A DNA stretch of 64,000 nucleotides, from contig NC_056758.1 of NCBI RefSeq assembly GCF_018687715.1, forward strand, positions 18,896,001 to 18,960,000, given 5' to 3'. Below, one piece after another: positions 1-64,000 of this stretch; positions within the stretch are counted from its first letter, which is position 1, and each line of letters opens with the position of its first letter. A program made the position numbers and the translations under genes. The stretch comes from Carya illinoinensis (Eukaryota > Streptophyta > Magnoliopsida > Fagales > Juglandaceae). Under the pieces are notes generated by a model. It was not told the DNA's origin and did not search any database. It saw only the letters and a program-made list of their open reading frames with translations.

Positions 1-1018
1 CTGCACTTTAGGATCTATAGTTGACTAATACTCCTTAGGATCTGAGACTTCTATGAACTAATCACAAGGGCCATGGTGATAGAAGAGGACATCAATGCAA
101 GTATTGAAGCCTGTAATTAGAGGAAGCACTAGTCGCCACAACCACCAAGACTGGTTGTGCAAAATAAGAGGCCCTTCAAGGCCAACGTCTGAATAATTCT
201 CAAATTGTTAGGCCCCTACAAATCGAAACTAGTAACTACCAACTATGTCAAAGCTACAAGAAAATGTACGGGGGTAACACGTGCTTCAAGTGTGGGAAGT
301 CAGGTCATATGTCCCATGAGTGTCCTTGAATTCACAACCAATGTTTTGAATAGCGTACTGGATGTCATACTGGTCAAGATATTGAAACGAAATATTTCGA
401 TATCGGTACCGTTTCGTATATCGTTTCGGAATAGTCGATATATGAATAAATTATATATAAAAATTATATTTCAAAATAATAGTCTATATATGAATAAATT
501 ATACATAAATACATATATATATATATAAATTATAAATATCCTTGTCTGAATTAGGGGTTAAAAATGAGCTTATAATTTGAAGAAATGAAAAAAAAAAGAA
601 GGTAAAAGCCAAAATACCGGCCGGTACTATCGTTATTTGGACCGGTATGAAACAGGTAAAATACTTGTACCGGACCAATGGCTGGTACAACATATATCGG
701 CTGTACCAGCTGATATGGTACGGTATTTAAAACACTGTTCACAACCCTACAGCCCAGGCCACTACCAATGGACAAAAAAACTTGGTTTTTGCTCTAGTCT
801 TTGCAGTGACGATGGATGATGTTGATACATCCAACGATGTGGTGGTTGATATCATTCCCCTATTCTATCTAGTAAAGCACTGGTATTATTCGATTTGGGT
901 GTCAAATGCTCTTTTATTTCAAATATCTCTAGTAAATGTGATAGGATGTCCAAACCACTTAGTTGTATGTTGTCTATCACTGCTTCGGCGAGATTTGAAT
1001 GTCAGATCTCTATTAACA
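1..1018 (+). pseudogene. Decayed Ty3/gypsy gag-protease fragment
   Basis: A CCHC zinc knuckle (C-x2-C-x4-H-x4-C) reads at 282-323 and is followed at once by a stop. Further on, around 880-1000, the plus strand reads a retropepsin-like stretch with the pattern ALVLFD-x-G followed by SFIS. The usual D-S-G catalytic triplet is D-L-G here. A gag-like segment with RAMVIEED lies near 75-100. The order gag, knuckle, protease fits Ty3/gypsy, probably a chromovirus, but stops and frame changes show that it is dead. No reverse transcriptase or integrase follows, so the copy is truncated at about 1020. A MITE at 340-737 splits it. Confidence 0.72.
340..737. mobile_element. MULE-type MITE with 9-bp target duplication
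   Basis: The 398-bp unit is bracketed by the direct repeat TTCACAACC at 331-339 and 738-746. Its ends are imperfect inverted repeats of the type GTTTTgAATA...TATTTaAAAC, and the interior is rich in GGTACCGG and CCGGTAC motifs. A 9-bp duplication is the signature of Mutator-like elements. There is no coding capacity. It sits just after the gypsy zinc knuckle, so it inserted into that older copy. Confidence 0.75.
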
Positions 1019-1479
1019 AGCATATAAATTCATGCATTTTACAGTTCATTACAAAATCCTATAAAATTAATATACAATTACAAATTTATGAGTTAACTTT
1101 CATACGCTGAGTTAGCTCCTCAAGCTCATAGTCCTCGACAAGCCTACAACTACAATGCACTAAGCTAGCATGGTGTTTGATAATTCATTTGACCTTTCGA
1201 GCATAGATCGTTGCATTGTTGCACGAGGATGAGGTATGACAATATGGTATTACAAGGACAATAGAGCCTAACTTGTGAACCTAGTCAAAGAGTTTGTCAT
1301 TCGCTAACCGATACCCTCATTTCCTTGTAGGTAGCACTAGAAGTTAAATATATTACATGATTTCAATACATATGTCTCTGTTGACAATTGATAAATTTTG
1401 AAGGATCTGCATCCTGCAGTATTGTTGGAATGGGGAATGCATTGTCCTATGGGAGGCATATCTTCTCTATATAATGGAA
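1019..1479. other. AT-rich spacer, no gene seen
   Basis: This gap lies between the gypsy fragment and the CACTA remnant. I see no extended reading frame, no recognisable domain and no clear repeat boundary on either strand. It may hold decayed terminal sequence of either neighbour. Confidence 0.4.
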
Positions 1480-3330
1480 TATAGTTTGTACCAAGAACTT
1501 GTTTCAATACATACTATTCATTAGACTCATTCTCATGTAATGCATGATCCGATTCTTCCTTGTCAATAATATAAGACTGAATGTTTGGGACATTATAAAT
1601 GTTCTGAGCGACAATCTTCTGCAAAAATTTTCAGATGTCTCTTCATGTAGGATCAAGTAGATGAAATACCTATTGTGCTTGAAATGCAAGGACAAATGGA
1701 TCATCTATGCACCATATACAAGATGTGTTCACACATATAATATGTGGGCCTGTGCGTTCAATAATGTCCCACAAGTCACATTTAATGCAACCAAAAGATG
1801 TCAATTAGAATGTCATAGTGGTAATTTACATTAGAGTCATGTCACCCACTAACAACCACTCCACAATATTGAGTGCTACAATGTGCTTCACCATCCTAGT
1901 ATGGAATCTCACGCCACTATTTATACAAAAATAAATATGATGCAAACAAAGGTGAGGACCACACGCCAATGCATACAATTGATCAAAAACATTGTTGGGA
2001 TGGAGAAAACATAATTGTTTGATCTATTGATAGTAAGAGCATAAAAGTTTAGTATATATAACTAACATAGAAGAAGAATATTTTTAAATTACAGATAATG
2101 TATTTATACTTTCATAAAATCATCCTATACAACAAAATCAACAGTATTATTAAAGAATACATTTTTTTAACTAGTCGGGAAATCCCTTTTCGTATATGGC
2201 ATCTACATTCTATTTACAAATTTTTTCATTTTATCATAATATATACTCCCTATAGCATGGACATTTGTGTCAAGTTTCTACAATATAGATAGTAAAGTGC
2301 AAATAAAGTAGATAGACATCAGGCCAAGTGAAACAACACATACTTTTTGTAGTCCTAGATCTCGGGGCAATTATTCAGTATGTATTATTGGGCCTCCACA
2401 AAAAATGTTAGATCAAAATAATTTGTCATAGTTGATCCCAACGTGAGCATAGTTTGAAAAAAGATCTTTAATGTCCCCTCTTCTTGCTGCAATCATTCAT
2501 TATCATTCTATTATTATCTATTATGTCTAGTCTCAATCTTCTTGAGATAAAGAGAGCAAAATGTCAAGCATTTAATATGAATATAAGTTTTGGTAATTGA
2601 GTGATCGGGACGTGCTTTATTCTAAACATAATGCCTAAATCATCCAAAAATTCCCCTAAAAAGGGTACCTTTGTCGATACTGAGTTGGGTCTCCCAATAA
2701 TACTTGCGTAGTAGATGAATTTGTTTTCAAGCATATAGAAGATAACATGAATATTACACTTAAGAAGATTCAAATATGCATTCAAAGTTCGTGTGGAAAG
2801 TTGTCGTAAGAATGTACTAAGCTCTATCAATGCCAATTTTATTTTGTCCCTTATATACTTTTCAGTTCTAATAGAAAATAGTCTTTATAGAAACACATGT
2901 GAATCATGTTCCTTTAGTCTTGTTATCTTACAATTAGTCTCAATCACATATCTTGAAATGTTTGTGATATATTCATCAAGGAATTTGACACATTTTAGCA
3001 ATTGACAAGAACTCCTCCAAGCATTCCCAACCAATGTGTTGTAGGCAGGCAACAATAAAGAACGATCACCATGCTCTAATAAAGTAGGTCTATTCTTATG
3101 TTAAGTCTCGTCAAATCCTTTTGTACATTTATATTGTCTTTCATCTTTCCTTCCATCTTATGTCTCAACAACAAGGTTTCCTATTTTTAGTCCAGTTTAA
3201 CTTCTGGGGTTCACTCCATTTCATTTGATCCCTTCCTATATATCCACTTCAGACAACTCGTTCGATTAACACCAAGCTCTTCCCATCATCAACATGTCAG
3301 CATTTGATCTCTACTTATGGCCTTTTGGTA
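1480..3330 (-). pseudogene. Decayed CACTA (En/Spm) transposase
   Basis: On the minus strand three blocks follow the order of plant CACTA transposases. Around 2850-3040 a stretch carries the KxHDSHVxL-type C-terminal end of the TNP2/transposase domain. At 2564-2836 the frame beginning ALIELSTF matches the DUF4218 region. At 1504-1704, in another frame, DDPFVLAFQAQ-stop-VFHLLDP is the DUF4216 signature. Stops and frameshifts occur within and between blocks, so no product is expected. I could not locate CACTA terminal repeats, so both ends are approximate. Confidence 0.68.
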
Positions 3331-3449
3331 AGAGTTAATGATGCCGCATGTAGTAATATTTTCTTTCAAATGTTAGTCATTTAGAGGTAATATTCACATT
3401 GTATACAAGACATGCTAATTTTCCTTTAGTGCTCCATCCAAACATATTA

Positions 3450-5517
3450 TGTGACGCCCCCAAATTCCCACGCATGGACACAGGGAAGTTGAGACGTCCG
3501 GATGGTGACAACCCGGGTCACCACCCTAACGACGGGTGCCAAGTGTGTGCAAAGGCAACATATGTGCACGAAGAAACACGCAGCGGATGACGAAAGCCAT
3601 ATAACTAAGTACCAGAATTTTTCTTAACGTAATACAAGCTGTTTAAAACATACCTAAATAAAATATTACAAAACACTAATATAGTTTTAAACCAAATATA
3701 AAGCATAACATCAGCAACCCGGCGGAGCCGCATCCTCGGGCTCAGCCTCCTCTTCCTCATCCTCAAAACCTGCACCAAAAGCTACGGAACGAAAAATGGT
3801 ACCGCAGGTAAGTAAAACCCAAACACCACCAGATAAAAAGACATAGAACTCAAACAAAATGCATGAAGCATGCCCAATGCACAAAACCCATAAAACATAA
3901 TTTTCCACACACGCCAAAAAATCCCATTTGGCCCAAAAACACGACCTTTCCAAAAACCACGCCAAAAGTCACATTTGGCCTCTATAACTGTCTCAAACCA
4001 AAATCCATTTTTATCCGTATGCGCCATGACCTCCCCTAGGGGTCATCCGCACACCCTGGCTCCAGTGCCACACCGCAGAGTACCACTTCGCATGTGACAC
4101 CTAATGAGCGATGCCCAGTTCCATGCCCCGCGTGTTCGTAGCCAAGCATCCTCTAGCCCTCACCAGCGAAGGGCCACGGAGTCGGTGCGTAGGGCGATGC
4201 CCGGTTCCGCGCCCGGCGCGTTCGTAGCCAAGCATCCCCTAGCCCCCGCTCCCGTTCTCGCCCAGCGACAACCCAGGGGACATCACTCAGTTTATTCCGC
4301 TCCCGAGTGACCAGAGGAGCTCCACCGAGATAATACCTCATCCCGGCTTGGGGTCGTGATACACACGCACCCGTAAGTCCACTTACGCCAATAAACAAGA
4401 TTTTCACACTTAAACAAAAACACACGTGCATGCACCATGTAAATGCCATATCAATGCACAAAAATAAACAACCAACATAATTCAATAAAACAAGCAACTC
4501 CGTCCTCCATCCATTCGACCCCCGAACTCCTTGGACTCAGTCCAGAATCAACCAACCAACAGATAAAATAATTGAATGAGTAATATATATTTAAATCTAA
4601 AAATAGGGTTTGGAAATTACTTACAGCGCTATACGATAATTTTAGAAAACACTCGGCGTTGCAAACGGCGGAGAAAAAGCAACGTAACAATAAAAATTCA
4701 CTGTGGTCGTGGGTTGTAAAATACTCACTTTTGAACAGGGACAAACCAGGGCTTGGGATTGATAGGGAATGGTCTAGGGATGATTATGAAGCTATTGGAA
4801 GTGGTGGTTGGCCGTGGGTGGTGGCAGAAACGGCGGAGAGAGGCCGGATTTCCCAAAAAGGAAAGCTAGCTCGTGGGAGCTGTTCCGGTGACCATTGGAG
4901 GCTGAAAATAGGTGGGTTAGGACGGAAAGGGACCGGTGATGAAGTGGTGAAGAAATGGTGGCCGGAGGTGGAGCGACGGCGGCGAATCGGAGCAAAAATC
5001 GTGGAGGCTTTAAGGGGGTTTTCCGGCCAAACGGCTGGCCAGATGGGACTGAGAATTGGTGGGGGGTTGCGCCGGAGGGAGGGGAATCGACCGGTGGGGG
5101 CGGTGAGCTGCACGGCGGCCGGACGACGGTGGGTCGGAGGGTTTGGTGTTTCACGGCGTGGGAGAGGAGAGAGAGAGAGAGACGGGCCGATCGGGAGGAA
5201 GGAGAAGAAAAAGAAAAGAAAGAAAAAAAAAAGAAAAAGAAAGAAGAAGAAAAAAGAAAAAAAAAGAGAAAAAGGAAAAAAGGAAAAAGGGAAAAGAGAT
5301 GTAGGAAAAAGATGAAGTCTAATCCTCATTCCGGGAAAACAAAACTAAACCGCCGAAACGAGATTAAAAACCGTAAACGACTAAAAGAAATAAAACACAA
5401 CATCAATTAAATTAAAAACCAATTTTTAAAACGCAATAAATTAAAATAAATAAACTAATAGATTAATTAAAATAAAAACAACCATTCAGCGAAAATACAC
5501 GCGAAAGCGGGTCACCA
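3450..5517 (+). repeat. LTR-like unit, inverted relative to the 18060-20063 solo LTR
   Basis: The unit opens TGTGACGCCCCC and ends GGGTCACCA. Read as reverse complement it matches 18060-20063 in order: the TTACCTGCGG box, the acidic reading-frame end near 3715-3775, a CGCTGTAAG-like box near 4630, the GGGTTGTAAAATACTCAC box near 4712-4729, and a purine or pyrimidine tract near 5170-5300. The start resembles Tekay/Del-type LTRs, so plus is the likely LTR direction. I found no matching target duplication at its ends. The Lys/Arg- or Phe/Pro-rich frames over 4659-5410 come from low-complexity sequence. Confidence 0.65.
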
Positions 5518-5562
5518 GAAGTGTGTGTTAATCACTTTTTGTTTCAATGTCCCTCACAAAAT

Positions 5563-5597
5563 TTTTATTTTTATTTATTTATTTATTTATTTATTTT
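5563..5597. repeat. TTTA microsatellite
   Basis: A run of about eight TTTA units lies between the LTR-like unit and the polypurine tract of the Athila-like element. Confidence 0.85.
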
Positions 5598-5908
5598 AGT
5601 TACTAATAAATTTTCAACAGAAAACCCTCACCCCCAACTAAATGTGACATTGTCCTCAATGTTCAGCAATTGAATGTTCGATGATGTATATTATACAGAC
5701 ATGAATTGGAGCAAGATAAACACTGTAGAACATATATTGAGACGAAAATGATTAAACAGAGAGGAAAAAACATTCACCTAAGATATTCAAGCGTACACAA
5801 GGAGTAGATTTTTGTCAACGTGAAAAACACAAAAAGCAAAAGAAAGAAAAACAAAACAAACAGATACTCCAGAGTAGTAAACAAAATGCAAAAGAATTTT
5901 TTTTTTTT

Positions 5909-6256
5909 TTACATAAACTTGAGGTTTTTAGCCTCCTGTTTGAGACGCTCATGCTCTTCATACAACATCAGGTCATCCTTAGCCATGGGAACTGGCAAGC
6001 GGAATGAAGAATCTAAAAGAGACTTCAACTGTCTATTCTTCTGCCGTTCGATTCCTTCCCTTATGTGAGACTCTTGAGAAATTCGTTGAAGTACAACAAT
6101 TTGTTCTTTAAGCTTTTCAACCTCTTGGTTTTTGGCTTGTACCCACTGGGAAAAAGCAACAATGGAGGATGAGTAGCGAGTCCCAAGACTCACCAGGTCG
6201 TAGATAGCATCGGAGTCTGACCTATTAACCATACTATTATTCTCTAGTTGCAACAT
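5909..6256 (-). CDS. Small coiled-coil ORF of the Athila-like element
   Basis: This is a 115-codon open frame. Residues of about 45-115 are rich in Glu, Lys, Gln and Leu, with heptad-like spacing that suggests a coiled coil. It lies downstream of the gag-protease frame in the same direction, in the position where Athila-type elements carry an extra ORF. I see no signal peptide or membrane segment, so env-like function is not supported. It could be only a remnant of a longer pol or extra ORF. Confidence 0.35.
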   Translation of the reverse strand: MLQLENNSMVNRSDSDAIYDLVSLGTRYSSSIVAFSQWVQAKNQEVEKLKEQIVVLQRISQESHIREGIERQKNRQLKSLLDSSFRLPVPMAKDDLMLYEEHERLKQEAKNLKFM

Positions 6257-6583
6257 GGCACTAATGGTAGCTGCAGAAAGGACAGGAGGTTAAGATGCAG
6301 AATGCCTCATGGATTGATCTAGAGAAATGCTAGAGGAATGAGCCATTGACAGAAGAATAGAAGGCTTAAAAACAAGAATGTTGAAAGAATGCAGATGAGT
6401 TTATAGAGATAAGAATGAAACTTGATGCGGATTTGATGAAGTTCAGGACTGTTTTTATAGAGATAGCACAAAGAACCAGACGAGCTATCATCCAAGTCAA
6501 AGAGTAATGTGATTTCGGTGAAATGACATTTCTTAGAAACTCGGAGCCTTCCATCTCGTTTTTCAACAACATCAGGCGATTTG

Positions 6584-6699
6584 TTTCAAATCTCCAGCCA
6601 CTCTTGTCAGGTCACAGACGGATCCAACTATTTTTTTAACTTTCAAATCTCCAGCCACACTTGTCAGATCACGGACGGATCCAATTATTTTTTTCAACT
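6584..6699. repeat. 57-bp tandem duplication
   Basis: Two head-to-tail copies, 6584-6640 and 6641-6699, each begin TTTCAAATCTCCAGCCA and contain CGGATCCAA followed by a T-run. They differ at a few bases. The pair lies in the non-coding internal part of the Athila-like element. Confidence 0.85.
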
Positions 6700-6906
6700 A
6701 TCTACAGTGTTTACTAACGCACCGTTTTCTTCAGTCCACACCACCCAACTAGTGAGAGACATAATCCTCAATGAATTGAACGAAAGAAAACAAAGTGCAC
6801 AGAACTAAGCAAGCAAAACAAACAATCAACATGAATTATAAAATCAAAGCAAACGAACAAATAAAAACAAAGCAAGTAAAGAAAACTGTAAAGAAGGAAA
6901 AACAAA

Positions 6907-8310
6907 TCAAGACACTCCCCTGGGATTTACAATGTACGGCCCACTCCATCGGGATTTGAAAAATTTTTGAAACTGTTTTCTTTGCTCGGAGAGAAACCGA
7001 CGTTTATTTTGGGAGGACCATTCAGAAGGTATTCGCTCAGTCTCTTGAAATGGTAAAGAAGAATCTGCAAAACAATCAAAAAATTCAAAGTCACCTCCAT
7101 TGATATGATCAATTTTTTCATTAAGTAAAAATTCAGGTGTCTGAAAAATAGAATCATTATCAGAGAAAAGAGAATTTGAGCAAATAAACTTTGTTGGTGT
7201 CAAACTCTCCACAGCATTCAAATCACTTGTGTTATCCAAATGTGCTGGCATCTTGCAAGCGTTGAAAACGTTCAACTCAAGTGCCATGTTCCCAAAGGTA
7301 AGTTTCACAACTCCACTTCTGCAATTGATCAAAGCATTTGATGTAGCTAGAAATGGTCTTCCTAGGATGACAGGAGCTTGGTAAATAGTGGAGACCGGCT
7401 GCTGTATGTTAAGAACCACAAAATCTACTGGGTAGTAGAATTTGTTCACCTGGACCAACACGTCTTCTACAATACCCCTCGATACCTTAACTGATCTGTC
7501 TGCCAGCTGTAGCATGATGGAGGTCTTTTTCAGCTCACCCAATCCCTGAGGATAGGGTACCACAGGTTGGTATCCCTTACTAGTTTCGGCATTTGCACTC
7601 ACAGGCTTCTTCTGTTCTGGTCTCGCTACCTCTAGTTCTTTTTCAGCTTCATCCGTCTCTGCTGCATCTTTAGGCATAGGAGCAATTACCTCTGTGTCTA
7701 TGGTCATCTCAGGTCGGGGAACTTCCTTCCCACTTCTCAAAGTAAGAACAGTTTTTGCTGTCTCAACAACGTCTTCTGAGACATTTTGCACTTGATGTTG
7801 TTGTTGTCTGTATACTTGAGGATTAGGTTGAGGCTGTGCAGGAAATTTCCCTTTCTCTAGGGTGCTCAAGGTTGTGCTCATTTTATTAACAGTGCCAGGC
7901 AACTCATTTATGGCCTGAGTATTTTGATTATTTGTGGTGGCCTGAATGAATTGTTGAAGTGTAATGGTCATCTGTGCCATACTGTCATCTAGAGTCTTCT
8001 TGGCAGATGATGAAGGCTGAGGACTTTGTACAGCTACATGAGGCTGAAATCCAGGAGGAGCTACATAAGGATAGCTCTCAGGATTTTGATATGACGGATA
8101 CTGGTGCTGAGGAGCACCTTGATTAAATGGTTGCTGCTGAGGTAGTGGGGACCGACCAAGCTGATCATTTCTCCATGAGAAATTTGGGTGATTTCTCCAC
8201 CCCGGATTATATGTGTTGGAGAAAGGCTGATTCTGTGCTCGATTGACCCAGTTGGTTGATTGTATTGGCTCAGACCCACCTTCTTGAAATACTGGCATAA
8301 CATGATACAT
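6907..8310 (-). CDS. Athila-like gag-protease ORF with in-frame deletions
   Basis: The frame is open for about 467 codons from the ATG at 8310. It begins inside gag: a NxYNPGWRNHPNFSW motif near residues 35-50 is typical of Athila/Tat gag, so the normal N-terminal half is absent. Then come a Gln/Pro-rich linker, an LTLRSGK box, and a retropepsin flank with LQLADRSVK and ILGRPFLAT. The expected DLGASI-type catalytic box just before LQLADRS is missing: the chain jumps from PYPQ to GLGELKK. The C-terminus ends in KSRWSGPYIV, which is integrase C-terminal sequence, so RT, RNase H and most of IN are also deleted in frame. No proteolytic activity is expected. It is a structural-protein relic or a gag-only product of a non-autonomous family. 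Confidence 0.75.
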   Translation of the reverse strand: MYHVMPVFQEGGSEPIQSTNWVNRAQNQPFSNTYNPGWRNHPNFSWRNDQLGRSPLPQQQPFNQGAPQHQYPSYQNPESYPYVAPPGFQPHVAVQSPQPSSSAKKTLDDSMAQMTITLQQFIQATTNNQNTQAINELPGTVNKMSTTLSTLEKGKFPAQPQPNPQVYRQQQHQVQNVSEDVVETAKTVLTLRSGKEVPRPEMTIDTEVIAPMPKDAAETDEAEKELEVARPEQKKPVSANAETSKGYQPVVPYPQGLGELKKTSIMLQLADRSVKVSRGIVEDVLVQVNKFYYPVDFVVLNIQQPVSTIYQAPVILGRPFLATSNALINCRSGVVKLTFGNMALELNVFNACKMPAHLDNTSDLNAVESLTPTKFICSNSLFSDNDSIFQTPEFLLNEKIDHINGGDFEFFDCFADSSLPFQETERIPSEWSSQNKRRFLSEQRKQFQKFFKSRWSGPYIVNPRGVS

Positions 8311-8419
8311 CAATCTAATATGGTAGAGATGAGTGGTTGATGTAAATGAGATGAGTCACCAGAGATAATATGGTAGAGAAAAATAAAATAACAAGTTTAA
8401 ATTTAAGTTAAACAACTTA

Positions 8420-8437
8420 TCCCCGGCAACGGCGCCA
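8420..8437 (-). other. Primer-binding site, tRNA-Asp type
   Basis: The minus strand reads TGGCGCCGTTGCCGGGGA, complementary to the 3' end of plant tRNA-Asp. This primer is usual for Athila elements. It is preceded by GTCAAGTTTT, exactly as in the second Athila copy at 63522-63539. It fixes the element as minus strand, with its 5' LTR to the right. Confidence 0.85.
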
Positions 8438-8440
8438 AAA

Positions 8441-10900
8441 ACTTGACTCACTCAAAAATGAGTAGCACTAATGCTATCCCAAGTGCAGGAGGATGTCGTG
8501 TAATAATTAGGAATAAATTCCTAGATCGTCTCCTCAGGGAAAAGTTGCTTAAAATTAAACTTGTTGAAAAAATGTGAAAAACTTCACAAAGAGAAAATAA
8601 TATGATGGTATATGCAATGGATGAAATAGGGTACTAGTCATGGACTAGATTCATGTCTTTTGAATTTTGTTGGATTGGAATGTAAAGGACTTATAAATTA
8701 AACTCAGAAATTAATAAAACTAAATTAAGCATTAAACTAAATTAGAAAGTAATCGACAAAACATGAACGGAAAATTTAAAATGCCCAAAACTAAGACTCT
8801 AGAATTCATCTTTGTAATTAAATTACGAATTCTCAAAATAACATATAACAGTTGTAATTACTATTAAATGAAAACTTAAAGAAGTAAGAAAAATAAATAA
8901 CACGAAATAAGTAAACAGAAACTTAAAAGTATTCTATAAACTTTAAACTGAAGTTAAATAAAATAGGGAACGAAAAATCTAAACGAAAACGTCCTTTCAC
9001 GATTCGATTGAAATTCGAAACGAAAAGGAACAATTTCTTACGTATCACTCTTGAAAATTAATCTCTAAACCTTTAATAAAAACTCTATAACAATTCCTCT
9101 ACTCTTCACGTATGATATTCAGAAAAATCAAAAACAAAAACAAAAGCTTAAAATCAAATCTTTCTTGCAATAAATTAAAGTAACACAATTAATTTAGAAC
9201 TTCTAAAACAATTCCTTTTATTGTATAAAACAAACTAGTAACTTAATGGAAATTAAGGTATTACACTTAATGAAATACAATTCTAGAGCAAATATTAATA
9301 CACTTAATAAAAACTCTAAAACAACAAAGCATTGCAACAAAAAAAACTGCCGAACAAAAACTAAAGATTTCAGCCAAAAAAATGCCGAACATGAGTGGTA
9401 TTTCAGCCTTCTCTCCCTACTTGTCTCTTCCCCCACTTCTCTCTCAATGTGTCGTCCCTTAACTCCTCAACCGGTCTCAATTTATAGCAAAAAAAATTCA
9501 AGAGCCGAAACATCCACTTGCCTCTTGAAGAATCATTTAATTGGTTGTTTTCTCTAATCTTGCACCCACCGGTTGGTCCCTTTCAAATCATGCATTGAAT
9601 AATTAATCCCAGCCAACTACTCCACTAGCTGCCTCTTGAAGAATCAATCAATTTCCTCAATTCCGGTTCCACGTTCCCTTCTCTCAACAGCCGGTCTCAC
9701 TCCAGCTAGAAGACTCTCCTCCTTTCTTTCCTTTCTTAAACCAATCGGCACTTTCTTTCTCTACCAAACCGACCCCACACATCACTTCTCACACTCACTA
9801 TATTCATGCACTGCTTTCTTTCACTTTCAGCACAATTCTACTTCAGACCGACCCCACTCCTTTCACTCCTTCAATCTCGGTGCACACTCCTTCAAGCTCT
9901 ACCATCAACCCAAATTATTCTAGCCTTTCTTTTCTTTAATAAACCCAGCCGACCTCCTTTCCAATCTCCATCTCTGTTTCTTTTTCTTTTTTTTCTTTCT
10001 TTGATTTCTCCTCCTCTCTTCTTTATTTTCTCACCTTTCCGTAAATGTTGACAACATTCTTCCAGCCTTCTCTTTCATTTTTGTAAACTCCCTCAAGTCA
10101 GTCCGTTTGCTTTGTCCGTTCGGTGCCCTCTCTTTCTTATTTTTCTTTGGTTGTTGAAATGTGCCTCTCATCCCTTATTTTCCTTCATTTCGGCTTGTAT
10201 GGCTTGTATGTCTTCTTTTGCTTTTTTTTTTTTTTTTTTTTTTTTATTTCTTTTACTTTCCGAACCTCCAATGTCCTGCTCTCTCCTATTCTCTCATGAC
10301 TTTTCTCTCTTTTTGTTTGCTTAGGATCGACGAATTCAAACTCAGCTCACTTGGTTGAAAATTCTGCACCTACTCCTCTCTCCAATTCTCTCAACTCCCC
10401 ACCTATCCCTTTCACTAACTTTGTTGAAAATTCATACACACTCATCCACTCTCCTATCATTTTATTTCTTCTTTCAACTTTTGCACCACCAAAATTTCAA
10501 GCCTCCGTGAGTTTTGTTCAACCATGAGTCACATGCATCTTGAATGATCAAAGGGCATTGATTCTTCATTTTGTGTCTTCCTTTTCAGCTGCCAAACTTC
10601 CTCTAAATTAGTATGCATTTTTGATCATAAGTTCCAACCGGATCTCTTTTGAATTTTCTTTAAACTGAAAATAAGAAGAAAGAAATAACACTCAAAAATA
10701 AATTATAAAAAAAAACAGACTATATATGTGAGGAAATATTATCTCATTAAATCATAATTAAGCATAAACATGATATCAATCAATTAAAAATCACAACTCG
10801 TATTTATGCTTATTAATCAATTTTTTATCTAAAACCAATAATAGTGTCACGAAGAATTTAAAATATATTGGTTTTAAATAGCTAAAACATGCAATATTTC
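8441..10900 (-). repeat. 5' LTR region of the Athila-like element
   Basis: This block lies upstream of the primer-binding site in the element's own direction. Near the site it shares with 62200-63520 the TCCCTGAGGA-type box and GTCAAGTTTTTGGCG. Over 9400-10520 it is C/T-rich with long T-runs, giving meaningless Phe/Ser/Leu frames. I could not define the far end by a TG/CA pair or a target duplication, and other repeats may be included. Confidence 0.45.
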
Positions 10901-10966
10901 AGCTCAATCAATCATCAGGTACCATGTATTCCTAGGACAACTTATGGTTTACCCAAAGACATAATT

Positions 10967-10978
10967 GCTCTGGTACCA
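10967..10978 (-). other. Possible primer-binding site, initiator tRNA-Met type
   Basis: The minus strand reads TGGTACCAGAGC, one base from the TGGTATCAGAGC used by many chromovirus and copia elements. To its right on the plus strand comes TGACACCCCTAG, which looks like an inverted LTR terminus. This suggests a minus-strand chromovirus-type LTR starting at about 10988, otherwise unrecognised. Confidence 0.4.
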
Positions 10979-10987
10979 CCACTTCTA

Positions 10988-13490
10988 TGACACCCCTAGC
11001 CCCAGCTTGGGATTGAATGGTGACTGAATTGTCAGGACATGTAACACAAGGCTACATACCCCTTGTACATGACATTTAAGATGCAATGCACCTATTGATA
11101 ACTAACAGTATGTAGTATATCGCAATGAAAATTCTACTTAGGTCAAGTCAACAAGCCCAATATCATGGTACCAAATAACTTAAATCTCAAAATAGAAAAT
11201 TTCATAAATAACCTTCAAAAGGTTTAATTGTTTTTCAAAATAAACTCCTAGACATGGGATCATCCCGAAAGATTGTTTCCACAAAATAGACCATGAAACA
11301 TTTCCTTCCTACTAATTCATATTCATTCTGCCACTAAGCATCCCAGGTTCCCGTTCTCTACATTTCTAAGGACCTATGAGGAGTAGACACCAAAAGACCC
11401 ATCTGACTACCAAGACTAAAGTGGTAATAGTCCTAAGTCTTTTGCTATTGCTTTTACATCAGTTGAGGCCTTTGAGGCTCGCTCCAATAAAGTAGACAAC
11501 TGATCCATATTCCACCAAAATTTTATATTCTTGGTTGGCCTGGTGAGCGTAGCATCAATCTCAATCTCACTAACGCTAGCTAAAATTTCCCTGAGAAGTA
11601 AGGCCATGTACTTTAATATGTCTGTAGTATAGTTATGATGAGCCTATACAGTATGCTCATCCTCTATCATGGAGCCATCTAGGTTCATAGTTCTTTGGAA
11701 TCGGGGGTATCTGTCACGACTTTTACCATTCCAGGTGCGGGAATGGTAGTAGAAACTACCACGGTGAGATTTCAAGAAATCTCAACAAGTAAACAGTCAA
11801 CATACAAGAGATAATCACAGACATATATACAAGCAAACAACACATAATTACAATCTATAAGTAAATGCATGGACATGAACTTTGACGTAAAAACTTTGAC
11901 ATATGTGACATAGACTTTTCATATAACATCCTTTCATCTTTTAGACTTCTTAACATGTGTTCGTATCATTTGAGCTCAAATTCTTGTTCTTGTCATATCT
12001 TATCATGTCATTCTTATCATTCAATGACAAATGATGCCATTCTCATCTTTTCATAACATTTTCATGTTGTGATCATATCACATCATAACATATCATGGCG
12101 TAACATAGCATATCATGGCATGTCTTAGCATATTATAACGTGGAGCTCAAATGCCTTGTTCATTTCATTATTCACATGAATGGATACCTCATGGCTCCCT
12201 TAAGCAACGTGTGTTCCCCACTAATTATCGTATCAACCAACAATCCCCTTAATGAAGGTGACTACGTCATAATATAAACATATTCTTTTACAACAGTTTG
12301 CTTACTTCGCCTTCATCATATGACACCCACTAGTTTTAGGTGCAATCTCGCTCTAGTATCATTTCCTCAAGAAATATTTCGAGGCCCATTGAGTGTAATT
12401 TGTTTACCTAGGGGTCTCCACTCAACTTTAAACACTCTAGAGTGGATAGAAAGTTCCACTAGGGCATTTTCTCGTCCTAGCATATGGGATCGTGATAAAA
12501 CATACTTTGACTCTTTTCTTTTTGAAAACATAGACTCCAATGCATGAGACATGAATGCATGGCGTTACACGCTACCATACTCATGCAAACATGTACAACC
12601 TGAAACATGTATGATCCAATTCACAACGTACATCTCACAAAATGACTTAAAAACATTAGAACATGCAATCATATGATGAATACATGTAAACATACTTGAA
12701 TCACACTCATCCAAACCCAAAATATATTCGGATTTCCTTAATATGGCCTTGGCAGAAACATCCAAGTCCTCCAAACATGGATTTACATCATCACAACTCA
12801 TATTCTCATGCCTTTACAAGTTCATAGATCAAAACAAGCATGCATAGCACATATACATGTCAAAATCAAAACCCTAATCATGGCATTTCAGAATATACTT
12901 CAATAAACCATGATAAAAACGTGGCATGTTATTTTCATATCAAAACCAAATACACACACCACAATATAACAAGATTCAACCAATGAAAGACAAACAAAAA
13001 GTTCACAAAATATATACAAGTGTTATCCAAAGTAAGTTGGAAGTTTAATTACAAAAGTTTGAAGTGTAAACTAGCAAATCTGAAACATACATGCAAGACA
13101 TATTAGAAAAAACTAGAGAAACCCTAATCTCGAAATAAGAGTGGTCGTGACTGTGCATCTAGGATTTTTGAATAAATTTTCCCATAAGAAACCATAAAGT
13201 CTGAAACTTTTAAGATGGAGAAACCCTAACCCTCATGGCCTTCATCTTTCCATGTGTTGGACCTTTATGCCCCTTCCCGTTGCTTGAGTCAACAAGCCAT
13301 ACTCCACTGTCCCACTTTTCTGACACAGTCCCTGAAGATTGGATCTCGGTACTTGATGCGTATGTAGGATTTGAATCATTTGACCTTCCACATTAACTTG
13401 CTGAAGTTGGAGAGTCAACCACCACTCCCTACATAATTTCGGTATTGGTCCTATATTTTGTACACTTCTTGGATTGTGCGAGGGGGAGTG
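10988..13490. repeat. LTR-like and unassigned repeat sequence
   Basis: The part at 10988-11710 follows a Met-type primer site and may be a chromovirus LTR. A second LTR-like start, TGTCACGAC, occurs at about 11711 and leads into 1.5 kb with many CATATCATGGCATAACAT-like words near 12030-12140. Minus-strand frames at 11416-11607, 12367-12552 and 13242-13493 show no domain I recognise and look fortuitous. I see no host gene here. Confidence 0.35.
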
Positions 13491-13739
13491 CATCTCCGAT
13501 TGACCCCACCAACTCTGAGCTTGCCGATAGAATCTTTTCCTTTTCTAGATGTATATGTTTGTTTTCTTTTCTTGTAAGGTCAACCGTGGGGACGTTGTAA
13601 TATTTCTCTTTGTAAAGAATTCAATCGTTAATGAATAAGCATTTTCTTTGCTTGTATTCTCGTATCTTGCTGTCTTTACTTCATTTTTACTCATTTGTAC
13701 TTCAGGCATATCCTTCACTTGTTTCGAGGGAGGCTATGC

Positions 13740-14480
13740 GTTGAGCAAAAGATGGCACCACCAGTGTCGGGGGCTTGGCTCTCATTTTCCCTCGTGGGTG
13801 GATGACATTCCAAGCTGTAGGGTTAGGTTGGAACGTTTTAAGTACCCTGCCTTACCAGTTTCCCAGCCCATTGAATGGCAGGGAACAGAGGGGTATGTAA
13901 GTTCAAGATCGCTTCGACCCTCACACTTGGCCAGGGGGTTGAGTGGCAAGTAAAGGCCAGGCTAGCTCTAAATCTTTGGCAGAGGTCAAGCGGTAAGTAA
14001 TGTCTGAACTCGCCTCGTTGACTCTCATGCTTGGCAAACGCGGAGGGGGGGAGAGGGAGGTGGTTGAGCCGAAGTAAAGGCCAGGCTCGCCCTAAATATT
14101 TGGTGGATGTCGAGCGGCAAGTAATTTCTGAACTCGCCTTATTATGGTCGGGGGGGTCTAGTGGCAAGTAAAGGTTGAGCTCACCCTAAATCTTTGGCAG
14201 AGGTCGTGCAACAAGTAATGTCCAAACTCGCATCATTGACCATAAGGCTTGTTGAGGGGGGTTGAGTGGCAAGTAAAGGCCAGGCTCCTCCTAAATCTTT
14301 GGTGGAGGTCAAGAGACAAGTAATATCCAAACTTGCCTCGTTGACCCTCGCACTTGGTGAGGCAGGGTCAAAGCTGCAAGTAAAGGCTAGGCTCACCCTA
14401 AATATTTGGCGGAAGTCTACGGCAAGTAATGTTCAAACTCACCTTATTGATCCTCACGCTTGTTGAAGAGGGGTCGCCCT
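13740..14480. repeat. About 105-bp tandem repeat array
   Basis: Diverged units recur with anchor GGCAAGTAAAGGCCAGGCT near 13945, 14072, 14163, 14269 and 14377, each followed by CCTAAATcTTTGGcgGAgGTC and CAAGTAATgTccgAACTC. Unit lengths vary from about 90 to 125 bp. The array lies downstream of gag-protease in the element's own direction, the place where Tat/Ogre elements are known to carry variable tandem repeats. Confidence 0.8.
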
Positions 14481-14504
14481 AAATCTTTGGCAGTCAAGCT
14501 GGTG

Positions 14505-15325
14505 CTGATCCCACTCTTCATTTTGGTAAAGGTTGGGGTAAGTATTTGAGTGGCCATAAGGCCTAGCCCGCTCTCCCCTATGGAGGGTCAAGATGGCCTT
14601 TGACTCATTTTGCCCTTTGGTGCTCCACGGAGAGGTAAGGATTGGGCAGTTTACAACTGGACCCACTCTTGCTTGTTGATAACCACAAGGAAGGTAAGTT
14701 GTCAGGCTGCTAAGGACTAGCCCACACTTCACAGTGGGAGGCATCAAGCAGCTTTAGACATTACACTCATCCCTTTGGTACCTTCTAGGGAAGGTAATGT
14801 CGGACAGCTGAACAGTCGATCCACACTTTGGCCGTGATGTGACAGGGTAATTAGTTCGAGGGGTCTAGAGACTGAGCTCACTCTCCGCTGTGGAGGAGGA
14901 TGAGTCACTGGAGTGGGCTGGACCCACCTATTGACCCTTGCATGGAGGTAGTCTGTTCAAATAGTTTGTGACTATAACCACTCCCGTCCGTTAACATCAC
15001 ATGGAAGGTAAGTGAGGGATAGGTAGGCGCTGATCCCACTTTTCATCATGGCAAAGGTTTGGGTAAGTGTTTGGGTGGCCGTAGGCCTACCCACTCTCCC
15101 CTGCGGGAGGGTCGAGATGGCCTTTAGCTCATTTCGCCCTTTAGGGTCCTGCAGAGAAGTAAGAATCGGGCAGTTTGAGATTGGACCCATTCTCGCCTGT
15201 TGATGCACACGAGGAATGTAAGTTGTTGGATAGCTGAGGGTTAGCCTGCACTCCTCTGCGAGGAGGATAAAGCAACACTTAGGCATGACCTACTCCCTTG
15301 GTGTCCCACGGAGAGGTAGGTTGTC
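14505..15325. repeat. Two large direct repeats about 520 bp apart
   Basis: The blocks from about 14508 and about 15027 share the order GCTGATCCCACTyTTCAT, CTCTCCCCT, GATGGCCTTT, GGGCAGTTT and ACGGAGAGGTA (last box near 14630 and 15308), with point differences. They enlarge the repeated 3' region of the minus-strand Tat-like element. Confidence 0.72.
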
Positions 15326-15341
15326 ATTTGTAGATTACATT

Positions 15342-15389
15342 GGTGAAGACATATGTCGGTGAAGACATATGTCGGTGAAGACATTGATT
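15342..15389. repeat. 16-bp tandem triplet
   Basis: GGTGAAGACATATGTC occurs twice head to tail (15342-15357 and 15358-15373). A partial third copy follows and diverges after GGTGAAGACAT. Confidence 0.88.
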
Positions 15390-15681
15390 TTACACATTGA
15401 ATTCCTAAAAAAGGCTCACATTTTTCATTAAGAGAGTTCATAGCAAAAAATAAATTCAAACATTCCCTCTGGGGGACCGATTTGCTTCTAGCTTTTCCCA
15501 TATGCACCTTTGTCTTCTCCTCGAGCCTTGGCAGGTTTAATTTCCAACAAAAGCTAGCTGCGGCTTCATGTAAGGCACATACTTGCACTGCTTATTGGTC
15601 CTACAGAGTTGAGGGGTGCACCATGGGCACCCCGTAGGGCACCTCGCTAGCCTTTGGCTTCAACTCTTGCATATAGCACTC

Positions 15682-16188
15682 TCACGCAAGGACATGTTCT
15701 CTATGAATTTCTCCTACCCCTTGAGCAATCGGGAACTTCATCTTCAGGTGGTAGATGAAAGTGATTGCCTGGAGCCAATTGAAGGTCGGCCAGCCAATGA
15801 TGGCGTTGTAATAAGAGGGGGCCTTCACAACTAGGTTGTCGACCATGACAGGGGTCGTGCAGGGAGCACTACCCGCCATGACAGATAGGGTGATCATTTT
15901 GGCAGGCTAGACCATCTCTCCATATAAGCCCTTGAGCAGCATCAGTGCTGGCTAGAGTTGTGTGGCGTCTATCCCCTTGCGGGTAAAGGCTTCCTAGAAC
16001 AGGATGTGAACCGAGCGACCATTGTCAATGAGAATCCTCCTTGTGGTGAAGTTGGTGACTAGCATGGTTACCACCAGAGCATCGTCATGCGAGTAAAGGA
16101 CTCGCTCCTCATTGTCTTCCCAGAAGGAAATTGCAAGTGCAGGTTCTCTCCTCCTGTACCTTGTCAGGCAGTGCGCTGCCAAGTACAC
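15682..16188 (-). pseudogene. Tat-like retropepsin (protease) fragment
   Basis: The first block (16188-15994) reads VLYSHDDALVVTM, then RRILIDNGRSVHILF. LIDNG is the retropepsin active-site region (D-N-G). The second block (15897-15682) carries NAIIGWPTFNWLQAI, matching the conserved IIGRPTLN flap-side motif with R changed to W. A gap with stops separates them. Both match, block for block, the decayed protease at 54610-55020 of the second Tat-like element. No pol domains follow. Confidence 0.75.
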
Positions 16189-16983
16189 CTCTCAGTAACG
16201 GGCTTCCTTAGCGTGCACCTTTCCCCCAGAGAAGGTCGCTCCTCAGCTGACAAATCCACTTGCTATGGTTCTAATTTCCCCCCAGCATTCTCCTTGACGT
16301 GGTGGTTGGGGGGACCACGCAGGGGTCCTCGCTTGGATTCCCTTCTCCACGGGCTCTCCGCTCTCCTTTGCTTGTAGCCCCTATCAGGGCTCCTTTCTCA
16401 TGACCGTCTCCTCCACACTTGTTTCTCCCTTCTTATAGGGGGATATCTTAGAGCCGCTCAATATAATCGGTCAACTCTTCCCCACACAGAGTGGCAGTCG
16501 TCTGTGTTGTGAGTGGTCAACTTGTGGTGGGTGTAGTAACGGCACATTGGCTAGTTGTCCTTTTGGGAGAGTTGGTGCTCATCCTTCTTGATGGTGAACA
16601 CTAAGCTGTCCAGTTAGTACCGTGCACTCCTCGATGAGGGCTCTTCCTTCTTCCCAACACGTGGCCTTCTTTATGCCTTTTCACGAGTGGGGCCCCTAGC
16701 TGGGGCTTTCCCCTTCCTATCCACCCGCTCTAACTCATTTTTCCTTGGTTCGATCAAAGCGCAAAGCATGTCCTTGGCATTGATGAAGTTTCTGGCCTGA
16801 TCCATGAACTCCTACAACGTGGCAAGGGTTCTCTAGGCCAGCTTTGCCATGAATGCAAAATGGGGCCACATTGCCCTTTGGAGCACGCCGCCAAGATGAT
16901 CTATTCATCTTGGTCTTCCATCTTCATACGCTCCTTGTTGAACCTGGTCTGATATGCTTTTAGGCTCTCGTCCTCTCCCTACT

Positions 16984-17238
16984 TTATGGTGATAAGGAAT
17001 GTTGTAGGTGCCTCATTCTCCTCCTTGCCATGAACTGTGTGAGGAATAAGCGGGCTAGATCCTCAAAACTTTCTATAGAGTCGGGTGCCAAGGAACCAAA
17101 CCACACCCTCACTGGTCCCTTCAAGGTTAATAGGAAGGCTCTGCAGGCCACCTCCCTAGGGAAACCATGCAAGGTCATGTGCACCTTGAAGGTTTTGAAA
17201 TGCTTAACCGGGTCCCGAGTCTCGTCATACGTCTCCAT
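16984..17238 (-). pseudogene. Tat-like gag (capsid) fragment
   Basis: An 84-codon frame reads from METYDETRDPVKHF through CRAFLLTLKGPVRVWF to the end of the capsid core. It is the retrotransposon gag domain in which a conserved LKGxAxxWF motif is diagnostic. It is very close to the frame at 53628-53852 on the other strand. Downstream frames are broken. Confidence 0.8.
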
Positions 17239-17681
17239 AAGGGCGACCTAAAACTTTGATGGTAAAGGTATCGACATTACTTCGACATTGTACATCAAGC
17301 CCCCCGAGCTAACGAGCAACTTGTCTATCGATGTGGAGGTGCCCATTTTCCTCGCCATCTCCTCATACTTCCTTTTGAGATTGCATAGTTCGTTCTGCAT
17401 GTTCTTCATTTCTTCATGTTCACCGTCCTCTCCCCAGCATTTCTAGACCCATGATGCTCGCTATTGCTGGGTTCTTCATTCTGCACTGGTTCTTGGGCAT
17501 TATTCTTGAGAGCCTAGTTTTCCCCTCAGAGACAACCACCTCACTAGTCAGCCTCTCCACCAATTGTTCCATCGCTACTAGTCTAGCTTCCATGTTTGTT
17601 TATGACACTTCCTCTTGGTCCCAACTATTTGAGAACGGGTTCTCATAGGCATACAAAGGACACCCAAAAATTTTCTAGAAT

Positions 17682-17694
17682 TCCACAGACGACA
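17682..17694 (-). other. Diverged primer-binding site of the Tat-like element
   Basis: The minus strand reads TGTCGTCTGTGGA just inside the LTR end, which reads CGTGACATTAACA. The homologous position at 53170-53186 reads TGGCGCTGTCTATGGGA. Two or three bases have changed here. Confidence 0.6.
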
Positions 17695-18059
17695 CTACTG
17701 TTAATGTCACGTTTCATATGCCCATGCATCAAGCTTTCAGTAGCTCGGGTCTTCGATCTTGGGCCTGCAAACACAAAAAATAAATCGAGAGGTGGTGGCC
17801 TTTACAGTGGCTGGGGGAGCTTCCGACATCAAAGTCAAGAACACGTCAAGAGAATATGCGAAATAGTTATGAGAGTAGAGAGCAAGTTTAGAGAGTCTAG
17901 AGCATAACCCCCATACCTGGCCTCGAGGGTCAGGTAACCATACCCTACAGCTGGGGGGAGGGATGTCCCCCCGAAATCCCTTCCGTCATACCCATTTAAT
18001 GCAGCATGGCCCTTTGGAGGATGTAATTAATGTAGTGTGATTCTCTAGTGGGCACATTT

Positions 18060-20063
18060 TGTGATACCCTGTTTTTACGTGTATTTTCACTGAAGGAGTA
18101 TTTTAATTTAATTAATATATTAGTTCTTTTATTTTAAATTATTGTATTTTAATTGGATTAATTTAGTTTGTTTTTTGATTTAAAATTTAGTTCTTAGTTT
18201 TTACTAGTTATTCATTCTATTTTAGTTTGATGTGGTGTTTAAATTAATTTAGTCATTTTATAGTTTTTAAAATTATTTTCGTCAGATCAGTTTCTAGACT
18301 CCAGATATGAGAATTGGACCTCATTTCTTTTCCCCATCTTTTCTTTTTCTCTTTTCCTTTTTTTTTCTTTTTCTTTTTTCTTTTCTTTCCTTCTTTTCTT
18401 TCTTTTCTTTTTTCTTTCTTCCTTCCCCTTTTTCTCCTCCCGTGCGCGACGTGCATTCTCTCTCTCCTCACTGTCGTCGTTCTGCTTCTCAACCCAGCAC
18501 CGCCGCTCGCCTGCGACGTGGCCTACACCACCCACCTAGTTCTCTTCCCCTCCGACCGGTGAACCTCCCTACCAAGTTTTACCTTCATCGGAGCTGCCAT
18601 TTGCCGCCGAGAGCCTCTCCAAGCCGCACAGTTTTTGTGCATTTCCGCCGCCGTCGTTCCACCTCTGGCCACCATCTTTTCACCACTTCATCACCTACCT
18701 CTTGCCGTCCTAAACCATCCATTTCCGGCTCCAATCCGTTGCCGGAGCAGCTCCCATGAGCTCAACTCCATTTTGCCATTTTTTCGCTTCCACCGCCATT
18801 TCCGCCGCCACCCACGGCCAACTCTCACTTCCTTTAGGTTCATAAATATCTTTAGGTCATTCCTTATCAATTCCAAGTCTTGGTTTGTCCTCGTTCGAAA
18901 GTAGGTATTTTACAACCCACAGCCACAGTGTATTTTACACTGTTATGTTGCTTTTTCTCTGCCGTTTGCAGCTCCTTAATCCTTCGAAAATTATCATATA
19001 GCGCTGTAAGTATTTTTCAAACTCTATTTTAGATTTAAATATATTTTTGCTTTAACAATATATTGTGACTGGTTGGTTATTCCGGACTAAGTCCGAGGAG
19101 TTGGGTGTCGGATGAATTTGAGGATGGAGTTAGTTATATTTGGTTGATGTTGAGATTTATTAGATATTTTATGTCTTAATGTTTGCATTGCATAGTGCAT
19201 ACATGTTCATGTTTAAAAAGGAAAATTGGGTTTTCGTGTAATTGCATGTATGTACGTACATGTGTTGGAACTTGAAAACTGGGCTTTCAAGCAAGAAATG
19301 ATTTTTGGTATATGTGAACGATTGGATTGACTGGTTTGAGTTAGAGGCATGTGTAAGGATGGTGGTAGAGTCCCGCCTACGATGCACGCGGCGTAGGGAT
19401 GGTGGTAAGCAGGGACGGTGGTAGAATCCTGCCTGTGATTTCTACCTATGGTGCACGCGTAGGGATGGTGGTGAGCATGGATGGTGGTAGAGTCCCGCCT
19501 ACAGTACTCTGATGGTTTGGTTTTTGGGCCATTATCTAGGATAATGGCGAGGCTATGTTTAAAGGAAATGTTTTGGGCCAAAATAGGATTTTTGGCATGC
19601 GTGGAAAATGTGGATTTTGAGACATAGGCATATGGCATCATGTTCATGCATATTGTTGTGGCATGGATATATTTTTATCTTGTGGCTTTTGGATTATTAC
19701 TTACCTGCGGCACCATTTTGGTACTGTAGATTTTGATGCAGATGTCGAGGAGGAGGAGAAGGCTGAGCCCGAGGAGGCGGCTCGGCCAGATTTTTGATTT
19801 GGAGTTTTATGCCTTGTAGTTTGGTTTTGAAACGATATTTGAGACTTGTAATATTTTATTATGTATGTTTTAATCGGATTTGTATTAAACAAAAAATTCT
19901 GGTACTTAGTTATAAGACTTTTATTATCCGCTGCGTGTTTTTATTGCACACTTGTTGCATGTACACACACTTGACACTTGTCGATAGGGTGGTGACTCGT
20001 GTTGTCATCATCCCGACGTCTCGATTTCCATATGTCCGTATGTGAGATTTTGGGGACATCACA
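18060..20063 (-). mobile_element. Solo LTR with intact 5-bp target duplication
   Basis: The unit starts TGTGATACCC and ends GGGGACATCACA (inverted TGTGAT/ATCACA termini). It is flanked by CATTT at 18055-18059 and 20064-20068. At 2004 bp it has no internal protein region, so it is a solo LTR left by LTR-LTR recombination. It is homologous in reverse orientation to 3450-5517. By that comparison the minus strand is its likely LTR sense. It contains a C/T-rich tract (18330-18440), a short acidic frame near 19732-19797 and GGGATGGTGGTA direct repeats (19340-19500). Confidence 0.85.
19340..19505. repeat. GATGGTGGTAGAGTCCCGCC direct repeats
   Basis: Inside the solo LTR, words of the type GGATGGTGGTAGAgTCCcGCC alternate with GGATGGTGGTrAGCA and GTGCACGCG. 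Three major copies are visible. They may be a promoter-type repeat of the LTR. Confidence 0.7.
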
Positions 20064-20639
20064 CATTTAATGCGGCATGATACTCTGCTTTGTCTTAGGG
20101 TTCAGTTCATTTGAGATGGCATGTTCCCCTTCTCTATTGTCAGGGCAGATTTCCTGCGCACTATGAGTAGTGGATTGACCTTTGTCTCGTGGCCCATCAT
20201 TCGATTATCCAGATTTATAGCCCTTCAATCGGGTCAATTGATGGCTTGGCTAGTACGAGCTCCTGGATATTGGGTCCAGCCTCTAGGCCTTTTGGGCCTA
20301 GGGGAAAAATCTCCTAAAACTCATAAAACATTAAATCAAATTATCTCATTATTATTAACAAATTATCGTATTACTATTCATAAAATTCTCATCTTATCTC
20401 AATGTCTCAAAATTGTCAAATATCAATAAAATTTGGAAATAAAGCGAGTCCCACTGAGGATCCATCTCGATAAATTTTTTTTTATTTAATGATTAAAAAA
20501 TTATTTTTTAATGATATTGTAAATTTAAAAAAAAAAAATTAAGATATGAAAAAAATGAATAAAAACTGAATAAAAAAAAATACAAAAAAGAATTCGTCTT
20601 GTCGGCCGCGATTCTCGTGCGCGGCTCAAAATTTGGGTA

Positions 20640-20846
20640 ACGGGGGGGTACTGAGTAGGCAACGTAACGTAGCTGCAACATCAAAAGTCAGCTACCCTTC
20701 GCACTTGTGAGCGGGGTTGACTGCTGGGTACAAGCAAGAAGCCGTCTTCTCAATCGAAATCCCATATACGTCACATTTTTCGTCGTCTGGGTTGCGTGCG
20801 AGATAGTGTGTTTTTTTGTGTCACAGAAATTTGAGTCGTCGTTGCA
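20640..20846 (+). promoter_or_regulatory. Putative proximal promoter and 5' UTR of the reductase gene
   Basis: The only non-transposon sequence upstream of the start codon is short, because the Tat-like LTR ends at about 20325. A W-box core TTGACTG lies at 20717-20723, and a TGACGT (as-1 type) core reads on the minus strand at 20768-20773. I see no convincing TATA box. Motif matches of this length are weak evidence. Stress-responsive control would suit the enzyme but is inference. Confidence 0.3.
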
Positions 20847-31997
<11,151 letters not shown>

Positions 31998-32991
31998 TTA
32001 TTGCCCAAAATCATTTACAACCATTAGTGTTATTCCTATTTGGGAGTATTTAATTCTGGGAGTTTTAGTCCCCATTAGTAAAGGACTGGACTAACTTTCT
32101 TCTAGTTGAAAGTCCAGAATAGGGATTTTGAAGTGAATTTAGAGCTTCATGAACCCTGAGTGAAATGATCTTCCACGAATACCTTAAATGGATCATTGAA
32201 ACAAAAGTGCATGGTATCAATTCAAGTTATCACTGCACAAGAGTCCAAATATCTAATTTTAGCTAACTGTGAAATCATTCTCATTCTATTGTATGACTAA
32301 TGATTGTGAAAATACCAATTAACCATCTTATAGCAATCACATCGGGCACGTTATAAGTTTTGCTAGATTTTATCTAAAAATGCATCTTTCTCTATTTTGA
32401 CCACTTTAACTCACTTTTTCAAAACAAATTGATATTCTCTATAATTTTCTAACTCAAATTAAGCACTGTTTATAATTTGGAGAGGCAGAGACGTCATGTG
32501 TGTACACCACAGCATTAGTGGTTGTGAGCAATATGAACTCCCACAGTAAATATAGCGAAGTCTTAATGAAATCTTAAAAAGTATTTAAATAATTTTAAAA
32601 ATTCTTTAATGAAATAAATTAGGTTGTTTGAGTTTTACATATTAAAATACTTTTTAATTTTAAATAAGTTAAAAAGTATATTTTGATATTTTTCATCAAG
32701 CATACTTTTCTGGATATTTTAAAAAGACTATCAATGAGCTAAAATACTCGTATAACTTTAAGATAATTTTAACTTTCAAACTTTTAAAGATATAGTTATA
32801 ATATTTTTAAAAATTGAATGATTGCCATTATACTCAAAAAATACTTTTTTATGTAACATATTTAAAAATTCTTTAAGATATGATTGTTAAACAATAAATA
32901 ACTTTTTAATAAAAGTACTTATTATGTAAACTAAAAGTTATAAGTTTTAAAATTATAAGTTCTCAGTGCAATCCCAATATGCACTATATGT
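31998..32991. other. 3' flank of the reductase gene, no further gene
   Basis: The stop codon is followed by sequence likely to include the 3' UTR; I see no canonical AATAAA. From about 32380 it is strongly AT-rich and has no reading frames of interest. Short similar words near both ends of 32500-32970 hint at a MITE, but no duplication was found. Confidence 0.5.
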
Positions 32992-32996
32992 TATAT

Positions 32997-33426
32997 TGTT
33001 ATGGACCTCGGTAAATTACGAAGCAGGATTGTAAAAGAAGATGACAATTGCAAAGGAAATGGGTTGAATCTTGTTTACTGAAATTGATATGTCCATACAT
33101 TCATCACTCCAGGAATTCATTCGAGGCAATTCCTAAACCTCCCAAGGAAAGTTCCAGAGATTACAATTCAGAATAATCTTCCCTCTTTCTTTCCTCTCCT
33201 ATTTATATGAATATACAAAATCGATAACAACCCTCCAACAGACTCCATTGCTAACACTGCCATGCTACAGGACACGTGGGATAGACTAACAACCAGCAAG
33301 GATAAAACGCAAAGCTTCAATAAAAGTAAAACTCCACAGCATAGCGTCCCCATCCTTTTTGTTGTCTTCACCCCTTCATTCTTTGCTCATGGTTGACCTC
33401 GCTCATCACACCCCAAGCTCCTGACA
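32997..33426 (-). repeat. Left LTR of the inverted-LTR element
   Basis: On the minus strand it runs from TGTCAGGAGCTTGG to GGTCCATAACA and has an ATATAAATA box near 33201-33209. It is in the correct 3'-LTR position and direction for the internal ORF. The minus-strand 67-codon frame (33168-33371) is just LTR sequence. Confidence 0.88.
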
Positions 33427-35404
33427 TTCTCCCCCCGTTAAAGAATCTTGTCCTCAAGATTAAGAGCACTAATAGAAACTTTATTTCTACCATGGCTTGC
33501 GAATTAACATCTATAGTGTAGCAAGTCATGTCAACCATTTTCCCATACTCTGGATCATACCAGGTGTTGTAGCTGCACAAAAATCGTCTAGCAATCCCCA
33601 AAGCTAGCCTTAGGTAGACAAGCAAATGATTCCCAAATAAGAAAGAATTATACCCAAACTGCCAATAACCCTTGCTTGTCACAGGAACATATGTGAGCTT
33701 GCGCTTGTAATGATTGCGATCTACACCACCAAGGACAATTTCACCCTCCTCTTCCTCCTCTGCTTTACCGTTGAGCCGGAATGAAAACACTTGTTCTTTA
33801 ACAAGACCTTGTTCAACCATGTTGTACCACACAAGAGCAGAATTTCCAACTGAAATCTCTAGAAATCCGCTGTGTGCAATTTTCATCTTTGTGGTTTGAT
33901 AACATTTCATGTTCCGTTGTCTCACTACACTGTGAACAGGATACCAGAGCATGGATGTTAAGAAGTATTCCTCAGGAAATTTCCTTGGAGTCATGTCACG
34001 ACAATTCTTACATCTTTCTAGTTTGCAGGAGCAATGGGCATAATGCAAATCAATATTTGAATATGGAATAGCTCTGTCACAGTAACTACATATTCTGGTG
34101 GATTCATTGGACGCCATTTCCATGGCAATGCAAGGAAACAAAGCACGTGACGTCGTTGTGAGACTAATAAACAAATCATCTTTGAAGGAGAAATGGAAGC
34201 TCCTGCATTCTCTATCCCAAGAAAAGCTTCTTTCAGATGTCAATTCAAAGTGAACTACTTTGTAGAGTCCCTGAAAATGGCCTTTGCTATGCCCTCCAAA
34301 AAGGTGATTGTATGTTTGACTCTTTCCAAGAATTTCAGCAATCTCAGGATCATATTGCTGATGTAATAAAGCCTCTCCAGGAACCAACAAGGTACTTCGA
34401 CGACGACGTAAGGCACATTTATACGACTGGAATGCTGAACAATGATGCCAAACAAGCATTATACAATCTCCTAAATTTACGAGGACACCAGTTAATATCT
34501 CAATCACAGTCCAATTCTCGGTATCTTCCCCTTGCCTTGCAAACACCACAATAAGGACTGAATACGCCACTAACCCAATTGTCAAACACGGTAGGACACC
34601 ACTAATGCTCATGTTGACCTGGATTAGGTTCACAGTGGTTTTGTAGTACACGTTCATCTTTTCCAGTTGAAGATCAGACTCACCCTGGTGCCTCACTGTC
34701 AGATTTAAGTTGCGCTCCACAAACTCCATTTCCCAAACCTTGGCTGTGAAGGCTCGATGGAAAGTAGGCTTGCGATGTGAGAGTAGGCCACTCAAGGATG
34801 TGCGGATGCCGAAATTCATCATTTGGATGGAATATGCCTTGCCGAGGGGCTCCTTTTGGTCCAAAAAATTCTCAATGGTGAGAGGAGGCCACTCGAGGGC
34901 GTGGGTCTCCCATGGGGGATGCCATATGAGGCGTAGAAAAACATCACTGCATCTACGATCAATCAGCCTTTTAGAATCTTCGACGCTGTTGATGAGGTGC
35001 ATCTTGGAGATTAAGTGCTCCATTTTCATGAGATCAATATCAGACGGCGAGTTAATGAAGGCAAGCAAAACACTGAGAGGGGAATCTAAGAGTTGAGAAA
35101 ATAAGATGGGATTTCTAAGAACCGATGAAGTAGGTATTTCTTTGGGTGTAACTTCCGTGTAAACCGCCACACTCTCCTCCCCCGCTGCTGCTGTTTCTAC
35201 GCCATTCTCCGCGACTTCATCTTCATCCTTTGTTCCCTTTTCTTCATGCACTACCGATTGTATGTTTGAATCCGTAGCTGCCAAGTGTTCATCGTCCTCA
35301 TGGTCTTGCCACTCCACGAGAGATTCTTGCATGCTCTTGCAATTTTGCTTCATTCCGTTCACTATTTCTTTCATCTCCAGCACTAGATCCAAAATCTTTT
35401 CCAT
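33368..35404 (-). CDS. Chimeric 678-residue ORF captured between inverted LTRs
   Basis: Uninterrupted from ATG at 35404. Residues 1-40 are a Met/Glu/Lys-rich coiled-coil-like start that could be gag-derived; an acidic stretch follows to about 85. About 90-260 is unrecognised ([18 protein letters not shown] lies inside). About 265-315 is hydrophobic, with one or two possible membrane segments. About 436-475 holds [20 protein letters not shown] followed by a C-x2-C pair, like a plant TRAF-type zinc finger. About 512-582 reads [15 protein letters not shown]...[14 protein letters not shown]...[11 protein letters not shown], like a plant aspartic proteinase of the phytepsin type, without either catalytic Asp region. 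The last 25 or so residues come from the polypurine tract and LTR. It looks like host gene fragments fused in a retroelement. Function unknown; no peptidase activity expected. Confidence 0.7.
33427..33436 (-). other. Polypurine tract beside the left LTR
   Basis: The minus strand reads GGGGGGAGAA directly before the LTR start TGTCAGG, after GAGGACAAGATTCTTTAAC. This is the usual plus-strand priming site of a gypsy-type element. It also lies inside the long ORF. Confidence 0.8.
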
Positions 35405-35414
35405 TAAAAACAAG

Positions 35415-35843
35415 TTCAGGAGCTTGGGGTGTGATGAGCGAGGTCAACCATGAGCAAAGAATGAAGGGGTGAAGACAACAAAAAGGATGGGGACGCTATG
35501 CTGTGGAGTTTTACTTTTATTGAAGCTTTGCGTTTTATCCTTGCTGGTTGTTAGTCTATCCCACGTGTCCTGTAGCACGGCAGTGTTAGCAATGGAGTCT
35601 GTTGGAGGGTTGTTATCGATTTTGTATATTCATATAAATAGGAGAGGAAAGAAAGAGGGAAGATTATTCTGAATTGTAATCTCTGGAACTTTCCTTGGGA
35701 GGTTTAGGAATTGCCTCGAATGAATTCCTGGAGTGATGAATGTATGGACATATCAATTTCAGTAAACAAGATTCAACCCATTTCCTTTGCAATTGTCGTC
35801 TTCTTTTACAATCCTGCTTCGTAATTTACCGAGGTCCATAACA
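35415..35843 (+). repeat. Right LTR, inverted relative to the left copy
   Basis: On the plus strand it runs from TTCAGGAGCTTGG to GGTCCATAACA, with CATATAAATAGG near 35631-35642 as a likely TATA region. The start is TTCAGG where the left copy has TGTCAGG. In the 67 codons of 35469-35672 it differs from the left copy by one residue. As oriented it would drive transcription away from the chimeric ORF. Confidence 0.88.
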
Positions 35844-35848
35844 TATAT

Positions 35849-36395
35849 CTACCTTTTTCTAAATTGCAAAAGGTATTTTATAAAAAATTATAAGGAATTA
35901 TAACACTTTCAAAACACTATAAATCTCATTCTCTATTCTTTATTTGTAACAAACATATTTTTTAAACTTTCAATTTTTTTGTCATATTTTTCAAAGCTCA
36001 TCTATTACCAACAGTCATAATTTTCAAATATATGTATGTTTTCCTAGTCGTCATAATATTAAAAAATTTATTTTCCTAACGATCACATTTCCAATAATTT
36101 ATCTGCTTCTAAATGGTTATATTTTATCTTTTTCCCGTTGGTCACATGCTCTTATAAGTGTCATTCTACTAGTAAATAGGAAATTTCTGAGTGTAAATAG
36201 GGCCACTTTCTATTTCATAAAATAGTTTATGCATTAACTTGTGATAATGTATTTTTTTTAATTAGAATTAGTTAACTAGTTAATGCACAAAGTAGTTTTT
36301 TTTTAATGTATTTAACAAAATAGTAAAATATAATTCGGATTGCCCCCCCACATCAACAAAAACGTGGAAAATCATAATATAGTGGTTAATCTCTT

Positions 36396-36426
<31 letters not shown>

Positions 36427-36654
36427 CAGCTTGAAGAAAAAATGATCAATTTTGAACAACAAAGCATGAACTACAAGCCACGTCAATGTGTGAGTTTTAT
36501 TTTGTGAGATTTTCTTAATGAACTAAACATATCTCACCATGAAATTACTGGACCATGATGATATTAAAAACAAAAAGCTTCTCTCCAAATTTGGAGAACA
36601 ACCATGGCAAAGAGGACATCAATGCGCTTGCCTTTCTATCTTGAGTTTTAATCC
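35849..36654. other. AT-rich intergenic sequence with TA microsatellite
   Basis: No coding frame or recognised domain. A (TA)n tract lies at 36396-36422. The segment also has several GTCA-type words spaced through 36010-36150, without a clear repeat structure. Confidence 0.5.
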
Positions 36655-36806
36655 AACTATATCCTAATTTAAATAACTAGAAGTTAACTAACATTGAGCA
36701 GTCTTCGCTCTTTTCTCTTTGAGGGAATGAGATGGTGTTTCTAGTCTGTTGAAGTGTTATTTCAACAAGTTTTTCTTTCTTCTTTCATTCTAATCTGTTT
36801 GATTGT

Positions 36807-37922
36807 ATGGAGTCGTTGAAAGAGTTGTGTAGTCATTTGCATTTGATAGAAGAGGAAGAAGATGTCATAGACTTGGAGGGGAATGCAATGGTGGAAAGTT
36901 TATGTAAAGGGGAGCTTTGTTTGATCGGTAAGGTGTGGCTTGATCAAGTAATTCCAAAATCTATTATCCAATCTACCATGGCAGCTGAGCAAAGAGGCGC
37001 GCAGTTTTTAGTGGGGTTGGGAATAATACTTTCACTGTCTCATTTGCTAATCATGCAGATAAGTAGAGGGTAGAGGAAGGAAAGCCATGATTTTTTTATA
37101 ATGCAATTTTCGTCATTAACAAGTTTGATGGCCTTGTTCATCCTAGCAAAATGAACTTTGATCATGCTTCTTTTTGGTTACAATTGCAAAATTTACCGTT
37201 GGCCAGCATGAACAAGGAATGTGGAGTAAGAATTGGGAGTTCTATAGGGAGTGTTAAGGACGTGGAGGTTGATGAAACTAATCTGGGATGGGGTCTGTTC
37301 TTACGTCTCAAAGTCTATCTCAACTTGAAGAAACCTCTCACACGAGGCAGAACAATAATAGTTGAAGGAAAAACGTTCTAGATTCCAATTCAATATGAAA
37401 AGCTCCCCAAGTTTTGTTCCACTTGTGGTCTAATTGTTCATGAAGCACATAAGTGTTCTATAGATGCTTCAAAGGATCCAAACAGCATGCAATTTGGTTC
37501 CTAGTTACGTGCTGTACAACCAGGCCGTAGGGTCTAGGACCACTCTAAAGATCATGTTCCTTATTCAGATCAAGGAGGGAGTGGAGGAAATAGGCCATAT
37601 GAGGCAGAGAAGGGTGGTGTGGCCTCAACTGAATCGTTACTGGTGAGGATCTCAAATTTGGAAACAGATAGTGGAAAGGGAGTGATTTCAGGCGTGAATT
37701 AGGTATTAAAAACACAACCCTCACAAGGAGTAAGCAGCAGGCAGGGGTTGATGGCCTTGTGTTTGAACCTCCAACAACTAGTCAACATAATTCAAAGAAA
37801 AGAATGCTTAACATGAGTAATATTGAGACTGAAACACATAATTCTATTAAGAGGTCAAAACTGGATAGTTTGGAGGGAATGAGTATGGAGGGGTATAGAG
37901 GAGTTGGAATTGAATCTTTGTT
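36807..37922 (+). pseudogene. Second LINE ORF1, gag-like protein
   Basis: ATG at 36807. LCLIGKVWLDQVIPKSIIQ matches the start of a DUF4283-type domain. The frame shifts near 37010 and resumes at 37151 with FWLQLQNLPL. A zinc knuckle C-x2-C-G-x4-H-x4-H-x2-C lies at 37415-37456, after a stop at 37379-37381. Basic and Ser-rich sequence follows up to the TAG near 37924. Confidence 0.78.
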
Positions 37923-37979
37923 ATAGGTAGGAGCTGGTTGCCAGCCTTGCCTACAGTCATGAATTTCATCAGTTGGAAC

Positions 37980-38726
37980 TAGGGGAAAGCATCGGCCGGT
38001 TCAGACCTGATAAACCGACTGGTTAAGTCCAAAAATGGGAGGACCGAATTCATTTGGTCCAATCCGCAGTTCAGGGATTTTTCACCCCAGACTAGACCGA
38101 ATGAAAAAAATTTAAAAAAAATTATATATATTATTTATATAAATAATTGTATAAATTAATTATATATATCACAATATTACATAAGTATTATATTCTTTAA
38201 TGTGTAATTATAATATAAAGTATTAGAATATATTAATATATTAACATATTATAAGAGTTATAGTATAAATTATAGTATATGTATAAATTTATAATAGTAT
38301 TAGTATAGTTATCTTAATATGTTAGTATTAAATCACTATAACTACATAGAGTATTATTTAATATAGTATTACTAATTTATCATTAACATATAGTATATTA
38401 GTAATACTACTAGTATAGTTATTAGTTATAGTATTAGTACTAAGTCTATAACTATATATATTTAGATCAATGTATTATTATATTCTTTAATGTATAACTA
38501 TAATATATAGTATTAATATATATTAATAATTGTACAACTTATTATGTAATTCTCACTTAATAAGTCATTTAATTTTAATTTAGTATTTTAAATAATTTTT
38601 TTATTAATCGATTTTAAAAAAGAAAAAAGGTTGGACCAATGAACTATCGATCAGGTACGGTTTGAGAAAATGATGGACCGAAAATTTTCACCCGGACCAG
38701 ATCGGACCGTATCGTGCTCTCGCCTA
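37980..38726. mobile_element. hAT MITE in the LINE endonuclease start
   Basis: The 747-bp element begins TAGGGGAAAGCATCGGCCGGTT and its other end, read inverted, begins TAGGCGAGAGCACGATACGG. Flanks are GTTGGAAC (37972-37979) and AGTGGAAC (38727-38734), an imperfect 8-bp duplication. The centre (38110-38600) is extremely AT-rich. Confidence 0.82.
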
Positions 38727-40384
38727 AGTGGAACTCCCGTGGACTTGGGAACCCACGGGGAGTTCGATTGCTTCAAGATATGGTTCGAAAAGAAGATCCC
38801 AATGTCTTGTTTCTGTGTTAATAGAATCGATAAATTGAAGTTTACTTTGGGCTGTTTAGTTGTGAGTAATGCAGGCTAGGGGGGTGGTATTGCTCTGCTT
38901 TGGAAAAGTCAACTCCTATTGAAGATTCTCCATTTCTCTAAATCTGATATTCACACTAAGATTAAGTTAAATGTGGAAAGTGATGTATCCTAGTACCTAA
39001 CATGTGTGTATGGTCACCCTGAGGCTTCCAATAGGCATGAGACTTGGTCTTTATTAAGGTCAATTAGTGTACCCTCTGGATGTGCTTGACTTCAGTTTGG
39101 TGATTTTAATGAGATTTTACACATGGGGAAAAAAGAGGAGGACGGTGTAGACCTGATAGACAAACAGAGGACTTTAGAGATGTGTTATATGACTGTCATC
39201 TATCAGATTTGGGTTTTTGTGGACCTCAATTTACCTGGTGGAAAGAGAGGTAGAATCGAGGAGACATTTTTTAAAGATTGGATAGGTTCATTGCTAATAA
39301 TGAATGGAGATCCCTTTTCCCAACGATGGTTGTTGAGCACATTCCAATTGCTTACTCAGACCATCTTGTTATCAAATTGAAACATCGAGATGATTGTGTG
39401 TTGGAAAGAAGAGGGTCTAGGTTTAAGTTTGAGGCCATGTGGATAGATTCTAATGAGTGTAAATAGATAATTGCCTCAACTTGGAATTTGGTGGGAGGAG
39501 AAAAGGATCTTTCATTGGTTATGTAGAAGATCAAAAGCTGTGGAGAGAGGCTTCAGTATTGGAACAAGCACAATTTTGGCCATGTCAAGAAACAAATTGC
39601 TAGAGCCTAAGACAGAACTAATTTTCTGTATTAGGTTGATCCTAATTGTTTGAGGATTGATGATCATAGAAAAGCAAATACTGATTTGCAAAAGTGGCTT
39701 GAAAGAGATGAAATACAAGATTCTTCCATAGAAAAGCATCCCAAGGGTAGAAGAGGAACTTTATCAAATGGGTGAAGGACAACAATAGTGTTTGGCACAT
39801 GGGAGAGGGAAGGGATAGGGTTATTCTGGATTATTTTCAACACATCTTTTCTGCTATAAATCAACAAGGCTACATGGTCATGTATCAACTATGATGAATG
39901 AGAGTCTGCTTCAGAATTATACTGCTAATGAGGATTTTCAAGCTCTTAATCAAATGGATCCTTTAAAAGCCCTAGACCAGATGGCATGCCACCTTTATTC
40001 TATTAGAAGTACTGGTCTTTGGTTGGAAGAGATGTATTTGTGGTTGTGCTAAAAGCTTTTAATGAGGGGTTTTTCCATCTGCTTTGAACCATCCATACAT
40101 TGCTTTGATCCCTAAGAAAAACAAACCAGAAGTAGTGGTAGATTACAGACCAATTAGCCTATGCAATGTAGTCTACAAGTTGATTGCTAAAGTATTATCT
40201 AATAGACTCAAAAGAATCCTTGCAAATATAATTTCCATGTCTTAGTCAGCTTTTGTGCTTGGAAGATTAATAACAGATAATGTTCTAGTGACTTATGAAC
40301 TAGTTCATTATTTGAGACAAAAGAGGCAAGGAAACAAAGGATACATGTCCTTAAAATTAGATGTGAGCAAAGCGTATGATCGAG

Positions 40385-40969
40385 TAGGGATATAAAAAAA
40401 ACCAATGAACCAATAAACTAGACCAAACCAAACTGAATCGATGGGTTTGGTCTGGTAACGAGTTGGGTTCGATCTGATACCAGTTTTTTTTTTTTTAAAA
40501 CCGGTCAAAATCAGTCTGGTTTCGATTTTTCCTCTTCTAAAATTGAACAGGATCAGACCGGTTCATATATATATATATTTTTAATTTTTTATATTGTATA
40601 TAATTTATATATATGATATATAATTATATATAAAATAGTTTTGTATTATATGATAAATTACTAATTAATATAATATTAAATTTTAAAATTTTATATCATT
40701 ATAGTTTACTGTATTAGTGTTATACTAATACTATATCACTATATATTATAATATGCTATAATATATCACTATATTATATATTATATAATATAGTATATAG
40801 TATATTAAAATTGAAAAATCAGACTGAACCAAACCAGAAACCAGTAAAATTGGAGTACCGGTTTAGGAGGGTAATCGGTGTGTAATCATTTTTGAAAAAT
40901 ACAAAATCGGTGCATGTCGGTTCGGTTCTAAATTTTGTCCAAAACTGAACCGGACCGGTTACACCCCTA
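40385..40969. mobile_element. hAT MITE in the LINE reverse transcriptase
   Basis: The 585-bp element has ends TAGGGATATAA and its inverse TTACACCCCTA. Flanks are TGATCGAG (40377-40384) and TGATAGAG (40970-40977), 8 bp with one change. It cuts the RT motif KAYDRV. Subterminal ACCGGTT and AACCGG words occur on both sides of an AT-rich centre. Confidence 0.86.
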
Positions 40970-43900
40970 TGATAGAGTGGAATGGGGCTTTCTTGACATT
41001 ATTATGGAAAAAAATGGGTTTTGAGAAGAAGTAGAGAAAGATGGTCATGTGTTGTGTGAAGTCTGTCTCCTACTCAATTTTAATAAATGGAACCCCAAAG
41101 GGACCTATCATGCCTTCAAGAGGATTAAGACAAGGGGATCTTCTATCCCATTATCTTTTTCTTTTATGCACTAAGAGTTTGGTTGCTTTGTTAAAACAAG
41201 TAGAGAAGAATAAGCTGGTGGAAGGCATCAAAATCTGTAGAGGCAATCCAAGGATCAACAACCTCCTGTTTGCAGATGACAACTTATTCTTTTGTAGGGC
41301 TTCTATGCAAACAAATGCAAAGATTCATCAACTCCTCAAGGTGTATGAACAAGCTTCAGGCCAAAGGGTGAACAGAGAAAAGACAGCTATGGTATTCAGT
41401 ACAAATGTTGATCCTCAATTGCAGTAGGATATCATGGCCTCTTGGGGAGTGCAACAGATTCAGCATTTTGAAAAGTATCTTGGACTTCCATCAATGGTAG
41501 GTAGATCTAAAAACAAGGCTTTATGGATATCAAGCATAAAATTTGGAAGAAATTACAAGGATGGAAGGAAAGGTTTACTATCTCAAGGTGGCAAGGAGGT
41601 CTTGATAAAAGGCAGTGTCTTTATCAATTCGTACATACTCGATGAGCTGCTTCAAACTGTCTGGGCGTTTATGCAGGGAATTGGAAAATATGATGGCTAA
41701 GTTTTGGTGGGGCCAAAGAAAGGAGGAGAATAAAATCAGATGGATGAGTTGGTCTAAGATGTGTGCAACAAAGTCTTATGGTGGTATGGGCTTTAAGGAC
41801 CTACAAAGTTTCAATGTGGCATTATTGGCTAAACAAGCTTGGCAAATTATGAATGAGATATCATCCCATCCTCAAAAAGTGTACAAATCAAGGTATTTTC
41901 CAAACTCTGATTCTTAGAATGCTCAATTGGGTCATGCACCTTAATATGCTTAGAAAGGGATTTGGGAATCAAAAGGCTTTTTGTTGAAAGGTTGTAAGTG
42001 ACGTGTAGGCAATGGAAAGTCTATAAATATTTGGATGTATTTCTGGTTGCCTAGTCAAAGACTTGTCTCTATGGTTCATGATTAGATTAGGATGCAAAGT
42101 TACCAAACAGTTGCACAGCTCATTGATGAAGACATTAACTGGTTGGATGTTGAGTTAGTAAAAAGCCTTATGGCCCCTTCAGAAGCTGCTGAAGTGCTGA
42201 GATTTCCACTTGGACCTACTAATAGAGAAGATCAGCTTATTTGGCACCATGAGAAGATAGATGTTTATATAGTGAAGAGTGCTTACAAGTTTCTTTTGTC
42301 TTTGAAGAATCACCGTACACAAGGGGAATGCTCTAATTCTCAGTCCCAACAGATTTTTTTGGAAGCAATTGTGGAAGTTGCCTATTCCTAACAGAGTTAG
42401 TTTTCTTGAAGAGCTTGTAAGCAAGGATTGCCTACGATGAGAAATTTGCTGGTGAGGAAGGTAGTAGCAGAGGATACATGTAAATTCTGTGAGGTTAGTG
42501 TGGAGGATACAGGTCAAGCACTTGTTTATTGTTCATCCATTTTATAATATTGGAAGTAAGCTTTCAACTACCTACATTTGGATGGTGATACTAAGGACTT
42601 TATGGAGCTAGCAATGAAGGTGAGAGAGGATGGGAATGCAGGGGATCTTGAGAAATTCTTTCTTATTGCTTGGTCTTTATGGCATAGGAGGAATCGGCTC
42701 CTATATGAGGGACACATTCAGCATCCACAACAAGCTGTAGACTATGCATTTTCAATTTTGAAGGCTTCACATGCTGTTCAAGTTGTTTGTCAGTAGAAGA
42801 CGATAGGGAGTTTTGGTTGGAGACCGCCTTTTGCAAGTGTTCTTAAACTTAATACAAATAGATCAATCTTCAATGAGCTAAGCAAGTCTAGAGTTGGAGA
42901 CATTTTGTGAGAAGAGAAAGGTTGTGTTATCATGGCAGCTTGCAGCAAAGAACTAGAGATTTCAAATCCAATGGAAGTTGAATTACTTGCCATTTTTAGA
43001 GGCCTCCAATTGTGTGTTCCTATGGGTATTAGTGATCTAATTTGAAGTCTGATTCCTTGTTGAGTGTTAATGCTATCTTAGCAGAAGGGGAGTCCATGTC
43101 TCCCTTAGGTAATCTAATTTTCTCTATCCAAGATCTTTTGAAATAGATGCCTAAGCTGCTGATTTAACATGTCAGTAGAGTTTTTAATGTAGCAGCTGAT
43201 GGTATGGCAAAATATGCATGGTATGTAAAGAGTTTAATAGTTTGATGGGATTCAATTCCTGAGTGTGTGTCCCAAATTGTTTGTCATGAAGCCAAGTTGT
43301 AATTCTTTATGATGATTATATTGCAATGAAGATGGTTATGTTGCTATAAAAAAAAAAAAAAAAAAAAAAAACTATATCCTAATTTATTCTCTAAAGTTTT
43401 CGTTGCTATAACAAAAATGTTCAAAATGATAGGATGAGGCAATCAAAGGCAGCTTCTCTACTTGGACATGCCATAGCAAAACATTTGACTTGCTAGCAAT
43501 CAAATAGGAGAAGCTTAATGGTAAAAAATAGGCACTTTCTTAAATCAACTTTGAATTATAACTTATACTTCAATCCCTGTTTGACAATTCAATAAATCCC
43601 TAGTTGACTTATACCAACTCTTTATGCTAAGACATAATTATTTTCTTTAATAATGAAAAAAGCATGAACACATACAATCTGCCCCCCTCTATACGAGGTT
43701 TTATTTCTCCTTTCTTTCTCTAATCGCAATCTTGGCTCTCTCTATTTGTCCTCTCAACTATCTCTCACTCTTCATTTCCAATCACTTGCCCCCATTATAG
43801 AGCATGATGAAAATTTTGATCATTTCCAACTAATAACACAAATGACTCTACAACGGCTATACGAGACTTACCTATTGAAGATCCTCTCCATATGGCAACT

Positions 43901-44201
43901 ACAACAACGGCCACAACAGCAATGTGAAGATTTGCCCCTCTCACACATATGGCAACATTTACCCTCCTAGTAGCAGCTAGTTTCCTTTTTGTATCAAATT
44001 TGTATCTCTCGATCTATGCAATTCCTTATAGATTACATGTAACCAACTATAGAGAATACCTCTTGTATCGATTTTTTATTATTATAAATACCAGTAGTAG
44101 ACTCAGTACTCTCACGGTAATTGAGGAATTTTATCAAACACTTTGTGCCCACTTTCTTCACTGTACCAGCACCCATGTGAGAGAAAGAGAGTCTTCCTCC
44201 C

Positions 44202-44938
44202 ATGGCTACCATTGCTCTGAACGTTGGTAACTTTGTTATGCTACGCTCCAATAGCATCAACTACCTATTATGGCTTGAACATATTTTGGCCTTGGCTAAG
44301 AGCCAAGACCTTGTTGAACATGTTCTCAATGCTACATCAGCCCCTCCCGAGTTTGAAAAATTAATTGGTGGTGCATCTGGTTCTATTAAATTAGAACCCA
44401 CCCCTGCCTTCCTCTAGTGGAGAAAATCTGATCGTCTGCTACGAGGATGGATAATCGGTACATTGTCCGAAGAGGCACTAGGGCTTGTTGTTGGCCTGTA
44501 CACTACCCACCAGGTCCAGGTTGCCCTCAAAGAGGCATACGCCTATGATTCCCAAGAACGTGAGTTTCACCTCACACAATAGCTCACATACTTATGCAAA
44601 GAGCCTTCGACACCACTGGTAGACCACCTCTGTGTGTTCAAGGAACTTTGTGATAGCTTAGCTTCCATCGGACGCTAGTGCAAGACAATATGAAAGTTTT
44701 CTCCTTGCTAAATAGTCTAGGACCAAGTACAAGCCCTTCACAACGTCGATGTTGAAACCATCAGTGCCATCTTACACCAAACTCATCCCTCTGCTCCAAG
44801 GTTATGAAATCATATCCTCTCTTCATGGACAGAAGAGAAGCACTCTAGCCCTCAAGGACCACCATAACACCCAAAATCTCGGTCCTTCTCCTCGCAAAAT
44901 GCTTTTTATGGACAAAATGCTAATCACTCGACCAGGGG
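44202..44938 (+). pseudogene. Older Ty1/copia gag, 5' part
   Basis: From ATG at 44202, FVMLRSNSINYLLWLEHIL matches the N-terminal core of copia gag. A stop at 44415-44417 interrupts it, but the same frame family continues (RKSDRLLRGWIIGTLSE and LVDHLCVFKELCDSLAS). The frame is broken several times more before the younger copia insertion at 44944. A likely leader or LTR lies at about 43680-44200, with TATAAATA near 44083; its limits are unknown. Confidence 0.75.
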
Positions 44939-44943
44939 TGAAC

Positions 44944-45248
44944 TGATAGATTTAGACTAAATACCTCTTTTGAGGTGCTTTACTTTCATTATATAGAAAC
45001 TAATTACAAAGATAGCTGCAAAGATAAGATTGAGGATTCAATTTGAATCTCAACAAATTACATCTTATCTTATCTAAACTAACTTTACCTTATCTCGTCT
45101 AAATATGTACAAGTCTAATTCAAATACGAGATAAGATTAGAAAACAAAACCTAATCTATTTGAAATTCTACTCTGATGCAACATAACAAATTAGGAAATC
45201 CAGTTGCCATGTTTGATAATAAAAGAAAACCCTAATTTTCCTTTGACA
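44944..45248 (-). repeat. 3' LTR of the nested copia element
   Basis: Plus-strand ends are TGATAGATTT and CCTTTGACA. Next to it on the inside, the minus strand reads TTTGAGGGAGGG, the polypurine tract (45249-45260). Confidence 0.9.
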
Positions 45249-45299
45249 CCCTCCCTCAAATTGATGCTAGTGAGTCAACTAGTAGCAATTTGCTAACTA

Positions 45300-47900
45300 G
45301 GTATTGACGTCGTCGTCGAGTTAAAGCTTTGGTGAAGATATCAACTACTTGGTGTTTAGTGGGCACATGAGGGAGAATGATAACTTTAGACTCATAGGCA
45401 TCTCGGATATAATGACAATCAATATTGATGTGCTTCGTAGGTTCATGGAAAACTAGGTTGGCTGCAATTTGAATGGCACTCGTATTATCACCATGAATAG
45501 GCGTGGGATGTGCCTATGCAAAGCCAAGTTCTGAAAGAATACCACGCAACCACATAAATTCAGAACATGCCTCAAACATTGCCCTATATTCAACCTCTAT
45601 AGATGACTTAGACACACAATCTTGCTTCTTACACTTCCAAGAGATGAGAGAATCCCCAAGGAAGACACACCATCCAGTAATTGAATGTCGAGAGTTTGAA
45701 CAACTGGCTCAATCTACATCACTATAAGAAACTAATTGAAGAGAAGAACCCTTAGGAAAAAACAGCCCACAATTAGGAGTCCCAAGTAGATAGTGAATAA
45801 TTCGACGAACAACTACAAAATGAAGATGTCGAGGAGAATCCATGAACTTACTGATAGTGTGGATGGCATAGGAAATATCGGGGCACGTGATGGTGAGATA
45901 AATCAAGCTACCAAACAACTTACTATATAAGGTAGGATCTGGGAGAAGTTAGCCTTTGTCTTTCCTATACTTAACATTCAGCTCCTGAGGAGTATCAACT
46001 GGAGTATTATCTTCCAATCTCCCTAACTGAATTAGGTCTTGAAGATACTTGTGTTGATTGAGAAATAAACCATGTGACTAAGACCTAACTTCCAACTCTA
46101 GAAAGTAGGTAAGATCCCCAAGATCCTTAATGTGAAGCACATTATAAAGACGTTGCTCAAGTTTTTGAATCAAAGGTCCATCCGAACCAAAGATGATAAT
46201 ATCATCTACATAAACCAATAAAAATACCATTCCAGCATCGCCCTTGTGCAAAAATAAGGAAGCATCGTACTTACTTTACTAAAAAGAAAACCCTAGTAAA
46301 GTATTGCGAAATTTCTCGAACCAGGCTCTAGGAGCTTGTTTAAGACCATACAAAGACCTCTTCAATTTGTAAACAATTGTAGGAAAGCAAACATGCATAC
46401 AAGATGGAAGTTTCATTTAGATATCTTCCTTTAGATTGCCATGCAAGAAAGCATTATTGACATCCATCTTACGTAATTGCCAAGATTTAGAAGCAGCAAG
46501 GGCAAGTAACATGCGAACAGTAGTCATCTTGGCAACCGAAGCAAAAGTCTCATCATAATCTACGCCATACTCTTGGTTATTCCCCAAAGCAACCAGTCTA
46601 GCTTTGTATCTTTCCAGTGAGCCATGTGAACGAAACTTTACGGAGTATACCCATTTACTACCAATTGGTTTGACCAAATGAGGACATTATACCACATCCC
46701 AAGTCTGATTAGCCGCAAATGCATCAAGTTCTGTCTGCATCGCTCACTGCAAGCACTCATGTTCCATAGCCTGTTTATAACAAGAAGAGATAGAAATGAA
46801 AGATAATGTAGCAATCATAGAAATGGGGGAAGAAAACCATACCGAGCTGGTAGGTGAGAGACACGGGTAGATTTCTTAGGAATAGGAGCAGTAGGAACTA
46901 TGGTAGATGTTGGATCAGGTGTCGGAGGAGGAGAATCTTGAGAAGCCATAGGAGACTCAGCCAAAGGGGTGCTATAACGTCGAGTGTAAACAAAACCTAG
47001 TTTAAACCAAGTGACTAGAGCAGAAGTGGTATCAGCAATGGGCATATGGGAGGGTCGGGCTCGGGCTCATTATGGAGAATCGAAAAACTAGGTGAGATAT
47101 GATCCACATGAGAGAGAAACAATTGTTGATTTAAAAAAAAAAACATTCCTAGAAATTTGAATTCTTCGTGCATTAGGATCATAACAAATAAATCTTTTTT
47201 GAGTGGAACTATATCTAAGAAAGGCACAATTAACAGATTGAGCAGTCAATTTATGTCTTTCATGTGGTGGAAGATGAACAAAACACATAAAATCAAAGGT
47301 ATCCAAATCAGAATAGCTAGGAGTGTGACCAAAAAGTATGAAATAGGGAGAAACATTATGTAAAACTGGTGTGGCAATATATTAATTAAATGGATAGCAC
47401 TAGCTAATGTTTCACACCAAAAGTGAGAAGGAACTGATGAGTCGATAAGAAAAGCCTGAAACTTATCAAGGAGATGATGAATCTTACTCTCAGCTACCCC
47501 ATTTTATTGTGGAGTAGATGCGCAAGAACGTTGAGAAAGGATAACTTTTTCTTAAAGAAAATTCTGAAATTCATGAGACATATATTCATCTCTTGAATTA
47601 GATCATAAGACCTTCATAAAGGAAGCAAATTGTGTCTAGATGAGTGTGAGAAAGGCCTTGAAAACATAAAATACTTCACTTTTAGTACAGAGGAAATAGA
47701 TCCAAGTAAATCTACTACAATAGTCAATAAAAGTAACAAAATACTTGTAGTGAGCATGTGATATAACAGGAGATATACCCCAAACATTGCTATGGAATAT
47801 ATTAAACACCCGAGTAGCATGAGAACCAGATTGTGGGAATGGTAACACTTTGCTTTTGGCAAGTTTGCAAGAGATACAATCAAATCTCTCAAAGGGGTCA
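45300..47900 (-). pseudogene. Copia pol: integrase, reverse transcriptase, RNase H
   Basis: Integrase core: 47848-47636 reads FPQSGSHATRVFN, then HYKYFVTFIDYCSRFTWIYF; HSDVW has become HSNVW. A following integrase segment is at 47306-47088 (HERHKLTAQSV). RT: 46677-46417 reads [20 protein letters not shown], then [19 protein letters not shown] and the [10 protein letters not shown] box. A later RT segment is at 45918-45709 (SLIYLTITCPDISYA). RNase H follows at about 45700-45300 (SIEVEYRAM). Stops separate the pieces. The INT-RT-RH order proves copia. Confidence 0.88.
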
Positions 47901-48132
47901 GAACAATAAACAGCTCCTTTTTACTATCAGAGGCCGCAACAGCCCCATCAACATGACCCCAGAGTTCTTTACCCTTGACAAGAAGCTAAAAGTAGAATGC
48001 ACAAAAAAAAAAAAAAATAGTTTTTACCTTTGAACCGAATGCACAAGGAATCAGATCTCTCAAATGCCATGAAAACAGACCAAGCATAGAATAGGAGAAA
48101 GAAAGCAAGAAGAAAAATTGAAATTTTGAGCA

Positions 48133-48145
48133 GGCTCTTATACCA
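48133..48145 (-). other. Primer-binding site, tRNA-Met type
   Basis: The minus strand reads TGGTATAAGAGCC directly after the LTR end CTGTCA. This is one base from the canonical copia site TGGTATCAGAGCC. Confidence 0.88.
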
Positions 48146-48450
48146 TGACAGATTTTGACCAAATACCTCTTCAGAGGTGCTTGCCTTTCATTATATAGAA
48201 AATAATTACAAAAATAATTACAAAGATAAGATTGAGGATTCAATTTGAATCTCAACAAACTACATCTTATCTTATCTAAACTAACCTTACATTATCTCAT
48301 CTAAATATGTACAAGTCTAATTCAAATACAAGATAAGATTAGAAAACAAATCCTTATCTATTTGAAATTTTGCTCTGGCGCAACACAACAAATTAGGAAA
48401 TCTAGCTACCATGCGTGATAATAAAAGAAAACCCTAGTTTTCCTTTGACA
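48146..48450 (-). repeat. 5' LTR of the nested copia element
   Basis: Plus-strand ends are TGACAGATTT and CCTTTGACA. It matches 44944-45248 along its full length with scattered base differences and small indels. Confidence 0.9.
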
Positions 48451-48455
48451 TGAAC

Positions 48456-49101
48456 AAGGGTCAAACTCCACCAACAAGCCCAACTCAAACAACACAGACC
48501 GTGACTCATCTTGTGGCGACACCTGTCAAATCTGTGGCAAACAGGGACACATGGCCCTTAAGTGTTTGAATCACTTTAATCATTCGTACCAACCAGAAGA
48601 TATCCCTAAAGCTCTAGCTACTCTGATGCTTAAGAATTTTTCTCAGGATATAGAATGGACTACTAACACTGAGGCATTAGCTCACATGACTAGCAATCTA
48701 GGTATACTAAAAAATCTTCATACTTATTTTGCTAATGATGCTGTCATTGTTGGTGATGGTAGTTCTCATGCTATTACACACATTAGTGATACTTGTATTA
48801 ATAATGGTACTACTTAGATGAAATTATGTGGTGTTTTGCTAGTAATTACCTTGGCCAAAAACCTCTTATCTATTGGGAAACTTACACTAGTTATCTTTAT
48901 AATTGTAAATTTTATGGTGTTGGTTTTGTTGTTAAGGAATGGGAGACCAACCGCATCCTGCTGACCGGGCGATGGAAGGGTAATCTCTATACTTTGTCAC
49001 CCCCTTACGAACCTCACTTCTCCAAACAATTCAAAAGAAGTGTGGCACCAGCGTTTGGGACAACCTCCATCAGGATCTTTAAGGCGCATCAAGTAATTTG
49101 A
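48456..49101 (+). pseudogene. Older copia gag-protease, 3' part
   Basis: This continues the frame broken at 44938. The zinc knuckle CQICGKQGHMALKC reads at 48524-48565. A copia protease start, DIEWTTNTEALAHM, follows at 48647; the catalytic D-S/T-G-A region is degenerate (D to N). After a stop at 48817 a GAG-pre-integrase-like remnant ends near 49100. The rest of pol is absent. Confidence 0.78.
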
Positions 49102-49733
49102 CATTAAACCAAACTATAATTATTAATTTTTTCATTTAATATAAATTTTTTTACAAAATTTAAAAGTTTTTTTTTAAAAAATAAAAATAGGTTTTTATGG
49201 TTCTTTTTATTTTTAACTTTTTGAACTCGATTTCTTTTTCTTTTTCTTTTTTTATGTTTTCCTTTTTCATTTTTATGTTGGTTTTTTTTAACTTTTTAAA
49301 ACAATTTTTTTTTTATGTTCTAATAGTATTTATATTTTTTTAAAAGATTCTACGAGTTTGAAACAAGAAAAATGATACTTGGTGCCCCCTCAAAATTACT
49401 GCTTAGGTTTTTTCTTTTTATTTTTTCTTAATGGTTAAGGAAGTGACTATTAGTAAAGTGTTGTATTTTTTATTTTTAAAAAATTTTTAAAGATGTTTTA
49501 AAAATGTTTGAAAGAAAAAGAAAAAAATATAAAAAGTGCAATTTGCACTAGTGAACTGTTTGAAGGGGCAAACTCATGGGGCTGAGTGTAGCACCTTTAA
49601 AAAAACTACTTTAATTAATTTTGTATTTTAATGTTAAAACATTCTTCAATTTAGATAGTTTCAAAATGAATTATTTCCTCTGAAAATCACTCTGAGTCTT
49701 ATCACCAAAGTATGTCCCAAGGTGATATGTGGG
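49102..49733. other. AT-rich sequence without a gene
   Basis: Long T-runs dominate 49140-49340. No coding frame is supported. The words CTTGGTGCCCCCTC near 49379 and GGGGCTGAGTGTAGCACC near 49579 may be decayed ends of a MITE, but I could not pair them. Confidence 0.45.
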
Positions 49734-50600
49734 TAGGGTTGTAATCGAGCCGAGCTGAGCCGAGTTTTGGCTTGTCGAGCTCGGTTCGACTCAGAATATT
49801 CGAGCTCGAGCTCGAAATTTTTTTTAATTCTTTGTTCAAGCTCGACTCGATAAGCTAAAATCTCAACTCAAACTCGTCCCACAAACGAATTCGAGTCTAG
49901 CCGAGCTCGAGCTCGAGCTCGAGTTTGAATTGTTTTTCTTTTTAATAAGATTTAATAATTAATAAATTAAATAAATAAATAAAAACTAATATTGAATTTA
50001 TAATTTTATATAACTAATAAGTAGAACCTCTATTAAATTATAAAATTTTAAAAAATTTATAAATAATTAATATCTAATTAGTTGATATTTATCCAAAATA
50101 ACAATATATTATATGCCTACATATATTATTAATACATACACTTAATATAATAGAATATATCTATTTCATATATGGTTCCCACATACTAGTATATGAAATT
50201 TTTAAATTTTATCAACTAATTATTATACAAATTATAAAATATACCTATGAAGTATATTTACTATATAGACATAAATAATTAGAATATATATTATATATTT
50301 AATTATAAAAGTGGTATGCTCATATTATTAGCTAATACATATATACATGCATAGGTGTATGTATATATTTATCAATATATGAATGAGTTTTAATCGAGTC
50401 GAGCTAACGAGTGGACTCAAGCATAAACGAGCGAGCCTAAACGAGCCTTAGTCTAGTCGAGTCGAGTTTTGTCGAGTATGTATCATTTACAAATCGAGCG
50501 AGCATCTGCTTTAACGAACGAGCTTTTTTTTTCACGAGTCGAGTTCGATTCGAGTTTAACCAAGCGAGCTATCGAATAGACTGGTTCATTTACAACCCTA
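49734..50600. mobile_element. hAT MITE with perfect 8-bp duplication
   Basis: The 867-bp element starts TAGGGTTGTAATCGAGCC and ends GGTTCATTTACAACCCTA. It is flanked by TATGTGGG at 49726-49733 and 50601-50608. Both ends are full of GAGCTCG, TCGAG and CGAGC words that could form stems, around an AT-rich centre. There is no transposase. It shares its TAGGG ends with the elements at 37980 and 40385. Confidence 0.92.
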
Positions 50601-50608
50601 TATGTGGG

Positions 50609-52525
50609 TTTCCTGTAAGTAGAAGTGAGCATCAAACTAGTCGAAATCCTTAAAATCTGACTCTGACTCTAACTTGTCTAGGCTCGGATCCGACTCTGAC
50701 TCTAACTTGTTAGAGTAGAGTCAAATTTGGTTCACATCCAAAGTACAAATCAATGCTAACATATATCGAGGGGAGAACAAATTACAACCAAATCACCATC
50801 ATAATCTAGGGTACAAAATTTTAAAACAAAAATAGATTAAAGAACAAATCTAGGGTTTCAAATAAATATACTGAGGGACACCTGGAGGAGAAGCAATCGA
50901 TGGGTCCAAGAGTGAGTGAGGCCACAGGGGTTCTCTAGGAATAGGCAGCGAGGGTAGTGAAGGGACAGCAGCACGGCAAGAAAAGAGAGAGAGAGGTGAC
51001 GTGGGTGTTGTGTTTGTGAGGTACTAAAACATGAAAGACTAAGTGAGTCTGAGTGTGAGTGTGAGGGACGATAGTGGAGGGACGACAGCACCGTAGGAGA
51101 AGAGAGAGAGAGGTGACGGGGGTGCTGATTGCTTAGATTTGAGAAGCTGAGAGATGTGTGAGTGCGAGGAATCCGGGGGGGGGGGGGGGGTTATAAACCC
51201 TAAATATTCAAAACGACACTAGTTCTACCTCTTAAAACGATTCCATTTTGAACAGTTAGGGTTTCTAACCTATGTCCCATGAAAATGGCATTATTTTGTT
51301 GAATATGGGTTGGGTTGGGTGTTTTGGGCTGGGCTGCTATAATTTTGGGCTTCTAAACTAATTACTTTTTGCCTAAACCCTTTTTTGGGCTTCTTGTTTA
51401 CCTAAATCCTAAACCAAACCCTATTTTTTTATATCCTAAATTTAATTTTAATCTTTTTTTTTAGCCATAAGTTTTTATTATTTTTCTCAACACTAAATTT
51501 AATTATTAGTTTTGATTATTAATCAATACTAATTCACTAGTGTCCAATTAAATGTTCATAGGCTATAGTATTTTTAATGCTCATCCTTGTGGTGGAACTT
51601 TAATAAATAGTTTTAGAAAATGAGGTGGGAATTACTAAACGTTTAAAAACTTTTTCCTTTCCTTTCCAGAATATAAAAGATTCCATTGTTAAAAGTTAAA
51701 ACATGTTTTATAAATTTAAAAGAGAGCTTGCAGCGAAATTTATTTAATTAAAATATATAGTCCTTTTACAAAATATGCTTCATACATTACATAAAAATCC
51801 CTAGAATTCTATCACATTTCCCTTGGGTTATGTCTGTCCTGACTTTTCGTCCTCATTTTGTTCTTGGGAGAGAGAGGGACATACATAAAAATAAAATGAG
51901 TTGAATACTCAGTAACCATTACTTCATAGTTCATACTGTACAAATATACTAACATAGGTATTCATTCATGCACTCATCATTCCTCTACATACTTTACATG
52001 AATCATTTATTTCCTTTGAAAGCATTACAAGGTATGGTTTTTCTTTTAAAATGTTTTCATTTCTCATACATTGTGCATTCATTCATAAAAAAATAAACCA
52101 TTCATATATTCAATTCATTGTTATCACTTTCCATTGGCTGATACACACTATTACTCCCCGTGTGGTTGGGTTAGTGATCTTTTGGACCCAGATTTTGCCC
52201 ATGGCCACAAGTTAGGAATCCATTTTAGTCACGAGCAGCACTAAGTGCACTACCAATACTACTTACCTAGCATTGCATTCTGCCTAGTTCGTCAATACCA
52301 TCATTCATTCAGTAATGGTTGTTACATAGCTTCATACATTAAAACATTCATTCATTTCCTTTCATTTGAGTCATTCCTTCAGTCCTTTCCTTTTCATTTC
52401 TTTTATTCATCGATCAATTTCATTTCATAAACATCATTTCATAACATAAGCATAAACATCATTAATATACATAATTTCATAGCATCATTTAAACATCATT
52501 TCATAGCATCATTTAAACATCATTT
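50609..52525. repeat. Non-coding repeat-rich region with a G16 tract
   Basis: CTGACTCTGACTCTAACTTG words repeat near 50663 and 50692. A G16 homopolymer lies at 51175-51190. From about 51800 the sequence is LTR-like, with CATTTCATTCATTCAT-like words up to the Tat insertion at 52531, and similar words continue at 60468. The small minus-strand frame at 50858-51091 is Ser/Leu-rich low complexity. No gene is supported. Confidence 0.45.
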
Positions 52526-52530
52526 CATCA

Positions 52531-53167
52531 TGTTAGGGGGTATTTTCGTCAGGGTTGAAGCTCATAATACCGCCCCAGGCCCATTACTTCTCCAGGCCGC
52601 ACAGCGGCAAGCTCGAGCTCGAAGAGGTCCCCCCTAGATAGCCCTGGGGCAGGTCCCAGACCCATGCTAATCAGGCAGGCTCTAGACCTTTGCAAGTCAG
52701 AGGTAATCATCAACATTGAGATGGGATGTTGCAGAAGGACACGAGAAACCATGATAAGGGAAAATGGAAAGAGATAGCACTAGACAACTTTGCCAGAGAT
52801 GCACACCACATTAAATGACTAACACCAAGAAAACTACTCCGATTAAATGCTGCATAGCAGTGAAGACTCCGGGGAGAGGCGTCCCTCTGTCCTAGAACAC
52901 AGGGCATGGCCCACCTGACCTAAAAGGCCAAGTATAAAGGTCGTCGAAAACTACAAGGTAAGAGAGGTTGAAACCAAGTCTCTTGTGAATTATACTCCAT
53001 TGTTGTCTTCTTCTTTAAAGCATTTTGATCTCAATACTAACTTTGGCATCAAAGATTCCTCGAGCCACCGCAGGGCCACCCCTCTCTTGCCTCAGGATCT
53101 GACTCAAGGGAAGACCCAGTCCTGCTGAGCGACCCAGCTCAAGGGCATACAAAACATGACATTATAA
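52531..53167 (+). repeat. 5' LTR of the Tat-like element
   Basis: It starts TGTTAGGGGGTATTTTCG and ends near ACATGACATTATA, a decayed TTAACA terminus. A TATA-like GTATAAAGG lies near 52932. It aligns with 59840-60462 along its whole length with substitutions and small indels. Confidence 0.88.
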
Positions 53168-53169
53168 TT

Positions 53170-53186
53170 TGGCGCTGTCTATGGGA
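53170..53186 (+). other. Primer-binding site of the Tat-like element
   Basis: TGGCGCTGTCTATGGGA lies two to three bases after the LTR end and is close to the TGGCGCCGTCTGTGGGA type of site common in Tat elements. I cannot name the tRNA with certainty. Confidence 0.7.
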
Positions 53187-53627
53187 TCCTGACTAATCTT
53201 ACGGTTGAGTGTGTCCTCCGTATGCCTGCGAGGACCCATTCTTAGCTGGCATGGGAGCAGGACGAAGGCATGACAAGCAGCACAAAAGCAAGGTTGGCTG
53301 CTATGAGCAGCTCATTGGAAGGCCCTCGAGGTAAAGGACCTTCAGGAAGAAAAACAGACCCTTAAGGATACTTTCCGCGACTCGGTACACTAGGATGAGC
53401 ACAGTGTCAGCGAACACCATTCGAGAAAAGAGGAGAAAGGCGACAATGCCTAGGACGAAAGGGAACGTGTGTAGCAAGACCTGTGTAACCTTCAGGGAAA
53501 GTATTAGGAGGTATTGAGGAAGATGGGTAGCTCGTCCTAAGTAGACCAACTGTTGGTTAGCATGGGCCTGCCGTACAGCACGCAAGTGATGGCGGTCCCA
53601 TTGCCACCAAAGTTTCGAGTCCCACCC

Positions 53628-54150
53628 ATGGAAGCTTATGATGGGACCCGGGACCCGGTGAAGCACTTCGAGACCTTCAAGGCCCACATGACGTTGCACG
53701 GGTTCCCCGGAGAGGTAGCATCCAAGGCTTTCCCGCTGACCCTGAAGGGACCCACGAGAACGTGGTTTGGATCCTTGGCACTTGGATCCATCGAGAACTT
53801 TGATGAGCTAGCCTGCTTGTTCCTCACTCACTTTATGGCTAGCCAAAGGTGAAGACTCCCGGTCGCTTACCTCCTCACCATCATGCAGAAGGAAGATGAG
53901 AGCCTGAAGACTTACCTGGCCAGGTTCAACAAGGAGTGAATGATCGCGAAAGACCAAGATGAGAAGATCATGCTAGCAACGTTGCTCGGAGGGGTCTGGC
54001 CCGGATTGATGTTCATGGCTAAGCTGGCAAAAAAGACCCCTGTCACCCTTCATGCCCTAACTGAGCCCCGGCAGAAGGAGGGAGAAGATGGAACGTAAAC
54101 AGCAGGAGTCGAGAAAGGAGGAGCCCGCTGTAAGAGGCATGCAACAAAGG
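53628..54150 (+). pseudogene. Tat-like gag, interrupted
   Basis: MEAYDGTRDPVKHFETFK opens the capsid domain; AFPLTLKGPTRTWF follows. Stops occur at 53850-53852 and near 53938, but the family continues in frame-related pieces (IMQKEDESLKTYLARFNKE, then KIMLATLLGG). It matches the minus-strand frame at 17238-16984. No zinc knuckle was recognised downstream. Confidence 0.8.
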
Positions 54151-54584
54151 TTCGACCATTCGACATTCACTATCGCTTAGGAGGAGAAATGGCACACCTT
54201 AGGTGAACGTCGCTACTGCACCCACAATTGAACCACTTCTCACCACACCAGGGAGTGTCGATCACCTCCAACAAGCTATCGTCCACCGTAGTATCCACCC
54301 TCCTAGTAGAGAGAGCAACCATGGAGAGGGTGCTCCAAGGAGAGGGGTCCCACCAGGGAATACCAACAGAGGAGGCGGGAGAGCCCGAGAAGAGGAGACA
54401 CACAGCGCCAACCGCCCCCACGCTCTCAGCAGTTGTACCAGACGGTTCCCCCTGTAGGGGAAATTCGCACCATCGTGGGAGGCTTCATCAATGGAGGGGC
54501 AACCTCATCTGGGAGAAAGGCCCACACTAGAGAGGCCTGATACTGAGAAGTTTACTCATCCTCCTAATGACCCACGAAGCTCCC

Positions 54585-55025
54585 CCGAACTAAGCCCGCT
54601 TATGTAATCTCCTTTGAGGAAGCTGACGAGGAAGGGGTATTCTATCCACACGACGACACACTGGTGGTCACCATGTAGGTCACCAAATTCACAACCAAAA
54701 GACTCCTCATTGACAACAGCAGCTCAATGGACATCTTGTTCTGGGATGCATTCACCCTCATGGGAATAGACACAGCTCAACTCCAACCAGCCCCAATGTC
54801 GCTCAAAGGCTTTTCAGGAGAAATGATCTAGCCGGTGGGGACCATCGCCTTGTCAGTCTTGTAGGCAACCTGCCCTGCGTCACCTTTGTTATAGTCGAAT
54901 TTCTAGTAGTAAAGGCTTCTTGCTCTTACAACGCCATGATCGGCCGCCTGACACTCAACCAACTACGATCCATCACCTCCATCTACCACCTAAAAACCAA
55001 GTGTCATACGGTTTAAGGAATCAGT
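54585..55025 (+). pseudogene. Tat-like protease, interrupted
   Basis: VFYPHDDTLVVTM, a stop, then TKRLLIDNSSSMDILFWDAF is the retropepsin active-site region, with D-N-G changed to D-N-S. SYNAMIGRLTLNQLRSI further on is the conserved flap-side motif. Several TAG codons interrupt it. RT should follow but does not: the frame leads into a T-rich spacer at 55215-55300. Confidence 0.78.
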
Positions 55026-55339
55026 GATATCCAGGGAGAGCAGACCTCGGTGCGGGAATACTATATGCCGGAGCTAAAGTCCACCCGGGAGAGGCAACAC
55101 GCGGACATGCGCCAATTTTGAAGTCATAACAAGCTCCCATTAGGATGCAAGCTATCTCGACTAGGAGGGAGGAGGAGAGGCGTATGCCAAGAAGAAAGGA
55201 CAACCGGAGCCCTCCTCATTTTCTCACATTTTTATTTTTATTTTGTCTGCATACTTTGTAAATATGAACTTGTGGTAGATTAATGAAAATACTGGATCTC
55301 TTTCAGGAAACTTGCAAAAACTATAGATGACTAGGATTC

Positions 55340-56640
55340 TCAGTCAATGAAATAAGGCTCTCCTGAGGGAATGCCAAACCTCTCTCGAGGCAACGCACCT
55401 CGCACTGGAAAACTCCCATGCAGGAATGCTCCCCTGAGGGAATGACGAACCTCCCTTAAGGCAACGCACCTTGCGCGAGAAAGCTCCCCTGAGGGAATGC
55501 TCCCCAGAGGGAATGAACCAAGGCTCCCCTAAGGGAAGGAACAAACCTCCCCTAAGGGAAGGAAATACTCCTCTTGCAGGAAAGCTCCCAAGCGCAGGAA
55601 AGCTCCTCTGAAAGAATGCTCCCCTGAGAGGATGACGATCCTTCGCTGCGGGGAAAGCTCCCACAAGGGAATGCTCCCCTGAGGGAATGTTGAACATCCC
55701 CCGAGGAACCACCTCGTACAGGAAAGCTCCCCCGAGGGAATGAATAAAGGCTCCTCCGACGAACCACCTCAGGTGAGAAAACTCCCCCAAGGGAATGTCC
55801 CCCTGAGGGAATGTCAAACCTCTCCTAAGGAACCACCTCTGGTAGGAAAACTCCCCCAAGGAAATGAATGAAGGCTCCCCCAACGAACCACCTTGTGTGG
55901 GAAAGCTCCCTCGAGGGAATGACTGAAGGCACCCCCAAGGATCCACCAATAGCGGGAAAGCTCCCCCGAAGGAATGCACCCTTGAGGGAATGTCAAACCT
56001 TCCCCGAGGAGCCACCTCGTGTGGGAAAGCTCCCCTAAGGGAATGCTCTCCCGAGGGAATGTTGAACCTTTCCCGAGGAACCACCTCGCGCTGCAAAGCT
56101 CCCTTGAGGATCCACCTCATGTAGGAAAGCTCCCCCAAGGGAATGACAAACCTCCCCCGAGGAACCACCTCGCACGAGAAAGCCCCCATGAGGGAATGCT
56201 CCCCTGAGGGAATGACGAACCTCCCCCGAGGCCATGCACCTTGCGCGGAAAAGCTTCCCCGAGGGAATGCTCCCCTAAGAGAATGAACCAAAACTCCCCT
56301 GAGGAAAGGAACAAACCTCTCCCAAGGAAATACTCCTCGCGCAGGAAAGCTCCTGTCAAGGAAAGCTCCCCTGAAAGGATGATGATGCTCTCCTAAAAGG
56401 GAATGCTCCCATAAGGGAATGAACAAATGCTCCCTTGAGGGAAAGACAGGCCTCCCCCAAGGAAATCACCTCGTGCGGGAAAGCTCTTGTAAGGGAATGA
56501 ATGAAGGCTCCCCTGAGGGAAAGACAGGTCTCCCCTGAGGAAATCACCTAGAGTGGGAAAGCTCCCGTAAGGGAATGAATGAAGGCTCCCCAGGGGGGGA
56601 AAGCTTTCTGAGGGAATAAACATGCTCCTCCCTCTAGAGA
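55340..56640. repeat. Palindrome-rich tandem repeat array
   Basis: About 1.3 kb is built from words such as GAAAGCTCCCCTGAGGGAATG and CCTCCCCCGAGGAACCACCTCG, arranged in variable higher-order units of very roughly 65-110 bp. CTCCC-nnnn-GGGA and CCTC-nnnn-GAGG make each unit a near palindrome. The 360-codon minus-strand frame (55344-56426) with repeated GAFP and SFP words exists because the units lack stops; a second minus frame is also open in part. Nothing supports a protein. Confidence 0.9.
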
Positions 56641-58404
56641 CCAGTTAAGCCCGCAGAGGCCCTCAGGCCCCACCATGCTGAGTTGGCAAGATAGATCGGT
56701 GATGGTCAAGTTAAATTTACATATATACACCTGCGCCTTGACTTTTGTAGTAAACTTGGTCAAGTTTGGATTACGTGCCGGTCAGCCATCTATTGAAAAT
56801 ATGCCAAGTCTGCATGATAGCACATTGAGGGAATTTCCATCACAGCTTCAGTAATACAGCGTAATTCAAGCAAGATGGGGACCTTATGTACAAGATCTCA
56901 AGCTTGTTATGTTACAAATAGCCTCAGGAGTCGACAGGGGCAGAAGCTCAATTACGCTCAACGGGGTACCTGCAGGATAATCATCCACTCACTGCGACGT
57001 AAGTAAACGGACAGTATACCACTGCATGTGAAAGGCATGCATAATTGAAGGCATCGCAAGTAAAAGCATCAAAAATAAAGGCAACTGAACAAGAAGGCAT
57101 AAAGAAGATAACTTTATTCATCAACTGCCAAGACAATTACAACCAGGAGAATACTATACAACAGTGAGAAACTATGCAAAGAGATTCAAAAGATTAAGAA
57201 CACCTCGAAGGCCAGAGTCAGTCCTGGCGGGGTATGGTACCATCGGCAAAAAAAGGAATAGCGGCTCCTCAAACGACCCTAAAAAGGCACCATCCCATAA
57301 GTACCAAGGCAAGGAGGGAAAGCGGGAGATGAATCACCTCGAAGGGGGAGGGTGCAATCAGCCCGAGCTCTATGGACTCCTCAAAGAGCTCGAGTTGAAG
57401 GAGAGATCCTCCGTAGTCCCTCCCATCACAGACCCTTCTTCTACTCCTACTCCTCCCTGGGCCTGAGAGGAAGTGTCTGGGCCTGAGCAAGCCTAGGACA
57501 CCAAAAATCGCCTTCGCTAACCCAGCCAAGGAAGGAAGCCCTGCTCGTCCCAGATGTGGGGGCAACCTGGGATGCAAGGAAGAACCGTGAACTACACGAG
57601 GAGTTCTGAGGTAGGAAAATCCATTGAACGATTGTCCCACAAAGATGGGGACATGTCATCTTGTCAAAACATCTCCCAGTAATGAAGAACAACATATAAC
57701 TTTTGGAAGGGCATCCACAAGAGCCTCAAGGAGGCTGCCATGCTCATGTCTCCATAAGAATTCATCACAGGACTCGGCATCACAAAGCCAACCCTGAGCC
57801 AGGGTACCCATCAAGTTAAGAGCAACCAATTTTAGTGCAAGGAGGGAAAGAGAGAATGCATGATTTTAGAACGCTTAAGGAAGCAGGAAGGGAGATTTGG
57901 TGGGAAGCAACAAAGGGGCAGGGGCTATATATAGGTTGGGAATGACAATTCACATCCCGAGGTTCAGATTATATGCACGCTAAAAGGCTCCATCAGATCA
58001 TGCATGAATCTCGCAGATTTCATGGCACGTGTGGGGAAATGGCATCCACTCCATAAAGGCAAGGCAACCAACAGATGAGCAATGAATGACTGACTGTTTG
58101 ACATCCCTCCAAATCCACAGGAGAAACGCCAGCCATTAACTCAATCCCTAGGGAAAGCTAAAGGGAAAGTACAAAATTAAAGATAGGAGAGCAGAATTCA
58201 AAGCATCATCTCGGAAAGAAAAATGCTATAGGTAAATGGCAACCAAACAGTGTGAGAGGATAAGTCAGAGCGTGGGAAAAAGGTCAAGGCATAAAAGAAA
58301 GATACATGTCTTTATTAATTAATCCGTCCACAATTTACAAAAGGACCACGTAGCATTTACTACCAACGCGGCCCCAAGAAAGTAAACAACAACGAAAAGA
58401 AAGA
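56641..58404. other. Internal Tat sequence without recognised domain
   Basis: Frames at 57164-57466 (plus, basic) and 57269-57695 (minus, Ser/Pro-rich) overlap each other and show no domain I recognise. Neither is favoured. The segment may be untranslated sequence or the decayed 3' part of the antisense ORF region. Confidence 0.4.
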
Positions 58405-59534
58405 CTACGGCCACATAGGAGGATCAGGACCAGGAAGCTCTAGGCCCTTCTGCAGATCAAAAGAGCCCATCTCGACAGGGTTCCGCTCTTTTTTGGAGCT
58501 AACCGAGGAATCTTCAAACTCCCCTCCCCTTGTGCCAGCTACAGAAGTGCTAGTAGGGAGGAAGTCGCCAAGGTCATCATCTTCCGATAAGAACGCATCT
58601 GGGATCGCCTCCCGCCCCAGCTCGCCAGCATGATTAAGGGTGGCGGCATCAGGCTCAAGGATCCTAAAGTCTAGAGCTCGCAAATGCACCTCCAGCACCT
58701 TTGAACTACGCTGAGGGTTGAGGATGATGTAGTCATGCATCCTGTCCAAGCCCTCTAGGTACCCATGAGACCAAGCCTCTTCGCGGACGAAAAGAGCCTA
58801 CTTGACTACATGGCCACCTATTGCACCTACGATAGGTCACTGTGCAGATCCTGGATAACCACCTCCTGACCAGTAATCCTCTCACGGGCAACAACCAGGT
58901 TGGCCAAGGCCTTTTCCTCACGAACCCAGGCCATAGCCAACAAAACCCTACGGTCCTCCACAATGACCGATAGGTCGGAATGCTCCCCCTCCAGCATCTT
59001 GATCCGATGTAGGTGGAACTCTTGCAGGCCCCTCAACTCCTCATTCTCCATTTGGAGAAGATCTCATGATTCCTGGAGCCTACTCAGGGACTCCACTACG
59101 AACCGTAGACACCATACCTCATCCTCAGCGACGCGCCGAGCTAGCGCTCTTATTCCCTGCACACGATCCAATGTTAGACAACAGACTCAAGACCAAGAGA
59201 GTAGAAAAGGAATGCAGAATGCTAGAAGTACCTCAGAGGGAAAAAGGGAGACCCGCATTGCCAAGCCATCTGCACTCACGACCCCTTCACACTGCCCATG
59301 AATTTCCAGAGTAACTAAATCCAAAATGTGGTAAGTCAGTTTAAGAGATTGAAGAAAGGCCGGAGTGGCCCCAGAGTGCCAGTTATGACCCAAGAACCAG
59401 GGCTTTGAGGAGCCGGCCTCAAAACGGTGTACAGGGCCAGCCAGGTTGATGGATTTCTGGGAAGCCATCAAGGCTAGGAAAGCTAGATAAAACGAAGAAG
59501 GGTGAGGTTGCAGAAAAAGGTGGGCAGTGGGCAT
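58405..59534 (-). pseudogene. Antisense additional ORF of the Tat element, probably spliced
   Basis: Minus strand: exon 1 from ATG at 59468 (or 59534) to 59232 reads MASQKSINLAGP and ends at a GAG/GTACTT donor. A 75-bp intron (59231-59157) ends in GTGTGCAG. Exon 2 from 59156 continues in frame with GIRALARRVAEDEVW. One TGA interrupts it at about 59074-59072, a position that CGA to TGA would explain. A coiled-coil stretch follows (MENEELRGLQEF onward, to about 58827), then after frame damage RMHDYIILNPQRSSKVLEVH (58749-58405) with an acidic tail. Tat elements are known to carry additional ORFs, some antisense, between pol and the 3' LTR. Function unknown. Confidence 0.6.
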
Positions 59535-59839
59535 AGTGAAAGCACATAAGGCGAAAGAAGGGTAGCAATACGGAGAGAGGGGGAAGCGAATTTAAAGGCA
59601 CAGCCTCACAATCGTGAAAAAGAGGTAGCGTCTAACAGCCTAACTTGTAGGGTATGTGAAGTGACGAGAGCCGTATTAGCACCCCGATGGTATTATATGG
59701 GGAATCGACATCGGACACGTGGAACGGCCACTAACCAGTCCATGCAGCCACTTGGTGATAAGAAGAGTGGACAGTTGTGACAAACAAGTAACTATGGAAA
59801 TTCCCATCAAGCCAGCCTGATGAGAATTGGCGAGGTAAC

Positions 59840-60462
59840 TGTTAGGGGGTATTTTCGTCAGGACCTGAAGCCCATAATACAGCCCCAAGCCCATTACTTT
59901 GCCAGGCCCCATAAGCCGTGGGAATGCAAGCTTGAGCCCAGAGAGGTCCCTCCTTGGATAGCCTAGGGCAAGCTCCAGATCCGTGCAAGTCAGAGGTAAT
60001 CATCAATATTTAGATGGAACATTGCAGAAGGACGCGGGAAACCATGATAAGGGGAAAAGGGGAAGAGATGGCACCAAGCAACTCTGCCAAAGACACACGC
60101 CACATTAAATGACTGACACTAAGAAAATTGCACTACATTAAATGCAGCATGGCCGTGGAGACTCCAGGGAGAGTTGTCCCTCTACCCCAGAACACAGGGC
60201 ATGGCCCACCTAACCTAAAAGGCCAAGTATAAAGGTTGCCAAAAACTGCAAGATAAGATAGGTTGAACCCAAGTCTATTGTGAGTTATACTCCATTGTTG
60301 TCTTCTTCTTTAAAGCATTTTGATCTCAACACTAACTTTATGATCGGAGGTTCCCCGGGCCACCATAAAGCCACCCTTCTCTTGCCTCAGGATCTGACTT
60401 GAGTGAAGACCCGGTCCGACTGAGCGACCCGACCCAAGAGAGTATGAAACACGACGTTAACA
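59840..60462 (+). repeat. 3' LTR of the Tat-like element
   Basis: It starts TGTTAGGGGGTATTTTCG and ends CACGACGTTAACA, followed by the duplication CATCA. A TATA-like GTATAAAGG lies near 60227. A purine-rich GATGAGAATTGGCGAGG just upstream may be the polypurine tract. Confidence 0.9.
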
Positions 60463-60467
60463 CATCA

Positions 60468-61555
60468 TATCATTTAACGTCATTTCTTAGCATTAAGCAT
60501 AAACATCAACAATCCATTTCATGGAACATAAAGACAATAGCTACTACATATGGCATCCATTTCACATGCATAAAACTATTTTTGAGATGGATAAAAAGGG
60601 GCTACCAAATAAGGCCATTACATACATATACAGTATACCTTAAAACATTAATACTTTAGCATACTTTCATAAACCATCATTCAATTTTTCTTCATTGCAT
60701 AAAAGGAACATTTTTCATAAAACTCTAGAAGAGTATGAAAATAATACTTACCTAGACTCCCTGCTATTTTCATTTCATGCAGTCTATTCATATGCATGTC
60801 AAATAGCAATCTACATTCATATATAACTTAACATCATTTTCTTTTCAAGTGCATATGTAACTTAAACTTAGAACATTCATAAAAATGCCTTTGACTTAAA
60901 CTTCCTTCACTTAGACCCATTCAAAGCCACACTTCCAACACAGGATATTTAACTTCATATCCTTATACCTTGGAATAAATTTTCATGAGGTTAAGGCACA
61001 ATCCTATCAACTCGATCATTCCCTTACTCCATTCATGCATAATTTAACCAACACATTATCGTAATGCAAACCAAGCATAATACACAATTTTAAGCTAGCT
61101 TTGATGCTTAAACATTGTATATTCATGCATAAGACAGACTATACACTCTATAGTAAATTGGTCCAACACAATCATCATGCTTCACAAATCTCAAACCAAC
61201 ACAATCCCATCTAAGTATACATGTACAATTGACCAAAATCAAAGTTTTAAATATCATACTATACCAGTCGGAATGGTCAAAATTTATCGTGCTGGTTACT
61301 AATCCAACATAAGGGAGGTCTGTGTTTCATACCGGGTTAAATACCAATCATCTTGATGTGTTTTTGTCAATACATATTGGTTTTCAATTTTTCACCCAGT
61401 ATGTAAATTTTGGTTCAATATGTCAAAACTTTGGCATGGCAATTATGTAATTAAAGTGAAAGACAAGGGCTTTTCTAGTTTTTAATTTTTTCCTAACCTC
61501 AAGTCCTCAAGCCTACAGTCAAACTTTCAATGACTCAAAACTTTCTCAAAACTTT
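60468..61555. repeat. Target sequence of the Tat insertion and a possible MITE
   Basis: The first part continues the LTR-like CATTTCAT sequence seen before 52526, so both belong to one older element split by the Tat copy. At about 61240-61440, CAAAGTTTTAAATATCATAC and the inverse-like TATGTCAAAACTTTGG, with internal ATACCgG words, resemble the MULE MITE at 340-737, but no target duplication was found. No gene is seen. Confidence 0.4.
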
Positions 61556-61796
61556 GTGAAAATCACCGAAATCGATTTCTCCTCTCCTTATCACCACCGA
61601 CGCCCGAAGTCCCAGACTCCAATCAGCAATCAACCACCCCACCCCACACGTTTCCCCTTTTACTCTGTCGGTTTCTCCCTAGCGCTGCCCAAAACCCAAT
61701 TGGTTTTCCCTCTACACGCCGTCACAGTCTCTCACAAGGATGAGTCCAAACTTCGGCATCCTTATGTTCGTGTCGATGTTGCTCCTCTATCGCAGG
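61556..61796 (+). pseudogene. Exon-like fragment ending at a splice donor
   Basis: An open frame through this interval reads a Ser/Pro/His-rich stretch, then LPKTQLVFPLHAVTVSHKD and LRHPYVRVDVAPLSQ. It ends at CTATCGCAG/GTAAATG, an almost ideal donor. Base composition is GC-richer than both flanks. It looks like the N-terminal exon of a host protein, perhaps with a plastid-targeting-like start, but there is no ATG in this frame and I do not recognise the protein. It abuts a hAT fragment, so capture by a transposon is possible. It could also be chance. Confidence 0.3.
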
Positions 61797-61809
61797 TAAA
61801 TGCCCAACT

Positions 61810-62165
61810 TTTATATTCTCTTTGGCTCTTTCCATTATATCATACAAATATCCCATTGTGGGCTTCTCTTCCCCATCGATAAGTTGTAGAACTTGAACCA
61901 AAGGCTCACTAATTTTCACAATAAATTGACATTGAGCCCAAAACTCTTTATCTTCTAGAAAAATCTCAACTATCTTCTTCCCTATTTTGCTTTTAAAATT
62001 ACTTGATGCAATCCATTTATCACAAGTAAACATCTGTTTAAGATCTTTCTTAAACAAAAGTAAACATTGGATACTTAAAAAATTTGTTGCAAACCTTGTG
62101 ATTGCAAGGCGACATAAATCACAACCTTTGATGAATTCTCTTCTCATCAAAACCAAAACCCAAGC
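61810..62165 (-). pseudogene. hAT transposase fragment
   Basis: The minus strand reads LAITRFATNFLSIQCLL, then FTCDKWIASS, KKIVEIFLEDKEFWAQC, FIVKISEPLVQVLQLIDG and KPTMGYLYDIMERAKENI. This is the conserved central block of plant hAT transposases (DUF659 to hAT core), with no stop for over 110 codons. BED zinc finger and C-terminal dimerisation region are absent. The left junction with the exon-like fragment is near 61800. Confidence 0.82.
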
Positions 62166-62229
62166 ATGGTTATAGATGAAATTTGTTATCTTCTGATGAC
62201 TTGCAAAAATTTCATATTGCAGATTTTAC

Positions 62230-62476
62230 AAGTTCGCTCGAGCGGAGGCTTTCGGCCGCTCGAGCGAATTCAGGCAGATTCAAACGCTCGACTGCCGCTC
62301 GACAGGGAGCTCGAGCGGGTTGCTGGAAAACAAAGATCGCTCGAGCGGAGACATTGGCCGCTCAAGCGAAATCAGGCAGAGTCGAACGCTCGACGTGCGT
62401 TCGATAGGATGCTAGAGCGAAATCAGACAGAGTCGGACGCTCGACGCGCGCTCGACACCCTGCTCGAGCGAATATC
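62230..62476. repeat. CGCTCGAGCG palindrome-bearing repeats in U3
   Basis: The perfect 10-bp palindrome CGCTCGAGCG occurs at 62235-62244, 62257-62266 and 62338-62347, and near-copies (CGCTCAAGCG, GCTAGAGCG, TGCTCGAGCG) continue to 62470. They sit in three diverged direct repeats containing AATCAGGCAGAgTCgAACGCTCGAC. The block ends about 40 bp upstream of the TATA box, so it could be an enhancer-like U3 array. Confidence 0.85.
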
Positions 62477-62513
62477 GTATTTTGACAGATTTTAGGTTTT
62501 CCGCTGTGAGACC

Positions 62514-62521
62514 ATATAAAA
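62514..62521 (+). promoter_or_regulatory. LTR TATA box
   Basis: ATATAAAA in CCATATAAAAACA stands alone in the LTR. Transcription would be expected to start about 25-35 bp downstream, toward gag. Confidence 0.55.
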
Positions 62522-63521
62522 ACAATTTTTCACTCTAGGGCCGCGAGTTTTGACTGGAGAACACTCTTTGGGACAGAAAAACACAGCTAGAAGGATTCAA
62601 TTCATTTTGTTTTGGAGACGGAATTCCAATTATTGCACGTACGTTGGAATCATACACGAGCACAGACGAGAGAAAAGCGTTGAATCGTTCCCTTGAGCTT
62701 TTGACGACGAGTTGAGGCTGCAAGGAGGATTTTTCAGTGTTTATTTTCTTCTTCCCATCTTCTCAGAACAATTATGGTGAATTCATTTATGTTGAATTCC
62801 ATTTCTAGCATGAGCTAAATTTTCTTCATTCTAGGAAAACGATGTAACCTATTTCCGAACTATGCTTGATTGTCTATGCTAATTTAATGCAATTCTCTTT
62901 GTGTTTATCTGATTTATTCTGAATTTATTGCTTCTAATTAACTGACCATTGATTAGATGATAAGTAATCTTGTGATTTGCTATCGAAAGAGGGAATCATA
63001 GGGTAGATTTTGGATATTTCAGCATAGGTAAGTATAGTGATCGAAAGACTTGTATGAACCTATGTAGTCATTAAATATTTGATCTTATTGCGTTCTTGGT
63101 TATTGAATTTGCATATTCTTGTGTGAATTGATAACCAAGAGTCAATTCCAATTGACTATCGAAAGAGGCTTTTGGATGAATTAGAGATTTGCTAATAGAC
63201 AAAAGAGGTTTAAGTTAAATTAGCTGGATGAGAAAAGCATAGTGAAGAATTAGGTGAAATCGATTTCCTAGAAGTTTTCTTCCCCATTGAATTTGATCTT
63301 TGAACGTCAGTTTTATTTTCTTTGCTTATTTCTCTTTGAGTTGATCTAGTTTTATTTGCAACTACAAAAACCTTAGCGATTCCTCAAGATAAAATTGAGA
63401 TTAGTATAATTTTGGTATTTGGCAAGAGTAAGGTACCAATCCCTGAGGACGATACTCTTCTTATTACTTTACTATAAAACTACGATACTGTGCACTTGCA
63501 GTTTTGCACCGGTCAAGTTTT

Positions 63522-63539
63522 TGGCGCCGTTGCCGGGGA
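63522..63539 (+). other. Primer-binding site, tRNA-Asp type
   Basis: TGGCGCCGTTGCCGGGGA is identical to the site on the minus strand at 8437-8420 and complementary to the 3' end of tRNA-Asp. It marks the start of the internal region of an Athila-like element. Confidence 0.9.
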
Positions 63540-63624
63540 TTGGTTTATTCTTATTCTTTTTGTCAATATCGATACAAAGTAATCTTGGTTTTAATTTGTT
63601 CTACAGGTGTGTTTTTGACATTGG

Positions 63625-64000
63625 ATGCGCCGTGCTAGATCTCGTGATATTACTCCTGTTGATCCAGAGATTGAAAGAACTCTTAGATCACTAAGAAGAA
63701 ATAAGATACTAGCCATGGCTGAAGAAGACCGTGAGGTACTACCACGCACCTTGAAGAACTATGTACGGCCAGTTGTGAATGGAAATTACTCGAGCATAAT
63801 GCGCCAACCAATTAATGCCAACAACTTTGAGCTCAAACCAGTTTTGATTAGCATGGTGCAGCAGGCTCAATTCAGTGGATCGTCACTTGATGATCCTAAT
63901 ATTCACTTGGCAATGTTCTTGGAGATTTGCGACACTGTGAAGATCAATGGTGTTACTGAAGACACCATTAGACTGAGATTGTTTCCTTTTTCTTTGAGGG
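63625..64000 (+). CDS. Athila-like gag, N-terminal part, runs off the window
   Basis: The ATG at 63625 starts MRRARSRDITPVDPEIERT, and the frame stays open for 125 codons to the window end. ILAMAEEDREVLPRTLKNY, GSSLDDPNIHLAMFLEICDT and TIRLRLFPFSLR form the capsid region of Athila/Tat gag. This part is missing from the deleted copy at 6907-8310. No stop or frameshift is present so far, so this copy may be young and possibly intact. It lies 86 bp after the primer-binding site. Confidence 0.88.
   Translation, partial: MRRARSRDITPVDPEIERTLRSLRRNKILAMAEEDREVLPRTLKNYVRPVVNGNYSSIMRQPINANNFELKPVLISMVQQAQFSGSSLDDPNIHLAMFLEICDTVKINGVTEDTIRLRLFPFSLR

Follow-up and report, generated by a model that had tools for sequence, protein, structure and literature searches.

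Pieces of several host genes within one long open frame of a low-copy, non-autonomous LTR retrotransposon family in pecan

The long frame and the insertion that holds it

The window, that is, the whole stretch of DNA analysed here, comprises 64,000 nucleotides of Carya illinoinensis (NC_056758.1, positions 18,896,001 to 18,960,000). On its minus strand, 33368..35404 forms a single uninterrupted frame of 678 codons, with the ATG at 35404 and the stop at 33368-33370. When this stretch was shuffled 500 times at the mononucleotide level, the longest run without a stop had a mean of 83 codons and a maximum of 176, so chance is excluded for a frame of this length and the open frame claimed by the original prediction is real. 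It is held by an insertion of 2.85 kb, which is flanked by 5-bp target duplications and has 428-nt terminal repeats in inverted orientation with 2 mismatches. The features are as follows (INT coordinates follow the coding strand; window position = 35416 - INT).

32992..32996, no strand: target-site duplication, left copy TATAT (identical to 35844-35848)
32997..33426, minus: 3' LTR of the minus-strand element, TG to CA, 430 nt (arm 32997-33424; same LTR at other loci)
33427..33437, minus: polypurine tract adjoining the LTR, from the sequence
33368..35404, minus: 678-codon chimeric ORF (open in 5/8 copies)
33556..33664 (INT 1752 to ~1860), minus: MLO piece, outer border approximate (common to an element at C2:29668446, 83% DNA identity)
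33655..33868 (INT 1548 to ~1757), minus: aspartic proteinase, two spliced exons (C9:10636274-10636582, 89%)
33864..34177 (INT 1239-1552), minus: XAF1-like TRAF-type zinc-finger gene, 5' UTR and coding sequence from three exons (C7:36438565-36440841)
34180..34472 (INT 944-1236), minus: RING-type gene, two spliced exons (C8:513590-513792, 513867-513959)
34473..34639 (INT 777-943), minus: hydrophobic stretch, no donor
34641..34744 (INT 672-775), minus: beta-tubulin piece in donor frame (PDB tubulin beta 0.0088-0.011, weak)
34796..34906 (INT 510-620), minus: piece in donor frame from the gene for an MSI1/RBBP4-type histone-binding protein (PDB 9koh, 5.4e-6)
35266..35404, minus: coiled-coil-like start (MEKILD...), common to sister elements
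35416..35843, plus: LTR, second copy, oriented opposite to the first, whose first two bases it lacks (2 mismatches/428)
35844..35848, no strand: target-site duplication, right copy TATAT (identical to 32992-32996)

The local chance of identical 5-mers is 0.0018 for the TATAT pair flanking the insertion. As had been predicted, the 3' part of the frame crosses the polypurine tract (33427..33437) and its stop lies inside the LTR. What had been overlooked is that another LTR, in inverted orientation, lies immediately upstream of the frame (35416-35843), and that the element belongs to a family. This inverted LTR stands where a 5' LTR and leader would normally be; other copies carry there a direct 5' LTR and a 62-nt leader, which is absent from the window copy. 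Both outer ends of the window insertion are the U5 terminus. No match to the element was found in a plasmid collection, as expected.

Other repeats were observed in the neighbourhood. A pair of 300-nt direct repeats at 44944-48445 (90% identical, 3202 nt apart) is probably another LTR element, and direct repeats 7295 nt apart at 52842-60436 (86% identical, G+C-rich interior) probably mark an older one. By eye, ORFs at 28697-29239 and 41041-41427 resemble LINE-type RNase H and reverse-transcriptase pieces, and a 140-codon plus-strand ORF at 31575-31997, ~1 kb from the insertion, resembles the end of a 2-alkenal reductase gene.

Host-gene pieces and their joins

The first 171 residues of the frame had no match in PDB up to E 10. 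An HSP70 origin of residues ~132-155 had no PDB, Pfam or DNA support and was rejected as a donor. The MSI1/RBBP4 piece matched C13:1928256 with 78% DNA identity over 111 nt, and its Pfam score (CAF1C_H4-bd, 0.029) was below the cut-off. Part of this piece recurs over 21 nt at INT 619-639 (19/21), as if the enzyme had gone back to the MSI1 template. The beta-tubulin piece, for which no Pfam match was found, is 79% identical over 104 nt to C10:36676299, which appears to be a tubulin locus from a reading of its translation. Both pieces (111 and 104 nt) are short and were not among the matches listed for the internal part.

The RING-type exons are 86% and 91% identical to a donor on C8 that we take to be RNF170-like, its reading frame likewise being presumed; with that frame, the first exon is in the donor frame and the second in another. 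Pfam gave no support for this piece, since the donor exon had no match and the element piece matched Lipase_3 only at chance level (0.13). The XAF1-like piece is 86-89% identical to its donor on C7, and its 5' UTR is read in frame into the ATG region of the donor. Znf_XAF1_N scored 0.0024 (17.7 bits) with the whole frame and 2.7e-5 (23.9 bits) with the 77-residue piece, against a cut-off of 27, and three PDB matches were obtained, the best being FLN29 at 0.21, which carry no weight here. The TRAF-type zinc-finger stretch that had been proposed is thus weaker in its profile score and is backed by the donor locus. The predicted aspartic-proteinase stretch without the catalytic Asp regions was confirmed: Pfam Asp matched residues 512-593 at 3.2e-18 (profile positions 112-191 of 315), procardosin B matched the stretch at 4.3e-25, and no D-T/S-G motif occurs anywhere in the 678-codon frame.

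The MLO piece gave a weak profile match (Pfam Mlo, 0.0048, 15.8 bits; cut-off 24), and its match in the own genome is another chimeric element, not a parent gene; the part of that element (L036, C2:29668446) adjoining the MLO stretch gave Mlo at 1.6e-20 and H+-pyrophosphatase at 3e-10. L036 (C2:29.668M) thus carries H+-pyrophosphatase and MLO pieces; it also has a polypurine-tract-like stretch, read by eye, and its 3' part in common with the window element.

DNA searches of the own genome and Pfam found no donor for 34473-34639, and two stretches of the frame in total are without one. As for the stretches that the original prediction had called unknown, MSI1/RBBP4, beta-tubulin, RING-type and MLO pieces were found there. 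Five segments match different parent genes of the same genome, at the C13, C10, C8, C7 and C9 loci. With MLO, at least six host-gene donors have support, which consists of short matches for two of them and for MLO comes by way of another element.

One GT-AG intron was examined in each of three donors (L030, L040 and L031) and was cleanly missing in the element; as read from the letters, the GT...AG ends can be positioned such that the two exons are joined in the element precisely as by splicing. The donors concerned are the RING-type, XAF1-like (one intron checked) and aspartic proteinase genes. At the XAF1/protease join, GGATT is common to both parents (5-nt microhomology). At the protease/MLO join, CAGTTTG is common (7 nt), the MLO side being judged from a related element (83%) and not from the true parent; CAG is the end of one exon and TTTG the start of the next. 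Because CAGTTTG straddles an exon border in the protease gene, the match needs a spliced template. Clean intron loss together with microhomologies of 5 and 7 nt points to capture from spliced mRNA by template switching. Exon shuffling by retrotransposon capture, as originally suggested, is supported in that introns are lost from three donors, as capture predicts. A Bs1-like feature, spliced pieces from several host genes inside one ORF, is also present, and the donor pieces match in sense orientation.

In the mechanism that we propose, minus-strand synthesis would have taken place in a particle supplied by a putative autonomous relative, where reverse transcriptase may have jumped among co-packaged spliced host mRNAs. 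The sense-orientation pieces would have been added over several rounds, and the MLO piece would come from a jump to another chimeric element. Chimeras keeping a long open frame might mainly have been the ones that spread.

Family copies, sister elements and the open frame

Within the assembly to which the window belongs (674 Mb, 17 contigs), a DNA search yielded at least 22 LTR matches and at least 45 matches to the internal part. Internal sequence is present in eight copies: the window copy, one on C15, three in an array on C6, one on C14, a second C6 copy (C6b) and a truncated copy on C12 without a 3' end. Apart from the window copy, direct LTRs are found in every copy with both ends preserved, and they run from TG to CA in C15, the C6 array, C14 and C6b, whereas those of the window copy are inverted. 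The primer-binding-like TGGTATCA of the 62-nt leader, presumably a tRNA-Met primer-binding site, follows the 5' LTR in C15, C6, C14, C12 and C6b, and a polypurine tract is also present. Perfect 5-bp target duplications were found at all six insertions tested at their true ends (window, C15, C6 array, C14 and solo LTRs on C3 and C2); in C6b, read by eye, the element ends ...CTCCTAACA and is followed by CAATT, which equals the left 5 bases. Because the other end-keeping copies have direct LTRs, the window insertion belongs to a low-copy non-autonomous LTR retrotransposon family, and in this copy one LTR has been flipped.

The C6 array (L010, G000:C6:22741800-22751799, at 1084-9391) is a tandem array of five LTRs and three internal parts. 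A single pair of 5-bp duplications (TAGTT) surrounds the whole array, and its LTR-LTR join carries a short primer-binding remnant. It resembles tandemly arrayed TRIMs or template-switching complexes.

The two LTRs of a copy differ at 0/428 positions in C15, 2 in the window copy, 1 in the outer pair of the C6 array and 12 in C14, and at 17/414 positions plus 14 gap positions in C6b. The frame is open (678 or 693 codons) in five of the eight copies, one of which (C15) has identical LTRs, and is broken in C14, C6b and the truncated C12 copy.

Parts of INT 1 to ~700 are common to sister loci on C3, C6, C11, C15, C10, C7 and C4, among others. The leader and MEKILD start occur at C10:12.036M (L032), C7:10.633M (L033) and C4:19.931M (L034), where they are 94-96% alike and are followed by other genes. 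L033 contains poly(A) polymerase (2.9e-11) and cyclin (1.4e-6) pieces, and its frame of 547 codons with one stop is ended by the locus edge. A cyclin piece was also seen in L032, and one stretch of L033 resembles L036, the element with the pyrophosphatase piece, at 84%. Over the first 36 codons, dN/dS was 0.53-1.10 against L032, L033 and L034, and 0.30-0.53 against L039, L041 and L042, two of which have a stop there (the frame-shifted row L044 was left out).

Protein searches, one of them with residues 1-430, scored only the 7997 candidates with the most words in common. Thirty-one proteins were found, 30 with aspartic-proteinase domains and the other being P0001, a pecan protein of 542 aa that matches residues 1-230 of the frame (44%) and then continues into different host pieces: HSP90 (7e-8, above the cut-off), tubulin (6.1e-4) and WD40 (best 3.8e-5), the last two below their cut-offs. 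Among these 31 proteins, no single gene with the same domain order was found. With residues 1-430, P0001 was the only protein found among the 7997 candidates scored, and P0001 residues 1-290 found only P0001 itself. In the genome of the window, P0001 had 56 matches, including a broken relative at C6:14582233; by our own count, 14 further places outside the family and this relative have a match that begins within the first 70 residues of P0001, some of them weakly (E up to 5.7e-5). Separate matches exist for its HSP90 part, for example C8:34288248 (88%), and for its WD40 exons (C8:5484053-5485557, 81-94%), and at C5:48986172 and C8:36320808 an N-terminal match lies beside an HSP90 match.

By our own reading, and with the RING donor frame presumed, six of seven fragments lie in the donor frame, the RING second exon being the exception. 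If frames were random, at least six of seven would be in frame with a probability of ~0.007 (binomial, 1/3), a value that is biased because the long frame was the selection criterion. Compared with their donors, five segments show 111 substitutions and no stop; four are gap-free, and the zinc-finger segment has gaps of 1 and 2 letters, which are put down to an exon border. Multiplied over the segments, the simulated chances of no stop are ~0.012 if all divergence lies on the element and ~0.09 if half does. Compared with the window copy, the broken copies have 5 indels for 175 substitutions; at that rate, about three indels would be expected in the five segments.

Against the donors, dN/dS was 0.83 for MSI1, 0.53 for tubulin, 1.14 for RING, 0.40 for the protease and 0.40 for the zinc finger, so that constraint at the protein level between donor and element is weak or absent. 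Among open copies it was 0.26-0.79 in the seven of ten pairs where it is defined, with few changes, and three within-array pairs have zero synonymous changes. The original prediction had left the choice between recent birth and selection, or the two together. LTR differences of 0-2/428 in the window, C15 and outer C6 pairs support recent copying, and selection on the protein sequence is not shown by values of 0.40-1.14. Both ranges of dN/dS, and the fact that three of eight copies are broken, would also fit a long frame that has come through a recent burst by chance, the ORF being under no selection. Five segments that are stop-free over 111 substitutions, four of them without a gap, and their low simulated probability speak against such survival, as do the long frames in sister chimeras (542 aa in P0001; 547 codons with one stop in L033). 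We regard it as a serious possibility that falls somewhat short of an even chance.

Our conclusion, of moderate strength, is that the frame has been kept open while the protein sequence was only weakly constrained. The predicted product is probably a translated but structureless passenger, and the common N-terminal part may be its sole functional part. A more tentative suggestion, which we do not favor strongly, is that the lineage keeps an open frame while in-frame host exons keep replacing its content, translation itself and not the product being selected. If so, translation may shield the RNA from nonsense decay or route it to particles, the lineage would steadily give rise to proteins fused from several genes, and inverted-LTR insertions would be an occasional by-product of fold-back reverse transcription.

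The inverted LTR and comparison with known systems

Each inverted arm differs from a C15 LTR at 1/428 positions, and the arms differ from each other at 2. The microhomology at the join with the inverted LTR (the fold-back junction) is 1-2 nt at most. The nascent minus strand, begun normally at the 3' LTR, would have left its template 62 nt short of the 5' LTR and then most likely folded back, copying the complement of its own LTR. The product would be a cDNA with identical U5 ends outward, which integrase could have inserted normally. After such a course, the arms should be nearly identical, the U5 end exact, the leader lost and the target duplication normal, and all four were seen. Given these observations, a fold-back copying slip during reverse transcription is the probable origin of the inverted LTR. 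In the open-licence literature searched, we found no report of inverted-LTR insertions by self-priming or template switching, nor of gene capture of this kind in Carya.

The inverted LTR could also have arisen after integration, by local inversion or ectopic gene conversion. It is unique to the window copy among the copies seen and there is little microhomology at the join, as would be expected in that case. However, the outer end is exactly the U5 terminus beside a matching 5-bp duplication, and the 62-nt leader is missing. The breakpoint of a later inversion would have had to fall exactly at the LTR end, and an event of this type is unlikely.

Pack-MULEs have TIRs with longer target duplications (about 9-11 bp), and DIRS-like elements have inverted repeats and no target duplication. 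Long near-identical inverted repeats around gene fragments might suggest that the 428-nt repeats are true TIRs of a Pack-MULE or other TIR DNA transposon with captured genomic fragments. This is contradicted by the other copies, which carry the repeats in direct orientation together with the leader; the 5-bp duplications, the polypurine tract beside the LTR and the missing donor introns likewise argue against it. The 5-bp duplications and the direct repeats of the other copies do not fit a Pack-MULE, and any TIR transposon is very improbable. A DIRS-like element was rejected on the basis of the TATAT duplication and the direct LTRs of other copies. Contradicted as well, and least probable of all, is an ordinary single host gene with divergent domain order, even though the frame is continuous and the annotated proteins of pecan include a relative. 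The frame is enclosed by LTR ends and target duplications, only its first third is shared with P0001, and each donor sits at a locus of its own, which in three cases has introns. Taken as a whole, we are highly confident in a low-copy non-autonomous LTR family in which host mRNAs supplied the pieces of the single ORF by template switching, the inverted LTR of the window copy being most likely a product of fold-back.

Among plant LTR elements, the textbook example of exon shuffling is Bs1 of maize, a transducing LTR retroelement. A 2026 review (PMC13317346) gives it three donor genes. The window element is like Bs1 in being an LTR element with one ORF of several host-gene pieces; unlike Bs1, it has at least six donors, sisters with other sets and one inverted-LTR copy. 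The original characterization as Bs1-like with more donors therefore agrees with the count of at least six against three (PMC13317346).

According to passages of a study on TRIMs (PMC4717578), GmaRetroS15 of soybean is a small non-autonomous TRIM with exon-only pieces of three genes and 5-bp duplications; tandem TRIM LTR arrays are known, and capturing TRIMs are 1.2-1.4 kb long. Both these elements and ours are non-autonomous, with exon-only capture and 5-bp duplications, whereas the window element is larger (2.9 kb) and has more donors and a continuous frame of 678-693 codons. Maize LTR retrotransposons with gene fragments likewise hold host fragments within an LTR element, and the relevant part of that survey (PMC2774510) gives no multi-gene case among 425. 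The C6 array resembles the Triticeae LTR complexes, in which abnormal template switching gave a complex insertion between 5-bp duplications (excerpts of PMC1950507); unlike the window copy, these appear to be without LTR inversion, as the stem 'invert' does not occur in the text of that source.

Because the family is young and has lost introns cleanly, and because the joins between pieces from six or more donors can still be read, it would give a direct record of serial template switching, and sisters with other in-frame contents make the need for an open frame and the founding of new genes testable. Elements of this kind are already known; what is new here is the number of donors, the family of differently filled sisters and the copy with an inverted LTR.
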